Source: Verrucomicrobiota bacterium
GTDB taxonomy: Bacteria; Verrucomicrobiota; Verrucomicrobiia; Chthoniobacterales; UBA6821
Length of the DNA stretch: 58,319 nucleotides
Direction: 5' to 3'
NCBI GenBank assembly: GCA_021413925.1
Contig: JAIOPL010000019.1
Location: 1-58,319 of the forward strand
Of the stretch, positions 1-58,319 are shown in pieces. The notes beneath the pieces were generated by a model. That model was not told the origin of the DNA, did no database searches, and worked only from the letters and a program-made list of their open reading frames with translations. Position numbers and translations under genes: made by a program. Positions within the stretch are counted from its first letter, which is position 1. Every line of letters starts with the position of its first letter.

Positions 1-89
1 CCGTTTGACGAAGAGGCAGAAAATAAGAGTCGTGCGCGTCGGAGTCCTTTTTCCATTTTTCCAATGAGGAGAGTGGAGAGGGTCAGGCT

Positions 90-1838
90 TCATGGGATGT
101 GCTTTTGGATGGGTGGGATGTAGGACGGATCGCGGTAGGCAGCCAGAGATTGCTTGCGCGATCTGAAAAGATTTTCCTCTCCGATATCATGGATGAGGTG
201 CTGACGGTCGAGATCCTTGCGCAACCCTTCCGTGACACGCGTGAGGGCCAGGATGACACCCCTCTCCATCAGAGTGGCATGCAACTCCAGGAGCGCGCGT
301 CCCGCCGTGAAGTCCATCGAGGTGATCGGTCCGCAGTCGACGATGATGACTCTCACCCCAGGCGATTGGGCGACCAAATGCCGGATCTCATGACAGAAGT
401 GAGGTGCATTGGCGTAATAAAGATCTGTACCGAACCAATAGAGAATAACACCCGGTTCGACAAAGACACCTGGTGCGGCTTTCTCCATACGCCAGTGGAT
501 CTCGGGATCGCGGACGACGACGCCAGTGCGCGGCTGATATCCTCTGCGGACATGGTCGAGCAGTGAGACGATGATCGCCAGCACGATGCCGAATTCGACT
601 CCAAGAAAAACGACAGAGGAGGCCGTGAAGAGGGCGACATAGAATTCCTTTCGACCGCAGGTCCAGAGCTTCCGGAATCCTCCCCAGTCGATCATCCCTG
701 TCGCCACCACAAAGACAATCGCCCCGAGGACACAGAGGGGCAGGAACTTAAGCGGTCCAGTGAGCAGGATAAGGACGACGCCCACCGTGGCAGCGGTGGC
801 GAGATTCGCAAGCTGGCTTCGCCCTCCGCACGACTCCAGCATGGCTGTCTGAGTGGGGCTGCCATTGACGACGAAGGTGCCGGTGAGTCCCGCGACAGCA
901 TTCGCCGCACCAAGTCCCAGCAGATCCCGGTTCTCATCAGGCACGGTGTGGTGCTTGATTCCAAAGGCTCGAGCGGTCGCTGAGCTCTGGGTGATGATCA
1001 TGACAAAGCAGGCTCCGGCAACAGGGAGCAGGGCCTTCACGTCTGACCACGAAATCAGCGGTAGGGCCAAGGGAGGCAATCCCCCTTCCACGGGACCGAT
1101 GAGGCGGATGCCATGGTGCCCGAAATCGAGAAGGTAGCTGGCTAGGATAGTTCCAATCACCGCAATGAGGGCGCCGGGAACCTTTGGGGTCCAGCGTCGG
1201 GTGCCAAGTATGAGTGACAGTACGATCAGAGAAACGATCAGGGTCGGAGCATGAACTTCCGGGAGATGGGTGAGAATTGCACGGAGTTGTTCTAGCGTCA
1301 CCGAGGAGGGCGACGGTATTCCGAGCATCTGGCCAATCACGGCAATCCCGACCTGAAAGCCGACGCCGGTGAGGAAACCGATCAGGACGGTTCGGGAGAG
1401 AAAATCAGCCAGAAAACCGAGTCGCAGGAGGCGTGCGAGAATGAGCAGACCTCCAGTGATTATTGCTACCACCGAGGCGTGAGCCAGGAATGCGGCAGTA
1501 CCTGGAAGAGCCATCGGGGAGACACCGGTCGCAAGGATTGCGGCCGTGGCAGAATCGGCTGCAACGAAAAGTGAGCGCGCCCCTCCGAGCAGTGCGAACG
1601 CAATGACCGGGAAGAGAAGGGTGTAGAGACCTGTGATGACAGGTGTCCCAGCAATCCGGGCATACCCCATCGCCTGCGGGATATTCATCGCAGCCAGCGA
1701 AACTCCTGCGATGATCTCGGAGAGCAACTTCCCCGGAACCAGCGGGAAGATCCCGGGGCTGAGACCACGACCGATTCCTTGAATTAAGGAGGCCAGGCTG
1801 TCTCTAAATGAACTGGGAGAGCGGGGTGCGTTACCCAT
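90..1838 (-). CDS. SulP-family anion transporter with C-terminal STAS domain
   Basis: Predicted inner-membrane SulP transporter of 582 residues, the usual family length. The first ~430 residues are mostly hydrophobic helices and include the family signature AAMNIPQAMGYA near residue 50. The last ~110 residues form a cytoplasmic STAS domain (VIIVDCGPITSMDFTA). SulP proteins move sulfate, bicarbonate or other anions, and the substrate cannot be read from the sequence. It starts only a few bases upstream of the PIN/RHH gene pair on the same strand, so co-transcription is possible but the functions are unrelated. The family call is firm; the substrate is open. Confidence 0.93.
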   Translation of the reverse strand: MGNAPRSPSSFRDSLASLIQGIGRGLSPGIFPLVPGKLLSEIIAGVSLAAMNIPQAMGYARIAGTPVITGLYTLLFPVIAFALLGGARSLFVAADSATAAILATGVSPMALPGTAAFLAHASVVAIITGGLLILARLLRLGFLADFLSRTVLIGFLTGVGFQVGIAVIGQMLGIPSPSSVTLEQLRAILTHLPEVHAPTLIVSLIVLSLILGTRRWTPKVPGALIAVIGTILASYLLDFGHHGIRLIGPVEGGLPPLALPLISWSDVKALLPVAGACFVMIITQSSATARAFGIKHHTVPDENRDLLGLGAANAVAGLTGTFVVNGSPTQTAMLESCGGRSQLANLATAATVGVVLILLTGPLKFLPLCVLGAIVFVVATGMIDWGGFRKLWTCGRKEFYVALFTASSVVFLGVEFGIVLAIIVSLLDHVRRGYQPRTGVVVRDPEIHWRMEKAAPGVFVEPGVILYWFGTDLYYANAPHFCHEIRHLVAQSPGVRVIIVDCGPITSMDFTAGRALLELHATLMERGVILALTRVTEGLRKDLDRQHLIHDIGEENLFRSRKQSLAAYRDPSYIPPIQKHIP

Positions 1839-1840
1839 GC

Positions 1841-2224
1841 TTAAGCCAGCTGGAGACCGTGAGTAAGGAATGGCTGGAAATCCTCCCTATTCTCAGTGAC
1901 AAGCTGTGCGGAGCAACTGATGGCCGTTGCGGCGATGATGCAATCAGCCAAAGATCGGGAACGGCGTCCCGTAGCATTAAAGAGGCGCGCAGCTTCATTG
2001 GAAACTTCACGATCCATGGGGATCACACCCGTGAGGATCTCCGATACCAGAACGCAATCATCATCAGTGAGCGGGCCGCATCGCAACTCCGCCCAAGCCA
2101 TCGCACTCACCTGAATGGAGATGCCCTGTCCTATCCAGGCAAGAATACACTCTGACAGCTTGTCCGATGCACCTCCGGCAAAGCGGATCAAGCAGTTCGT
2201 ATCGAGATGAATGGGGGTACGCAT
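1841..2224 (-). CDS. PIN-domain ribonuclease toxin (VapC-like)
   Basis: PIN-domain protein of 127 residues. It opens with the acidic strand typical of PIN nucleases (HLDTNCLIRF, Asp at residue 7) and carries further conserved acidic positions in AWAELRCG and in the C-terminal SLADCIIAATA segment. These residues coordinate the metal used for RNA cleavage in the family. The open frame continues 46 codons upstream, but that stretch overlaps the antitoxin gene and has no PIN homology, so the ATG at 2224 is preferred. It lies one base after the stop of the RHH partner, as expected for a vapBC-type operon. Target RNA unknown. Confidence 0.85.
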   Translation of the reverse strand: MRTPIHLDTNCLIRFAGGASDKLSECILAWIGQGISIQVSAMAWAELRCGPLTDDDCVLVSEILTGVIPMDREVSNEAARLFNATGRRSRSLADCIIAATAISCSAQLVTENREDFQPFLTHGLQLA

Positions 2225-2225
2225 C

Positions 2226-2483
2226 TTAGCTCCGGGATTCACGGACGGTCTCCATCCACGAATCCACGTTGATCTTGCGTGTCTTGAGTCGTTTTCTGAG
2301 CTGTTCTGCTGCCTGTAGGCGATGCGTGATCTCCTTGCTTTGGGAATGGGTCTGTTCTGCAATTTCCAGACTTCTGCGGATCACTTCAGCTTGGGAGGTA
2401 TGCCAGATGGTGGCCAATTTCCTAAGCCGGGTGATAGCGCTCGCATCTAGGGCAAATGTTGCTCGGTGGGTCATTACAGCCAT
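2226..2483 (-). CDS. Ribbon-helix-helix antitoxin partner of the PIN toxin
   Basis: Small protein of 85 residues with an N-terminal ribbon-helix-helix pattern: a short beta strand (RATFALDA) followed by two helices (ITRLRKLATIWHTSQAEVIR). RHH antitoxins bind their own promoter and wrap the toxin with the C-terminal half, which here is charged and helical. A second in-frame ATG at 2474 (MTHRAT) is an equally good start. It is placed immediately upstream of the PIN gene, so the pair reads as an autoregulated toxin-antitoxin module. Function is inferred from domain and order. Confidence 0.75.
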   Translation of the reverse strand: MAVMTHRATFALDASAITRLRKLATIWHTSQAEVIRRSLEIAEQTHSQSKEITHRLQAAEQLRKRLKTRKINVDSWMETVRESRS

Positions 2484-2540
2484 ACCATAACGAGTACCAT
2501 AACAAATGGATGACGCAAGAGGAGGATGCTATTATCAGGC

Positions 2541-3341
2541 TCAGGTGACGGGATTAGAGAGGATACCAATCTTCTCAATCTCGACCTCGACGGAGTCCCC
2601 TTCTTTTAACCAACGCTGGGGGGTCCTTCCGACGCCCACGCCCGATGGTGTGCCGGTCAGGATCACAGTGCCAACAGGCAACGTGGTGTCGCCGCTCAGG
2701 AATTCTATCAGAGCCGGCACATCAAAGATCATGTCGCTTGTGTTAGAATCTTGAAGGGTCTCGTTGTTCACTCGTGTGGTGATGCGGAGGGCATTGGGAT
2801 CAGGGATCTCGTCACGGGTGACTATCCATGGGCCCATCGGAGCGAAGGTGTCGAAGGACTTGCCGCGGCACCATTGGGAGCCTCCCCATTCCTTCTGCCA
2901 GTCCCGGGCGCTGACGTCATTGGCCACGGTATAGCCGAGGACATGATCGAGAGCATTTTCTCGTGTGGCATTGAGACAATTCTTTCCGATGATGATGGCA
3001 AGTTCCCCCTCATAGTCGACTTGTGTGGAGACCAGGTTCCTGGGGATCTGAATTGGTGCCCCGGGATCGAGAATGGCTGAAGGATTCTTGAGAAAAAGGA
3101 CGGGGAACTTCGGGATTTTCGCATTCATCTCCTCGGCGTGCAGGCGATAGTTCAAACCAATGCAGAGGATTGCCGCCGGAACCATTGGTGTCAGTAGAGT
3201 GAAGTTGGTGATATGTTCACCCGTGAGGTGAACGCCTTGAAAGGGATCTCCGGAGAGGACCTCCATCGCGTTGCCCTGGTCATCGAGAGGCCGGGCATAA
3301 TGAATGCTGCCGTCAGAGAGCAGGATGCGGGCAATCTTCAT
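2541..3341 (-). CDS. Fumarylacetoacetate hydrolase (FAH) family protein
   Basis: Soluble enzyme of 266 residues in the FAH superfamily, which hydrolyses or decarboxylates beta-diketo acids or isomerises hydroxymuconates using a divalent metal. The metal ligands are visible: ExE in VDYEGELAIIIGK near residue 113 and the Asp-containing VANDVSARD. The C-terminal LTGTPSGVGVGRTP loop is also characteristic. No other aromatic catabolism gene is nearby, so the exact reaction is not assignable. It stands alone, followed by a long gene-free stretch on its promoter side. Confidence 0.9.
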   Translation of the reverse strand: MKIARILLSDGSIHYARPLDDQGNAMEVLSGDPFQGVHLTGEHITNFTLLTPMVPAAILCIGLNYRLHAEEMNAKIPKFPVLFLKNPSAILDPGAPIQIPRNLVSTQVDYEGELAIIIGKNCLNATRENALDHVLGYTVANDVSARDWQKEWGGSQWCRGKSFDTFAPMGPWIVTRDEIPDPNALRITTRVNNETLQDSNTSDMIFDVPALIEFLSGDTTLPVGTVILTGTPSGVGVGRTPQRWLKEGDSVEVEIEKIGILSNPVT

Positions 3342-3933
3342 GAATGAAACCTACATGACAAACAGTATTAAGAGCATGAAGATTTCACAGGGATGAAGGT
3401 GATTAAGGGGATTGTTCTGGTTCATCCGCAGAAAGTGAGTTTATCCCGAGGCCTGAGGGAAAATGAAGGGTTCGGATCGCGGGAGCGATCGAAGCAAAGG
3501 GGGATCCTATTATTAACCACGAAGGGCAATCCAAGTGGGATCCAAGTTAGAGAAACCAAGATGGGTCGGGGCTGTTAGCATGGGCTCCGTTAAGACGGAG
3601 CTGGGTTACTGAATGAAGTGCCTCTCCCAAGCTAGCTTGCGAGAGCACATCAGCTCAGCAACCGCCCCGCAGCGCATCCGTGACGGGTGCACTGCGTCCA
3701 TGCCTGTATTTCGCTAACAGCTTTCAGTCTAATAGGCTGGCATCAGTCCTTTTCAGTTACCTTGGATGGTCCTTTGTCGGTACTTCGTGGTGAAATTCTG
3801 CATTGGCTTGTCTTCAAGAACACTTCTCTGTTGCGCCAACTCATAACAGTTTAGGGCCCTACACACTCCTTGCGGAAGATCCATTGTTCTACAGTTTATC
3901 CCTTTCATCCCCTTCATCCCTGTGAATGAAGCC
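3342..3933. other. 592-bp gene-free stretch with hairpins and dispersed repeats
   Basis: No convincing gene. It contains copies of the dispersed 16-mer CCTTCATCCCTGTGAA at 3384-3399 (inverted) and 3911-3926 (direct), near its two ends. Between 3583 and 3705 there are three successive strong inverted repeats: GCTCCGT/ACGGAGC with a TAAG loop; GTG-c-CTCTC paired with GAGAGCAC around an AAGCTAGCTT core; and CGCAG-c-GCATCCGT paired with ACGGGTGC-a-CTGCG. No U-tract follows them, so they are not simple terminators. A short open frame at 3393-3578 has no recognisable protein signature. Confidence 0.6.
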
Positions 3934-4545
3934 TTAAACCTTTTCCATCTGCATGGCACGCTCCGCCATGTCGGGCCCGAGGTAGCAATGCGAACCGACG
4001 GAGAGGAAGCCATGCCGAGCGAGCATCTTCATGTAAAAGGAGCGCGATTGGAGACCCTCCTTTGGAAAGTCCCCGACCAGTGAATCCTCGTTGGTATAAA
4101 GCTCCAGGAAGGCTACTCCGGCAGCCCGGTGCGCAAGCGAGGCGATTCCCTGCTCGAGTTCACCAAGTGGCAGGTAAAAGAGCGTATCGCTGCAAACGAT
4201 GAGGTCGTACTCCTCGGAAAGACCGATTTCCTCGAGCGCGGCAAAGGAGCCGAGTTGGATGTTCCGCTTCTTCCCAAAGCGCTCCACAGCATAGCTGCTG
4301 GCATCGACTCCGGTATAGCGGATCTTAGGTCGCAGTGTGCGCAGGGCTGAGAACCAGTTCCCCTCCCCGCATCCGACATCGAGCACGGTACGGACGGGGC
4401 GCTCGAGATAATACTCGGCAACAGAGAGAGTGAGGGCAGCTTTCCTGCGGATTGCGGCACCCGATTTAACCCGGGTCTTCGGATCACGATACCACCGGTC
4501 GAAATAAGCCCGGTCGTAGCGGGCCGGGCCAGATTTTTTACTCAT
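3934..4545 (-). CDS. Class I SAM-dependent methyltransferase
   Basis: Predicted methyltransferase of 203 residues. Motif I (VLDVGCGEGNW, near residue 57) binds S-adenosylmethionine, an acidic residue follows strand 2 (YTGVDAS), and the post-motif region YDLIVCSDTLFYLP fits a class I Rossmann fold. The ATG at 4545 is chosen because the upstream 24 in-frame codons translate a low-complexity, repeat-derived stretch (PIADHRFPITDF). The substrate is not assignable; similar enzymes act on small molecules or nodulation-type sugars. Transcribed away from the ppnP gene region with a short spacer. Confidence 0.85.
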   Translation of the reverse strand: MSKKSGPARYDRAYFDRWYRDPKTRVKSGAAIRRKAALTLSVAEYYLERPVRTVLDVGCGEGNWFSALRTLRPKIRYTGVDASSYAVERFGKKRNIQLGSFAALEEIGLSEEYDLIVCSDTLFYLPLGELEQGIASLAHRAAGVAFLELYTNEDSLVGDFPKEGLQSRSFYMKMLARHGFLSVGSHCYLGPDMAERAMQMEKV

Positions 4546-4639
4546 TATAAAAAAATCGGTAATGGGAAACCGGTGATCGGCTATGGGGTTCCGAAAGATC
4601 CCCCATCCACCTATCACCTATTACCTATCCCCGGTGCCG

Positions 4640-4957
4640 TCAGGCACCTAGGAACGAGCAGATGTAGTGGCAGGGATCGAGCTTCACCGTGATGGTGAAG
4701 CCGGAGTTCGCGGGAACGTCGAAGGCATGACCCGCTGCATGAGAAAGCGTCTTATCCGTTCCATCCAGCACAACCTCGCAGGAACCCTCGACGATCTCCA
4801 TGCGTTCGGCCTTGCCCGTTCCGAAATGATAGGTTCCGGGCAGGATGACCCCCACCGTCTTGTGGTCACTCTCCTGGGTGATGACAGTATGTGAGATGAC
4901 GCGCCCCTCGAAGTAGATGTTGGCCTTGGCATGAATGGTGGCATTAGTGAATTCCAT
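4640..4957 (-). CDS. ppnP: Pyrimidine/purine nucleoside phosphorylase PpnP
   Basis: Cupin-fold protein of 105 residues matching the former DUF1255 family, now PpnP, which phosphorolyses several nucleosides to free base and ribose-1-phosphate. Recognisable features are YFEGRVISHTV near the N-terminus, the central VGVILPGTYHFGTGKAERMEIVEG and the C-terminal FDVPANSGF. Length agrees with the roughly 95-105 residues of the family. The ATG at 4957 is preferred over one at 5038, which would overlap the divergent gene starting at 5031. It shares an intergenic region of about 70 bp with that secreted-protein gene. Confidence 0.88.
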   Translation of the reverse strand: MEFTNATIHAKANIYFEGRVISHTVITQESDHKTVGVILPGTYHFGTGKAERMEIVEGSCEVVLDGTDKTLSHAAGHAFDVPANSGFTITVKLDPCHYICSFLGA

Positions 4958-5030
4958 GCTGCGGTGATCGGCGTAAGGCAGATCTTTTGCAAGTGCAAAG
5001 CACGGCATTTTCCGCCCATGATCGCCGGCA

Positions 5031-5498
5031 ATGCGCATCGTGCCTCTGATTATCCTTGGTTCTCTAGCTCTCTGGGGCTCCTCGCTGCGTGCCGAGATCG
5101 GAGCCTCGCAGGATCAGTGCATTGCCCGTTATGGAAAGCCCGAGCGCGATGCCCTCAAGGAGAGCGGATTACTCTATTTCCGAAAGGATGGCATCTGCAC
5201 GATCGTTCATTTCTATAAGGGGAAATGCGACGTCCTGAGTCTCTTTTCCGATAAGACCGAATCAGGAGTGCCTGAGGATCTTTCCGCTGATCGGATCAAG
5301 TCTCTGCTGAAAAGCGAGGGAGCCAGTCCCGACTGGAGGCCTGCAGGTTGCTACTCGATCAACGGAGTTTGGAACACTGCTGATGGAAAATCCTTCGCCA
5401 TCTACGACACCATGCGTCACAAACTCGCAATCATGACACATGAAGCCTATGTGAGGGAGAAGGCCGCGGTCGCCAAGGCTCGTTCCGGCCTAAACTAG
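5031..5498 (+). CDS. Small secreted protein, function unknown
   Basis: Protein of 155 residues with a clear Sec signal peptide (MRIVPLIILGSLALWGSSLRA, cleavage after about residue 21). The mature part has three cysteines (QDQCIARYG, DGICTIV, KGKCDV), and the segment around QCIARYGKP resembles small periplasmic proteins of unknown role. I do not recognise a characterised family. It is divergent from ppnP and followed by a remnant that looks like a tRNA 3' end. Likely periplasmic; no function is proposed. Confidence 0.6.
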   Translation: MRIVPLIILGSLALWGSSLRAEIGASQDQCIARYGKPERDALKESGLLYFRKDGICTIVHFYKGKCDVLSLFSDKTESGVPEDLSADRIKSLLKSEGASPDWRPAGCYSINGVWNTADGKSFAIYDTMRHKLAIMTHEAYVREKAAVAKARSGLN

Positions 5499-5518
5499 AA
5501 GCCGTCCCCTGAAGATCT

Positions 5519-5562
5519 TGCAGAGGTAAGGGGAGTCGAACCCCTGGCCTCTCTACATGTGA
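5519..5562 (-). other. tRNA/tmRNA 3'-end-like remnant (T arm plus acceptor strand)
   Basis: On the minus strand the stem AGGGG, loop TTCGACT and stem CCCCT make a perfect T arm, followed by seven bases (TACCTCT) where an acceptor 3' strand would be. Just upstream is ACATGTAGAGAGG, reminiscent of the 3' part of tmRNA. No matching 5' acceptor strand (AGAGGTA) or tmRNA tag reading frame is visible within 400 bp, so this is not a complete RNA gene. It may be a scar left by an element that used a tRNA or tmRNA gene as attachment site. Confidence 0.35.
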
Positions 5563-5576
5563 AATCAAATGCTTAA

Positions 5577-5750
5577 TCAATAAATCGTGGACCGCGTTGT
5601 GGTGGTCGTGTTCGGCGTGGTCCTGGTTTGTTGACTAACAGTCGTAGTGCAGGGAGTGCGGCCTCTTTGGGTGCTACTGTAGGAGAAGCACGAAGTTAGC
5701 GTTAGGGTGAGTATCAAGCAGGCGATTCCAATCATAGCGGTTGTTTTCAT
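5577..5750 (-). CDS. Very small predicted lipoprotein
   Basis: Open frame of 57 codons. The N-terminus MKTTAMIGIACLILTLTLTSC is a complete lipoprotein signal with lipobox LTSC (Cys 21). The mature part is rich in Thr, Ser and Arg (TTTTTR near the end). A purine-rich GAGTAGG precedes the ATG. It has the same MKTT opening as the entericidin-like gene 157 bp away on the other strand, suggesting the pair share ancestry at least in the signal region. Function unknown; likely anchored in a membrane facing the periplasm. Confidence 0.55.
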   Translation of the reverse strand: MKTTAMIGIACLILTLTLTSCFSYSSTQRGRTPCTTTVSQQTRTTPNTTTTTRSTIY

Positions 5751-5907
5751 AGATCGAACCTACTCTCAGAGAAGCCTCTAAGCTAGATGGGTAAATGCTT
5801 AGAAATGACTAATGTAATGGCTTAGGGATCTCATTCGGATCTCATCCTGCAAGCTAAGCGCTTCTACCAATAGGATTCGGTCAAGAGATGTGGGAGGGTT
5901 ACAATCT

Positions 5908-6060
5908 ATGAAAACAACCACTCTCACCTTACTTGCCCTAACCTTCCTTGCCGTCGGCGCCCTTTCGAGTTGCAACACCGTTAAGGGTGTCGGTCAGGAT
6001 GTCAGCGCCACAGGTCGTGGTGTCAGCAAAGGCGCTGGAGCTGTCCAGAGCGCCTTTTAG
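5908..6060 (+). CDS. Entericidin-like small lipoprotein
   Basis: Fifty-residue lipoprotein: a signal peptide with lipobox LSSC, then the mature sequence CNTVKGVGQDVSATGRGVSK. The pattern CNTxxGxGxDVxxxGxxVxxxA is that of entericidin EcnA/EcnB, small lipoproteins of a toxin/antidote pair in enterobacteria but widespread elsewhere as stress-linked envelope lipoproteins. A good ribosome-binding site (GGGAGG) lies upstream. Only one clear entericidin is present; the neighbouring minus-strand lipoprotein could be a partner but does not share the mature motif. Confidence 0.72.
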   Translation: MKTTTLTLLALTFLAVGALSSCNTVKGVGQDVSATGRGVSKGAGAVQSAF

Positions 6061-6170
6061 TCCCTCGTGATCTCTCATCTATAGAGCGCCTAGGGTGATA
6101 TCCAATATGGGATGGGAATTATCATAGTTCCCGTCTCAGTTGGAATCCGTCCGCATCTCCCAACTCCACT

Positions 6171-6200
6171 CCAGTCCGCTCCAGTCTGCTCCAGTCTGCT
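6171..6200. repeat. Three tandem 10-bp units CCAGTCYGCT
   Basis: Three consecutive decamers (CCAGTCCGCT, CCAGTCTGCT, CCAGTCTGCT) lie 75 bp upstream of the cupin-like gene. They could be a slippage-prone spacer or repeated protein-binding sites on successive helical turns, since the period is 10 bp. No function can be assigned. Confidence 0.7.
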
Positions 6201-6274
6201 CCCATTCAGTGCGGGGCAGCCTGTGCTGGAGGAATGGTTCTTGTAGCCGGGATACGGCTGCGAAAGAGTGCCCT

Positions 6275-7585
6275 ATGGATCCCTTTTTTACCGGACTCGG
6301 CCAGAACGTCTATGATCGTTGGAAGCAGGAGAACTTCGATCTCTCCGCCTTCCCTGGGATCGCTGAGGAAGTCCTTCTGGAGAATCCTCCCTCGGACACC
6401 GTCGATCTGGGATCTCTGATCCAGGAGTTCCTCCTCAACGATGAGCAGCCCTTTCAGACATCCTCGGGATTCGGCCAGCCTGAGCTGATCGTCTATGACA
6501 ATCCCAAGTTTTACATCCAGATCCTCTTCTGGCTGGATGGGACGACCGACATCCATCAGCACGAGTTCTCCGGAGCCTTTCATGTGATGGAGGGGTCGAG
6601 CATTCACTCCCACTTTGAGTTCGAGAACGTCCGTCCCGTGACGGCCCATTTCCGTCTCGGCGAGTTGAAGCTCAAGGATGCCACCCTGCTGGAGACGGGA
6701 AATACGGTTCAGATCATCTCGGGTCGCAGTTGCATCCACTCGCTCTTCCACCTCGAGACCCCCTCGGTGACCGTCGTCATCCGCACCCATTCCGATCCGG
6801 GAACAGGACCTCAGTTCACTTACCTGCCTCCCCATGTAGCTGTTGATCCGGTCCATCACGACGCCCTCACCATGAGACGCAAGCAACTCCTAGATGTGAT
6901 GGAGCAGACGGGCAATTCCGACTATGCTGATCTTGTTGCCGAGATGGTCGGCGAGCTCGATTTTGAACGTGGCTTCTTCATCCTTCAGAATTGCATCAGC
7001 CACCTCAGAAACCTCGGGGGATGGGAGGATGTCTGGGAGGTCTTTTCATCAAAGCACGGAGCCCTTGCAGGACCGGTCGTCCCCACCCTTCTGGAAATCA
7101 TCCGCCGTGACGGGATCGCAGCGATGCGAGGGAACATCGAGGATGTGGAGCACCGCTTCTTTCTGGCGCTTCTGCTGAATGTGGAGCGACGTGAAGACAT
7201 TCTGGAGATGGTCTCCCGGAAGTCCGACGGCGATTCTCTGGAAACGATCATGCGCTGGGCTGAGGAGCTAATGCAGGTGACCGAATCCGGAACATGGATC
7301 CTGGACGCTGGATTCCCTGAAGAATTCGGCATCGCCGAAGAAGAACAGCCCGTTCTCTTCCTCTCCGCACTGAGTCACTTCATCAGCGGAGGGAAAGCTG
7401 CCGCCGAGCTGAAGAGACTCTCCGCAAGCGATCTCGCCCTCCTGAGAGAAACTTTTGCCCGTTCCAGTTGGAGTTCACTGCTCCTCCCTATTCAGGGGAA
7501 GAACTCCCCTTCCAAAGGATCAAGCAAGGTGAAAAAAACCGCCGGAAGCAAGAATTCCAAACAAGCGGGGAGAGGGAGGCGATAG
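6275..7585 (+). CDS. Cupin-like domain protein, function unknown
   Basis: Protein of 436 residues; ATG at 6275 is preferred because the upstream in-frame codons run through tandem decamers. Residues ~90-190 look like a cupin barrel: LDGTTDIHQHEFSGAFHVMEG, HSHFEFENV, then a later RSCIHSLFHLETPS, giving a set of His/Glu residues that could bind a metal as in cysteine-dioxygenase-like cupins. The rest is helical and unrecognised, and the last ~25 residues are Lys/Ser/Arg-rich. Possibly a metal-dependent oxygenase of the CDO type, but the match is by pattern only. Cytoplasmic; stands upstream of two secreted paralogues. Confidence 0.55.
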   Translation: MDPFFTGLGQNVYDRWKQENFDLSAFPGIAEEVLLENPPSDTVDLGSLIQEFLLNDEQPFQTSSGFGQPELIVYDNPKFYIQILFWLDGTTDIHQHEFSGAFHVMEGSSIHSHFEFENVRPVTAHFRLGELKLKDATLLETGNTVQIISGRSCIHSLFHLETPSVTVVIRTHSDPGTGPQFTYLPPHVAVDPVHHDALTMRRKQLLDVMEQTGNSDYADLVAEMVGELDFERGFFILQNCISHLRNLGGWEDVWEVFSSKHGALAGPVVPTLLEIIRRDGIAAMRGNIEDVEHRFFLALLLNVERREDILEMVSRKSDGDSLETIMRWAEELMQVTESGTWILDAGFPEEFGIAEEEQPVLFLSALSHFISGGKAAAELKRLSASDLALLRETFARSSWSSLLLPIQGKNSPSKGSSKVKKTAGSKNSKQAGRGRR

Positions 7586-7694
7586 CTCTTTCCACGGCAC
7601 TGGAAGCTCCCAATCCACTGACAACAGCGAAGGCCTCCTTGTTTGCAGAACCCTCTAGTTTGACTGATCGCTCATGACAACAGAAGATCTTGTC

Positions 7695-8381
7695 ATGAAG
7701 TGTCATTTGATCGTGGGCTTGTTCCTGTTTCCTGCCGTAACAGGCTCCCTGCTGGCCTCCAATCTCCCCCTTTGGGAACGACTGACACCACAGCAGCAAA
7801 TGGTCCTGAGTTCCGGAAAGCAGGTCGTTCTTGAGGAGGAGATCCCTGACAATCCTTGGCCAAAACTGACGATCTATCAGTTGGTCAAGAGCAGCTCCGC
7901 CGACGTGGCCGCCGTCTTTTGGAACAGCGAACTGGACACGAAATACCTCCCAAACTGCAAGTCAGCACGCATCCTTGATCGCCCCTCGCGCGATGTGCAC
8001 AAGGCGGAGTTTATCCTCAGAATGCCCTTGTTTCTCCCGGAGGAACTCTACGTGTCGCGGATCACGATCAAGAGCCCTTCGGAGAATGTCTTCGAAATTT
8101 CATGGAAGGTGCTGGAGTCGCGTTACTCAAAAGAATGCATCGGCATGATCCGGATCGAACCGCACGGTGATCTGGCTATCTTCAGCTATCAGAACTTCGT
8201 GAAGCCACGGAGTAACTTCGCGGGCCTTCTGCGTTGGCCGGCACAGGCCACCATTGTCGATAGCGTGAAGTCCTTGGTACGCCAGGTGGAAACGGAGAAG
8301 CAAAAGAACCCTCAACTCCTTGCCGGTCAGCTTCAGGCCGTTGAGCAGGCAGTGGGCCTCCCTCCCGGTTCGCTGCGATAG
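7695..8381 (+). CDS. Secreted protein, tandem paralogue 1 (SRPBCC/START-like)
   Basis: About 228 residues with a signal peptide (MKCHLIVGLFLFPAVTGSLLA); an ATG 21 bp upstream at 7674 is also possible. It shares a long, colinear similarity with the next gene: LTPQQQMVLSSGKQVVLEEE, PWPKLTIYQLVK, ADVAAVFWNSELDTKYLPNC, MPLFLPEELYVSR and ISWKVLESRYS recur there with conservative changes. The pattern of a lipid- or small-ligand-binding SRPBCC/START fold is plausible (ADVAAVFW... followed by strands) but not certain. Periplasmic role unknown. Confidence 0.6.
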   Translation: MKCHLIVGLFLFPAVTGSLLASNLPLWERLTPQQQMVLSSGKQVVLEEEIPDNPWPKLTIYQLVKSSSADVAAVFWNSELDTKYLPNCKSARILDRPSRDVHKAEFILRMPLFLPEELYVSRITIKSPSENVFEISWKVLESRYSKECIGMIRIEPHGDLAIFSYQNFVKPRSNFAGLLRWPAQATIVDSVKSLVRQVETEKQKNPQLLAGQLQAVEQAVGLPPGSLR

Positions 8382-8431
8382 GGAAGCGCTGAAGGTTGAC
8401 CGCTAATTCCCGTGAGGCATAGGATCGCCGC

Positions 8432-9103
8432 ATGATCCGTTCGTTTGCTTGTTTCCTGCTGCTCCTTGCCGGAGCAACGGCATCGCTCTCCGCTGAGGAG
8501 TCGATGTGGAGTGCGTTGACACAGCAGCAGCATGCGCAGCTTCTCGCTGGCAAACAGGTGGAGTTGGAGGAGGAGATCTCAGGCAAGCCCTGGCCCCGCT
8601 TCACGATCTACCATCTCGTGAAAGGGACGCCTGCAGATGTTGCGGCCATTTTTTGGGATTGCGAACTGGATCCGAAGTACATTCCGAACTGCCTCTCCGT
8701 ACGGATCATTTCACGGCCGGCTCCTTGGATCCACGATGGAGAGTATACGCTGAAGATGCCCCTGTTCCTGCCGGACGAGTTGTATGTGTCGCGGAATGAA
8801 CTGAAGAGACACTCCGCCAATTCCTATGAAATCTCCTGGAAAGTCCTCCACTCCCGCTACTCCGAATCATGCTCAGGATCGCTACGTATGGAGGAGCACG
8901 ACGGGAAGACCCTGCTCTGCTACAGTAATCTCGTTGTCCCCGGCAGCCGCATCGCGGGACTTCTCCGCTCAACCGCCGGAAATCAGGTGGTCTCCAGCGT
9001 ACAGGCTCTTGTCCGGCAGATAGACTCGGAAATCGAGATGAGGCCCCAACTGCTCGAGCAACAGCTTCACTCTCTGGAACACGCTCTGGAAACGGCAAAG
9101 TAG
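8432..9103 (+). CDS. Secreted protein, tandem paralogue 2 (SRPBCC/START-like)
   Basis: Protein of 223 residues with a signal peptide (MIRSFACFLLLLAGATASLSA). It is clearly a duplicate of the preceding gene: LTQQQHAQLLAGKQVELEEE, PADVAAIFWDCELDPKYIPN, MPLFLPDELYVSR and SYEISWKVLHSRYSESC align without gaps over most of the length. The two copies keep the ligand-fold core and diverge in loops, as expected if each took on a different substrate or partner. It is followed after four bases by a TauE/SafE exporter gene. Confidence 0.6.
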   Translation: MIRSFACFLLLLAGATASLSAEESMWSALTQQQHAQLLAGKQVELEEEISGKPWPRFTIYHLVKGTPADVAAIFWDCELDPKYIPNCLSVRIISRPAPWIHDGEYTLKMPLFLPDELYVSRNELKRHSANSYEISWKVLHSRYSESCSGSLRMEEHDGKTLLCYSNLVVPGSRIAGLLRSTAGNQVVSSVQALVRQIDSEIEMRPQLLEQQLHSLEHALETAK

Positions 9104-9107
9104 CAAG

Positions 9108-9860
9108 GTGCCGACCCTCCTGCATCTGACCCTACAGGCGTGGCTGCTAGTGGCTGTCGCCGCATTCTGCATCGGTTTCACCAAGGCGGGATTCGGTGGA
9201 TTCGGACTCATCGCGGTACTCCTCATGGCGCAGGCCTTTCCTGCCAAGGAATCAACCGGAGCCGTGCTCCCGATGCTCATCATGGCTGATTTCATGGCTA
9301 TCTTCGCCTATCGCAGGCATGTCTCGTGGGGAGAGCTGTGGAGACTCCTCCCATCGACTTTTCTGGGTCTTATCGCGGGATGGTTGCTGATGAGCAGGAT
9401 CCCCGACGATCTCTTCTCTCACTTCCTTGGTTGGCTTATTCTTGTGATGATGGCACTCGTCCTCTGGCAGCGATTCGACAGGAGGATACTCTCCGGAATC
9501 ATGCATCACCCAGTTCTCGCGACGGGATCGGGATTTCTGGCCGGAGTGACCACGATGATGGCCAATGCGGGCGGTCCCGCGATGACCTTTTACCTCTTGG
9601 CCAAGAGGTTCGACAAGATGGCCTTTGTCGGAACCTGCGCCTGGTTCTTCTGTGTCACTAACCTGGTGAAAGTTCCGCTGAGCTGGAATCTCGGCCTGAT
9701 CACCATATCCTCCCTGGCGATCAATCTGATGATGCTCCCGGCAATCGTTGTGGGGATGGTCGCGGGGCGCCTCCTTCTCGGGAAAGTTTCCCAAGCAGCC
9801 TTTGAATGGGTGGCCATCATCATGGCCATTGCCTCTGCGGCCCGAATGATCATGGCGTGA
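9108..9860 (+). CDS. TauE/SafE-family sulfite exporter-like membrane protein
   Basis: Integral membrane protein of 250 residues starting at a GTG four bases after the upstream stop. It shows the two-fold TauE/SafE pattern: an early FCIGFTKAGFGGFGLIAV segment and a repeat in the second half (GSGFLAGVTTMMANAGGPAMTFYLL). The family includes exporters of sulfite, sulfoacetate and other organic or sulfur anions. The window's SulP transporter is not adjacent, so no specific sulfur pathway is indicated. Likely co-transcribed with the secreted paralogue upstream. Confidence 0.88.
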   Translation: MPTLLHLTLQAWLLVAVAAFCIGFTKAGFGGFGLIAVLLMAQAFPAKESTGAVLPMLIMADFMAIFAYRRHVSWGELWRLLPSTFLGLIAGWLLMSRIPDDLFSHFLGWLILVMMALVLWQRFDRRILSGIMHHPVLATGSGFLAGVTTMMANAGGPAMTFYLLAKRFDKMAFVGTCAWFFCVTNLVKVPLSWNLGLITISSLAINLMMLPAIVVGMVAGRLLLGKVSQAAFEWVAIIMAIASAARMIMA

Positions 9861-9881
9861 TCTGGCAATCTTCTCTGTTTT

Positions 9882-9909
9882 AGCCTTCAGCCTTCAGCCT
9901 TCAGCCTTT
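9882..9909. repeat. Four tandem heptamers AGCCTTC
   Basis: AGCCTTC repeats three times perfectly and a fourth time as AGCCTTT just before dnaG, ending 11 bp before its ATG. It occupies the position of the untranslated leader and could be slippage-prone. Related CCTGAAAGCTGAAACCTGA-like low-complexity sequence appears after cydB and near 23,130. Confidence 0.7.
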
Positions 9910-9920
9910 AGTCTCTGCCC

Positions 9921-11735
9921 ATGCCCCGGATTGCCGAAGAGAGTGTTCAGAAGGTCGCCGATGCCAGCGATATCGCGGAGATTATCGGAGGTTATTTTCC
10001 ACTGAAGCGTGCGGGGACTAGCTTTCGGGCCCTCTGCCCTTTTCACAAGGAGAAGAGCCCCTCGTTCCATGTGAATCCCTCGCGACAGACATTCCATTGC
10101 TTCGGCTGTGGTGCCGGAGGCGGTGTCTTCCGGTTTGTGATGGATTACGAGCATATCGATTTCCCCAGCGCTATCCGCAAGCTTGCACAGCGTGCCGGTA
10201 TTGTCCTGATCGAGAACAATGATCCCGCAGAGCAATCAAGGCGCGACCAGCGCAGCCGCCTTCTCCAACTCCATAAGGAAGCCGCCGAGTGGTTTCATCT
10301 CAATCTCCTACGCAACCGCGATGCCGAGCACGCACGTGCCTATCTGAAAAAACGTGGACTCACCAAGGAGATCGCCGTGGAGTGGCTGCTCGGATTCGCA
10401 CCTGGAGGATGGGAGACTCTTAGGAACTGGGCCATGGCCAAGGGATTTAGCCGGGAGGAGTTGCTGTCGAGTGGACTCCTCACGTCCAAGGAGGGTGATA
10501 CCCAGGGAGGATATGATCGGTTCCGCGACCGACTGATGTTCCCCATCCGCAATGACTACGGCGAAGTGGTTGCTTTCAGCGGCCGCATTCTCAACGACAA
10601 CGACCGGGAGGCGAAGTATGTGAACTCGCCTGAGACGCCGATCTTCTCCAAGGGACGCGTCCTCTTCGGCCTAGACAAGAGCAAGCGTCCACTGATCGAG
10701 GCCGGATGCGCCATCGTTCTGGAGGGACAAATTGATCTCATCTCCGCCTTCGAGCATGGGGTGAAGAACGTGGTAGCTCCTCAGGGAACGGCCTTCACGA
10801 GCGAGCAAGCGCGCCTGTTACGGCGGTTTGTGGATAGGGTGATCCTTTGCTTCGACTCGGACAATGCCGGCCAGAATGCCGTGGAGAAATCCCTTCCGGC
10901 TCTCCTGAGTGCCGGACTAGCCGTTCTGGTGGCGAAGCTTCCCGCTGGGGAGGATCCCGACTCACTCATCCGAGGAAAGGGGGTGGAAGCCTTCACTGAG
11001 AAGATTTCCGGGGCCAAGGACTTCTTTGATCACACCATCGATCGGGCTGCTGATTCAGCCGGAGGAAGCCTTGGACCAAGGGAGAAAGCCATGGTGGCTC
11101 AACGCCTCGGGGGATTCCTTGCCCTGTTATCCGACACGGCCCTCAGAGAGACTACGACAACCCATGTCGCCGTCAGGTTAGGCATTTCCGAGTCGGCACT
11201 CCGTGAATCCACCCTGCGCAATGCCATTTCAGTACCTGAACAGGATGAATCCGGCACAATGCCAACAGTTGCCGGAGGACATTCTCCAGTGTCGGCCTCC
11301 ACAGAACTCATCTGCGGCCTAGCGCTGCTCTCCAAGGAAGCCCGGGAGTGGATATCTTCAGAGACTTCATTCCGTGCCGAGGAGTTGGACCCCGAATTGG
11401 CCCTGCTAAGTGAACTCCTGCCTCCACTTCAGGGAGTGGAGACCCCCACCCCTGCGATCGTCCTAGCTTTGATCCCCTCCTCGCTTCAGCCCCTGGTCAG
11501 CGGGTGGGAATTGGAGAAGTTGCCCGCGTCGCCTCTGTTGGCTATCCAGGATGCGATCCGCAATCTGCGTATGATCGATCTGAAGAAGAAACAGCAGGCG
11601 GCAACGCTCAAACTAAGAAATCCAGGCCTTGAAACGGCTGAAATGATCTCTGTCCAGAAAGAGATCCTTGACCTTCAGCTCAGGATCAACGAACTTTCCG
11701 CGCCCGCGACTTCGGTACCAACTGAGCTACGTTGA
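9921..11735 (+). CDS. dnaG: DNA primase
   Basis: Replicative primase of 604 residues that lays RNA primers for chromosome replication. The N-terminal zinc ribbon is intact ([11 protein letters not shown] ... FHCFGCG, residues ~40-65, with C-x2-H and C-x2-C). The RNA polymerase core has the usual YLKKRG and FSGRIL motifs. The TOPRIM segment shows LEGQIDLIS and [10 protein letters not shown]. The C-terminal helicase-binding part is poorly conserved, as is normal. Its stop overlaps the TTG start of rpoD, giving the classical dnaG-rpoD pair with translational coupling. Confidence 0.96.
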
Positions 11736-13813
11736 AAAAAAAATCCAAACCTTCCCCGTCCCGGAAACCCTCCGGAAAGCCCGTCAAGCCAACTCCTGTA
11801 GTCAAGAAGGCACCGGCGAAAAAGCCTGCGCCTAAACTGACTAAACCGGCCAAACCTGCTCCAAAAGTAGCTGTCAAAAAGCCACTTCCTGCGAAACAAG
11901 CAGCTAAAAAACCGCTTTCCAAGCCAACCCCCGCAGCTAAGAAGGCACCGGCTAAAAAGCCCGCGCCTAATCTAACAGCTCCGGCCAAACCTGTTTCAAA
12001 GGCGCCTGTCAAAAAGCCGCTTCCAGCAAAAACGGTTTCCAAGACAGCTCCCGTCACCTCGGCAAAGCCCTCGGCCAAAGAGAATGCAGCCAAGGGTGGA
12101 AAGAGCGGTCTCTCCCTCTCCATTTCAGGGCAGGCTCCCGCCAACGCGGCTGAAGCCCAAAAGCTTCTCCAGGAAAAGATCCGCGAACTTCTCAAGCTGG
12201 CTAAGGAACAGGGCTACATCACCTTTGAGGATCTTGACGAACATCTCCCGGAGGGAATGAACGATCCGGAGACGATCGATGCCATCCTCGCTCAGCTTCG
12301 GGCTGTCGAGATCGATATCATCGACGCCTCCGATGTCGATAGGGTCAAGGAACCCAAGCGTCCAGACGACGAAGAGAAGGATGAGAAGGAGAAGGATGAA
12401 AAAGAAGAGAAGGCCGATGGTCGTCTCGATATCCTAGACGACCCCGTCCGCATGTATCTCAAGCAGATGGGCCAGGTTCCCCTCCTCACCCGAGAGCAGG
12501 AAGTGGAGATCTCGAAGCGCATCGAGGAAGCCGAGATCAGGATGCAGGATGTGCTCTACCGTTTCGGCTTTATTGCTCACGCCTACCTCGACATGTCCCA
12601 GCGCCTGCTCGATTCCCGCGAGCGTTTCGATCGCGTCATTCAGGACAAGAAAATCGAAAGCCGCGAGCGCTACCTGAAGCTTCTTCCTCGCCTAAGCCAG
12701 CAACTCCAGCGTCTGGCCGATGTGGTTTCGGATCATTACGTCAGCAAGATCGCTCCGGCGAAGAAGTCCCCTGCTCCCAAGGACGCCGTGGTCTTCGAGA
12801 AGCAGATCGATGAGGTCGTGAAGATCTATCCCAAGTTCTTCTTTAAGTCGAAGATCGTCGAGGACTTCGTCACCCATGCTGACGACCACCTTAAGACCCT
12901 TCTCTCACTCCGGAATGAGCATCAAAAGCATGCTTCCAAAAAGGATCAGGATGCCCTGCACAAGCGCCATGTTGGTTCCCTTGCCGCCCAGATCGACGAG
13001 GCGCATCGCCGGAACTGGATGACGATCGATAACTACCACGAGCGTCACCGCGAGCTGAAGCGTCATTTCCGCGAGGCACTCCGCGCCAAGACCGAGATGG
13101 TCGAGGCCAACCTGCGTCTCGTCATCTCGATTGCCAAGAAATACACCAACAGGGGCCTCTCTTTCCTGGATCTCATTCAGGAAGGCAACATGGGCCTCAT
13201 GAAGGCGGTGGAGAAGTTCGAGTATCGACGCGGTTATAAGTTCTCAACCTATGCCACCTGGTGGATTCGCCAGGCGATCACCCGTTCGATTGCCGATCAG
13301 GCCCGCACCATCCGTATCCCGGTGCACATGATAGAGACGATCAACAAGCTGATCCGCGTGCAGAAGCAACTCGTTCAGGAGTATGGCCGCGAACCATCCG
13401 CCGAGGAGATCGCCGACGAAATCCAACTTCCAGTGGGACGCGTTCAGGCCGTCCTCAAGATGGCCCAGCAGCCAATCTCGCTTCAGGCGCCCGTGGGTGA
13501 CAGCGATGATACCAGCTTCGGGGACTTCATCGAGGACAAGTCGGCGGAGAATCCCTCGGACATGGCGGCAATCGTCCTACTCAAGGAGAAGATCAAGGAT
13601 GTGCTCGAATCCCTCACCGAGCGCGAGCGTCAGGTTCTCGAACAGCGTTTTGGACTCGTCGATGGCTATTCCAGGACACTCGAGGAAGTGGGCAAGCAGT
13701 TCAAGGTCACCCGCGAGCGTATCCGACAGATCGAGGCCAAAGCCCTGCGCAAGATGCGTCATCCCACCCGTCTCCGTCAGCTTGAGGGATTCCTCGAGCC
13801 GAAGGACATGTAA
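11732..13813 (+). CDS. rpoD: Primary sigma factor RpoD with basic N-terminal extension
   Basis: Housekeeping sigma-70 of 693 residues. Region 1.1 is near residues 145-200, region 1.2 near 233 ([20 protein letters not shown]), region 2 near 455-525 ([31 protein letters not shown]), region 4 at the end ([15 protein letters not shown] ... [16 protein letters not shown]). The first ~120 residues are an unusual Lys/Ala/Pro tail containing two similar copies of a ~45-residue unit ([10 protein letters not shown] ... KKPLPAK). A TTG start overlaps the dnaG stop (TTGA). A non-conserved insert lies between regions 1.2 and 2. Transcription ends at a strong hairpin 26 bp downstream. Confidence 0.96.
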
Positions 13814-13838
13814 GGAAGCGACTCTCAATATTTCCGGA

Positions 13839-13867
13839 AAAGGGGGCATTTCTCATGCCCCCTTTTT
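13839..13867 (+). terminator. Rho-independent terminator after rpoD
   Basis: Perfect 10-bp stem AAGGGGGCAT / ATGCCCCCTT with a five-base loop, followed by TTT-rich sequence. It ends the dnaG-rpoD transcript. Confidence 0.9.
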
Positions 13868-13915
13868 CTTTTGCAACCAACACACGCTTTCGGTGTTAAT
13901 CCCATCAGCCGACCC

Positions 13916-14302
13916 ATGGATATAAATTCTAACCACCAGCACGATAAACTAGATGAACTGGACGAACTGGATAATCCCCCCAAAGGTTCTCTTGACGATC
14001 GGCTCTGGAATCTTCTTTCCGCTGATGCGAAGGCCCATCCCATAGCCCCTTCCCCCTGGTTTGCCTCGCGGACTGTTGCGCAAGCCAGAACCAGAACCCA
14101 AAGCCAGTGGAATGCGCGCGCGCTGCTTTTACGCTGGCTGATGCCCATTCCTCTTGCGGGATTGGCTCTTGTTGCCCTGCTATTCTCGCAGGGAGTGGGA
14201 CTCCAAAACCTTAAGGACTTTGGAAAAGAAGGAGCCTATTCCTATGTCTCCACGGATTCGGAATTTGAGCAGCATATGGACCTCCTCTGTTTCACAGAGT
14301 AA
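13916..14302 (+). CDS. Small single-span membrane protein, unknown
   Basis: Protein of 128 residues from the ATG at 13916 (an upstream in-frame ATG at 13871 would lie inside the rpoD terminator region). The N-terminal half is soluble and acidic (DKLDELDELDN, DDRLWNLLSADAKAHPI), followed by SPWFASRTVAQAR and one transmembrane segment (IPLAGLALVALLF). The arrangement resembles anti-sigma-type or regulatory membrane proteins found next to sigma factors, but there is no zinc or known anti-sigma motif. Function unknown. Confidence 0.5.
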   Translation: MDINSNHQHDKLDELDELDNPPKGSLDDRLWNLLSADAKAHPIAPSPWFASRTVAQARTRTQSQWNARALLLRWLMPIPLAGLALVALLFSQGVGLQNLKDFGKEGAYSYVSTDSEFEQHMDLLCFTE

Positions 14303-14551
14303 GAGATTTCTACCAGGAGTAAGAATCATTCTCCCGCAGAGGCGCGGAGGCGCAGAGAGGAAGAGGGCAAGATAAGTGCATTGGGATCAAATTATATTGT
14401 CACCATGCCTCATCCCAGTTCAGAGAAGCACTCATCTCGCAAAACCTTGCCGCCTTACGATTTCTACTGGGTTAGACTTTTCTGAAGATCCATTGGATTC
14501 AGTCTTAAAAACCCTGCGCCTCTGCGGGAAACTTTCCCAAGCGTCAAAGCT
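14303..14551. repeat. Intergenic spacer with two GCAGAGGCGC-type dispersed repeats
   Basis: Contains a repeat of the CGCAGAGGCGCGGAGGCGC type at about 14331-14360 and an inverted copy (CTGCGCCTCTGCGGGA) near 14514-14529, flanking about 150 bp of AT-richer sequence with no credible gene. The two copies face each other, so the spacer has the outline of a small inverted-repeat-bounded unit. Confidence 0.6.
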
Positions 14552-15157
14552 CTAGTCCCCCACGGTCACAGGGGTGTTCAGTCCTACTCTGGAGTAGATG
14601 ATCTCGGCCATTTCCTGGGGTAGGCGGATGCAGCCGTGAGAGGCTGGGTATCCGGGCAGGATCCCGGCATGCATGCCCACTCCCTGGGGTGTGAGGCGTA
14701 GAAAGAACTTCATCGGAGCGCCGCTGAAGTGGGTGCCACTGGGTGCGGCGTCGTGTTTGCTGCTGACGCCTGAGCGGACTACCTGTCCTGAACCATTAAC
14801 AAAGTTCCCGTAGAGAGAGGAATGGTGATTGGGATCCTTCTCAAGCACAGAGAAGTTTCCCTTCGGCGTCCAGCCATTGCGCCGTCCCGAGGAGATGGGG
14901 GAATCAACGGCAACTTTCCCCCCCACTAGCAAATAGACGCGCTGTTTGGAGAGAGAGACCACGATGGTTAGAGGTTGGGCCGATGCCTTCTCAAGTAATG
15001 CTCTGTTCACCTTACCAGGCTCTTGCTTTGAGATCAGTTCAGAGGCCGGCTTCATAGCTGTGTTTTGCGGCATCCGTGGTTCCGACGCCAAAAGGCCTGA
15101 ACATAGAAATCCCGAAATGACGATGCCTGTGCAAAGGACCAATCGGAGGTCATTCAT
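14552..15157 (-). CDS. L,D-transpeptidase (YkuD domain), periplasmic
   Basis: About 201 residues with a signal peptide (MNDLRLVLCTGIVISGFLCS). The YkuD domain starts near residue 60 (LTIVVSLSKQRVYLLVGGKV) and ends with the catalytic segment HAGILPGYPASHGCIRLP, which carries the nucleophilic Cys and the His/Arg of the family. These enzymes cross-link peptidoglycan or attach proteins to it. The start at 15157 gives the best signal peptide; 15181 is an alternative. Monocistronic, convergent with repeat-containing spacer downstream. Confidence 0.9.
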   Translation of the reverse strand: MNDLRLVLCTGIVISGFLCSGLLASEPRMPQNTAMKPASELISKQEPGKVNRALLEKASAQPLTIVVSLSKQRVYLLVGGKVAVDSPISSGRRNGWTPKGNFSVLEKDPNHHSSLYGNFVNGSGQVVRSGVSSKHDAAPSGTHFSGAPMKFFLRLTPQGVGMHAGILPGYPASHGCIRLPQEMAEIIYSRVGLNTPVTVGD

Positions 15158-15316
15158 GGATTGAGGAGTTGCAAAGTGCATGGGTGGACAGGGCACAGCA
15201 GTATAGTGAGAAGTTAGCATCAGGATGCTCTGCGCGCGATCACTTCCTGTTCCGCTTTCCGAGCCTTGAGCGAAGCCAAGCATTCGGGTTTAGTAAAGTG
15301 CGTACAGAAAAGCAGT

Positions 15317-16408
15317 ATGATCGAGCATCTCTACATCCACATTCCTTTCTGTCCCAACATCTGCCCCTACTGCGCCTTTTATAAGGAATCAGCGGGACGG
15401 GAGCGGGTCGAAACCTTTCTCGACGCCCTGCTTGTGGAGACCGAGCAGTGGTCGTCTCAGCTGAAACCCAGGACTATTTTTTTGGGAGGCGGCACACCCA
15501 GCGCCCTCTCGATCCCGCAGTTCGAAAAGCTTCTGGGCGGCCTGAGAGAGAGACTCGATCTGAGTCATGTTGAGGAATGGACCATCGAGATGAATCCGGC
15601 AACTGTGGCGGCGGACAAGGCAGCTCTACTTATGGAGGCTGGGATCAACCGGATTAGCATGGGTGTCCAGTCTTGGGATGATGCAGTGCTGAAATCGCTT
15701 GGGCGAACGCACGATGCGGACAAAGCGGAGGATTCGTATCATACGCTCCGGAAAGCCGGTTTCGATAATCTCTCGATCGATCTCATCTTCGGGGTGCCCG
15801 GGCAATCCCTGGAATCATGGAGAGACTCACTGGAGCGGAGCCTTCGTTTGGCCCCCGAACATCTTTCCGCCTACGGCCTCACCTACGAGGAGGATACCGA
15901 GTTTTTCACTAAGCTGGGACGCGGGGAAATGGCTCCTGACGAGGGGTTGGAGGCCGATCAGTTCGAACTGGCAGCGGAGCTGTTGGGCAACGCCGGATAC
16001 GCGCAGTATGAGGTTTCCAATTACTCCCTCCCTCGACGGGAGTCACAGCACAATTCCGCTTACTGGAGAGGGTCCGACTATATCGGCCTAGGTCCGAGCG
16101 CCTTCTCTACCATGGGATCCAAGCGTTGGCGCAATATTCAGGAAACGGGAATCTACAGCGAAACCACCATGGCGGGTTGCACTGCCGTTGATTTCGAAGA
16201 GGAAGTTTCCGAGCGAGTGAAGGCTGGCGAGAGGGCCGCCTTCGGGATGAGGACCAATGCCGGTTTACCATTTTCAGAATCCTCGCCTTGGGAGTTGGAA
16301 CTCAGGGAGGCTGCTGAACAAGGACTCGTGATGAATGCAAATGACCGTTGGCTCCTTACGTCCAGAGGACGTCTTCTTGCCGACACGGTTGCGGAAATAT
16401 TTGTGTGA
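15317..16408 (+). CDS. hemW: Radical SAM protein HemW (coproporphyrinogen III oxidase-like)
   Basis: Radical SAM protein of 363 residues. The 4Fe-4S motif CPNICPYCAFY (C-x3-C-x2-C) is near residue 15, followed by FLGGGTPSAL, the MGVQSWDD segment and the HemW-typical LSAYGLTYEEDTEF. HemW proteins bind heme and act as heme chaperones for respiratory enzymes; older annotation calls them HemN-like. The preferred start is the ATG at 15317, directly before IEHLYIHIPFCP. Its stop overlaps the next gene's GTG (GTGTGA). Heme delivery to the cytochrome bd oxidase encoded just downstream is an attractive inference. Confidence 0.9.
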   Translation: MIEHLYIHIPFCPNICPYCAFYKESAGRERVETFLDALLVETEQWSSQLKPRTIFLGGGTPSALSIPQFEKLLGGLRERLDLSHVEEWTIEMNPATVAADKAALLMEAGINRISMGVQSWDDAVLKSLGRTHDADKAEDSYHTLRKAGFDNLSIDLIFGVPGQSLESWRDSLERSLRLAPEHLSAYGLTYEEDTEFFTKLGRGEMAPDEGLEADQFELAAELLGNAGYAQYEVSNYSLPRRESQHNSAYWRGSDYIGLGPSAFSTMGSKRWRNIQETGIYSETTMAGCTAVDFEEEVSERVKAGERAAFGMRTNAGLPFSESSPWELELREAAEQGLVMNANDRWLLTSRGRLLADTVAEIFV

Positions 16409-17517
16409 AAGCCTTCGATGTCATTGTTATCGGGGCGGGGCCGGCTGGCAGCACCTGCGCGACGCTCTGTTCCGAGGCCGGCCAGCGGGTGCTCCTGCTG
16501 GAGGCTTCCCGCTTTCCGAGGGATAAGGTCTGTGGGGACTGCCTGAATCCCGCCGCTTGGCCTGTCTTGGAGCGACTTTTTGTGGCGGAGCGCGTCCGGG
16601 CACTTACTTCCACAACACCGGTGAAGATCCGATTTTCAGTTGCCTCTGCTGGATCGACTGAAATTCCCATTCCTGAATCTCAGAGTTGGAGTAGTAAGAG
16701 CTCTACTTCCGAACTGGTGGTCAGGCGTCGCGACTTGGATGAGCTACTGGTTGAGCGTGCTGTCGAAGTTGGCGTTCTCTTCCAAGATGGATCACCGGTT
16801 ACCGCATTGCGCAGGGTCTCAGGGCATTGGGAAGTCACCACCTCCACGGGTGATTATCACCTTGGCAAGCGCATCGTGGCTGCCGATGGCCGGAACTCCG
16901 TGACGGCCCGTTATCTGGGCATGCACATTTCCAGACGACGCAGGGGAAGGATTGGCCTTCAGGTCCATATCCCCCACCCCACGGGTTATGACAGTGCTTT
17001 GGAAATGAGGATCTATCGCCATGGCTACGGTGGCCTGGCAGATCTTGGCAACGGCTTGGCCAATCTTTGCCTGGTAGCCAACGATGGAGAGATGAAGGAA
17101 CTGCGCCAGGAAGCTGAGCTTCATTACGGACTTACTTCTGCCTGCGCCTGGCGGAGCATTACCCCGATTTCGAGAGCAAGCGCGCGCCATGTCGCCCGAG
17201 AGGGTGTATTCCTCTGCGGTGATGCAGCGCGTGTCGTGGAGCCCTTTACCGGGGAAGGGATATCCTATGCCCTGAGAAGCGGCGCCCTTCTTGCCGACAT
17301 CCTGAACTCGGGAAAATCCGACTCCACCATGGTCCTGGTAAGTCAGGAAGAGCTTTATCGGAGAGGACATCGGGATCTTTATCGGAGAGGACTACTCGTG
17401 AACCGCTTGACCTGCCTCCTCTCCGAGCACCCAAGGATTGCCCATGCTCTGAGTCCATTCCTGCTGAAGCATCCTAGGCTACTTTCTTTCCTCACCAGCA
17501 AGGTGATCAGTATATAA
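16405..17517 (+). CDS. FAD-dependent oxidoreductase, geranylgeranyl reductase family
   Basis: Flavoprotein of 370 residues starting at a GTG that overlaps the hemW stop. The N-terminal dinucleotide fold is FDVIVIGAGPAGSTCA, followed by VLLLEASRFPRDKVCGDCL, the typical second motif of the geranylgeranyl reductase/halogenase group. The C-terminal FAD motif is LCGDAARVVEPFTGEGI. Members saturate isoprenoid chains or act on quinones and other hydrophobic substrates. Coupling to hemW and closeness to cydAB could point to a quinone- or lipid-related role, but this is inference. The last ~15 residues are hydrophobic. Confidence 0.85.
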   Translation: MKAFDVIVIGAGPAGSTCATLCSEAGQRVLLLEASRFPRDKVCGDCLNPAAWPVLERLFVAERVRALTSTTPVKIRFSVASAGSTEIPIPESQSWSSKSSTSELVVRRRDLDELLVERAVEVGVLFQDGSPVTALRRVSGHWEVTTSTGDYHLGKRIVAADGRNSVTARYLGMHISRRRRGRIGLQVHIPHPTGYDSALEMRIYRHGYGGLADLGNGLANLCLVANDGEMKELRQEAELHYGLTSACAWRSITPISRASARHVAREGVFLCGDAARVVEPFTGEGISYALRSGALLADILNSGKSDSTMVLVSQEELYRRGHRDLYRRGLLVNRLTCLLSEHPRIAHALSPFLLKHPRLLSFLTSKVISI

Positions 17518-17598
17518 TATAATGTGTTACCTTGTTTTTGATTTCGTTGTTGAGTGGGATCAGCTTTGGCCTTTTGATTAGTAGGCACTCACACATCC

Positions 17599-19137
17599 AT
17601 GTCCGTAGAAATCCTCTCTCGCATCCAGTTCGCCCTCACAGTCTCCTTTCATTTCCTCTATCCGCCGATGACGATTGGCTTGGGAATGCTCTTGGTGATC
17701 ATGGAGGGACTTTACATCAAGACCAAGAATCCCCTCTTCCATCAGATGGCCCATTTCTGGACCCGGATCTTCGGACTGATCTTCGCCATCGGCGTTGCCA
17801 CAGGGATCGTCATGGAGTTTGAGTTCGGGACGAACTGGGCTGCCTACTCCCGCTTTGTCGGTGACATCTTCGGGAGCGCCCTTGCTGCGGAGGGCATCTT
17901 TGCCTTCTTCCTCGAGTCTGGATTCCTGGCATTGCTTCTCTTTGGTTGGGACAAGGTCGGTCCCAAGATGCACTTCTTCGCCACGTGCATGGTTTGCCTT
18001 GGATCGCATTTCAGCGCCATCTGGATCCTGATCGCCAATTCCTGGATGCAGACGCCTGCTGGATTCCATCTGGAGAAAATCACAGGCTTGGTCCACACCC
18101 GCCTTCCAGAGGGTTACATCGTCCAGTCTTCCGACATGGGTCATGTGCGCGCTGTGGTGGATAACTTCTGGGCCATGATCGCTAATCCCTCTTCCCTAAA
18201 CCGGATCTGTCACGTGGTCTTTGGTGCCTGGCTTGTGGGTGCTTTCCTTGTCATGAGTATCTGCGCTTGGTACCTGCTGAAGGGTCGCTTCACGGCCTTC
18301 GCCCGCAAATCAATGACAATAGCGGCCTGCTTCGCCGCCTTCACCACGATCCTCCAGTCGATCAGTGCAGATGCCACCGCTCGTGGCGTGGTTCGCACTC
18401 AACCGATCAAGCTGGCCTCCATGGAAGGAGTCTACGAGACCCGCGACTACACCCCGATGACCCTCTTCGGTTATGTCGACACCAAGAATCAGACCGTTCA
18501 TGGCCCGCAGATCCCGGCCCTCCTGAGCTTTCTCTGCTTTCATAATTTCAAGCAACCGGTGCAGGGACTTCTCTCAATGCCGAGCGACGAGTTCTTGGCA
18601 GCACGCAATCCCGGCCTCTCCAAGGAAAAGCTCGCCGAGATCAGGCCGAATTACTGGCCCGTTGTTGGGGCTGTCTTCCAGACCTATCATCTCATGATTT
18701 GCATCGGATCGGCGGTCTTCGGGCTCTCCTTCCTGGCGCTCACGCTTCTCTGGAGAGGCTGGCTCTTCAGGGCGGATAATCCCCTCATCCGGGCACTTCT
18801 CTGGGTCTATGTCTTCGCAGTGGCGGCCCCCCAGATCTGCATGCAGGCCGGTTGGTTCACTGCCGAGATGGGTCGTCAGCCTTGGATCGTCTACAACATG
18901 CTCAAGACCTCCGACGGCATCTCCAGAGCAGTGCATGCGAATCAGGTGGTCTTCTCGATCATTCTTTTTGCCCTGATCTACATCCTTCTTTTCATCACTT
19001 TCATCTATCTGCTGAACCGCAAGATCCAGCATGGTCCGGATGAGGATCAGGATCATCACACCAAGGCTCCAGGCTCGAGCGACGCCATAGCTGCAGGCCT
19101 CTTCACCCAGAAGGGCCGCGCTTCCAGTCAGGAGTAA
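17599..19137 (+). CDS. cydA: Cytochrome bd ubiquinol oxidase subunit I
   Basis: Membrane oxidase subunit of 512 residues that oxidises quinol and reduces oxygen with low- and high-spin b and d hemes. The His of SFHFLYPP (residue 18) is the b595/d-type ligand position, the GRQPWIVY signature is present near residue 424, and the family helices are complete. The C-terminal tail is short and polar. It forms an operon with cydB, 23 bp downstream. No cydDC or cydX gene is seen nearby. bd oxidase supports life at low oxygen and resists sulfide and nitric oxide. Confidence 0.96.
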
Positions 19138-19160
19138 ACAACCCCTCCCCACTCCCAGCC

Positions 19161-20198
19161 ATGCATCATCTCTCCCATATTCTGAACCTGAACATCATCT
19201 GGTTCATCCTGGTTGGCATTCTTTTCACTGGTTACGCCATCCTGGACGGCTTCGACTTCGGTGTTGGAATCCTGCATCTCTTTGTCAAGAAGGACGAGGA
19301 TCGCCGTATTCTTCTGAACTCGATCGGCCCCGTCTGGGACGGAAACGAAGTCTGGCTTGTCACCGGCGGAGGAGCTCTCTTCGCCGCCTTCCCGGGAGCC
19401 TACGCGACGGTCTTCTCAGGATTCTACGATGCCTTCATGCTCCTGCTGGCCGCCCTGATCTTCCGGGCCGTGGCGATTGAGTTCCGCAGTAAGGAACCGG
19501 GAAAAGCCTGGAGGAGATCCTGGGATATCGCCTTCAGTGTCGCCAGTTTCCTAGCCGCCCTCCTGATCGGCGTTGCGATGGGCAATATCACCCGCGGCAT
19601 CCCCCTCGACAGTCAGGGTGATTTCACCGGCACGTTCCTAGGACTCCTCAACCCCTACTCCCTCTTGCTGGGAGTCATGGTGGTCGCACTCTTTGCGATG
19701 CACGGAGCCATCTTCCTTGTGCTGAAGACCGAAGGGGAACTCCAAGCCACGATCAAGAGCTGGGTGCCGCGTCTCATCGCCATCTTCCTTCTTTTGTTCC
19801 TAGCCTTCAATATCGCCACCTTCTTTGAGTGCCCTGATCTTGTGGCCGTCATGCTGACCCGTCCCTACGGATTCATCATCCTGGGGCTCGATATCGTGGC
19901 TGCCATTTCCATCGGATTGATGACGGCCAAGGGCTACGAGTTCGGTTCCTTCCTTATGTCCGCACTCACCATGGTTCTGCTCATGGCCGTGCTTGGGATC
20001 TCTTACTTCCCCCATATCGTCATGTCGTCCCCCAACCCGGGCAACAGCCTGACGATCTACAACAGTGCTTCCTCGCACAAGACGCTCGCCTACATGTTTA
20101 TCATTGCCTGCATCGGTGTACCGATCGTTCTGGCCTACACCGTCAGTATCTACTGGATCTTCCGCGGCAAGACCCGCTTGGGCCACGTGGGATACTAG
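19161..20198 (+). CDS. cydB: Cytochrome bd ubiquinol oxidase subunit II
   Basis: Membrane subunit of 345 residues paired with CydA. Signatures include GYAILDGFDFGVGIL at residues ~20-36 and WDGNEVWLVTGGGALFAAFP near residue 57, both characteristic of CydB. It has the usual set of transmembrane helices and ends in a short basic tail. The only gene downstream on this strand is a surface protein after 170 bp, so the operon is cydAB alone. A weak GAGCC/GGCTC hairpin follows at 20256-20274. Confidence 0.96.
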   Translation: MHHLSHILNLNIIWFILVGILFTGYAILDGFDFGVGILHLFVKKDEDRRILLNSIGPVWDGNEVWLVTGGGALFAAFPGAYATVFSGFYDAFMLLLAALIFRAVAIEFRSKEPGKAWRRSWDIAFSVASFLAALLIGVAMGNITRGIPLDSQGDFTGTFLGLLNPYSLLLGVMVVALFAMHGAIFLVLKTEGELQATIKSWVPRLIAIFLLLFLAFNIATFFECPDLVAVMLTRPYGFIILGLDIVAAISIGLMTAKGYEFGSFLMSALTMVLLMAVLGISYFPHIVMSSPNPGNSLTIYNSASSHKTLAYMFIIACIGVPIVLAYTVSIYWIFRGKTRLGHVGY

Positions 20199-20368
20199 TT
20201 TGGGAAAGTGGTGAAGCCTGAAAGCTGAAACCTGATTAGGAATTCAGAAAAATGAGAGCCTTGCGAAGAGGCTCGCAGAGACAAGGGGGTCTAGTTGTTT
20301 TGACTAGCCCTAGCTAAGACATACCCCATCTACCGGGTAGCAGATACGCGCCTTAGGATCGGCGCTAT

Positions 20369-23113
20369 ATGGAATGCCAGTGCCTATCCTATCATGTCTT
20401 TGCAAGCGTCTTGGTTGATTCCAGTCATTCCCGCACTTTTTTGCGGAATCTCGTTGTGCTTATCAGCCTGTTCCTACTTGTGATTGCACCATCGGCGAGC
20501 GCGACGACCTTTACATGGGATGGTAATGGTCCTAATGCAAACTGGAGTGCAACTGCGTCGGGTGGAAACCAGAACAATTGGACTGTGAAGAGATCCTTTC
20601 CAGGCAACAACAGCACCAACGATTATATTTTTGCAGGAACTCTAAACCTCAACAATACCAACGACTACACTAACCTCATCGCCACCAGCATTACCTTCAC
20701 CAATGGCGCGGGTGCTTTCATCCTCAACGGCAACAGCATCACGCTAGCCGGAGGCATCACGAACCTCTCGGCAAATCTACAGACCATCAATCTCGGGCTA
20801 ATTCTCTCTGGGAACGACATCGTCAACGCCTCGACCGCGAATATTCTTATCAGCTCCAAAGTCAGTGGCACCGGCACCCTCACTGCGGCAGGAGCTTCCA
20901 CACTCACCCTTTCGGCCTCCAACAGCTACTCCGGTGGTACAATCCTCAACGCCGGCACCCTCGCCATCAGCAACAACTACGCCCTTGGAACCGGTGCCCT
21001 CACCTTTGCGAGCAACAGCACGACGCTTCAGGCCCTGGCGAACCTTACCATCACTAACAACTACACGGTCGCCAACGGGGTGATCGGAAGTTTCAACATA
21101 GCCTTGGGTCTGACGCTTACCAACAGCGGTCTTATCAGCGGCGGCGGAACGATCCTGCTCACCAACGGAGGTACGCTTCTTCTCTCGGGATCGAACAGTT
21201 TCTTGTCGGATGCCAACATTGCCCAGGGCACTCTGACTATCGGGAACTCTTACGCCCTAGGCAGCACTAACAACGGCGTCTTTAACAATGGTACGCTGAA
21301 TCTCAACGGCTACTCCATCATCCTGGATGATGTTTACGGCTCCGGCACGATTACCAACTCCAGTACCACCCATAGCATCTTCACCATTGGTGTGAATAAC
21401 GGCTCAGGCACCTATACCGGTACGATCGCGGGAGGAAATGTAATCTCCCTTGTCAAGAACGGCACTGGCACCGAGATCCTCACTGCCTCCAATGCCTACA
21501 CGGGCGGAACCCACATCACTGCTGGTACAATCACGGTGGGCAACGCAAATGCTCTTGGAAACATCACTAACAACCTGACCAATAACGGGACGCTGAATCT
21601 GGCAGGCTTCTCCATCACCCAGGGTTCGCTAAGTGGAGCAGCTGGGATTGTGACCAACGGCATCGCGGGGAATGCGACTCTCACGGTTGGTGACAACAAC
21701 GCCTCGACCGCCTTTGCCGGATCACTGGTTGCCGGAACCGGAACCATTTCCCTCGTCAAGAACGGCACCGGCACCCTTACGCTCTCTGGAATCAATAGCT
21801 ACGAGGGGGGCACGTTGCTCAAAGGGGGAACTCTCAACATCAGCTCCGTCAACTCACTCGGTAAGGGCAGCCTTAGCATGAGCGGCATCGGCAAGACTAC
21901 CCTCGGCTACACTGGCGGATCTGCAACCTTCGCCAACACCATCAACGTCACCTCCGGCATAGGGTTGATCGACAACCTGAGCGGCAATGCCATGACACTC
22001 TCTGGTTCCTTGAACAACAGCGGCGGCACATTGGTACTGGCGAACGGCTCCTTCAACGTCAGCGGAAACATCTCCGGCTCCTCACTACTCTCCGACGTCT
22101 TTCTCTCTCACGCCAATGTTACTGTCTCGGGTGCGAACACCTACGCAGGGTCAACCGCGATCTTCAACGGATCAACCCTGAGTCTCGGCGTGGCGAACGC
22201 CATCCCGAGCAACACCATGGTGACGCTCGGTGCCTCTTCCGACCTTGGCTCCCAGATCAACAATCTGAATCTGAACGGTTACAACCAGAGCCTCACGGGC
22301 CTCACCAGCACGGGTAATGCTTACAACCAAGTGGTCAATACCAGCACCACCAACGCGATCTTGAGACTGAGCGGCACCTCCACCTTCAGCGGTTCACTGA
22401 ACGGAGGGAACCTCGGCCTCATGGTCGCCGGCGGCTCTGGCACGGTCACACTGACTGGCCGCAGCTCCTATACCGGAATCACGACCATCACCAGTGGCAC
22501 ACTTAACCTAAGTAGCACAGCGTTCCTCACGAACTCCTCCAGTGTGGTCGTTCAGAACGGCGGCACATTGCTCCTGAGCGGCTCCAATCAGGTGAATCCC
22601 AACGCAACCCTGACTCTCGGCGGCGGTGCACTCTCCATGGGTGGTAACGGCACTCTCGGCAATCGTGCCGCAGCCCAGACCTTCGCAAGCCTGACCCTAA
22701 CGGCCAACAGCTCTATCGATTTTGCGAATCTAAGTGGCATCTCAAAGCTGACATACGGGTCGATTACGATGGGACCCACCAATAAGCTGACCATCTTTAA
22801 CTGGAACGGAACCAGCCTATGGGGAACCACCTCGACGACAGGTGGAATTGGGCAATACACCCAGCTGATTGATTTCCTTGGATCCTCGGATTCCGGTGTA
22901 AACCTAGCCAACATCAGCTTCTATAGTGGGAATACAACTGGCAGCGGCTTCCTCGGCCACGGCGCTTTCTCAGGCACCCAGATCGTACCGGTACCCGAGC
23001 CCGGCGTGATCGCGTCAGCGGCTCTGCTCTCCGGTTGGATGCTCTGTTGGTTGTTCTTTGCCAACCGCGGAGTACTGATCAATCTGATCAATCGTCGTCC
23101 CTCCGCCTCATAA
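20369..23113 (+). CDS. Large PEP-CTERM protein with autotransporter-associated beta-strand repeats
   Basis: Secreted surface protein of 914 residues. After a signal peptide (hydrophobic NLVVLISLFLLVIAPSASA, residues ~27-45) it consists of repeated beta-strand units of the type GTGTLTLSGSNSYSGGTxLNxGTL (for example NGTGTLTLSGINSYEGGTLL and NGTGTEILTASNAYTGGTHI), which build a parallel beta-helix. It ends in a PEP-CTERM tail: VPEPGVIASAALLSGWMLCW, then a basic NRRPSAS. PEP-CTERM tails are processed by exosortases, none of which is in this window. Asn, Thr, Ser and Gly dominate. Likely an extracellular or exopolysaccharide-associated protein. Confidence 0.9.
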   Translation: MECQCLSYHVFASVLVDSSHSRTFLRNLVVLISLFLLVIAPSASATTFTWDGNGPNANWSATASGGNQNNWTVKRSFPGNNSTNDYIFAGTLNLNNTNDYTNLIATSITFTNGAGAFILNGNSITLAGGITNLSANLQTINLGLILSGNDIVNASTANILISSKVSGTGTLTAAGASTLTLSASNSYSGGTILNAGTLAISNNYALGTGALTFASNSTTLQALANLTITNNYTVANGVIGSFNIALGLTLTNSGLISGGGTILLTNGGTLLLSGSNSFLSDANIAQGTLTIGNSYALGSTNNGVFNNGTLNLNGYSIILDDVYGSGTITNSSTTHSIFTIGVNNGSGTYTGTIAGGNVISLVKNGTGTEILTASNAYTGGTHITAGTITVGNANALGNITNNLTNNGTLNLAGFSITQGSLSGAAGIVTNGIAGNATLTVGDNNASTAFAGSLVAGTGTISLVKNGTGTLTLSGINSYEGGTLLKGGTLNISSVNSLGKGSLSMSGIGKTTLGYTGGSATFANTINVTSGIGLIDNLSGNAMTLSGSLNNSGGTLVLANGSFNVSGNISGSSLLSDVFLSHANVTVSGANTYAGSTAIFNGSTLSLGVANAIPSNTMVTLGASSDLGSQINNLNLNGYNQSLTGLTSTGNAYNQVVNTSTTNAILRLSGTSTFSGSLNGGNLGLMVAGGSGTVTLTGRSSYTGITTITSGTLNLSSTAFLTNSSSVVVQNGGTLLLSGSNQVNPNATLTLGGGALSMGGNGTLGNRAAAQTFASLTLTANSSIDFANLSGISKLTYGSITMGPTNKLTIFNWNGTSLWGTTSTTGGIGQYTQLIDFLGSSDSGVNLANISFYSGNTTGSGFLGHGAFSGTQIVPVPEPGVIASAALLSGWMLCWLFFANRGVLINLINRRPSAS

Positions 23114-23168
23114 TTAGACTTTTTTCTTTCAGGTTTCAGGCCTCAGGTCTCATCCTTCCTCTCTACCC

Positions 23169-23206
23169 GGCGGTGTAGTCCAATGGCAGAGACAAGCGAC
23201 TTAAAA
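23169..23206 (+). repeat. attL: 38-bp copy of the 5' half of the tRNA gene
   Basis: Identical over 38 bases to the first 38 bases of the tRNA at 30744, from the acceptor strand GGCGGTG through the anticodon loop CTTAAAA, then diverging. It marks the left end of the integrative element. Because it lacks the 3' half it is not a functional tRNA. Confidence 0.9.
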
Positions 23207-23524
23207 CTGATTTTTGAGCTGTTTTTTGGGGTTTCATTGCGTTGACTCCATTGCCCCTAGAAGCCCATAAATAAAGGCTCTATGCCTGTTTAGCTAGTTT
23301 TTATGGGGTATGCCAGAATGGGGGGTCAAGTCGCACAAAAAGTCGCACAGACAAAAGCGATAACTGGTCATTTTTTAGCGGTTTTTCGAGTTTTTCGACA
23401 TTCTGTGCGACTTGTGCGACTTAGACTGAAGCGACTCCTTTTGAATATCTGATTGAATTCCTATAGATTCGCGGTCGATTCCCTTTGAATTGATCCATGC
23501 CCGTCTTTGGGCTACCTTCCCCCC
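23207..23524. promoter_or_regulatory. Left end of the element with four GTCGCACA sites
   Basis: Gene-free 318 bp. It holds two direct GTCGCACA octamers at 23330-23337 and 23342-23349 (12-bp period) and two inverted copies at 23404-23411 and 23413-23420. The same octamer occurs twice with the same 12-bp period beside the integrase start at the other end. This fits arm-type integrase binding sites, or operator sites for an element regulator. Confidence 0.7.
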
Positions 23525-23686
23525 ATGCCAGCGGTGAAGAAGCACAAGAAGGATTCCCAGACTACGTTTCGCATCCCTGCCGTCGAGCTGGCTCATCTAA
23601 AGAAGGTTGCAGAGTCTGAGGGGCGTTCTGTTCCCGATCTAATCCGTAGAGCAATCTCGAAGGCATACCCCATGCAGAAAAATTAG
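23525..23686 (+). CDS. Small ribbon-helix-helix DNA-binding protein
   Basis: Fifty-three codons. A basic leader (MPAVKKHKKDS) precedes a strand-helix-helix pattern: QTTFRIPAVELAHLKKVAES then GRSVPDLIRRAISKAYP, as in CopG/Arc-type proteins. It lies at the left end of the element beside the GTCGCACA sites, so it could be the element's repressor or an integration accessory factor. Too short to classify further. Confidence 0.6.
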   Translation: MPAVKKHKKDSQTTFRIPAVELAHLKKVAESEGRSVPDLIRRAISKAYPMQKN

Positions 23687-23779
23687 ACATTCCCCCGGCT
23701 CCCTTTTTTGGCTTGAAATGAACATCATTGGTATTCATTGGTTAGCTGTCTGGAATCATCCCGGCATAACAAAACAAAA

Positions 23780-23941
23780 ATGAATACTACCCCATGCATC
23801 ACACTCGACGCTGAAACCATTGCTGCCATTAAATCAGTCTTACGCTCGGAGGATAGGTTGCCGGGTGAGAGCGTGACGGATCAGGTGAAGCGGTTCGCGC
23901 TTGGAAGCATCCGAGTATTTCTGGCGGAATTGGCTGGGTAG
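23780..23941 (+). CDS. Small protein of the integrative element, unknown
   Basis: Fifty-three residues from the ATG at 23780 (an upstream in-frame ATG at 23738 gives a poorer leader). The sequence ITLDAETIAAIKSVLRSEDR ... VTDQVKRFALGSIRVFLAEL suggests a short strand followed by two helices, possibly another ribbon-helix-helix protein. Stop lies just before a strong bidirectional terminator. Function unknown. Confidence 0.5.
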   Translation: MNTTPCITLDAETIAAIKSVLRSEDRLPGESVTDQVKRFALGSIRVFLAELAG

Positions 23942-23949
23942 ATACAGAG

Positions 23950-23978
23950 AGGCCCCCGGTCATGGAGCCGGGGGCCTT
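23950..23978. terminator. Bidirectional terminator between converging element genes
   Basis: Perfect 9-bp stem GGCCCCCGG / CCGGGGGCC with an 8-base loop, flanked by short A and T runs. It separates the two plus-strand small genes from the minus-strand operon that ends at 24021. Confidence 0.8.
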
Positions 23979-24020
23979 CTGGTTAGGGCCCCGCCTTGCG
24001 GCGAGTATGATTTTTTTATA

Positions 24021-24506
24021 CTAGTAAATTTCTACGGCGGACCCGAAGCGAATCCATCCCGCGCTCTCGCGCTGCACGATCTCCTCTAGTTGCCGGGTGG
24101 TCGAAGCTTCAGGATCGTTGTGACTTATCTCAATCCCATGCTTCAAGCAAAGCTGGGCAAGCTCGATAACGATTTGGGCCTCTTTCTCAAGGCGAGCATC
24201 AAGGCGAATGCGGAGATATTCCCGGAAGGCTTCCCAGTTCGAGCGGCGGAATGCGTCGAGCGCGGCTGAGCTAGACGCGCACATGGAAACATAATCGCGG
24301 TCCAGCGGCCCCCCGTCCCTGCTCTGGGAGTGGGATTCAATATCGGCATCTGTAGCTAGGCCACTATGTACAAGGCTTTCCAAGCGGTCGCGCTCCATGC
24401 GGAACGATTCAACGCTCCAGCGGTCAACGGAGGATTGTAGTTCAGCCTCGCGCTTTACGATTACGCTGATGCTCTTTGGAATTACTGGGGTGGATTTTGT
24501 GGACAT
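24021..24506 (-). CDS. Element protein of unknown function (distal operon gene)
   Basis: Predicted soluble protein of 161 residues, largely helical and charged, with no motif I recognise. Segments such as ERDRLESLVHSG and FREYLRIRLDARLEKEAQIVIELAQLCLKHG suggest amphipathic helices. It is the last gene of the minus-strand run and is followed by the bidirectional terminator. It begins 24 bp after the stop of the next upstream gene, so co-transcription is likely. No viral structural similarity is evident. Confidence 0.5.
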   Translation of the reverse strand: MSTKSTPVIPKSISVIVKREAELQSSVDRWSVESFRMERDRLESLVHSGLATDADIESHSQSRDGGPLDRDYVSMCASSSAALDAFRRSNWEAFREYLRIRLDARLEKEAQIVIELAQLCLKHGIEISHNDPEASTTRQLEEIVQRESAGWIRFGSAVEIY

Positions 24507-24530
24507 TTTGGTGAGGTGGTGGGGTGGTGA

Positions 24531-24968
24531 TTACTTGCGGGTGATGCTGGCAACGATCTCTTGGCACTTGGCGCGATTTTCTACGGCAAGGGCGCGGCCC
24601 TGCTCGGCATCTTCTGGCGAGGAGTCCTTCAGCATTGCGTGGGCGTTGCTGCAAAGGAGTGCTAGTTGAGAATAAAAAACCGCCTCGGAAATCATCCCGG
24701 CAAGAGGCTTGCTAAATGCCATGCGCGATCCAACGAGCACGTCCCCGTTTATGCTGTGGAAGTCGAGAAACCGGCGGAGCGTTGTGGGCGTGGTCTTGCT
24801 GAGCTTGGCAACCTCGTCGTGCGTGATTGCCTGCATGACGGGACGCTTCGGGGCGTTCTTCTTGCGAAGGTCGATCCTGATACCGGCATGAAGCTTCTCG
24901 ATCTTGGCGAGCATCACGGGATTGCTCTGCACCAGCTTGCTGAGTTGGGAGAGTTGGGTGTTATTCAT
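24531..24968 (-). CDS. Element protein with helix-turn-helix-like segment, unknown
   Basis: Predicted protein of 145 residues. The middle contains ITHDEVAKLSKTTPTTLRRFLDFH, which has the spacing of a helix-turn-helix; the flanks are helical. Its start overlaps the stop of the small upstream gene (ATGAATAA), showing translational coupling. Possible DNA-binding accessory protein; no family recognised. Confidence 0.5.
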   Translation of the reverse strand: MNNTQLSQLSKLVQSNPVMLAKIEKLHAGIRIDLRKKNAPKRPVMQAITHDEVAKLSKTTPTTLRRFLDFHSINGDVLVGSRMAFSKPLAGMISEAVFYSQLALLCSNAHAMLKDSSPEDAEQGRALAVENRAKCQEIVASITRK

Positions 24969-25107
24969 TGCTCTTGGCTTTTGGGGTTGGAACTGGCGCG
25001 GGTGCTGGGGCCTCGGCTGGGAGGTGCTGTGTACCTTCGGGGCCGCGAACCTCGAAGCGGATAAAGGGGCGGGTCGATAAGATCATTTTGGGCGTACTCA
25101 ATTTCAT
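24961..25107 (-). CDS. Forty-eight-residue Pro-rich element protein, coupled
   Basis: Open frame MKLSTPKMILSTRPFIRFEV followed by an Ala/Pro-rich tail (AEAPAPAPVPTP). Its TAA overlaps the ATG of the next gene (AATGAATAA), and it follows the 25123 gene after 15 bp, so it fits neatly into the operon. Whether it encodes a working protein or only couples translation is unknown. Confidence 0.45.
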   Translation of the reverse strand: MKLSTPKMILSTRPFIRFEVRGPEGTQHLPAEAPAPAPVPTPKAKSNE

Positions 25108-25122
25108 TCCTTCACGGGTCTG

Positions 25123-25671
25123 TCAAACTGGCGGAGGGTTTTCACCACGCCTCAGTTTCTTTTCCGGGTGCATCGGTGCTTTCCTCCCGGTCGTGCCATG
25201 AACGGCCCGGCGCGTCTCCCATCCTGTCCGAACGCTTTCCTTATAGCTCTCCCGTGCTAGAACTGCCTTCTGTCCCCTAGCATGAAAAAAACCAAGCTGC
25301 TCCTCCAAGCTGCGAACGTGAAAAGACAAGATCGCCCGGCTAACTTTTAGCTGCTTTGCAATCTCGGAAAGCGGGCGTCTCCCCAGATCATGCCGGTCTG
25401 ATTGGAGCATCCATAATAAGCAGACGCAGCGGAGCCCAAGGGATTGAGCTGTTGAACCGCTAAGATTTACAGGCAGTAGGCTTTCAAGCGTTTGCTTGAG
25501 AAGATCCGATGATGCGGATGATCTCCCCTCGCGTTTCCAGTCCTGCTTTAGTCGCTCAGTCTCCGGGGTCTGAGGGTCGAACTCCTCAAGCAGATTTCGG
25601 TCGATCTCATCGTATGAGAAATTGAAGGCGGCGATGCTCGCATCGTTTTCAAAGGCGTGAAAGGATTCCAT
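25123..25671 (-). CDS. Helix-turn-helix regulator of the element
   Basis: Protein of 182 residues with an HTH near residues 100-130: RRPLSEIAKQLKVSRAILSFHVRSLEEQLGFF, of the type seen in winged-helix or sigma region 4-like domains. The N-terminal part is acidic and the C-terminus is basic and Pro-rich (RKAPMHPEKKLRRGENPPP). An 18-bp perfect palindrome lies about 120 bp upstream of its start and could be its own operator. Likely a transcriptional regulator of the downstream minus-strand genes. Confidence 0.6.
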   Translation of the reverse strand: MESFHAFENDASIAAFNFSYDEIDRNLLEEFDPQTPETERLKQDWKREGRSSASSDLLKQTLESLLPVNLSGSTAQSLGLRCVCLLWMLQSDRHDLGRRPLSEIAKQLKVSRAILSFHVRSLEEQLGFFHARGQKAVLARESYKESVRTGWETRRAVHGTTGRKAPMHPEKKLRRGENPPPV

Positions 25672-25787
25672 TCCCTGCGCGGCTTGTCAGATTGAAAGCG
25701 CGAGGATGCCCTGTAGCTCCTTTATTTATCAGATCAAGGGACTGAGCGCGGCCCCCAGCAAGAAGACTACTGGCGGCCTTTCTGGAA

Positions 25788-25805
25788 TGGGAACAATTGT
25801 TCCCA
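25788..25805. promoter_or_regulatory. 18-bp perfect palindrome TGGGAACAATTGTTCCCA, candidate operator
   Basis: Perfectly symmetrical 18-mer in the promoter-side spacer (25672-25895) of the helix-turn-helix gene at 25671. Its length and symmetry are typical of a dimeric repressor site. The regulator is not known; the adjacent HTH protein is the first candidate. Confidence 0.55.
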
Positions 25806-25895
25806 AATGGAAACCGATTATCTCAAGCCTTTTCATGCAGATTGCCTAGGAGTCATCCGTACCCCTTGGAGCTGCGGCGGCTAGGAGTCTCCTTA

Positions 25896-26099
25896 CTAGA
25901 GGGAATCCCTATCGGCCCGAACTGCGGCGGCGATCTTGGTGCGGAGTGCATCAGCCTTATCGTTGAGCTTGGAAAGCTGCCCCTCTAACTTGTCCCGCTC
26001 CTTGAGCTGGCGCGGGTCACCTCCATATATTTCAAACAGGTAAGAACGGAGCCTTTGCGCTCCGGGCGATAGGCGGTTGGGGTCGTAGGTCATGGTCAT
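25896..26099 (-). CDS. Small coiled-coil element protein
   Basis: Sixty-seven residues; the central KERDKLEGQLSKLNDKADAL has a heptad pattern typical of a coiled coil. Its start overlaps the stop of the terminase-small-like gene upstream (26096-26099, ATGA), so the two are translationally coupled. Its tight pairing with that gene suggests a complex, but no function is recognised. Confidence 0.5.
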   Translation of the reverse strand: MTMTYDPNRLSPGAQRLRSYLFEIYGGDPRQLKERDKLEGQLSKLNDKADALRTKIAAAVRADRDSL

Positions 26100-26584
26100 A
26101 AAGCTGAGTCGATAGGCTCTCCATCTCCCATATCGGCGCGGGTGCGCTCTACGGCGGCGAGGGCGGCGGATAGGACGCTGTTGCAGTAATCAGCTAGCGT
26201 TTGCTCGATGGCCTTTTGAGACTGATTGAAGAGGCGGGGGGAAAGTGTCTTTGGAGCGGTCGATAGCATTTGCTTAACGATCAAATGAGGCGGGCTGAAA
26301 ATGCGGTTTGCATCATGGGCGGTGATAAGTGTCTTTTCCAAAAGCGCGGCCTCGATCTTGGCGGCGCGGATTTGAGCGGTGAGGCGGTCGGCTTCTAAGT
26401 TCAGCTTGCGAAGTCTGGCCTCGGCAATAGGTGAAAGATCGGCTGAAGGGTTTTCGGAACCTTGCTCCTTTAAGATCGTAGATGCCCGGCGGCGGGTAAC
26501 GCCTAGCTCGCGCTCTAGCGCATCCAGCTTGTTATTGCGGGGGCGGCCTCCTTTGCTCCGGGGTAATGATCGCTGCTTGCTCAT
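26096..26584 (-). CDS. DNA-binding protein resembling phage terminase small subunits
   Basis: Protein of 162 residues. A basic N-terminus (KGGRPRNNK) leads into an HTH-like segment (LDALERELGVTRRRASTILKE). It is followed by a long helix (ARLRKLNLEADRLTAQIRAA) and then PAP-like spacing with LSPRLFNQSQKAIEQTLADY, the layout of Nu1-type terminase small subunits. No large terminase is present in the element. If the resemblance is real, this could serve packaging by a helper phage, or simply DNA recognition at the repeat region just upstream. The call is by pattern only. Confidence 0.4.
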   Translation of the reverse strand: MSKQRSLPRSKGGRPRNNKLDALERELGVTRRRASTILKEQGSENPSADLSPIAEARLRKLNLEADRLTAQIRAAKIEAALLEKTLITAHDANRIFSPPHLIVKQMLSTAPKTLSPRLFNQSQKAIEQTLADYCNSVLSAALAAVERTRADMGDGEPIDSAL

Positions 26585-26753
26585 GCTATGGGTGAGAGGT
26601 CAAACCGGGGTAATCGGAAACGCGCCTGCCGGGTTGCTTGGGCTTTCAATAAGAGTGCGCCCAACCGCAGGGAGATGATGATCGAAAAAGATTCCTTCCC
26701 GAAGCGGGGTCTTGCTGGCTTTCAAACCCTGACGATCATCATCACTTTCCAAG

Positions 26754-26856
26754 CACCTCACTTCCTCACGCCTATATATATAGGCGTTGAGGTGTTGAGG
26801 TGTGAGGTGATAATTAGGGTGAGGTGTGCTTGAGGTGCACTTGAGGTGTTGAGGTG
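26754..26856. promoter_or_regulatory. Iteron-like repeat cluster with AT-rich palindrome (candidate origin)
   Basis: Seven TGAGGTG heptamers lie between 26787 and 26856 (five as TTGAGGTG; two pairs are directly abutting with 8-bp period). One inverted CACCTCA lies at 26754-26760. Between the inverted and direct sets is a perfect 18-bp palindrome CGCCTATATATATAGGCG at 26769-26786, easily melted in the centre. The cluster sits between the replication-ATPase gene and the terminase-small-like gene. Iterons plus an AT-rich palindrome beside a replication gene suggest a replication origin; a recognition site for the 26096 protein is the alternative. Confidence 0.65.
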
Positions 26857-26873
26857 CTTTCATGTTTTTACTC

Positions 26874-28289
26874 TTATGCAACCCTCTCCCACTCCCCATT
26901 TAGGTTTTGATGTATGATTGAGGTGGCCTTCATTCTGGCAAAGCGGCGTTCGGCTGTTGAATTGGAGATGTTTTGAAGCCCTTCGATGTCCTGAATGAAC
27001 TGCTTTGCCTTCCTTGCGCCATTGCGATTTACCAGCTCGGCTACCCTCATCAGCTCCTCCCTCTCCTGAGCGGCCTTCGCTGCGGCTGCGGCCTCCTTGC
27101 GCGTTCCTGCTATCGTCTCGAACTGCCCGGACTCATCATCCCATCCAAAGCGCGGCCCTTGTCCTTTGGGTAAATATCCATGACGGGAGGGGCCAAGCCA
27201 TACGGAAACTGAATCATCTTCCTTCTCCAGCATCACTAGGGACTCAGCCTTCCTTTCTAGTTGGCTTCCAAGATGCCCCCGTGACTTTGCTGTGAGCGTT
27301 CCGGGGTTGAGATGGAGAACAAGCAAGATGGGGCAATCAAATCGAATTGCCATGCGGTGCAGTTCTTCGACTAATCCGATAGCCTCTAGCTCATCATTTG
27401 GGGAAAGGCAAAGGTCGGCTACCCCGTCAACGATCACTAAAGCAATCCCGCCATGATCCGAACGGGCAGAACTCATTTCAGCCATTAGAGATTCCCTGCG
27501 TTCATTTGTTGGAACATCGGCAAGGCTATAACTGCGAAGCCATGCGGGGGGGGTGTTTATCCCGGCGCGGTGCAAGGCTCGCCTCACAAGCTGGTGATGA
27601 TCGTAACGGCTTTGCTCAGTATCAAAATGAATCACGGCCCGGCCCTTGTGATTCTCGGCAAGGATTCCGAGGTGTTCCTTGTTATCGAGCAGGGTTGCGA
27701 GCGTTGCGCCAATAACCGCCGATTTCCCCGCCTTGGCTTGCCCTGTAATGACGGCAAGGTTTCCAGCGGTGCAGATTCCTTGACCCGCTAGGGAAAGAAT
27801 GGGAACAGCCTTCGGTGGCGGGTTGAGTAGATCGAAGCGGCGATTTTTGAGTTTCCCCCCCGATTGTTCCGATGGAAGCATTTCAAGGAGCTTGATAGCT
27901 TCAGCGGGAGTCATTCCCCCCGCCATGTCATCAGCAAGGGCAGCAACGCACTTGCGTCCGTAGAGCTTGCGGAGCTTGTCCAGGCATTGCCCCAGAATCG
28001 CTTCGGAAGCTATCCCCTTACTTGCAACGGAGTCCACAAGGGCAAGTGCCGAAGGCCCTCCAACATGGGCAAGCTGCCCCGTCTGCATGAGATGATCGGT
28101 TAAGGTCATCCCATTTACGGAGTCCTTTTTTTCGATCTCACAAGCTGCCCGGTATATCGGGGCAAGAGCGTCGAACCATTCTGACAAGATGTCGGGGGAA
28201 TGATCTCGGATTGCTTCTAAGCCATGCCCGGCAACCATCCATCCCACGATGACCCTTTCGGCTTCAATGTCGGTGAAGGTTGCGCTCAT
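26874..28289 (-). CDS. Replication ATPase: DnaB N-terminal-like plus RecA-like helicase domain
   Basis: Protein of 471 residues. Residues 1-130 resemble the DnaB N-terminal domain (EAERVIVGWMVAG, followed by a VGGPSALALVDSV segment). Residues ~165-390 are a RecA-fold ATPase of the RepA/AAA_25 kind with Walker A GQAKAGKSAVIG and Walker B IALVIVDGVADL, a LVLHLNPG sensor and a SQLERKAESLVML strand. The C-terminus is a helical region with a possible winged helix. This is the architecture of mobilome replicative helicases or RepA-like proteins. With the iterons just downstream it suggests the element can replicate after excision. Confidence 0.8.
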   Translation of the reverse strand: MSATFTDIEAERVIVGWMVAGHGLEAIRDHSPDILSEWFDALAPIYRAACEIEKKDSVNGMTLTDHLMQTGQLAHVGGPSALALVDSVASKGIASEAILGQCLDKLRKLYGRKCVAALADDMAGGMTPAEAIKLLEMLPSEQSGGKLKNRRFDLLNPPPKAVPILSLAGQGICTAGNLAVITGQAKAGKSAVIGATLATLLDNKEHLGILAENHKGRAVIHFDTEQSRYDHHQLVRRALHRAGINTPPAWLRSYSLADVPTNERRESLMAEMSSARSDHGGIALVIVDGVADLCLSPNDELEAIGLVEELHRMAIRFDCPILLVLHLNPGTLTAKSRGHLGSQLERKAESLVMLEKEDDSVSVWLGPSRHGYLPKGQGPRFGWDDESGQFETIAGTRKEAAAAAKAAQEREELMRVAELVNRNGARKAKQFIQDIEGLQNISNSTAERRFARMKATSIIHQNLNGEWERVA

Positions 28290-28441
28290 CGTGCAGCCCC
28301 CGAACTGACTGACATTTGTCTGACCAGATTGGCAACGATTCGGTCGAACCGAACACGGAAGCCATCTGTGATATTTTTGTCTGCCCTGCGATCCTTCTTC
28401 AAGAGGGGGGGGCCTTTTTTGACTTTGGAGATATGGTACAT
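28286..28441 (-). CDS. Small basic protein coupled to the replication ATPase
   Basis: Fifty-one codons (MYHISKVKKGPPLLKKDRRA...), basic, with ITDGFRVRFDRIVANLVRQM resembling a short DNA-binding helix pair. Its TGA overlaps the ATG of the replication gene (ATGA), an arrangement typical of a regulator or loader of a Rep protein. Small size makes the call tentative. Confidence 0.4.
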   Translation of the reverse strand: MYHISKVKKGPPLLKKDRRADKNITDGFRVRFDRIVANLVRQMSVSSGAAR

Positions 28442-28489
28442 AGTTTTATCACGGAAGGGCCTCCTCACGGGGGCCTTTTCCTTTTTGGA

Positions 28490-28741
28490 TTAGGCGGCGC
28501 GGCGGGCTGAAGGGGAGATAACTTCCTTGTGGAATCCTCCTGACATTGCCTTTTGCTCAAATCGCTCTATTTCAGCGCGGCTGATGTATAACTTCCCGAA
28601 AATGTTGATCGTCGAGACGATTCCTTCCTTACGCCAGCGCCAGCCTGTCGTGCGGGTTTTGTCTATGCCTTCTAGCCATGCGTCGAAGGAGAGGAGGTTT
28701 CCGAGCGGGGTTTCTTTGGATGCTGTTATATGTGGTTGCAT
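28490..28741 (-). CDS. Excisionase/AlpA-like helix-turn-helix protein
   Basis: Eighty-three residues from the ATG at 28741; longer in-frame starts would overlap the divergent gene at 28771. The core FDAWLEGIDKTRTTGWRWRKEGIV followed by FGKLYISRAEIERFEQKA fits the MerR-like winged HTH of excisionases (HTH_17 type), where the second part is the wing. It would direct excision by the integrase or act as a regulator. It is divergent from the 28771 gene with only 29 bp between starts, so a shared promoter region is likely. Confidence 0.65.
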   Translation of the reverse strand: MQPHITASKETPLGNLLSFDAWLEGIDKTRTTGWRWRKEGIVSTINIFGKLYISRAEIERFEQKAMSGGFHKEVISPSARRAA

Positions 28742-28770
28742 AGTAACCCCCCTCGCCTTAATCTGAAAAT

Positions 28771-29439
28771 ATGAACGCCGGACAGAGAACAATAGAACAA
28801 ACCTTTTCGGGGTCATTCCGCCGGGGGGGTACTTTTGAGGCTCTGGGGGTTGCGCTAGGCATCTCCAACGCATCTCTCCGAAGGTGGGCGCGAAGCACTA
28901 AACGAGATGGAAGCTCGAAGATAACGGGGGCCCGCTTTATCCGTGGGAGGTGGGTGCTTCTCGGAAAGCTTACTGCAAAGCGCGTCGAGTCTATCCGATC
29001 TGGCTTGAACCTTCACCAGCATCTCCCCCCGGCTCCGAAGAAATGGAAGTGGAAGAGCAAGGAAGAGCGACTTCAGATGCTCGATAAAAAGATTCTAGCG
29101 GCTTGGGTGGCGCATGATGAAATTCAGCTACCCTCCCCGATTGCGGTTTTTTTTCTCAATCGCGGTGACCCTAGGGAAAAGGTTACCAACTACGGGCGAG
29201 CGATTAGCCCGGAGCGTTCTCTGGAATATCAGGAGCAAGAGAGACGGCGACTAATTGCAATGGCCCTTGAACTGAAGAGGGAGAAGCTTGCCCTCGGAAA
29301 GCGTCACTTAGACGGAGAGCTTAATCAGGAGGGAGTCACGGAATACCTTGAATCAGAAAAGACGAAGGCAAGGGCGGTGAAGGAAAAGCAGGGCTCTGGG
29401 TATGTTAAAAAACATCAGAGAGGGGTGAGATATCGCTAA
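28771..29439 (+). CDS. Element protein with N-terminal HTH, unknown
   Basis: Protein of 222 residues. The N-terminus TFEALGVALGISNASLRRWARS looks like a helix-turn-helix; the rest is strongly charged and helical (SKEERLQMLDKKILAAWVAH, RRRLIAMALELKREKLALGK) with a basic C-terminus. No family recognised. It is the only large plus-strand gene of the element and overlaps the integrase stop by four bases in convergent orientation. Position between excisionase and integrase suggests a role in regulation or DNA processing. Confidence 0.55.
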   Translation: MNAGQRTIEQTFSGSFRRGGTFEALGVALGISNASLRRWARSTKRDGSSKITGARFIRGRWVLLGKLTAKRVESIRSGLNLHQHLPPAPKKWKWKSKEERLQMLDKKILAAWVAHDEIQLPSPIAVFFLNRGDPREKVTNYGRAISPERSLEYQEQERRRLIAMALELKREKLALGKRHLDGELNQEGVTEYLESEKTKARAVKEKQGSGYVKKHQRGVRYR

Positions 29440-30662
29440 AGCTTCAGTCCCTCTGCAGCCTTGCGCTTATGTTCGCTGTTGAGATGCCCGTAGGTCTTGC
29501 CAACGAGAATCCCCCCGTCCTGATGCCCTAGCCATGCGGCAATCGTCATGAAGTCCACGCCTCCCATCACGCATTGGCTGGCGAAGTAGTGGCGGAAGTG
29601 GTGGAACCCTACTTCTGGCATTCCGACGATCTGGCGTACCATCTCGAAGCTAGGGCGTAGAGTTGCGGCGGGTTTGTCCAGTTTCCCCCTTCTAGCTGAA
29701 GGGAAAAGCCATTCTGTATCATCTGGCAGAGCGTCCAGAATCGCGGCAAGGGCTTTGCGTAGGGCCTCGCTGAACTGGATTGATCGGTTCTTTTTGCTCT
29801 TATTACTGGTAGCCCTGATTGATAAGATTCCCTCTTCCATCTGGACATTATCCCTTTTTATCTTGAGCGCTTCCTGCTCTCGGCAACCTGATGCGGAAAG
29901 GAAGGCGATCAGTAAAGCCAGCTGCTTCCCGTTCCGCGCGTGATAGGTCACCTCCTTGTTATCGATCTTGAAGGCGGCGGGGGTTGCTGCCTGTTGGATA
30001 AATCGCTCGATCTCATCGCGGGTCAATAGCCTCTTGGCATCCATCTCTTCCTCGTTCTGCTTATCAAGCCGGGGCGGGTGAGTAATCAGATTCAATTTCT
30101 TTGCGTACCCCATGCAATTATTGAAGGCAATCAGGTCGAGATTGATGGTTCGATTTTTAACCCCCTCCCGCGTTCGCTTGTTCACGAACGCAACAAGATC
30201 CTTCTCTTCGATGCGGTCAATCCGTTTGGCTCCGATATGTTCAATGAGACGCTGAAGGGATTGCTTCTCATGGTCACGAGTACTTTTCCTCTTTGAGAGA
30301 TAACCCATGCCCCTATTGCGGCGCGTTCCGATGTTTGATTCAAGGTACTGCTCTACCAGCTTGGAAAGGCTGGGGCGTACCCCCGGAAGCTTGATGTCCC
30401 CCTTATGCTTCTCGGTGCGCTTGCCTTCAGCCTCGACGATGGCATGGTCAAGACGGGTTGCCTCAAGAGGAATCCGAAGAGCGCGGGTCTTTCCATCTGG
30501 GAGGGTTACCCGCATCTGTGCGTAGTACCTCCCGTTGCGAGTCACCATCCCTCGCACTTTGCGATTGCGAGAATCTGTCACAGCGTGGAATCTTCCAGCG
30601 TGATCCTTGCCTTTTACATTTGTGCCTTCTGCGCTGCTCTTTTGGGGTGCTTTGCGTCTCAT
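29436..30662 (-). CDS. Tyrosine recombinase (integrase) of the element
   Basis: Site-specific integrase of 408 residues. The catalytic set is complete: Arg in SASGCREQEALKI, Lys in the beta-hairpin (TSNKSKKNRS), His-x-x-Arg in VGFHHFRHYFASQ, His in WLGHQDGG and the nucleophilic Tyr in KTYGHLNSEH. An N-terminal AP2-like arm-binding region (NGRYYAQMRVTLPDGKTRAL) and a SAM-like core-binding domain precede it. The ATG at 30662 is preferred: the 12 codons upstream (to 30698) run through two GTCGCACA sites. It lies next to attR and should act on the tRNA anticodon-loop site. Confidence 0.92.
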   Translation of the reverse strand: MRRKAPQKSSAEGTNVKGKDHAGRFHAVTDSRNRKVRGMVTRNGRYYAQMRVTLPDGKTRALRIPLEATRLDHAIVEAEGKRTEKHKGDIKLPGVRPSLSKLVEQYLESNIGTRRNRGMGYLSKRKSTRDHEKQSLQRLIEHIGAKRIDRIEEKDLVAFVNKRTREGVKNRTINLDLIAFNNCMGYAKKLNLITHPPRLDKQNEEEMDAKRLLTRDEIERFIQQAATPAAFKIDNKEVTYHARNGKQLALLIAFLSASGCREQEALKIKRDNVQMEEGILSIRATSNKSKKNRSIQFSEALRKALAAILDALPDDTEWLFPSARRGKLDKPAATLRPSFEMVRQIVGMPEVGFHHFRHYFASQCVMGGVDFMTIAAWLGHQDGGILVGKTYGHLNSEHKRKAAEGLKL

Positions 30663-30671
30663 GGCGTAAAA

Positions 30672-30691
30672 GTCGCACAAAATGTCGCACA
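30672..30691. promoter_or_regulatory. Two GTCGCACA sites at the integrase start
   Basis: Octamers at 30672-30679 and 30684-30691 with the 12-bp period seen at the left end of the element. They lie immediately upstream of the preferred integrase ATG, so they could serve both as integrase arm sites and as an autoregulatory operator. Confidence 0.65.
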
Positions 30692-30743
30692 GAGTCAATT
30701 TCTTTCATCCCCCTCCCCTTTGGATCTAGTGTTTATGAGCTTA

Positions 30744-30816
30744 GGCGGTGTAGTCCAATGGCAGAGACAAGCGACTTAAAATCGCTCCAGTGTGGGTTCG
30801 AGTCCCACCACCGCTA
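30744..30816 (+). tRNA. tRNA-Leu(UAA)-like gene with short variable loop; contains attR
   Basis: A 73-base cloverleaf can be folded: acceptor GGCGGTG/CACCGCT with one G-U pair, D arm with GTC/GAC, anticodon stem AGCGA/TCGCT, loop CTTAAAA giving anticodon UAA, variable loop CCAGT, T arm GTGGG-TTCGAGT-CCCAC, discriminator A. The anticodon reads UUA (leucine) and A73 agrees with leucine, but the variable loop has only five bases whereas bacterial tRNA-Leu normally has a long variable arm. No CCA is encoded. Bases 30744-30781 are the attR repeat, so the 5' half of the gene comes from the element. Confidence 0.8.
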
Positions 30817-30856
30817 GATTTTTATTTGTCAAACCTGGGTTTATGGAATCGTTACG

Positions 30857-30868
30857 CTCACGTGAGCC
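30857..30868. promoter_or_regulatory. 12-bp palindrome GCTCACGTGAGC
   Basis: Perfect 12-mer palindrome in the 206-bp spacer between the tRNA and the first of three PEP-CTERM genes. Possible regulator-binding site; nothing more can be said. Confidence 0.3.
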
Positions 30869-31022
30869 TAAGCTGGGTTGCAAGAGCGCATCCGACATAG
30901 AGGGAGCGCGGACAGATGGCAGCTACTCATTCCCGTTAGAGTGACTAGTGGCGCCCATTAGCTTCGGCTAGGCGTCACTGCCAATATTGTCAGACCGGAG
31001 ATTGCTTCAAGTTGGTGGTGTT

Positions 31023-31973
31023 ATGAAAACACTAAACCAACACAACACATCCTTTGATCCGATCAAGAGCCAAGGAGGGTGCAGAAAAAAACAACAAAAC
31101 TTCACCCTGATCTGCTGCGTGGCACTCGGACTCATGTCCATCGTCACGGCAAGGGCCGCATTTGATCTCGGAGCGGCGGATCCTTACACCGTGCTCTACG
31201 AGGGAAAAGATTCAGTAAGATTCGATGCCTCCGCCTCCTTGGAAGGAAACATCGGGCTCGCCCAAGGAGCTTCCCTCTATCTGAATCCCACCAGCCAGAT
31301 TAAAGGAAATGTCGACTTTGCCGGCGCCACAAACATCACGGGCGGGAATCTTGTGACAGGGTCGATCTCCGGCAATGTCGGCGCCGTGACCACTGCCATC
31401 AACGACATGAACGCATTCTCCTTAACCAAGGCAGCGCTTTCTGGCACTGATCTAGAAATCAACCTGCCAGGGGATCAGACGATCAATGCAACCGCCGGCA
31501 TACTGAATGGCAACGATTACGTCTTCAATGTAACTGCTTTCAAATTTGAGGGCGGCAAAACATTGACCATTAATGCAGGCGTTGCGGGGAATAATGTGGT
31601 CTTTAACTGCGCATCCCTGAAGAACGCAGACTTCAACGGGAAAATCGTTCTCAATGGGCTCACCGCCAACGATGTTTTGTGGAACTTCTCTTCGTCCGAT
31701 ACAACAGTCGGTTTTGATACCGACCTTGGTTTCAAAGGGCAAGCCGACGTCGAGGGCATCTTTCTTAACCCACATGGCACCATCACCATTGGTGGAAATG
31801 CAGAGGTGTGCGGCCGTGTCTTCGGGGGAGTAGAGGGCGTCCTGAGAATCAATGGAGGAACCCAGATTAATGCAACATGCGATGTTGTCCCTGAGCCCTC
31901 GACCTATCTCCTGATGGGTGTAGGCATCCTGACCGTTGGAATGATCTACCGTCATAAGAATGTCCAGTCATAG
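31023..31973 (+). CDS. PEP-CTERM protein, choice-of-anchor A-like
   Basis: Secreted protein of 316 residues from the ATG at 31023 (GTTATGAAAA context shared with the two later PEP-CTERM genes). The signal peptide is long, ending ...VALGLMSIVTARAAF. The body is a beta-rich domain with GNVDFAGATNITGG, LPGDQTINATAGIL and GIFLNPHGTITIGGNAEVCGRVFGG, matching the repeat order of choice-of-anchor A / ice-binding-like adhesive domains. The C-terminus VPEPSTYLLMGVGILTVGMI then YRHKN is a PEP-CTERM sorting tail. It is paralogous to the 34072 gene. Probably exported into the matrix or held at the surface. Confidence 0.88.
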   Translation: MKTLNQHNTSFDPIKSQGGCRKKQQNFTLICCVALGLMSIVTARAAFDLGAADPYTVLYEGKDSVRFDASASLEGNIGLAQGASLYLNPTSQIKGNVDFAGATNITGGNLVTGSISGNVGAVTTAINDMNAFSLTKAALSGTDLEINLPGDQTINATAGILNGNDYVFNVTAFKFEGGKTLTINAGVAGNNVVFNCASLKNADFNGKIVLNGLTANDVLWNFSSSDTTVGFDTDLGFKGQADVEGIFLNPHGTITIGGNAEVCGRVFGGVEGVLRINGGTQINATCDVVPEPSTYLLMGVGILTVGMIYRHKNVQS

Positions 31974-32000
31974 GAACGTCTTGACGGAATAACACTACCA

Positions 32001-32038
32001 AAGACCCGTCTCCCGCTACGGGTGACGGGTCTTTTATC
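32001..32038 (+). terminator. Terminator after the first PEP-CTERM gene of the trio
   Basis: Ten-base perfect stem AAGACCCGTC / GACGGGTCTT with a 13-base loop, followed by TTATCTT. Confidence 0.85.
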
Positions 32039-32068
32039 TTATGAATCGCGAACGACTTTTACTCACTC

Positions 32069-32485
32069 GTGGTGAACATGCTTGTGACCCTCCCTCGTAC
32101 CCCTCGTGGGGCTCGTGCGACCACCGACTTCTCCTTACCTCTGCACCAATGGATCAGTTACCCTCCCTATCCTAACTCGATCACCGACACGAATCCTGTA
32201 GTCCTCGGCAGACCCTACGGATCAGTGGACGAGCTGGATTTGGTCTTTGCCGACATAGGACAGACCACCACCTGGAACCTGATGATCGACCCCATCTCCC
32301 AGTATGGACACTTCACTACGGGGGCGACGAATGCCAGTCAGTTCATTGTCGAGGGGGAGCAGCACTACTGGATGAGTATAGCAATCGACCGTCGAACCGG
32401 CGCGATCGTCGTCGATCGTCAGTCAGCAACTCGAAGCAGTCCAAGAGTAGCCGTTCAGGAAGAGACTCACTGCTTTATCCAATAG
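32069..32485 (+). CDS. Hypothetical protein, possibly a gene remnant
   Basis: Open frame of 138 codons without a signal peptide. The middle (PVVLGRPYGSVDELDLVFAD, WLMIDPISQYGHF-like spacing) and IVEGEQHYWMSIAIDRRTGA look protein-like, but no family is recognised. The start is uncertain: it follows a terminator by about 30 bp and has no clear ribosome-binding site. A truncated pilin-like or secretion-associated protein is one possibility. A T-rich hairpin region near 32505-32545 follows it. Confidence 0.35.
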   Translation: MVNMLVTLPRTPRGARATTDFSLPLHQWISYPPYPNSITDTNPVVLGRPYGSVDELDLVFADIGQTTTWNLMIDPISQYGHFTTGATNASQFIVEGEQHYWMSIAIDRRTGAIVVDRQSATRSSPRVAVQEETHCFIQ

Positions 32486-32694
32486 TCTCGACACGGTTTA
32501 CATCCCCGGTCTCTCTGCCACGAGGGAGCGCGGTGGGGCTTTTTTCCAGGGGAAGTAATGGGACGAGATATCCCTGCGGACAGATTCAGAACAACTAGTC
32601 AATCCTAGTAGATGGAGTAGTCGGCAGCATTAGCATGATCTAGCTGTGACCGCCAATAGACGCGAACACCGGCCGGTTTTAATGTGGCAACGTT

Positions 32695-33366
32695 ATGAAA
32701 AAAACCATCCATAGTCTGACACGGAAGACACTCCTGCTTGGTGGAGTTTTACTGCCTTTACTGCTTAGCGCAGGCACATCACTCCGAGGAGATACCAATA
32801 ACTGGTACATCGCCACCGATATCACGGGGGCCAATACCACAATCGACACCAATCACCTGAGTTCCTGGATATTCATTGCCAATACCGACGTGAACATCTG
32901 GGGGGGAGATTTCGTGATGAAGTCCGGGTCGTCAACGGTGGCGGACCTCACCTTCTCGCTCTACTATGGGGCCCTCACTCCAACGGATCTCTTTTCGGGC
33001 TCCAACAGTGCAGCTCTGATCACGAACATTACGCTCTCGAATGCTCAATTCAATATCCAGAATCCGCCGCAGGGACAGTCGTACAATCCCGTGATCTTCC
33101 AGTTCACCAACTCCTCTGGAAGCAATGCTCCGGTAGCACTCTCCAATGGAGTCACCTACACGGCCGCTCTGACATCTCCTGCCGGCACACAGGGATCCGA
33201 TCAATACTTCATCAAGGACGGTCTTGCACTTCTCTCAACCACCAACATCCCGCCAGTCCTCGATACCAACACCATCACGGATATTCCCGAGCCTGCTCCC
33301 TATGCATTCATGGGATTAGGTGCGCTGATTCTAGCCATAGCATACGGTCGTCGCCACATGAGCTGA
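32695..33366 (+). CDS. PEP-CTERM protein, choice-of-anchor R-like
   Basis: Secreted protein of 223 residues. Signal peptide KTLLLGGVLLPLLLSAGTSLRG; beta-sandwich body with WIFIANTDVNIWGGDFVMKS, LTFSLYYGALTPTDLFSGSN and a later FQFTNSSGSNAPVALSNG, the pattern of choice-of-anchor R domains. The C-terminus is IPEPAPYAFMGLGALILAIA followed by YGRRHMS, a PEP-CTERM tail. A terminator follows at once. It lies between two choice-of-anchor A-like paralogues and shares their leader motif, so the three may be co-regulated although each has its own transcription unit. Confidence 0.88.
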   Translation: MKKTIHSLTRKTLLLGGVLLPLLLSAGTSLRGDTNNWYIATDITGANTTIDTNHLSSWIFIANTDVNIWGGDFVMKSGSSTVADLTFSLYYGALTPTDLFSGSNSAALITNITLSNAQFNIQNPPQGQSYNPVIFQFTNSSGSNAPVALSNGVTYTAALTSPAGTQGSDQYFIKDGLALLSTTNIPPVLDTNTITDIPEPAPYAFMGLGALILAIAYGRRHMS

Positions 33367-33395
33367 TCACCAGGAACCGAAATCTCCAAAACTCA

Positions 33396-33432
33396 ACCTG
33401 TTCCACTCTCAAGAGGTGGAACGGGTTTTTTT
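33396..33432 (+). terminator. Terminator after the choice-of-anchor R gene
   Basis: Stem ACCTGTTCCAC / GTGGAACGGGT (one G-U pair), loop TCTCAAGAG-like, then a run of T. Strong rho-independent terminator. Confidence 0.88.
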
Positions 33433-33433
33433 C

Positions 33434-34071
33434 TTGACCGCAAACAGGTCCTACATGATTACATTGCAGGTACCGGTTGGTTATACCCCCTATAACATTA
33501 TGCCTCGCCATCTCCGAAAGTTCCGGGAACTCAACGCCCAGATCCGTCAACGCAATCTTAAGCAGGAGGGTGAGCAGCGTCCGCCATCCAGTAGTTCTAA
33601 TGCCCAGCAACTAGCAACCAGAAATCAACAACTAGGCGAGAATAACCAGGACGGGTCAAATAGCGGTATTGTTGATAGTGGCGAAGAATAAAACCTCCGC
33701 GTATCAGAATCCGGAATAGCACTCTCCGCCTGATTTCATACCAATTCAGCGAAGAAGAATGAGATCTCCCGCTGCTCTTTATTGATTTTCTCTGCGCCTC
33801 TGCGCGACTGCGGGAGAATAAATCAGAAACCATCTGTAATATGCCACGCAGGCCTGCTGATGAGCGCCTGCTTTAGCAATCAAGCAATTCCAGATGAAAT
33901 CCCTCCTCTCCTCCTCAGCGGGATCACCCCCTCCCCACTTCATCTCTCGGTCATCGATCTGCAGGAGGCATGGTTAAAACCATTAGATGCCGTAGTGGCG
34001 ATTCATAGGGCGCGTTAGCACATTCAGCCAATATTCAGGAGTCTCTTGGCGGGTTTAAGGTTGGTCTCGTT
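33434..34071. other. Gene-poor 640-bp spacer with repeats and PEP-CTERM leader
   Basis: An open frame to 33691 is judged unlikely to be a gene because its second half translates a low-complexity CAACTAGCAACCAGAAATCA-type stretch. A GCGCCTCTGCGCGACTGCGG-type dispersed repeat lies at about 33789-33816. The last ~90 bp hold the leader of the next gene, including GCCAATA 45 bp before the ATG. Nothing else recognisable. Confidence 0.5.
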
Positions 34072-35178
34072 ATGAAAACAACCAACACAACAAATAAACA
34101 AGTAAACCAAGCGGGAAGAAAGCAACCCAAGTCATCCTTCCTTCCGCATTGGAGGATAGGAAGTCTCTGCGCGATGATCCTGGGAGTTCTCTCGGCGACA
34201 AACGCTCAAGCACAATTCAGCCTGGGGGGAGCCGCCAACTATAGTGTGCTCCAGTCAGGCAACGGCGGCGCTGTGAAAATGGTCAATTCCACCAATAACG
34301 GGAACATTGGGATCGGATCACAGGGAGGACTGACTCCTTCACTTGTAGCATCCAATTCCCTTGAGAACGGTGATGTTGATTTCGCTTCAACTGCCATTGT
34401 AACGGGGTCTGGGAGTACGATCATAGGAACGACCTCCGGCAACATCGCAGCGGTGAACACGGACTACGCCTACTTGGCGAATCTCTCCGCAACACTGGGC
34501 GCTATCACAGGAAACTCGCTTACGATTAATAATACGGCATCTTCACAGACAATCCTCGCCTCAAGCGGCTTTCTGAGCGGGGGAAACCGAGTTTTCAATG
34601 TCTCCACCAACTTTAATTTCAATGGCAATTCAGTCCTGACCCTAGACGGTCAGAGTTTGGGTCAATCCATTGTTCTGAACTTTGTTGGATTTGGCACGGC
34701 TGCCGGCTGGGGCCTCGGAAGCGGCAGGATTGTACTGACGGGTGGGTTGACCTCCGACCAGGTTCTCTGGAATACCGTCGGCAGCGGTGTGCCAATGGGA
34801 CTCAACTCCTTCCTTCCAGAAAACAGCTTCTCGGGTGTGTTCCTTAACCCCAATGGCCAGATCGATGTCGACACGACAACCCTCTACGGACGTCTCTACG
34901 GAGGTAACGATAGCATCAAGATCACGGGCAGCACCATCAATGCGGTTCCCGAACCCTCTACCTATGCGCTGCTAGGCGTTGGCCTGTTCGGTGCTCTGCT
35001 CCTCCATCGTCGCCGCAGAAATGTAGCATGCGCTGATGGAGTCATTGAGGAGGAAGAGGATGCTGAAGATACTGAAGATGTCGATGCACTCGAAGATGCC
35101 AAAGGTATCATCATGGTACCTTCACCCAGAGCACTGATGAAGAGAAGGAAGCTGCGCTCAAACCAATGCTGGATGTGA
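34072..35178 (+). CDS. PEP-CTERM protein, choice-of-anchor A-like, with acidic C-terminal extension
   Basis: Secreted protein of 368 residues, paralogue of the 31023 gene: FSLGGAANYSVLQSG, SGNIAAVNTDYAYLANLSAT, QTILASSGFLSGGNRVFNVS, RIVLTGGLTSDQVLWN and GVFLNPNGQIDVDTTTLYGR align with it. The PEP-CTERM tail VPEPSTYALLGVGLFGALLL-HRRRR is complete, but the protein continues ~50 residues with a strongly acidic stretch (EEEEDAEDTEDVDALED) and a basic end. PEP-CTERM tails normally end within a few residues of the basic patch, so this extension is odd. It could be a cytoplasmic tail, or come from a lost stop codon. Followed by two hairpins. Confidence 0.85.
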   Translation: MKTTNTTNKQVNQAGRKQPKSSFLPHWRIGSLCAMILGVLSATNAQAQFSLGGAANYSVLQSGNGGAVKMVNSTNNGNIGIGSQGGLTPSLVASNSLENGDVDFASTAIVTGSGSTIIGTTSGNIAAVNTDYAYLANLSATLGAITGNSLTINNTASSQTILASSGFLSGGNRVFNVSTNFNFNGNSVLTLDGQSLGQSIVLNFVGFGTAAGWGLGSGRIVLTGGLTSDQVLWNTVGSGVPMGLNSFLPENSFSGVFLNPNGQIDVDTTTLYGRLYGGNDSIKITGSTINAVPEPSTYALLGVGLFGALLLHRRRRNVACADGVIEEEEDAEDTEDVDALEDAKGIIMVPSPRALMKRRKLRSNQCWM

Positions 35179-35188
35179 ACTGAGTTTT

Positions 35189-35210
35189 CCCGGGTATTTA
35201 TTTACCCGGG
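35189..35210 (+). terminator. Perfect CCCGGGTA hairpin after the third PEP-CTERM gene
   Basis: Stem CCCGGGTA / TACCCGGG with a six-base AT loop, 10 bp after the stop codon. No T-run directly follows, so it may act as an RNA-stabilising hairpin ahead of the terminator at 35218. Confidence 0.6.
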
Positions 35211-35217
35211 AGGGAAG

Positions 35218-35260
35218 CAAGCACGGGTGGCTGGGGGGCTGCTCGTGCTTGTATTTTTTT
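35218..35260 (+). terminator. Rho-independent terminator
   Basis: Stem CAAGCACG / CGTGCTTG with a GC-rich loop, followed by TATTTTTTT. Ends the third PEP-CTERM transcript. Confidence 0.85.
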
Positions 35261-35347
35261 AAAAGTAACCCCCAGGAATATCCTTCGGAACCTCAATCAC
35301 TACCATGAGCACAGGAAATTGTGTGAGCGTACTGTGAAATATGATGG

Positions 35348-35376
35348 TTGACATTATCGTGCGAAGGTTCTGTAGT
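35348..35376 (+). promoter_or_regulatory. Sigma-70-type promoter of the response-regulator pair
   Basis: TTGACA at 35348-35353, a 17-bp spacer, then TGTAGT at 35371-35376 (four of six consensus bases). It lies ~37 bp upstream of the first regulator. A direct repeat TAGTTAA occurs twice just downstream of the -10, a possible operator. Confidence 0.6.
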
Positions 35377-35412
35377 TAATAAGTAGTTAACAGTTCTCGT
35401 AGGATCCTCCCC

Positions 35413-36258
35413 ATGAAGCCTGCATCACACAGCTCACTGAAGCCCTCCGGGGCTAGAGTGGCCATTGTTGACAGTCTGGCCAGTTGCAGGATCGGCCTTT
35501 CCAAACACATTCTCGCGAGCGGAAAGCTTCTGATCGCCTGGGCCAGCTCGACAGCCAGGGAAGGGTTGGAGAAGATAGAAGCAGACTCGCCTGACATCCT
35601 CATTGTGGAGATCCAGTTGACGGGGCAGGACGGGCTCGAGTTCATCAAGAACCTTCGCCCCCTATACCCGACCATCAAGATTCTCGTTCATTCGTCACTG
35701 AACGAGGACTTCTACGCCCGACGATGCCTCCAGGCTGGAGCCATGGGTTTCCTGCACAAGACCGAACCGATGGGACTCCTCCTGCCTGCGCTGGAAACAA
35801 TCCTCCGCGGTGAGGTCTACCTCAGCACTCGCGTTGCGAGTTCAGCGCTTCTCTCCCTCACACCGGGTCATCAAGGAATGAACAACGATGCTCATCGCCA
35901 ACTCACTGACCGAGAGCTTGAGATCATCATGCTCATGGCGCAGGGAGATTCCTGTCAGGACACTTCGAGCAAGCTTCAGATAAGCCCCCGGACCGTGCAG
36001 GTACACCGCACCAACATAAGGCAAAAACTTTGCTTGGATTCGGCTGCCAGGCTCCATGCCTATGCCGTCCGTTTCTACGGGGATGGCCTGAACTTTGATC
36101 CAACCCCCGTCGTGAGTGCCGCTGACGAGGGCAAACTGGTCCCCAAAGAAGCTCTGCCAACATCACTTCCCAAACCACCTCCAAAGACATCCCTCACGAA
36201 AACACGGCGACCCATCTCCAAGAAACAATCCGGGAGATCTTCACAAAAAACCCGCTGA
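35413..36258 (+). CDS. LuxR/NarL-type regulator with Glu at the phospho-acceptor site (1)
   Basis: DNA-binding response regulator of 281 residues. The receiver (residues ~15-135) shows RVAIVDSLASCRIG and DILIVEIQLTGQDGLEF: where a normal receiver has Asp at the end of strand 3 there is Glu (E66), and the first acidic pair is reduced to D-S. The conserved Lys (FLHKTEP) remains. A LuxR helix-turn-helix follows (LTDRELEIIMLMAQGDSCQD ... SPRTVQVHRTNIRQKL). The C-terminus is a Lys/Pro/Ser-rich tail. Asp-to-Glu can mimic the phosphorylated state, so it may be constitutively active. One base separates it from its paralogue. Confidence 0.88.
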   Translation: MKPASHSSLKPSGARVAIVDSLASCRIGLSKHILASGKLLIAWASSTAREGLEKIEADSPDILIVEIQLTGQDGLEFIKNLRPLYPTIKILVHSSLNEDFYARRCLQAGAMGFLHKTEPMGLLLPALETILRGEVYLSTRVASSALLSLTPGHQGMNNDAHRQLTDRELEIIMLMAQGDSCQDTSSKLQISPRTVQVHRTNIRQKLCLDSAARLHAYAVRFYGDGLNFDPTPVVSAADEGKLVPKEALPTSLPKPPPKTSLTKTRRPISKKQSGRSSQKTR

Positions 36259-36259
36259 C

Positions 36260-37144
36260 ATGAGCACGAAAGCAACAACCATCCCTCCAAGAAAAAGAAT
36301 GGCGTCGGTTTGTACCAAGCCTCGGATTGCTATTGTTGATAGCCAGCCCTCCAGTCGCATCGGCCTTTCCCATTTCATCAAGAAGATCGGCCTCTGGGAG
36401 ATAGCCTGGGCCAGTGCGACCGCAGAGGAGGCCTTGACTAAAATAGCCGAGGCGCAGCCGGACCTTATGATCCTGGAAATCCAGCTTCCCGGCAAAGACG
36501 GACTTGAACTTATCAAGCACCTGATGCCTCTTTATCCGCAGCTGAAGGTTCTTGTTCATTCAGCTCATGTTGAGGAATTTTACGCGGAGCGTTGCCTGCG
36601 GGCGGGAGCCATGGGGTACCTCCATAAGATGGATCCCATGGGGAATTTCGAGAACGCCGTGAAGACAGTCCTGCGTGGAGAGTTCTATCTCAATCCGCGC
36701 CTGACGCGTCATTCACTTCATTCGATGGTCCATCATGCCAACAACATGAAGGGTAACGATAATAACCTTCATAATCTCACCGATCGGGAACTTGAGGTCA
36801 TGATCTTGATGGCCAAGGGACACTCCTGCCGGGACAGTGCGGAAAAGTTCCATATCAGCCCCAGGACAGTTCAGGTGCACCGTAACAATATCCGATTGAA
36901 GATCGGCCTGGAGAGCGCGGTGGCACTCCATGCGTACTCCGTGCGTTTCTACGGAGAGGATTCCCTTTCTCACAGTCAAGACGACGGGTTAGTACGGTCG
37001 ACGCCGGAGATGGCAACAGCAGTTGCCGATTTCGTGCCCAAGAAACACTCGAAGGGAAATGGGGAAACCCCCATGAAACCTAAGAACGGTTCGGGCAAGA
37101 CTGGTTCTCGTCGTGATGTCACAAAAGCCTCCCCTCGCACTTGA
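36260..37144 (+). CDS. LuxR/NarL-type regulator with Glu at the phospho-acceptor site (2)
   Basis: Tandem paralogue of 294 residues, starting one base after the preceding stop. The receiver reads RIAIVDSQPSSRIGLS and LMILEIQLPGKDGLEL, again with Glu (E73) at the phosphorylation position, and keeps the Lys of YLHKMDP. The LuxR HTH is LTDRELEVMILMAKGHSCRD ... SPRTVQVHRNNIRLKIGL. The C-terminal ~50 residues are basic and repetitive. Both copies share the substitution, so it predates the duplication or is selected. They probably regulate genes nearby, such as the polysaccharide cluster or the PEP-CTERM genes. Confidence 0.88.
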   Translation: MSTKATTIPPRKRMASVCTKPRIAIVDSQPSSRIGLSHFIKKIGLWEIAWASATAEEALTKIAEAQPDLMILEIQLPGKDGLELIKHLMPLYPQLKVLVHSAHVEEFYAERCLRAGAMGYLHKMDPMGNFENAVKTVLRGEFYLNPRLTRHSLHSMVHHANNMKGNDNNLHNLTDRELEVMILMAKGHSCRDSAEKFHISPRTVQVHRNNIRLKIGLESAVALHAYSVRFYGEDSLSHSQDDGLVRSTPEMATAVADFVPKKHSKGNGETPMKPKNGSGKTGSRRDVTKASPRT

Positions 37145-37178
37145 GCTGACGCGGACGCTGATATCGAAGCGGAAGTTG

Positions 37179-37197
37179 TCTAAGCATTCTGCTTAGT
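37179..37197 (+). promoter_or_regulatory. CTAAGCA-TTC-TGCTTAG inverted repeat before the polysaccharide cluster
   Basis: Perfect 7-bp inverted repeat with a three-base centre, overlapping the spacer of a weak promoter-like pair (TTGTCT at 37176, GATATA at 37200). It has the form of an operator at the promoter of the following operon; it could instead be a short transcript-end hairpin for the regulators. Confidence 0.4.
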
Positions 37198-37256
37198 AAG
37201 ATATAAGCATTACAGCAGCTATCGGTAGTGTGGGATCCGATGCAAGATGGCAGGCG

Positions 37257-37856
37257 ATGAATCATCCATCTTCCTCGAATGCCATTACTCTCCGGAAAAT
37301 CCGGAGACTACGGAATCATCATCTGTCGCCGGAATCACCGGTGAATCATCAAAGCCCGCGATCCGAAGAACCTCCCTATCCCAAGGGTTACGAAATCAGG
37401 ATCATCTGCATCTATCCCTCGGTCGACGCCGGAAAACTTGGCAAGAAATGGATCGAGACGGCTTTCCGAGAGATGGCCCCACTCTCCAGCACGAGCGTCG
37501 AGTATTTCAACATCGCGGTCCTCAACCACGATGGGATCAGCTGGGAGCACATCGTGGAGCGGGTCATGCCTGACATCATCCTCATGGTAAGCGACGGCAA
37601 TCACATGCTCAGCTCCGGCCTGAGGCACTCGCTGAGCGAACTCCTCTCTCTCCAGAATGGAGGGAAGAAGCCAATGGTCATCTTCCGGGATCTTGAGCCC
37701 CTCCCCACGCTCAATACCCGCACCATTCTCGACTATGTCTCCGTGCTCAGTGACAGGAATCACTGTGAGTTCAATGCCGTGAACGGGGACGGCGATTCCA
37801 TCAGCTGCTTCCGACACCCAAGACTTTTTCTCAAGGGGCGGAAACGCACCGAATAA
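37257..37856 (+). CDS. Unknown protein at the head of the polysaccharide cluster
   Basis: About 199 residues from the ATG at 37257 (a GTG at 37230 is possible). The first ~45 residues are basic and disordered-looking; the rest alternates strands and helices: YEIRIICIYPSVDAGKLGKK, PDIILMVSDGNHMLSSGLRH, MVIFRDLEPLPTLNTRTILD. This could be a Rossmann-like or degenerate receiver fold, but no family is recognised. It precedes the epimerase by 21 bp and probably belongs to the operon. Confidence 0.5.
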   Translation: MNHPSSSNAITLRKIRRLRNHHLSPESPVNHQSPRSEEPPYPKGYEIRIICIYPSVDAGKLGKKWIETAFREMAPLSSTSVEYFNIAVLNHDGISWEHIVERVMPDIILMVSDGNHMLSSGLRHSLSELLSLQNGGKKPMVIFRDLEPLPTLNTRTILDYVSVLSDRNHCEFNAVNGDGDSISCFRHPRLFLKGRKRTE

Positions 37857-37877
37857 CCCCAACTCCCTCCCCCCACC

Positions 37878-38879
37878 TTGAATATCCTCATCACTGGCGG
37901 TGCCGGATTCATCGGAACCCACCTAGCGGAATATCACCTTGCAAAAGGTGATTCGGTTGTAGCCCTGGATGACCTGAGCACGGGGTCTGAGGAGGTATTC
38001 AATAGCCTCCACTGCAGGGACAGCGGAGGGAACTTTCATTTAGAGAAGGGGGATATCCTTACCTGGCCAGATCTTGAGTCCGAGATAGCACGTTCCGATC
38101 GTATCTATCACATGGCCGCCGTGGTCGGGATGTTCCGCGTGTTGAAAGAACCCGTCGAGGTGACCCGCGTGAATGTCCTCGGCACGGAGAGACTCCTGGA
38201 GTGCATCGCCCGTTGCGGAAATCTTCCCGAACTCGTCATTGCCTCCAGTTCCTCCGTCTACGGCCACTCCCATGAGGCTGTTCTCAGCGAGGGAATCGAG
38301 CTGGTCTACGCTCCCGAAAAGGGCGGACTCACCGCCTATGCGCTCAGTAAACTGACAAATGAAATTCAGGCTATGGCCTACCGGGAGATCCACGCCCTGC
38401 CGGTCTCGATCCCACGTCTCTTCAATGCCGTAGGCCCCAGACAGTCAGGCAACTACGGCTTTGTCCTGCCTAGGTTTATTAGTCAGGCCCTCTCGGGAGA
38501 ACCTCTCACCGTCTTTGGCGATGGGACCCAGACGCGGTCCTTCTGCGATGTGCGGGACACGGTGGCCGCCATCGACATCCTCGCCGGAATGCCCGAGTCC
38601 TGGGGTCGCGCTGTGAATGTCGGCAACCCGAGGGAGATCTCGATTCTTGATCTCGCACGCATGGTGATCGAGCGCTCCGGCAGCCTCTCTCCTATCGAAT
38701 TTGTCTCCTTTGAGAAGGGCTATGGAAGCAACTTCTGGCAGGTCACTCAGAGACGCCCCTCCATTGATCTCCTGCAAAAACTCACTTCATTCCAGCATAT
38801 CTGGACACTCGAAAAAACCATCGACGACCTGATCGAACGCAACCGCACGGCCCTCGTCCCCGGAGGAAGACTTCTATGA
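37878..38879 (+). CDS. NAD-dependent sugar epimerase/dehydratase (extended SDR)
   Basis: Extended short-chain dehydrogenase of 333 residues starting at TTG. The NAD-binding motif is ILITGGAGFIGTHLAE, the active-site pair is the S-S-S of IASSSSVYGHS and Tyr-x3-Lys in TAYALSKLTNE, and substrate residues include FNAVGPRQSGNYGFVLP. Such enzymes epimerise UDP-sugars such as UDP-Glc, UDP-GlcNAc or their uronic acids. With the UDP-N-acetylhexosamine-type dehydrogenase downstream it could make a uronic acid precursor, as in TviB/TviC-like pairs. Its stop overlaps the next gene's start (ATGA). Confidence 0.88.
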   Translation: MNILITGGAGFIGTHLAEYHLAKGDSVVALDDLSTGSEEVFNSLHCRDSGGNFHLEKGDILTWPDLESEIARSDRIYHMAAVVGMFRVLKEPVEVTRVNVLGTERLLECIARCGNLPELVIASSSSVYGHSHEAVLSEGIELVYAPEKGGLTAYALSKLTNEIQAMAYREIHALPVSIPRLFNAVGPRQSGNYGFVLPRFISQALSGEPLTVFGDGTQTRSFCDVRDTVAAIDILAGMPESWGRAVNVGNPREISILDLARMVIERSGSLSPIEFVSFEKGYGSNFWQVTQRRPSIDLLQKLTSFQHIWTLEKTIDDLIERNRTALVPGGRLL

Positions 38880-40162
38880 CAACCACACCTCCACATCGAA
38901 TTCAATCTATTCGCCCGTTATTCGCTCATCTCCTGCTCATGACGTTGCTGATGACACTACCCGTGGGACTGCATGGAGAGGGTAACACACCACTCTGGAG
39001 TGTCGGGCAGACCCTCCCCATGGAGGAACATTACCCGGGCGGAAATCTGAGCACGTACCAACAGGGCCAACTAGCCGAGGGACAGCAGCAGATTCTCCAG
39101 GCTCGCGAAGATTACCGTAAGGCGCTTGCAAGCAATCCCGAACAGAAGGACCTCCGAGAGCACTATGCCTGGTTCCTCTACGCCAACGGCTACCACGATA
39201 AGGAATGCCTTCGCCTGCTCGAGCAGTCTCTTCCCGATGCCGCCGATCCGACCGGGATCTTCAATGCCATCGTCGAAGTGAGGGAAGAACTCCGCCTGCC
39301 CGCCACCCCTCTCAGAAAGCCTCCGGGTGTACTCCAGAAAAAAGCTGTGACACCACATCACGCTGTCATTGCCAAGGCCTCCAGCGGTGAATCCTTGAAG
39401 AAGGTCGTGAAGGAGGAGATCGAAACAGTCGAGAGGTTCCACCACTGGATCTTCGTCACTTACTACGATTACAGCTTCTTCAACGATGGTCGTCAGGGAT
39501 GGCAGGAGGAAGATGCCTCCCTCATCTACCGAGTCAACCAGCGCCTGGCGATCGGCGCCGAGATCGACATCATGCAGCGCCCCCCCTCGGGAACGAACAC
39601 CTACTATAGCGCTCTGGCCTCCTACTACCTCTGGAAATGGCTCGAGGTTCACGGAAAGATCTCCATCTGTCCCGATCCAACCTTCCTTGCACTGCAGGTC
39701 TACTCAGGAGGATTCATCTACCAGGCCGCTCCACGCCTCGGACTCCTGCTCGACTACCAGCGTTACAACTTTATCCAGGGACCCCTCGACCAGATCAATC
39801 CCGGCATCGCGTATAACTTCACGGATACAACCTCACTGGTGCTGCGTTATGTCCGCGGATGGGCCTTCAACAATCTCGAGTATAACTACTACTCGGCAGC
39901 TCTGAATCTTGGTCTGCCCGGTAACCGTAGGCTCTCGATGGCTTTTGCCTATGGTACGGATCCTGATACCCAAGTCGGGGCTGACGGCAGCAATCTCAGT
40001 AGCCTCAGTCCCGCCTACACCTATTCCATCTTCTTCACCCAGCCTATCACGCGCGATCTGAGCCTCTTCACCGGCGTCCAATACATCTACCGCCTCACGC
40101 AGAACAACTCCCCGCTATACCAGCAACTCACACCGACAATAGGCCTTTCGATGAAATTCTAA
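38876..40162 (+). CDS. YaiO-like outer-membrane beta-barrel protein with TPR-type N-terminus
   Basis: Exported protein of 428 residues. After a signal peptide (hydrophobic LFAHLLLMTLLMTLPVGLHG) comes a helical segment with TPR character (AEGQQQILQAREDYRKALAS, REHYAWFLYANGYHDKE). The C-terminal ~240 residues are a beta-barrel of alternating aromatic strands (WIFVTYYDYSFFND, ASLIYRVNQRLAIGAEIDIM, GIAYNFTDTTSLVLRYVRGW) ending in the outer-membrane terminal Phe (LTPTIGLSMKF). This matches YaiO-type barrels found with polysaccharide synthases. It probably forms the export path, or binds the polymer at the outer membrane. Confidence 0.8.
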   Translation: MTTTPPHRIQSIRPLFAHLLLMTLLMTLPVGLHGEGNTPLWSVGQTLPMEEHYPGGNLSTYQQGQLAEGQQQILQAREDYRKALASNPEQKDLREHYAWFLYANGYHDKECLRLLEQSLPDAADPTGIFNAIVEVREELRLPATPLRKPPGVLQKKAVTPHHAVIAKASSGESLKKVVKEEIETVERFHHWIFVTYYDYSFFNDGRQGWQEEDASLIYRVNQRLAIGAEIDIMQRPPSGTNTYYSALASYYLWKWLEVHGKISICPDPTFLALQVYSGGFIYQAAPRLGLLLDYQRYNFIQGPLDQINPGIAYNFTDTTSLVLRYVRGWAFNNLEYNYYSAALNLGLPGNRRLSMAFAYGTDPDTQVGADGSNLSSLSPAYTYSIFFTQPITRDLSLFTGVQYIYRLTQNNSPLYQQLTPTIGLSMKF

Positions 40163-40166
40163 TCCC

Positions 40167-41249
40167 ATGAACCTCCTCACCATTGTTCTCATTACTGCGG
40201 CCATTCTGACACTCCTCAGTCTACTCCTGCTTGTTATTACCATCGTCCTGAGAATAGCGACGGACCGGAGATTGCGCCGTGATACCGAGTTCAGAAAGAA
40301 AGCGAAACCGATTCTTCAATCCTTTCTCTCCGGGGAGGCCTCACTCGAGGCTGCAAAAGCCGCTCTGGCGTATGAGCCGCACGGAGCCATCCAACTTCTT
40401 CTGGAAGAGTCTGATGCGCTCGGGACGGAGGGACGTAAAAAACTCCTTCCTCTGCTTGCCTTGATGCCCTTCGAGAAAAAAATGATGACTCACATCACCA
40501 GTAGGCGTTGGGAAAAGAGGCTCAGGTCTGCGGAATATCTCGGTTACCTGGGCGATGACTCCGCACTACCGGCGCTGATGACGGCACTCCGTGACGATGT
40601 ACTTGCAGTTCGATTCGCAGCAGCAAACTCGCTTGCACGTCTTGGATGTCAGGATGCCGTCGAGCCGATTCTCAAGGCACTCGATGTTCCCGGAGAAGTC
40701 TCCCAGAGGAGGGTTGTCGAGGTTCTCCAGATCCTCGGGCCCGCCGCCAGCGATCAGATCCTTACCATCCTGAATGATTCCTCTGGGAACCAAACATCCC
40801 TGGCTATCGCGGCCCGCATAGCAGGATCACTCCGGATCGAGAATTCCATAAAATCCCTATGCGGACTGCTACGGCATGAAAATGCAAATATCCGCATCAA
40901 TGTCCTCCGATCCCTCGCTTCCATCAATGATCACTCCGTGACCGACCAGATCGCCGCCCTGGGCGAGGATCCCTCCTGGGAAGTCCGCAGCAGCGTGATG
41001 CTGGCCCTGGGCAGACTTGGCGCCACTCAACAGATTCCCCTCCTTCTACAGGGCCTCTCTGATCGGGAATGGTGGGTCCGATTCAACGCCGCAGAAGCCC
41101 TCTATTCTCTCGGGGATCCTGGGATCGCAGCACTCAAAGAAGCCGTCGATCACCATGTCGATGCGTACGGACGCGACATGGCACGCCAGATTCTTCAGGA
41201 ACACGGCATCATCCAATCAAACGAGGAAACCAAGGAGATAAATTCATGA
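40167..41249 (+). CDS. Membrane-anchored HEAT-repeat protein
   Basis: Protein of 360 residues with one N-terminal membrane span (TIVLITAAILTLLSLLLLVI) and a cytoplasmic domain of about seven HEAT repeats (for example DDSALPALMTALRDDVLAVR, ASINDHSVTDQIAALGEDPS, WEVRSSVMLALGRLGATQQI). HEAT solenoids are protein-binding scaffolds. Position between the outer-membrane barrel and the GT2 synthase, with its stop overlapping the synthase ATG (ATGA), strongly suggests that it organises the inner-membrane synthase complex. No enzymatic motif is present. Confidence 0.85.
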   Translation: MNLLTIVLITAAILTLLSLLLLVITIVLRIATDRRLRRDTEFRKKAKPILQSFLSGEASLEAAKAALAYEPHGAIQLLLEESDALGTEGRKKLLPLLALMPFEKKMMTHITSRRWEKRLRSAEYLGYLGDDSALPALMTALRDDVLAVRFAAANSLARLGCQDAVEPILKALDVPGEVSQRRVVEVLQILGPAASDQILTILNDSSGNQTSLAIAARIAGSLRIENSIKSLCGLLRHENANIRINVLRSLASINDHSVTDQIAALGEDPSWEVRSSVMLALGRLGATQQIPLLLQGLSDREWWVRFNAAEALYSLGDPGIAALKEAVDHHVDAYGRDMARQILQEHGIIQSNEETKEINS

Positions 41250-42640
41250 ACACCATACGCATCCTTCTCTGGATCATCCTCGGTTATTATATCGCCCTCC
41301 ACGCGATCTACCTCCTGCTTCTGCTACTCGGATCGCTTCAGATCAGACGTTATAATAGGGCTATCACCTTCGCCGAGTTCCGTAGGATCGGCGAATCACG
41401 GCTTACCATGCCGGTGTCACTGATCATTCCATGTTATAACGAGGCCACGATCATCTGCTCCACCATCCTAAATGTCCTCAGGCTCATCTACCCTCAGTTC
41501 GAGGTTATTGTTGTCAGCGATGGTTCCAAGGATAACACGATGGAGATCCTTACCGAGAAATTTAAACTCCGCCGCATCGAGAGATTCGGACGCCGTTTTA
41601 TCAGCACAAAGCCTATCCTCGGCGTCTATGAGTCCTCTGAGTATCCGAATCTTGTCGTGGTAGAGAAGAACAACGGGCGCCGGGCTGATGCCATCAATGC
41701 CGGCGTCGCCATGGCTCATTACCCTCTTCTTTGCGTCATCGATGCGGACTGCGTCCTCGAGAGCGATGCGCTTCTTCACATGGCGCGCCCCTTCCTTCGT
41801 GATTCGAGGGTGGGAGCCGTGGCGGGAGTCGTCAGGCCCTCGAATGGACTGAGCGTCGTGGAGGGCGAGATCGTCGCCAAGGGATTCCCCAAGACCTTTC
41901 TTGGAATGAATCAGGAGATCGAATATGCCCGCAGCTTCCAGTGGGCCAGAATCGGACTCTCACGACTGCGAAGCATGCTCTGCATCTCCGGTGCTCTGAT
42001 CCTCGTCAAGAAGACCCTGTTCGAGAAACTCGGCGGCCCGTGGCCTGATGCCATCACCGATGACATCGAGTTCACGATGCGACTGAACAGGCACGTCCAC
42101 GATCGCAGGAACAAGGAGGATGCCCGGATGGTCTTTGCCCCCGATGCAATCTGCTACACAGAGATCCCTGAGAAGATCGGACAGTATGCCTCCCAGCGGA
42201 ACCGCTGGCAGCGGGGTACACTGCAGGCTATATGGCGCAATCGGGGAATGATCTTCAATCCCCGCTACAGTGCTACTGGGCTCTTCGGAATGCCCTACTT
42301 TCTGCTCTTCGAGGGACTTTCGGGCATCGTGGAGCTCTCTGCATGGATTCTGATGGTTGTTTGTCTGGTCCTGCGAATCGCCACCGGCTTCGAGATCGTC
42401 GCCATGCTCTTCCTGGCCTACATTATGGGGGTCTTCCTTTCGCTGTCAGCCGTGCTTCTCACCGAGGCTAGCCGCCTGCGCAGTGCAAGATGGCGTGAAT
42501 TCTGGCGCCTGATCCTGGCGATCTTCCTCGACAACCTGGGGCCTCATCAATTTCACCTGCTCTGTCGCGTGATTGGAACAATCCAATTTCTCCTAGGAAG
42601 GCACGACCTCGGTAGGCCGATGGAACGCAATGGCGCCTAG
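41246..42640 (+). CDS. Processive family 2 glycosyltransferase (polysaccharide synthase)
   Basis: Inner-membrane GT2 enzyme of 464 residues from the ATG at 41246. It has one N-terminal span, then the catalytic domain: SLIIPCYNEATII, VVSDGSKDN, CVIDADCVLE, the TDDIEF motif and QRNRWQRG (QxxRW), all hallmarks of processive synthases such as PgaC, HasA and BcsA-like proteins. Three or four further helices follow. It would polymerise a nucleotide-activated sugar and extrude the chain. Substrate specificity is not readable, but the adjacent UDP-N-acetylhexosamine-type dehydrogenase hints at an amino-sugar or uronic acid polymer. No PilZ domain is seen in it. Confidence 0.9.
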   Translation: MNTIRILLWIILGYYIALHAIYLLLLLLGSLQIRRYNRAITFAEFRRIGESRLTMPVSLIIPCYNEATIICSTILNVLRLIYPQFEVIVVSDGSKDNTMEILTEKFKLRRIERFGRRFISTKPILGVYESSEYPNLVVVEKNNGRRADAINAGVAMAHYPLLCVIDADCVLESDALLHMARPFLRDSRVGAVAGVVRPSNGLSVVEGEIVAKGFPKTFLGMNQEIEYARSFQWARIGLSRLRSMLCISGALILVKKTLFEKLGGPWPDAITDDIEFTMRLNRHVHDRRNKEDARMVFAPDAICYTEIPEKIGQYASQRNRWQRGTLQAIWRNRGMIFNPRYSATGLFGMPYFLLFEGLSGIVELSAWILMVVCLVLRIATGFEIVAMLFLAYIMGVFLSLSAVLLTEASRLRSARWREFWRLILAIFLDNLGPHQFHLLCRVIGTIQFLLGRHDLGRPMERNGA

Positions 42641-42675
42641 AGCACATCAACTAAACCCATCCCGCCTACAGAGTC

Positions 42676-43980
42676 GTGATCCCTAAACCCGCAGATTCCC
42701 TACATGAAGTTGCCGTTGTCGGTCTCGGTTATGTCGGCATTCCACTTGCAGTTGGCTTTGCCGAGGCCGGATGCCGCACCTTGGGATTCGACCTTGATCA
42801 AGAGCGTGTGCGTGAACTTCAGTCCGGTCACTCCCCACTGACCACGGTCCCGGCCGAAAGGATCAATGCAGTTACCGGAAAACAGCTCCTCACCTTTACA
42901 GTGAACAAGGAGGACCTTGCCCGCAGTGAAGCAATCATCATCTGCGTTCCCACCCCCCTCCGCACGCACCTCGATCCTGACATCACATTCATCCTCTCGG
43001 CTGGTGAGGAGATCGCTCCAGTTCTCAGGAAAGGCATGCTGGTCTCCCTGGAATCCAGCACCTATCCCGGAACAACCCGTGAGGATCTTCGCAAGGGTCT
43101 GGAGGAGAAATCAGGGCTCAAGGCAGGTGTTGACTTCGCCCTTGCCTTCTCCCCCGAGCGTGAGGATCCGGGCAATGAGAAGAGTGTTCTCAAGCAGATG
43201 CCCAAGGTTGTCGGGGGACTCACTCCTGCATGCCTTGAGCGAGCCGTGGAACTCTACTCGCACGCCGTCAGCAATGTCGTCCCCGTCAGCAATTGCGACA
43301 CCGCCGAGGCAGTCAAGCTCACGGAGAATATTTTCCGCTTTATCAATATCGCCCTCGTGAACGAGCTCAAGCGCATCTACACCCCCATGGGAATCGATAT
43401 CTGGGAGGTCATCGAAGCAGCGAAGACCAAGCCATTCGGATTCATGCCTTTCTATCCCGGCCCCGGTGTTGGCGGGCACTGCATCCCGCTTGATCCCTAC
43501 TACCTCACATGGAAGGCCCGTGAGTTCAATCTCGACACGCGCTTCATCCAGCTTGCGGGTCAGATCAACCGCGGAATGCCCTTCTATGTAGTCAGTCACC
43601 TGGTGGAGGGACTCAATACACTTTCCCTGCCGATTCAGGGCGTTCGGATCCTGATCCTTGGTCTATCCTACAAACCGAATATCCCAGATGACCGAGAGTC
43701 ACCCTCTTACGTGATCATGAATATCCTCAAGGAGAAGGGGGCTGAAGTAGACTTCTATGATCCTTTCATCCCAGTCATCGAAAAGCATGCCGGTCCTCAA
43801 TGGGCAGGACGTCACTCCATCGATTGGAATCCAGAAACACTAAATAGCTACACTGCTGCTGTCGTCTGCACTCCTCACAGAGGAGTCGATTATTCCCAAC
43901 TCGCCGAGCATATCCCCCTCATCGTCGACGCATGCAATATCGTCCCCAAGAACAGCAAAGCCCGCGTCATCCCCGCCTAG
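42676..43980 (+). CDS. Nucleotide-sugar dehydrogenase, UDP-N-acetylhexosamine type (WecC/TviB/WbpA-like)
   Basis: NAD-dependent four-electron dehydrogenase of 434 residues, GTG start. The N-terminal Rossmann fold is VAVVGLGYVGIPLAVGFAEA; the catalytic Cys lies in GPGVGGHCIPLDPYYLTWKA, the form typical of enzymes that oxidise UDP-N-acetyl sugars rather than UDP-glucose (which show GGSCFPKD). The C-terminal domain begins ILGLSYKPNIPDDRESPS. It supplies a UDP-N-acetylhexosaminuronate for the synthase upstream. The gene ends just before a GCAGAGGCGC-type repeat and a truncated GxxExxY gene. Confidence 0.88.
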   Translation: MIPKPADSLHEVAVVGLGYVGIPLAVGFAEAGCRTLGFDLDQERVRELQSGHSPLTTVPAERINAVTGKQLLTFTVNKEDLARSEAIIICVPTPLRTHLDPDITFILSAGEEIAPVLRKGMLVSLESSTYPGTTREDLRKGLEEKSGLKAGVDFALAFSPEREDPGNEKSVLKQMPKVVGGLTPACLERAVELYSHAVSNVVPVSNCDTAEAVKLTENIFRFINIALVNELKRIYTPMGIDIWEVIEAAKTKPFGFMPFYPGPGVGGHCIPLDPYYLTWKAREFNLDTRFIQLAGQINRGMPFYVVSHLVEGLNTLSLPIQGVRILILGLSYKPNIPDDRESPSYVIMNILKEKGAEVDFYDPFIPVIEKHAGPQWAGRHSIDWNPETLNSYTAAVVCTPHRGVDYSQLAEHIPLIVDACNIVPKNSKARVIPA

Positions 43981-44037
43981 CAGGGAAACGGGGAATCGAC
44001 TCGCGCGGAGGCGCAGAGGCGCGGAGGTTTTAGAGAT

Positions 44038-44208
44038 ATGAATAAAAACGAGATTGGCACACGGGTTATTGAAGCTGCGATCAGTGTCCATCGGGAACTT
44101 GGCCCAGGCCTCTTGGAGAGCGTTTACGAAGTCGTCCTGTCTCGAGAGTTAGCTAATCATGGATTGAAATCCGAGAGGCAAATCCCCGGCACCTTAGAAC
44201 GAGGATGA
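44038..44208 (+). pseudogene. Truncated GxxExxY-family protein
   Basis: Reads MNKNEIGTRVIEAAISVHRE then LGPGLLESVYEVVLSRELAN and stops at codon 57. It contains the family's namesake motif G-L-L-E-S-V-Y. Intact members are about 120-130 residues, so the second half is missing; the reading frame leaves the family after SERQIP and meets a stop. It is directly preceded by a GCGCAGAGGCGCGGAGG repeat. Its end overlaps the start of the GH16 gene by four bases, suggesting that a deletion fused the two regions. Confidence 0.8.
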
Positions 44209-45119
44209 GAAAGAGTTTTTGTTATAAAATAAAAAAACCTCCCGATAAATATTCGCGCCTCTGCGATTGCTTGCCCGGCCTCGGCCTATTGGCCTGCGTT
44301 ACGGCAGCGGGAAAACATTTATCCGGATTCCTCCTATTCCTACTTATGAGTTTATCTTCACTCATGGCGGGGGAATATTTCGAGGGGTTTGATAACCCCG
44401 GGAAGCCCCCTGAGCGTGATGGTATCCACTGGGGATACACTGACGAACTGACTCCCGTGGCCGGATGGAAATCCATTATTCCCGGTGACGGCTTCGCCCA
44501 TCTTTCAGTCACGAGTCATTCGCTCGCGAAGAAAATCAAACACCTCCCTGACGGAAGTGACTTCCTCCCCTTCCAGACACTTTCCCTGGGGCCCATTGGA
44601 AGTAATCACCGGATCAGCATCCGGGCGAAGAACATGGCCATCCCCGGTGTCGCCTGCGTCCTCTTCACCTATCGTGAAAAAACCAAGGTGGATGAAATTG
44701 ATATCGAGGTCACTCCGGACGACACCCAGTCAGCCGAGACAGGACACATGACCGGCACGAACGGCGGGTGGACCGATGTCCGGCTCAATACCTGGGCCAA
44801 TGCCAGGGAGAGTAAGAATGGCGACGCCTCACTCCTGCCGATGCGGAGCATTCGTGCGCCGATCATCGACTCCAACGGGGAAAAGGTCTCCCACCGCGAT
44901 GACAAGTTTCATATCTACACGATCGAGTGGCGCATCGGGAGTGTCCTGTTCTTCATCGACGGGGTTGAGCAGGCCTGTATCGATGACGTGGTTCCCGACT
45001 ATCCCTCCACAGTCATCTTCGGGATGCGACGCATGCCGTGGTCAGGCAAAGCAGATTGGTCTGGTGAGCAAACCCTGCTAGTCGACTGGATCGACATCGA
45101 ATCACTGAACAAGGAGTGA
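44205..45119 (+). CDS. Secreted glycoside hydrolase family 16-like protein
   Basis: Beta-sandwich (concanavalin-like) enzyme. The GH16 catalytic motif E-x-D-x-E is present as DEIDIEVTPDD near residue 165, with supporting strands (FHIYTIEWRIGSVLFFIDGV). The mature part starts after a signal region FLLFLLMSLSSLMA. The true start is unsure: from ATG 44205 there are ~30 extra residues translated from repeat-like sequence; a TTG at 44289 gives a more normal signal peptide. GH16 enzymes cut beta-1,3/1,4-glucans, galactans and related polymers. As last gene of the polysaccharide cluster it may trim or release the polymer. Confidence 0.82.
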   Translation: MRKSFCYKIKKPPDKYSRLCDCLPGLGLLACVTAAGKHLSGFLLFLLMSLSSLMAGEYFEGFDNPGKPPERDGIHWGYTDELTPVAGWKSIIPGDGFAHLSVTSHSLAKKIKHLPDGSDFLPFQTLSLGPIGSNHRISIRAKNMAIPGVACVLFTYREKTKVDEIDIEVTPDDTQSAETGHMTGTNGGWTDVRLNTWANARESKNGDASLLPMRSIRAPIIDSNGEKVSHRDDKFHIYTIEWRIGSVLFFIDGVEQACIDDVVPDYPSTVIFGMRRMPWSGKADWSGEQTLLVDWIDIESLNKE

Positions 45120-45508
45120 TGAATCTCCCGCGCAGAGGTGCGGAGAATGAAGACCGAGATCTCCCGCAGAGACGCAGAGGCGCAGAGAGGGAAAGTGAAA
45201 AGGACTGAGAGTGGAGCACTATTCCTCACCTTCCTGAATTCCACATTCATCATCCCTTTTATCCCCTTCATCCCTGTGAAGTCTTCTCCGCGCCTCTGCG
45301 CCTCAGCGGGAGTTATTCCTAAGCTTCCTTAGTTCCACATTCATCATCCCTTCTATCCCCTTCATCCCTGTGAATCCTTCTCCCCTCTCTGCGCCTCTGC
45401 GGGATAATTCATTCAGCCCCCTATTCCATCCCCCTCTCCCGCAAACATAAGTAATTGACTTAGATGACACTGATCGTGCGATCCGACAGGCACGCTTACA
45501 TTTAAGTT
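45120..45508. repeat. Gene-free 389 bp made of composite dispersed repeats
   Basis: Two 42-bp direct repeats differing at one base lie at 45239-45280 and 45333-45374 (start TTCCACATTCATCATCCCTT, end CTTCATCCCTGTGAA). Each is followed by an inverted GCGCCTCTGCG copy (about 45286-45311 and 45385-45404). Two further copies in the opposite orientation lie at about 45125-45144 and 45161-45190. The promoter of the GAF-GGDEF-EAL operon must be in the last ~80 bp, which contain TTGACT followed by AT-rich sequence. Confidence 0.8.
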
Positions 45509-48004
45509 GTGAGTGCATCCGTCCCAGAAAATACCACGGCTACCCCACCTCACGAACAGACGGTCCCATCAGTTCCACTACCCCACGATCAGCAGGTCCC
45601 CATGCGGCGCAGCACCGATCAGGCTCTGATGCCACACGTGTCATCCCATGCACCGATTCATCCCCATGAGGAGGAACGCATGGCCCGGTTACTAGGCTAC
45701 GACATCCTCGATACCGAGAACGATGTGATCCTGGACCAACTTACCGCGATGGCTGCCCGGATCACGGGATCCCCGATCGCTCTCATCTCACTGATTGACC
45801 GTGATCGACAGTGGCTGAAGTCCCACTACGGCCTCGACGTTGAGGAAACCACACGGGACGACGCCTTCTGCGCCCACACGATTATGGAAGCGGATAAGGT
45901 GATGCTCATCACGGATGCCCGGAAGGACGCGCGCTTTGTCTTCAATCCCTTTGTCACGGGTGAGCCACATATCCGCTTCTATGCGGGTGTTCCTCTTCAT
46001 AATGGGGACAAGCTCGCGATCGGTAGCCTGTGTGTCATCGACCGGAAAGCGAAGGAACTCTCCGAGGAGCAGATCAATTCACTGAAGGTTATAGCCCGGA
46101 TTGTCATGGATTACCTCGATGTCTATCGCTCCAACCGACATCTCACGCATCTTCTGCTGAAGGAAAAGCAAATCTATAACCGTCTTCTGAGCATGTCCTC
46201 AGAGATGACCTCACTATCGATTTCCCTGGACGATGCCCTCCAGAACATCCTGAACAATCTCGATTCCTCACTCGGTTGGCTCTCATGTCGGATCAATAAC
46301 CTCACGACGCATGAACTACCCGATATCCGGATGAATCCCAGCCTTCCCGAAGACCCTCAGATTGACTCGATTTGGAAGAAGATTGATTCTCAGTCGCCGA
46401 AGGTCCTTCGTGAGATGCAGAAGACGGCATTCATCTCCAGCAATGTCACGGGTCCTGAGTATGCCTACCTGGTGGTTCCAGTCAGAAACCGTGGCAAGCT
46501 GGTGGCTAGGATTGAAATGATCTATCCGGATCACCGCAAAGCGGACGCGCGGATCAAGGAAGTCTTCGACATCATGGCGGTCACTCTAGGGATCGTCGCG
46601 GAGAGGGAGCTTGCCACCATGGAGCTCAAGTATCGGGCCAACCACGATGCCCTTACCGGGGCGATCAACAGGACCCTCTTCCTGGAAGAGCTTCAGAAAG
46701 GCATCTCGGAGGCCAAGTGCAGTCACCCCGACGCGGTTCTTCTCTTCCTCGATCTGGATGGATTCAAGGAGGTGAATGATAACTTCGGACACCAGATCGG
46801 AGACCGCCTTCTCGTCGAAGTCACGGAACGCCTTCGGAGCCTCAGTCGCGAAAAGGACATTCTCGGGCGCCTGAGTGGCGATGAATTTGTCCTCCTGGTA
46901 CGCCATCTCGATATCAGCGAGGACCTGGAACCTCTTCTCAAACGGATTCAGAGGCATATCTCCCAGCCCTTCATGCTCGGAGATCTGGAAATCCGGATCA
47001 CCAGCAGCATCGGGGCCGCGATCCTGGACCGTAACGACCTAACCACACCGGAACTCCTCCGCCGTGCCGAGGAGTCCATGTACCTCGTCAAGAATGGGGA
47101 ACGCAAGGGCTACTGCATCGCCAACGAGCAGATCATCAAGGAGTTCAAGGATCGCCTCGATCTCGATCACAACATCCATCAAGCCGTCTATGAGAAACGG
47201 CTCCTTCTCCAGTTTCAGCCCATCATGGATCTCCGTACGGGAGAGATCTCCTCCGCGGAGGCCCTACTACGGGTATTGAACAAGGATGGCACCATCATGA
47301 ATGCCTACGATTTCATCCCTTCGCTGGAGCGTAGTCGCCTCATGACTGAGGTCGATGACTGGGTAGTCGCCGAGGCCATCCGGATCGTGCAGCAACATCT
47401 GGTCAAGCTGCCGGCGATTCCCGGATTCCGCCTCTCGCTCAATGTGAGTCCAGCAATCCTCATGACTCACGGATATGCTCTCTTCACACTCAATCGCCTG
47501 AAGACAGCGAACATACCCCCGGGGATACTGCGCATCGAGATCATCGAGGATCACCTGGACACGAGTAATGCATCACTCATGGAAAACCTCAACCTGTTAC
47601 GGGAAGCGGGCGTGAGTATTGCGATCGATGACTTCGGGACAGGCTACAGCAACCTTCAGCACCTGACCTCCATACCGTTCGACACGCTCAAGATCGACCG
47701 TGCTTTCCTGAAGGGAATCCTGCCGCAGAACACTAAGGATAAAGAGCTTCTGGCCGCCATCGTCGCTCTGGGGGGAACCCTCGGCTACTCGCTTGTCGCC
47801 GAGGGAATCGAGAATCAGGAACAGGCCGACTACCTTGTCTCCATCGGGTGCCATCACGGACAGGGATATCTCTATGCAAAACCGATGCCGATCGAAGGCC
47901 TTATCGAGTTCATGGTGAATCATTCCCCCCATGTCCTAGCCCTGACCATACCTGACACACCGTCACCTCCCCTTCTCCGGCACCCTCAATTATCCAATCA
48001 CTGA
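45509..48004 (+). CDS. GAF-GGDEF-EAL protein (cyclic-di-GMP turnover)
   Basis: Cytoplasmic signalling protein of 831 residues, GTG start (an ATG at 45602 is an alternative). Residues ~57-215 form a GAF domain (MARLLGYDILDTENDVIL, FYAGVPLHNGDKLAIGSLCV). A less clear sensor region follows, then GGDEF (~380-545) with an SGDEF active site near residue 456, compatible with diguanylate cyclase activity. The EAL domain (~555-810) keeps EALL, SLNVSP, EIIEDH, DDFGTGYSNL, LKIDRAF, VAEGIEN and the QGYLYAKP loop, so phosphodiesterase activity is likely. It opens the operon and is 20 bp upstream of kaiC. Confidence 0.92.
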   Translation: MSASVPENTTATPPHEQTVPSVPLPHDQQVPMRRSTDQALMPHVSSHAPIHPHEEERMARLLGYDILDTENDVILDQLTAMAARITGSPIALISLIDRDRQWLKSHYGLDVEETTRDDAFCAHTIMEADKVMLITDARKDARFVFNPFVTGEPHIRFYAGVPLHNGDKLAIGSLCVIDRKAKELSEEQINSLKVIARIVMDYLDVYRSNRHLTHLLLKEKQIYNRLLSMSSEMTSLSISLDDALQNILNNLDSSLGWLSCRINNLTTHELPDIRMNPSLPEDPQIDSIWKKIDSQSPKVLREMQKTAFISSNVTGPEYAYLVVPVRNRGKLVARIEMIYPDHRKADARIKEVFDIMAVTLGIVAERELATMELKYRANHDALTGAINRTLFLEELQKGISEAKCSHPDAVLLFLDLDGFKEVNDNFGHQIGDRLLVEVTERLRSLSREKDILGRLSGDEFVLLVRHLDISEDLEPLLKRIQRHISQPFMLGDLEIRITSSIGAAILDRNDLTTPELLRRAEESMYLVKNGERKGYCIANEQIIKEFKDRLDLDHNIHQAVYEKRLLLQFQPIMDLRTGEISSAEALLRVLNKDGTIMNAYDFIPSLERSRLMTEVDDWVVAEAIRIVQQHLVKLPAIPGFRLSLNVSPAILMTHGYALFTLNRLKTANIPPGILRIEIIEDHLDTSNASLMENLNLLREAGVSIAIDDFGTGYSNLQHLTSIPFDTLKIDRAFLKGILPQNTKDKELLAAIVALGGTLGYSLVAEGIENQEQADYLVSIGCHHGQGYLYAKPMPIEGLIEFMVNHSPHVLALTIPDTPSPPLLRHPQLSNH

Positions 48005-48024
48005 ACACCAAAATACGCCCCAAA

Positions 48025-49815
48025 ATGAGCCCGAAACAGAAACCCAAAGCAACTGGCAAAGCAATTGGCAAAGAGACAGGCAACGTCACATCCAGACCGC
48101 AACTCCCCAAGACGCCCACCGGCATTCTCGGTTTGGATGAAATCACCGGCGGTGGATTGCCAAAAGGGCGGCCTATCCTTGTCTGCGGCGCCGCAGGCTG
48201 TGGCAAGACAGTGATGGGAATGCAGTTTCTGGTGAATGGCGCCAATCTGTACAATGAACCGGGCGTCTTTATGTCGTTCCAAGAGAGCGAGCAGGAGCTC
48301 ATCAGCAACGTCGAGGCGTTCGGATTTGATCTGAAAGACCTCATCCGGCGCAAGAAGCTTGTGATTGATTCCATTGCCGTCGAGCGCAGCGAGATCGAAG
48401 AGGCAGGCAAATACGATCTGGAGGGTCTCTTCATCCGCCTGGGCCACGCGATCGACTCCATCAATGCCAAGCGCGTGGTGCTTGATACCATCGAATCGCT
48501 CTTTAGCGATCTGGGCAACCCCCCACTCCTGAGAGCCGAAATCAGTCGTCTCTTTCGTTGGCTCAAGAAGAAAGGTGTGACCGCCATCATCACCGGCGAA
48601 CCCGGGGTCGCAATGCTGACGCGCCAGGGACTGGAAGAGTATATCAGCGACTGCGTCATCAAGCTCGATAACCGGATTACTGATCAGATCTCCGAACGCC
48701 GCCTGCGCGTGATCAAGTACCGCGGTTCGGAGCACGGCACCAACGAGTATCCATTTCTGATCGATGAGGGGGCAATCACCGTCCTGCCGATCACCTCGGC
48801 CACACTGAAACATCTTGTTTCAACCCACCGCGTCCCTACTGGCGTGCAGCGTCTGGATGCCATGCTCGGCGGCAAGGGGTTCTACCAGGGCAGTAGCGTG
48901 CTCGTCTCAGGCACAGCGGGCACCGGCAAGAGCAGTCTGGCAGTGCACTTTGTCGACGCCGCTTGCCGCATGGGGGAACGCGCCATCTATTTCACCTTCG
49001 AGGAGGGGGCTGAACAGATCATCCGCAATATGCGCTCGATCGGCATCGACTTGGAGCAATGGGTGCGGAGGGGCCTGCTACAGTTTGCGGCTCACCGCCC
49101 GACTACCTATGGCCTGGAAAAGCATCTACTCATGATGCAACGGTCTATCAACGACTTCGATCCGGCAGTGGTGGTGGTCGACCCCTTGAACAGTTTTGTC
49201 GTGGATGGCAATCAGATGGACGTGAAGGGCATGTTGATGCGCCTGGTGAATTTCATGAAGACGAAGGGCATCACCAGCCTGTTTACTAATCTGACGGCGG
49301 GAGGAGGCCCGATCGAGCAGACCGACATACGGATCTCGTCACTGATCGACACCTGGATACTGCTCCGTGACATTGATTATATCGGCGAGCGCAACCGTAC
49401 TCTCTGCATCCTGAAGTCGCGCGGTATGGTGCATTCCAACCAGGTCCGCGAGTTCTTGTTGACCGAGCACGGAGTGCAGTTGAGAGATGTCTATCTCGGC
49501 CCGTCAGGCGTGCTGACCGGCACAGCCAGAGTGAATCAGGAGGCGGCCGAGAAAGCCGCGGAACTGATACGCGAGCAGGAATTGAAGCGCGGCCGCGAGC
49601 TACTGGCCGGCAAGCGTTCCATCGTGGAAGCCCAGATTGCCGCCATGCGTGCCGAGTTCAAAGTGCAGGAGCTGGCGAGCCGGAAAGTCACCGATGTACA
49701 AGAAGCCATTGAGACACTTGCGGCCGAGCAACGTAAGCTCATGGCGTATGCGCGCGGCAGGGATTTCAGCGCCCAGGGGTCACCAAACCGTCTCAAGAAA
49801 GGGAAATCGAAATAA
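48025..49815 (+). CDS. kaiC: KaiC-family double ATPase
   Basis: Two-domain RecA-fold ATPase of 596 residues. Walker A motifs are GAAGCGKT at residue ~55 (CI) and GTAGTGKS at ~296 (CII). The catalytic Glu pair is complete in CII (FTFEEGAEQ, E326/E327), but in CI reads SFQES, so the first Glu is Gln86. The autophosphorylation site region is TDIRISSLIDTW: T433, S438 and S439 align with T426, S431 and T432 of cyanobacterial KaiC, so the second phospho-site is Ser. The C-terminal ~90 residues extend beyond the usual length as a charged coiled coil. No kaiA is nearby. Central to the operon. Confidence 0.95.
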   Translation: MSPKQKPKATGKAIGKETGNVTSRPQLPKTPTGILGLDEITGGGLPKGRPILVCGAAGCGKTVMGMQFLVNGANLYNEPGVFMSFQESEQELISNVEAFGFDLKDLIRRKKLVIDSIAVERSEIEEAGKYDLEGLFIRLGHAIDSINAKRVVLDTIESLFSDLGNPPLLRAEISRLFRWLKKKGVTAIITGEPGVAMLTRQGLEEYISDCVIKLDNRITDQISERRLRVIKYRGSEHGTNEYPFLIDEGAITVLPITSATLKHLVSTHRVPTGVQRLDAMLGGKGFYQGSSVLVSGTAGTGKSSLAVHFVDAACRMGERAIYFTFEEGAEQIIRNMRSIGIDLEQWVRRGLLQFAAHRPTTYGLEKHLLMMQRSINDFDPAVVVVDPLNSFVVDGNQMDVKGMLMRLVNFMKTKGITSLFTNLTAGGGPIEQTDIRISSLIDTWILLRDIDYIGERNRTLCILKSRGMVHSNQVREFLLTEHGVQLRDVYLGPSGVLTGTARVNQEAAEKAAELIREQELKRGRELLAGKRSIVEAQIAAMRAEFKVQELASRKVTDVQEAIETLAAEQRKLMAYARGRDFSAQGSPNRLKKGKSK

Positions 49816-49834
49816 AGAATCTCCGGACGCCACA

Positions 49835-49864
49835 GCAACAACCGTGAAAGCAACAACCGTGAAA
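49835..49864. repeat. 15-bp tandem repeat GCAACAACCGTGAAA x2
   Basis: Two near-perfect consecutive 15-mers at the 5' end of the first kaiB, each containing a GTG. It duplicates a possible start codon and encodes ATTVK-ATTVK. Confidence 0.7.
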
Positions 49865-50164
49865 GCGGCTCACGGAAATGCAAGCCCGGATCTGTACGTT
49901 CTGCGCCTCTATGTGGCAGGCCAAACGCCGAAGTCGCTCGCGGCCATTACCAATCTGAAGAGGATCTGTGACGAACATCTGGCAGGGCGCCATCAGAGCG
50001 AAGTCATTGATCTCCTGCAAAATCCGCAACTCGCGCGCAAGGATCAGATCCTGGCGATCCCGACCCTGGTACGCCTTCAGCCGCTACCGGTGCACAAGAT
50101 TATCGGCGATCTCTCCGACACAGAGCGTGCGCTCATCGCGCTGGGCCTCCGGGAAAGACCATAG
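49844..50164 (+). CDS. kaiB: KaiB-family protein 1
   Basis: Thioredoxin-like KaiB of about 106 residues. The core is LYVLRLYVAGQTPKSLAAIT, VIDLLQNPQLARKDQILAIP and the cis-Pro loop TPTLVRL-like PTLVRLQPLPVHKIIGDLSD, which agrees with KaiB. The start is uncertain: GTG at 49844 or 49859 in a short repeat gives a normal length; an ATG at 49748 inside kaiC would add 32 residues. KaiB binds KaiC, typically on the CI ring, after switching fold. Downstream, a second kaiB follows after 20 bp. Confidence 0.9.
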   Translation: MKATTVKAAHGNASPDLYVLRLYVAGQTPKSLAAITNLKRICDEHLAGRHQSEVIDLLQNPQLARKDQILAIPTLVRLQPLPVHKIIGDLSDTERALIALGLRERP

Positions 50165-50184
50165 GTTTATAAGGAGAGGCGCGC

Positions 50185-50583
50185 ATGAACAGGAAACCTC
50201 TCCAGGATCAACCACAAGGGCTTAAGCAAGCCTCTAACCAAGCCTCTCATGCTCAGAACCCAAGGAAGAGCGAGCACTCTGAGACTGCTAAGACTGCTGA
50301 AACTGCTGAGCCCTATATCCTCAAGCTCTACATCGCCGGCATGACGCCGCTCTCGCTGCGCTCCATCGAGAATGCGAAACGAATCTGCGAGGAACATCTG
50401 GCAGACCGCTACCAGTTGGAGGTGATCGACATCAGGCAGCAGCCGCAACTCGCGAAGGGGGCACAAATCACCGCGGCTCCAACGCTTATCAGAGAGATGC
50501 CTCTGCCTCTGCGTCGCGTGGTGGGCGACTTATCTGACACCCAGCATGTGCTCCTGGGGCTCGACCTGAAGAGGAGAAGATAA
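50185..50583 (+). CDS. kaiB: KaiB-family protein 2
   Basis: Second KaiB homologue of 132 residues with a good ribosome-binding site (GGAGAGG). After a 45-residue Ala/Thr/Lys-rich leader comes the fold: YILKLYIAGMTPLSLRSIEN, LEVIDIRQQPQLAKGAQITA, APTLIREMPLPLRRVVGDLS. It differs from KaiB 1 in many positions, so they are not a recent duplication. Such tandem, non-identical KaiBs next to a KaiC are known in non-cyanobacterial kai loci, where one may be non-fold-switching. Its stop overlaps the histidine kinase start (TAATG). Confidence 0.88.
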   Translation: MNRKPLQDQPQGLKQASNQASHAQNPRKSEHSETAKTAETAEPYILKLYIAGMTPLSLRSIENAKRICEEHLADRYQLEVIDIRQQPQLAKGAQITAAPTLIREMPLPLRRVVGDLSDTQHVLLGLDLKRRR

Positions 50584-53153
50584 TGTCCAAGCAACACAAC
50601 GGCTCTCTAGCAATCCAGGACGAGAACCTGGCGCTGCGGGAAAGACTGGCTGAGGCGGAGCAAACCCTGGAGGCCATACGCAGTGGTCGAGTGGATGCGC
50701 TGGTGGCATCGGTCAATGGCGAAGAACGCATCTTCACACTCGAGGGTGAAGATCGCTCTTACCGGATTCTGATCGAGGCGATGCAACAGGGCGCGCTGAT
50801 CACAAGCACTAGTGGGCTGATTCTGTATGCCAACCACAGCTTTGCCGGCATGCTCAAGGCCCCGCTTGAGAAGGTGATCGGTTCCCTTGTTTCCGACTGG
50901 ATCGCGCCGCAGAGTCAAGACGTACTGACTTCGCTGCTCCACCTGACTCCTGGTGCGAAACAGAATAGCGAGCTACTGCTGAAGGGCATCGATAACACAG
51001 AGGTACCAGTACTTCTTTCTGCAGGGAAGCAGGGGCTGAACGGGGATTCGGATCAGCTCTGGATGGCGATTACAGACCTGAGTGAAGTGATCGCAAGAAA
51101 GATAAAAGACGCAAAAGCGCTGGCCCAGCTCGGCGTCGACAAGAAACTGGCCGCTGCGGCACTGCAAACCCTGAACTACACGCGCAGTCTTATCGAGGCG
51201 AGCCTCGACCCGCTGGTCGCCATCAACCCCGATGGGATAATCACCGATGTGAATGAAGCCACCATAAAGATCACCGGACGGTCCCGCTCGGAGCTGGTCG
51301 GCGTTGATTTCTCGAGTTACTTCACCGACCCCGATGCGGCGCGTAGTGTTTATAAGCAGGTCTTCGAGGAGGGTTTCGTGAAAGACTTTCCACTAACTAT
51401 TCGCAGCTCCGATGGCCATGTCACCGATGTGCTCTACAACGCCAGCCTCTACCGTGATAAACATGGTCAGGTGAAGGGTGTATTGGCCGCAGCACGCGAC
51501 ATCACCGAGAGAAAGAAGGCTGAAATGACCGCCAGCCGCCTGGCTGCCATCGTCGAATCCTCGGATGATGCCATCCTGGGATTGGAACTGGATGGGACGA
51601 TCACCAGCTGGAATCACGGGGCGGAACTGCTGTTCGGCTACTCTGCCTGCGAGATGATGGGAGCTTCCAACTTGAAGCTGATCCCGCAGGAGTATCACGC
51701 TGAAGAGCATGATATTCTGGAGAAGATCGGACGTGGCGAATCAGTGCTACACAAGGATACCGAGCGTTTGACCAAGCAGGGAGAACGGATCCATGTCTCT
51801 CTCACGGCGTCGCCCATCAAGAATGCCGTCGGCCAGGTTATCGGTGTCTCGAAAGTGGCTCACGACATCAGCGAGCGCAAACATGCCGAAGCTGAAATCC
51901 TCAAGCTCAACTCCGAATTGGAACAACGAGTCAAGGAACGCACCCTGGCCCTGACTGTGAGCGAAGAACGCCTGCGCATGGCCGCCTTGTCTGCCGACAT
52001 TGGAATCTGGGATTGGGATCTCGAGAGCAATAAAGTCTCTTGGGACAGGCTGATGTTCTCAATCTACGGGATGCCGGAGACTGGGAACAGCGTCATCAGA
52101 TATGAGGATTGGAAAAGCCATGTGCACCCGGACGACGTGGAGAAGCAGGAATCCTTACTTCTCCAGCTCATTGAGAAGCAGGGGCATCAACAGCGGGAAT
52201 TTCGGATTATCCGGGATTCGGACCATGCCATACGGATCATTCGAGCCTCCGACGCCACTGTCATAGGGGAGCATGGGAAGACGATTCGCATCGTCGGTAT
52301 CAATGTCGACATCACCGAAGGGATGGAAATGGTGGGTGAGATTCGCAATCTGAACGCTAGTCTCTCGAACCGCGCCGAGGAATTGGAGGCCTCGGTAAAG
52401 GAGCTCGATTCCTTCTCCTACTCGGTCTCACACGATCTGAGAGCCCCGTTGCGAGCCATCGATGGGTTTTCACGCATCGTCGAGGAGGACTACGCACCCA
52501 AGCTCGATGACGAGGGAAGACGCCTGATCGGTGTGATCCGTGGCGAGGCTCATCGGATGGGCCGCCTCATTGACGATCTTCTGGCCTTCTCCCGTCTCGG
52601 CCGACTGAAGGGCGAGGCGGTGACGATCGACATGAGAACGATGGCCCAAGAGGTTTTTCAGGAGCTGGTGGCACAGGAACCAGGACGCACGATCCACCTC
52701 AACCTGCATCCGATCCCGCCAGCCTTCGGCACGGAGGCAATGATCAGGCAACTCTGGGTCAATCTGATCGGGAATGCTGTGAAGTTCACCATGAATCGGG
52801 AGGTGGCCGAGGTCGAAATCGGCGTCATGCCGGGAGAGGATACTGAACATGGTGATGAGCTGAACAAGGGCCAACACGTTGAGAAGATTTATTTCATCAG
52901 GGACAACGGCGCGGGCTTCGACATGCGCTATGTCGACAAGCTCTTCGGTGTCTTCCAGAGGCTCCACAGCAAGGAGGAGTTCCCCGGAACCGGCGTGGGG
53001 TTGGCACTGGCCCAACGGATCGTCAATCGTCATGGGGGACGAGTCTGGGCCAAGGGTGAAGTGGACAAGGGGGCGACCTTTTTCTTCACCATCCCTGATA
53101 ACGGGAACCATGCAACCACCGTTCCACAATCATCCATTAAACCAACATCATGA
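50583..53153 (+). CDS. Multi-PAS sensor histidine kinase
   Basis: Kinase of 856 residues without membrane spans. Four PAS-like segments are visible (about residues 55-170, 200-315, 325-440 with [20 protein letters not shown], 465-580), joined by coiled coils such as [20 protein letters not shown]. The HisKA domain has [20 protein letters not shown] with the phospho-His near residue 617, followed by an HATPase with [18 protein letters not shown] and [12 protein letters not shown]. It resembles bacteriophytochrome-type kinases lacking the chromophore domain. It is translationally coupled on both sides and probably phosphorylates the Rcp1-like receiver; KaiC/KaiB may feed into it. Confidence 0.92.
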
Positions 53154-53605
53154 ACTGCAAATCCACCGACATCCTGATCGTCGAGGACAATCCGAACGAT
53201 GCTCTCCTCACCATCCGTAGCCTCAAGGAGCACAATCTGGCCAATAACATCGTCCATGTCAGGGATGGTCAAGAGGCCCTAGATTATCTCTTTGCAGAGG
53301 GGGGCTACAGCGACCGGGATCCCCTGAACCTCCCCAAGGCTATCCTGCTTGATCTAAAACTTCCCAAACTGGACGGCCTCCAGGTCCTGGCCAGAATCCG
53401 AGGTGACGAACGGATGAAGTGCGTGCCTGTCGTGATCCTTACCTCCTCTCAGGAGGAAGGGGACCTGGTTAAATCTTACAAGCTCGGCGCCAACAGCTAC
53501 ATCGTGAAGCCAGTGGAGTTTGAGAGTTTCTCAGCCGCCATCAAACAACTGGGTTTCTACTGGCTCCTGCTCAACAAGCTGCCCGTTCAAACCGCAATAC
53601 CATGA
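53150..53605 (+). CDS. Rcp1-like single-domain response regulator
   Basis: Stand-alone receiver of 151 residues. [20 protein letters not shown] holds the acidic pocket, [14 protein letters not shown] the phospho-Asp, LTSSQEE the Ser/Thr and VKPVEF the Lys. The extended helix 4 and [17 protein letters not shown] loop are typical of Rcp1-type regulators partnered with phytochrome-like kinases. It overlaps the kinase and the next gene by four bases each (ATGA), so the three are made together. No output domain: it likely passes phosphate on or binds another protein. Confidence 0.93.
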
Positions 53606-55347
53606 ACCACATGACAGGCAAAACTATCAGGATACTCATGTTGGAGGATTCGGACTTCGACGCAGAACTGGTGATCAGGGAACTCCGTAAGGGGGGGCTC
53701 GACTTCGTCTGGCACCGGGTACAGACCCGGGAGGAATACCGGCTGGCACTCAAGAGCTTCCTGCCAGACCTCATCCTGGTCGACTACAAGCTACCCGATT
53801 TCGACGGTGGTCAGGCCATCGTCATGGCCAAGGAGATCTGTCCAGGTGTGCCGGCGATCGTCGTGACGGGAGCGGTCGGTGAGGATACGGCCGTGGAGCT
53901 CTTCAAGAAAGGTGCCACCGACTTCGTGCTCAAGGATAGGATATCGGGACGGTTACTCGGAGCTGTCGAGAGGGCGATCGCGGAGTCCATCAACCGCATA
54001 GCGAGGCGTCAGGCCGAGGAGCAGCAATCACAGCTCAATGCGGAACTCCGGCGCCTGGCCACCCACGACCCACTGACCGGAGCGGCTTCACGGACACTTC
54101 TTCTGGAGAAGGTTGAGGAAGCCATTGCCGGGATCAATCCGCAAGCTCCCGAAACGGCCTTCTTCTCGATTGATCTGGATAGCTTCAAGCAACTCAATGC
54201 CACCTACGGGGCGAACTTGGCCGACCAGGTCCTAGTTGAGACCGCGCGGAGGCTGAACGCACTCTGCGGACTGAATGATCTGGTCGGCAATCTCGGGGGT
54301 GACAAATTCTTCCTACTTCTGCGTCGTGCCGGGTTGGAACAAGAGTTGCCCGCTCTTCTGAAAAAGATTGAGAGCTGCTTTGGGCGGCCTTTCCATCTCA
54401 GGAACCTCGACATCACAGTCGACGCCTCGATCGGCGGGGTAATCCTCAGAATCCCCGGGGAGACCACGGCCAATATCCTCGCCCAGTGCGAGGAGGCCAT
54501 GAGACAGGTCAAACTCGGTAAACACGAAGGCATCTTCATGGTGGATGAACGCATCATCAAGGAGCTGAAACGACGCAGCCTGCTGGATAACGAGATCATT
54601 GAGGGAGTGAAAACCAAGAGTCTCTTTCTCCTCTTCCAGCCGATCGTCAGCCTGGAAACAGGCAAGATCCACGGGGCGGAGGGATTGCTGCGATTCCGTC
54701 AGAAGGACGGCTCCGTCCTGCCTGCGGCGGAATTCATGGATGCTCTAATCCGCACAACCTCCCTCTCCCTAATGGATGAAGCCGTTATCTCCAACTTCCT
54801 CGACTCCAGCAGGGGTCAGATCGAACCGCTACTCCAGAGAAAGGATTTCCGATTTTCATTCAACATATCCCCCGGCATCCTGGCTAACGTGGGTTATGCG
54901 GAGAAGATTCTTGCCCAGATCTCAAAGGGGGGCGCCAATCCCAACTCCTTCACCCTCGAGATCCTCGAGGAGGGACTCATGCCGACGAACGGTACGGTGA
55001 GGGAGAACCTGTCGATTCTGCAACAAGCGGGCATCCATGTCGCCGTCGATGATTTCGGTATCGGCTACAGCAATCTAGTGAGACTCTCCCGACTCCCGAT
55101 CAATGAGCTGAAAATCCCGAGGGAGTTGATCGGCGGCATCAAGTCGGGCGATGCGAGGTTGAAAGCCGTACTCGAAACCATCGTCGGTATTGCGAAATAC
55201 CTCGGTCTTCTAATCGTCGCCGAGGGAGTCGAGGAGCAGGTTGAGGCAGACCATCTCCGCGCTCTTGGTTGCCAATACGCCCAGGGCTATCTCTATGGGA
55301 AAGCAATGCCGCTTGAAGAGCTGATGACGCTCATCGGAAGTCACTAA
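53602..55347 (+). CDS. Receiver-(degenerate GGDEF)-EAL response regulator
   Basis: Output protein of 581 residues. The receiver (1-125) is canonical: [28 protein letters not shown] with phospho-Asp, [10 protein letters not shown] and LKDRIS. The GGDEF domain (~150-310) has GGDKF in place of GGDEF and therefore probably lacks cyclase activity. The EAL domain (~320-575) keeps [41 protein letters not shown] and QGYLYGKA, so c-di-GMP phosphodiesterase activity is plausible; the usual K-I-D reads K-I-P. It is the terminal gene of the operon and its most likely signal output. Confidence 0.92.
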
Positions 55348-55425
55348 GGCTATTGCTTCGCCCTCATGGGGAACTAAGCGTTTCTACCAATTGAAGGCTC
55401 ATCCTGCCCGGAGGATGATCTCCTT

Positions 55426-56154
55426 ATGACGGAAAATCATAATGACCTCTTCAGCGAAGAGGAATTCAACACGGAAGCTCATATCCCCATCTTGGGCCCC
55501 GAGACTTACCTGCTTGCCGACTGGAAGATGCCTCCCCATGCGCGGGGTGTTGTCCTCTTTGCCCACGGTAGCGGGAGCAGTAGGCACAGTCTGCGCAACA
55601 GGGCTGTCGCCAGGTATCTGGTCAGTCGTGGCATCGGGACCTTCCTCCTAGATCTCCTGACCGCGGAGGAGGAGCGGGTCGATAACGTAACACGAGATTT
55701 CCGTTTCGATATTCAACTGCTAGCCAAGCGACTCGTGATGGCAACGCGCTGGATACGCTCTCAACCGGTGACCAGCGAGCTGCCCCTCGGTTACTTCGGG
55801 GCCAGCACCGGCGCAGCAGCAGCACTCGTGGCCGCGGCAAAACTGCAGGATGAGATAGCGGCTGTGGTCTCCCGAGGAGGGCGACCCGATCTTGCCGGGA
55901 GCGCCCTCGCCGATGTCAACTCCCCCACCCTTCTGATCGTGGGAGGAAATGACACGGAGGTGGAGGTTCTCAATAGGCGGGCCTTGGCAAAGCTCTCATG
56001 CAGCAAGAAGCTCTCGATTATCCCGGGGGCGACTCATCTCTTCGTGGAACCGGGAACTCTCGAACAGGTTGAGGTCCTCGCAGCCAACTGGTTTCTGAAA
56101 CAATTCGCCGTCCATGAACCCGTGACTATGAGCACGGGAGGGAGGATCCGGTGA
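55426..56154 (+). CDS. Alpha/beta hydrolase, dienelactone hydrolase-like
   Basis: Soluble hydrolase of 242 residues. GVVLFAHGSGSSRHSLRNRA holds the oxyanion region, the nucleophile is Ser in LGYFGASTGAAAAL, the acid is Asp in LLIVGGNDTEV, and the His in PGATHLFVEPG completes the triad. Often annotated as DeoR-like or dienelactone hydrolase family. It is the first gene of a three-gene operon; its stop overlaps the next start. Reaction unknown. Confidence 0.85.
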   Translation: MTENHNDLFSEEEFNTEAHIPILGPETYLLADWKMPPHARGVVLFAHGSGSSRHSLRNRAVARYLVSRGIGTFLLDLLTAEEERVDNVTRDFRFDIQLLAKRLVMATRWIRSQPVTSELPLGYFGASTGAAAALVAAAKLQDEIAAVVSRGGRPDLAGSALADVNSPTLLIVGGNDTEVEVLNRRALAKLSCSKKLSIIPGATHLFVEPGTLEQVEVLAANWFLKQFAVHEPVTMSTGGRIR

Positions 56155-56816
56155 TGCGATTCCACGACAGAAAGGAGGCGGGTCAACTACTGGCACTGGA
56201 GCTGGCGTGCTACAAGGATCGTAGAGACGTGCTCATCCTTGCACTGCCACGAGGAGGAGTTCCGGTGGCCCATGAGATCGCCTCAGTGCTCCATTGCCCA
56301 CTCGACGTACTGGTGGTGAGGAAGCTGGGTGTTCCAGGACACGAAGAGATGGCCATGGGTGCCATCGCCACGGGGGGAATCCGCCTGATCAATCCTGACA
56401 TTGTTTCCGCTCTCGGAATCACTCCCCAAGCCGTCGAGTCTGTCGAGCGCAAGGAAGAGGCGGAACTTGTTCGCCGTGAAAGAACCTACCGGGGAAACCT
56501 CGGGCTACTAGACCCCAGCGAGAAGATAATCATTCTGGTCGATGACGGCATTGCCACGGGAGCGACCATGCAGGCGGCGATCGCCTCACTGAAACAGCGC
56601 CATGTCAGGAAGATCATCGTGGCTTCTCCCGTAGCCCCTCACTCGGTGGTCTTATCACTCCGTCGCGTGGCAGACGACGTGGTCACGGTGTTGACTCCGG
56701 AAGACTTCGGCGGTGTGGGACGTTGGTATGAGGATTTCTCCCAAACCTCCGATGAGGAAGTGCAGCAGCTACTAGAGGCTGACCATGAGAGCTCTCTAAC
56801 CACACACCATCCATGA
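56151..56816 (+). CDS. Type I phosphoribosyltransferase family protein
   Basis: Protein of 221 residues with the PRPP-binding motif IILVDDGIATGATM near residue 128 and the N-terminal ALPRGGVPVAHEIA segment. This subgroup (often fused to or beside hydrolases) is common in environmental bacteria; its substrate is not known, and it may act on a base or be a regulator. It overlaps its neighbours by four bases on each side, so its product is needed in step with the hydrolase and the esterase-family protein. Confidence 0.88.
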   Translation: MMRFHDRKEAGQLLALELACYKDRRDVLILALPRGGVPVAHEIASVLHCPLDVLVVRKLGVPGHEEMAMGAIATGGIRLINPDIVSALGITPQAVESVERKEEAELVRRERTYRGNLGLLDPSEKIIILVDDGIATGATMQAAIASLKQRHVRKIIVASPVAPHSVVLSLRRVADDVVTVLTPEDFGGVGRWYEDFSQTSDEEVQQLLEADHESSLTTHHP

Positions 56817-58168
56817 AAACTGAGACTGAGATCCTTCGAAAATCGGTAATTCCCCTCACCGGCGGCCCTGCTGATTTTGATCACCTGATTGAACGGGCGC
56901 GGGACAAGCGGGTGGTCCTTCTCGGGGAGGCCTCCCACGGAACCCATGAGTTCTACAAAGTTCGCGCCGAGATCACGAAACGGCTGATTCGCGATCTCGG
57001 ATTCAATGCGGTCGCTATCGAGGGAGACTGGCCCGATGCCTACAGGGTGAACCGCTTCGTGCAGGGAGCAGGAGGCGATCCGGAGGCCATCGATGCGCTC
57101 GGGGGATTTAAACGGTTCCCCCAATGGATGTGGCGCAATAGCGATGTCCTCGATTTTATAGGTTGGCTTAGGAACTGGAATGGATCTGTCGATGACGACC
57201 ATCGGAAGGGACATCATGACGGGAAATTCGCAACGGGGTTTTACGGTCTGGATCTTTACAGTCTGAACGCCTCAATGAAGGCTGTGATTGATTCCCTCAA
57301 AAAGATCGATCCGGCGGCAGCGAATCGGGTGGCCTCGCATTACTCATGTTTCGACCATTATGACAGCGACACCCAGCGCTACGGCCTCCTGGCCGGATCA
57401 GGAATGTCCGAGAGCTGCAAGCAGCAGGTAATGGCCGCGATCGCTGAACTCCAAGTCCGAAGAGAATCGTATCTGGGGCGGGACGGCATACGTGCAGCCG
57501 ATGATTTCTTCGATGCCGATCAGAATGCACGTCTCGTCCATGACGCGGAGGAATACTACCGCACGATGTTCCGCCACGATGTCTCCTCGTGGAATCTCCG
57601 CGACAAGCACATGATGCAGACGCTGCTACTCTTAATACACCATCTCAAGCAGACCCGACTCAGGGCGAAGGTGGTGGTCTGGGCCCACAATTCCCATCTT
57701 GGCAATGCCTCCGCCACCTCGATGAAGCAACGGGGGGAATTCAATATCGGACAGCTTGTCCGGGATCATTTCCAGGAAGAGGCGCTTTCGGTTGGATTCA
57801 CGACGCATCACGGAACGGTCACGGCTTCTTCCGACTGGGATGGCCCAGCAGAGCGCAAGCGGGTCAGGGCGGCGCTCCCGGACAGTTACGAACAATTCTT
57901 TCACGAAACAGGCATCCCCAACTTCTGGCTCGATTGCCACGCCGATTCGAAGGTCGAGCAGATCCTACGGAACCCGCGTCTGGAGCGTGCCATCGGGGTG
58001 ATCTACCGTCCCGAGACGGAGCGACAGAGCCACTACTTTAGGTCGACGCTGCCCGATCAGTTCGATTGCATTCTTCACTACGATGAGACCAGGGCGGTGG
58101 AACCGCTGGAACGCACCGTGGAATGGACGACGGGCGAAGTCGACGAAACCTACCCCACCGGTCTTTAG
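56813..58168 (+). CDS. Erythromycin esterase family protein
   Basis: Protein of 451 residues of the EreA/EreB-like superfamily. Key parts: VVLLGEASHGTHEFYKVRAE (the His-containing active-site strand), AVAIEGDWPDAYRVN and, later, VVVWAHNSHLGNASATSM. Few members hydrolyse macrolides; the family is diverse and chromosomal members are rarely resistance genes. Coupling to a phosphoribosyltransferase and a hydrolase suggests a metabolic or stress role. Followed by a GCAGAG-type repeat remnant and an IS110 transposase end. Confidence 0.9.
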   Translation: MKTETEILRKSVIPLTGGPADFDHLIERARDKRVVLLGEASHGTHEFYKVRAEITKRLIRDLGFNAVAIEGDWPDAYRVNRFVQGAGGDPEAIDALGGFKRFPQWMWRNSDVLDFIGWLRNWNGSVDDDHRKGHHDGKFATGFYGLDLYSLNASMKAVIDSLKKIDPAAANRVASHYSCFDHYDSDTQRYGLLAGSGMSESCKQQVMAAIAELQVRRESYLGRDGIRAADDFFDADQNARLVHDAEEYYRTMFRHDVSSWNLRDKHMMQTLLLLIHHLKQTRLRAKVVVWAHNSHLGNASATSMKQRGEFNIGQLVRDHFQEEALSVGFTTHHGTVTASSDWDGPAERKRVRAALPDSYEQFFHETGIPNFWLDCHADSKVEQILRNPRLERAIGVIYRPETERQSHYFRSTLPDQFDCILHYDETRAVEPLERTVEWTTGEVDETYPTGL

Positions 58169-58200
58169 TTCTGAGTTTTCCCGCAGAGCAACTGTGGTTT

Positions 58201-58319
58201 TTAGCAAGGGGCGAGTTGTGATTTTTTGATGAGGCATTGGAGGTGGATGAGGAGCTTGCGCATGGCTGCGACGATGGCGCATTTGTAGGGTTTTCCCCTG
58301 TCTCGAAGACCTTGGACAT
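58201..58319 (-). mobile_element. IS110-family transposase, C-terminal part (runs off the window)
   Basis: Read from the window edge on the minus strand, the frame ends ...[20 protein letters not shown] then [12 protein letters not shown] and a TAA at 58201-58203. The motif GKPxKxAxVAxMRKLL is typical of the C-terminus of IS110-type (DEDD) transposases. Only ~39 residues are visible, so integrity of the element cannot be judged. Confidence 0.75.

Follow-up and report, generated by a model that had tools for sequence, protein, structure and literature searches.

Two NarL-type regulators with pseudo-receivers and a candidate operator shared across a genus of uncultured lake Verrucomicrobiota

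A promoter element between RR2 and ORF3

The DNA analyzed here, referred to as the window, is a stretch of 58,319 nucleotides from a 2.4-Mb draft genome whose relatives are uncultured lake Spartobacteria/Chthoniobacterales. The principal result is a promoter element located in the gap between a response regulator gene, RR2, and the gene that follows it, ORF3. The element recurs throughout the genus and apparently marks an undescribed and sharply defined regulon. A first-pass annotation had drawn attention to tandem LuxR-type paralogs at positions 35413-37144 and both proteins, RR1 and RR2, were found there; as pseudo-receivers they are by themselves an ordinary observation of a known kind, and the element is the larger result. 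The best reading of the data, to which we assign a probability of roughly 60%, is that RR2, together with RR1, is a phosphorylation-independent activator of an envelope/exopolysaccharide regulon. The features discussed below are collected in Table 1.

Table 1. Positions of the regulators, element copies, and associated genes in the window
Feature	Position	Strand	Basis
Second element copy with -10, 5' of the 57-aa lipoprotein gene	5755..5825	-	Pattern and profile searches
Third element copy	20291..20361	+	Found with a profile built without it
914-aa PATR-repeat surface protein with C-terminal PEP-CTERM signal (VPVPEPG...)	20369..23113	+	Target of the third copy
RR1, NarL/FixJ type; receiver residues DS / E / S / K (pseudo-receiver)	35413..36258	+	Pfam, alignment, tree
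RR2, NarL/FixJ type; receiver residues DS / E / S / K (pseudo-receiver)	36260..37144	+	Pfam, alignment, tree, AlphaFold model
Upstream activator element (putative)	37180..37224	+	RR2-ORF3 gap comparison, pattern/profile searches
-10-like hexamer CAAGAT (consensus TAnnTT)	37243..37248	+	18 bp past the element; 29-copy profile
ORF3, 199 aa, candidate genus-specific partner of RR2, element target	37257..37856	+	Profile searches, predicted fold
Exopolysaccharide-type cluster 3' of ORF3	37878..45119	+	Database matches; conserved order
Inverted repeat TAAG-N7-CTTAG alone	45448..45463	+	46 bp 5' of the GGDEF/EAL gene (45509-48004)

RR1 and RR2 are NarL/FixJ-type regulators

RR1 (281 aa) and RR2 (294 aa) are complete proteins in which an N-terminal receiver (PF00072, Response_reg) is joined to a C-terminal GerE helix-turn-helix (PF00196), with both domains well over the Pfam gathering cut-off, and this is the architecture of the NarL/FixJ family. 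The nearest solved structures are VraR, LiaR, NarL, EvgA, and RcsB, and the AlphaFold model of RR2 is of the NarL/RcsB/VraR type. RR2 begins with an ATG 1 bp past the RR1 stop codon; a GTG at 36116 was rejected as the start because the longer frame merely overlaps RR1. Orthologs of RR2, with 60-78% identity, are present in 12 of the 16 genomes of the genus, and its paralog RR1 is found in only two (the window genome and G006 (L042)). In the window genome, which contains only eight receiver domains over the cut-off, no GerE protein other than RR1 and RR2 passes the cut-off, and RR2 is the sole GerE protein in five or more other genomes of the genus. No kinase gene adjoins the pair; a PAS histidine kinase is encoded 13 kb away and is adjoined by response regulators of its own. 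Genes for KaiC, KaiB, a PAS histidine kinase, a lone receiver, and a receiver-GGDEF-EAL protein are clustered at 48025-55347.

The receivers have lost the phosphotransfer residues but are maintained

Alignment to NarL reads D-S ... V[E]IQL ... S ... FLHK for RR1 and D-S ... L[E]IQL ... S ... YLHK for RR2. In CheY numbering, both proteins retain DD1 (D12), K109, and the Y-T coupling aromatic (Y/F at K-3); T87 is Ser, D57 is Glu, and DD2 (D13), a direct Mg2+ ligand (PMC12632262), is Ser. The alignment therefore bears out what the first-pass annotation had read from the letters, namely Glu in place of the phospho-Asp in both paralogs, an acidic pair of Asp-Ser, and a kept Lys. The annotation had also named a different Asp at the site as the observation that would overturn this reading. 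No other Asp aligns there, and phosphorylation on a neighboring Asp was discarded on that ground.

The first-pass annotation pointed to homologs as the check on the Glu. Glu occupies the phospho-Asp site in 11 of the 12 genus sequences that are readable there (10 RR2 and two RR1), and none of the 12 has an acidic residue at DD2, which is S, A, or G. Each of the 18 closest NarL relatives in the order carries Asp at the phospho-site and an acidic pair of DD or ED. The RR2 of L038/G007 (L038 7879-8721) naturally carries Asp instead of Glu, with Gly at DD2. A maximum-likelihood tree that included the 18 relatives gave a fully supported RR1+RR2 clade on a long stem, and the Asp variant is nested within this clade beside Glu-bearing sequences. 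Judged from these sequences, Glu is ancestral to the clade, and the simplest reading of the Asp variant inside it is a reversion via one base change. Both changes follow known trends, as DD2 is the residue most often lost in pseudo-receivers (PMC4395418, PMC12632262) and Glu is the commonest replacement in receivers without the Asp (26%, PMC4395418).

Among RR2 orthologs, the receiver has a dN of ∼0.05-0.10 compared to a dS of ∼0.8-2.7. Because dN is far under dS, the receiver is being maintained and is not decaying. The receiver is constrained about equally to the HTH, from which it follows that RR1 and RR2 are working pseudo-receivers (PsR/ALR); the C-terminal tail is unconstrained. The RR2 receiver thus shows both characteristics of an ALR, which are missing phosphotransfer residues and a functional domain under purifying selection. 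Given the loss of these residues, RR1 and RR2 would use no His-Asp phosphotransfer and are almost certainly free of control by ordinary His-Asp phosphorylation. The earlier suggestion that they may respond to something other than phosphorylation is supported by the loss of both the phospho-Asp and DD2.

The first-pass annotation also proposed that, because Glu can mimic phospho-Asp, the regulators may be locked on. In a fuller form of this proposal, Glu would stand in for phospho-Asp by way of the kept Ser/Thr, Lys, and Tyr/Phe and would itself be what holds the regulators in the on state. The prevalence of Glu in the clade and its rank among Asp replacements, the retention of T/S, K, and the K-3 Y/F in all cases, and the reported phosphomimetic capacity of Glu (PMC12632262) are consistent with this proposal. 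However, the Glu-to-Asp exchange that the annotation suggested exists naturally in L038/G007, which retains ORF3 and two element copies, and Glu itself is therefore not indispensable. In addition, ChxR still binds DNA when its Glu is exchanged for Asp or Ala (PMC4395418), and the Pro at D+4 is replaced in many clade members. The Asp variant and ChxR weaken the proposed lock to the point that Glu as the cause of regulator activity is doubtful, and we hold it as a tentative alternative.

Anatomy of the element

The inverted repeat near 37.18 kb, which the first-pass annotation had flagged for DNA-binding tests, proved on sequence comparison to belong to a real, genus-wide regulatory element. The repeat, CTAAGCA-TTC-TGCTTAG (37180-37196), is followed by a third half-site, TAAGC (37204-37208), and by a AGCTATCG block over the -35 region (37216-37224). 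The consensus of the element is TAAG-N7-CTTAG-N7-TAAGC-N7-CATCTATCG, located 18 bp 5' of a sigma70-like -10, and a profile of 29 copies reads CTAAG n7 CTTAG n7 TAAGC n7 CATCTATCG n18 TAnnTT. The -10 hexamer was outside the search pattern that gathered these copies, and in the profile 26 of the 29 hexamers have A at -11 (second position) and 26 of the 29 have T at -7 (sixth position). The second and sixth positions are the two strongest of a sigma70 -10. Counted from the -10, the inverted repeat is centered at ∼-67, TAAGC is at ∼-49, and CATCTATCG lies over the -35 region, a geometry that, as read from the sequence, is that of a promoter dependent on an activator.

The start codon of ORF3 and of the lipoprotein genes, ATG, is 6-9 nt 3' of the -10, so these mRNAs would be leaderless or nearly so; the Hsp20 and CxxC genes have leaders of ∼80-95 nt. 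An RNA hairpin, terminator, or riboswitch was considered for the inverted repeat and rejected, as Rfam has no match at the repeat and a shared RNA fold among five element copies was no better than in shuffles. No element is present upstream of RR1 and RR2 themselves. A GTTAAC palindrome recurs shortly 5' of RR start codons (window ∼35383, L033-L037, and L042) and is also found 5' of the GGDEF/EAL gene in L036 and L040; it is possibly another promoter/operator motif.

Distribution of the element

The search pattern, 43 bp with 15 fixed bases, was derived from the 11 RR2-ORF3 gaps that hold conserved DNA. Allowing at most one mismatch, it gave 31 matches in 14 of the 16 genus genomes and its reverse gave none. 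Across 210 genomes of the order, the exact pattern gave 25 matches compared to four for the reversed pattern; all 25 are in the genus (13 of the 16 genomes), and the 194 order genomes outside the genus have no exact match. A sequence profile found 37 sites, spread over 14 of the 16 genus genomes; the two without a site are G010 and G015. The two genomes with both RR1 and RR2 are the richest in sites (6 and 5, versus 1-3 in genomes with RR2 as the single regulator). The signal requires the full element, as a palindrome-only pattern with three mismatches was not above chance. A pattern with TAAG-N8-CTTA spacing found nothing beyond its control.

Targets of the element

A genome-wide profile search of the window genome returned six sites that pass E 0.01, and the corresponding targets are ORF3, two small lipoproteins, a PATR/PEP-CTERM protein, an Hsp20, and a CxxC protein. 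Three of the six sites are in the window, which is 2.4% of the genome, and the chance of finding two of the other five there is ∼0.006. The lipoprotein gene behind the second copy spans ∼5577-5750, with its ATG ∼7 nt past the -10. The third copy scored 35, versus 7.4 for the best of 30 Markov sequences, and, with a later model into which it had been incorporated, has a genome-wide E of 9.6e-9. Thr-rich lipoprotein families of 57-61 aa stand under the element (5577-5750; G000:C4 ∼1740) with the ATG ∼7 nt past the -10, a distance that suggests leaderless mRNAs.

Across the genus, many copies precede unrelated genes, which encode 57-61-aa lipoproteins, Hsp20, a 98-aa secreted CxxC protein, and a PEP-CTERM protein. 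G006 and G011 have the element 5' of PEP-CTERM proteins of 579 and 587 aa, and G006 has a weak element 5' of an outer-membrane-like protein. The Hsp20 gene is present in five genomes; it is preceded by the element in G000, G006, and G009, and the element is missing in G010 and G015. The earlier idea that the PEP-CTERM leaders might be targets has to be divided: it does not apply to the neighboring PEP-CTERM genes at 30987, 32695, and 34072, none of which has an element before it, and it does apply to the distant PATR/PEP-CTERM gene at 20369.

A partial form of the element is associated with a GGDEF/EAL gene. An exact TAAG-N7-CTTA is present 5' of this gene in all five species examined (window, L098, L040, L036, and L037), where ∼0.004 would be expected per gene, and the other element parts are missing at the sites in L098, L040, L036, and L037.

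ORF3 and the exopolysaccharide cluster

ORF3 adjoins RR2 in ten genus loci. Its profile detects a homolog in 14 of the 16 genus genomes and none in 197 genomes from elsewhere in the order, no homolog outside the genus was found in a 387-genome sample of the phylum, and Pfam, NCBIfam, and PADLOC have no match. The protein is predicted to adopt a receiver/flavodoxin-like alpha/beta fold, although the model is of modest confidence (pLDDT 66); a name based on the fold matches (azoreductases, flavodoxins, and receivers; Z ∼8) was rejected as too generic. The presence of ORF3 accords with that of the element in 14/14 genomes.

The cluster 3' of ORF3 encodes an NDP-sugar epimerase, a TPR/beta-barrel-like protein, a HEAT protein, a PgaC-like glycosyltransferase, an NDP-sugar dehydrogenase, and a glucanase-like protein, and the order after ORF3 is conserved in L031, L032, L036, L037, G006, and G011. 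In other species cydAB, tRNA-Leu(TAA), RR2, and ORF3 are contiguous. In the window these landmarks (17599-20198, 30744-30816, and 35413-37856) are spread over ∼15 kb, with the PATR/PEP-CTERM gene following cydB and further genes, PEP-CTERM genes among them, lying between the landmarks.

RR2 as the candidate binder

RR2 is adjacent to the element and was never found without it in any genome. In G010 and G015, ORF3, the element, and any close RR2 are jointly missing, and the cydB gene has no tRNA-Leu and RR2 after it. The adjacency and the joint absence make RR2 the probable binder. The Hsp20 gene, which lacks the element in precisely these two genomes, and the high site counts of the genomes with RR1 and RR2 point the same way. 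The recognition helix, which is identical across all RR2, matches the fixed operator.

A somewhat unlikely alternative is that some other transcription factor binds the element, itself real, and that RR2 is linked to the element only through gene order and common descent. As the 16 genomes are related by descent, the co-occurrence amounts to few independent events. The element and ORF3 are present in G009 and G011, where neither RR2 nor another GerE protein over the cut-off was found, so that ORF3 rather than RR2 matches the element throughout; in G006, the element is kept before ORF3 while RR1-RR2 sit on another contig. However, the RR2 absences coincide with assembly breaks or a missing neighbor. 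The contigs of G011 end 222 bp before the ORF3 element and ∼270 bp after tRNA-Leu, with no RR2 coding in either stretch, and the G009 assembly also lacks cydB, the usual neighbor, and has different genes upstream of ORF3. The missing RR2 is thus probably, though not certainly, the result of assembly gaps. Moreover, the operator has the TAAG...CTTA form known from a NarL-family pair, and many of these genomes have no GerE protein other than RR2.

It is quite improbable that the element is instead the promoter of an alternative sigma factor, with CATCTATCG as the -35, TAnnTT as the -10, and the TAAG repeats as accessory sites. CATCTATCG is highly conserved and is spaced from the -10 as a -35 would be, and the targets include a heat-shock gene. 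TAAG-N7-CTTA also occurs without CATCTATCG before the GGDEF/EAL gene, and hence the two parts of the element are separable. On the other hand, A-11 and T-7 are the strongest positions of the -10, which is the pattern of ordinary sigma70 promoters, and the three TAAG half-sites are conserved equally to the -35 block, which a sigma factor alone cannot explain. Finally, it is scarcely credible that an orphan kinase phosphorylates RR1/RR2, whether on Glu or at another site, for although the pocket Lys and Ser/Thr are kept and the PAS histidine kinase is nearby, DD2 is missing in every member including the Asp variant and that kinase has its own response regulators alongside.

Proposed mechanism and significance

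Returning to RR2 as a phosphorylation-independent activator, we propose that the receivers became pseudo-receivers, with loss of DD2 and replacement of the phospho-Asp by Glu, before the genus-wide clade diversified. RR2 would be constitutively able to dimerize and, in the two species with RR1, could form a heterodimer. It would bind TAAG-N7-CTTA at ∼-67, with a further half-site (TAAGC) at ∼-49 and the conserved block over the -35 region, and would activate sigma70 promoters that have a good -10 but a poor -35. The sequences themselves show the pseudo-receiver and its conservation, as well as the element with its positions and co-occurrence; from these we infer the binding by RR2, activation over repression, the role of ORF3, and the signal. 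The predicted regulon comprises ORF3 and the exopolysaccharide cluster, the GGDEF/EAL enzyme, small lipoproteins, PATR/PEP-CTERM proteins, Hsp20, and the CxxC protein. By analogy to other pseudo-receivers (PMC12632262), control is probably exerted via abundance or a partner. Output would then depend on how much RR1/RR2 is present or on a partner. ORF3 is the best candidate for such a partner and could provide feedback; this is a conjecture that draws on ORF3 being co-inherited and itself under the element. A bolder version, in which the phosphorylation-dead NarL-type regulator and ORF3, a receiver-like, genus-specific partner under that operator that would sense the signal instead of a kinase, together run the whole envelope/exopolysaccharide regulon with many leaderless or near-leaderless mRNAs, is unlikely in this full form.

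How pseudo-receivers are switched on and off has been described as unsolved (PMC12632262). The clade is a clean case for this question: the genome is small, RR1 and RR2 are its sole LuxR-type regulators above the cut-off, and there is a candidate operator with a defined promoter geometry and at least six target promoters in the window genome. G010 and G015 are natural members without regulator, partner, and element, and G007 is a natural Asp variant that keeps the regulon. For an uncultured lake lineage, the findings also predict which exopolysaccharide genes, surface proteins, and lipoproteins are regulated together.

Comparison with known systems

Like the ALR regulators ChxR, HP1043, RedZ, WhiI, and BldM, RR1 and RR2 retain a fold under selection though the phospho-Asp and DD2 are lost, and they are likewise orphans without an adjacent partner kinase gene; ChxR has Glu at the same site. 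Unlike the known ALRs, RR1 and RR2 combine the change with a NarL-type output in freshwater Verrucomicrobiota, the whole clade including the tandem paralogs is changed, and the regulators are tied to one genus-specific operator and to a candidate genus-specific partner, ORF3.

VpsT and CsgD, biofilm regulators whose receivers are degenerate, resemble RR1/RR2 in having a LuxR-type output, an unusual receiver, exopolysaccharide targets, and c-di-GMP enzymes nearby, and VpsT (3kln) matches the profile in its C-terminal half. RR1 and RR2 differ in that their Glu-bearing pocket with the kept Lys is of the canonical kind. What we take to be the region of the VpsT/CsgD c-di-GMP motif reads YLNPR/YLSTR in RR1/RR2.

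BldM and WhiI of Streptomyces are atypical NarL-type regulators that heterodimerize (PMC4125116). The likeness to RR1/RR2 is that of two atypical NarL-type regulators and a palindromic operator; RR1 and RR2 differ in being adjacent paralogs with a different regulon, and a heterodimer between them is putative.

With respect to the operator, the RcsAB box, TAAGAAT-ATTCTTA, is bound by the NarL-family pair RcsB/RcsA (PMC4381331, PMC5829831). As we read them, both systems feature a NarL-family dimer, a TAAG...CTTA repeat, and an envelope/exopolysaccharide regulon, and RcsB is among the folds nearest to RR2. RcsB is phosphorylatable, as RR2 is predicted not to be, and the RcsAB operator is TAAG-N6-CTTA, with 6 bp between TAAG and CTTA; the element has 7 bp (TAAG-N7-CTTAG), adds a half-site and a conserved -35 block, and is therefore similar only. 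The likeness of the element to the RcsAB box may be convergent.
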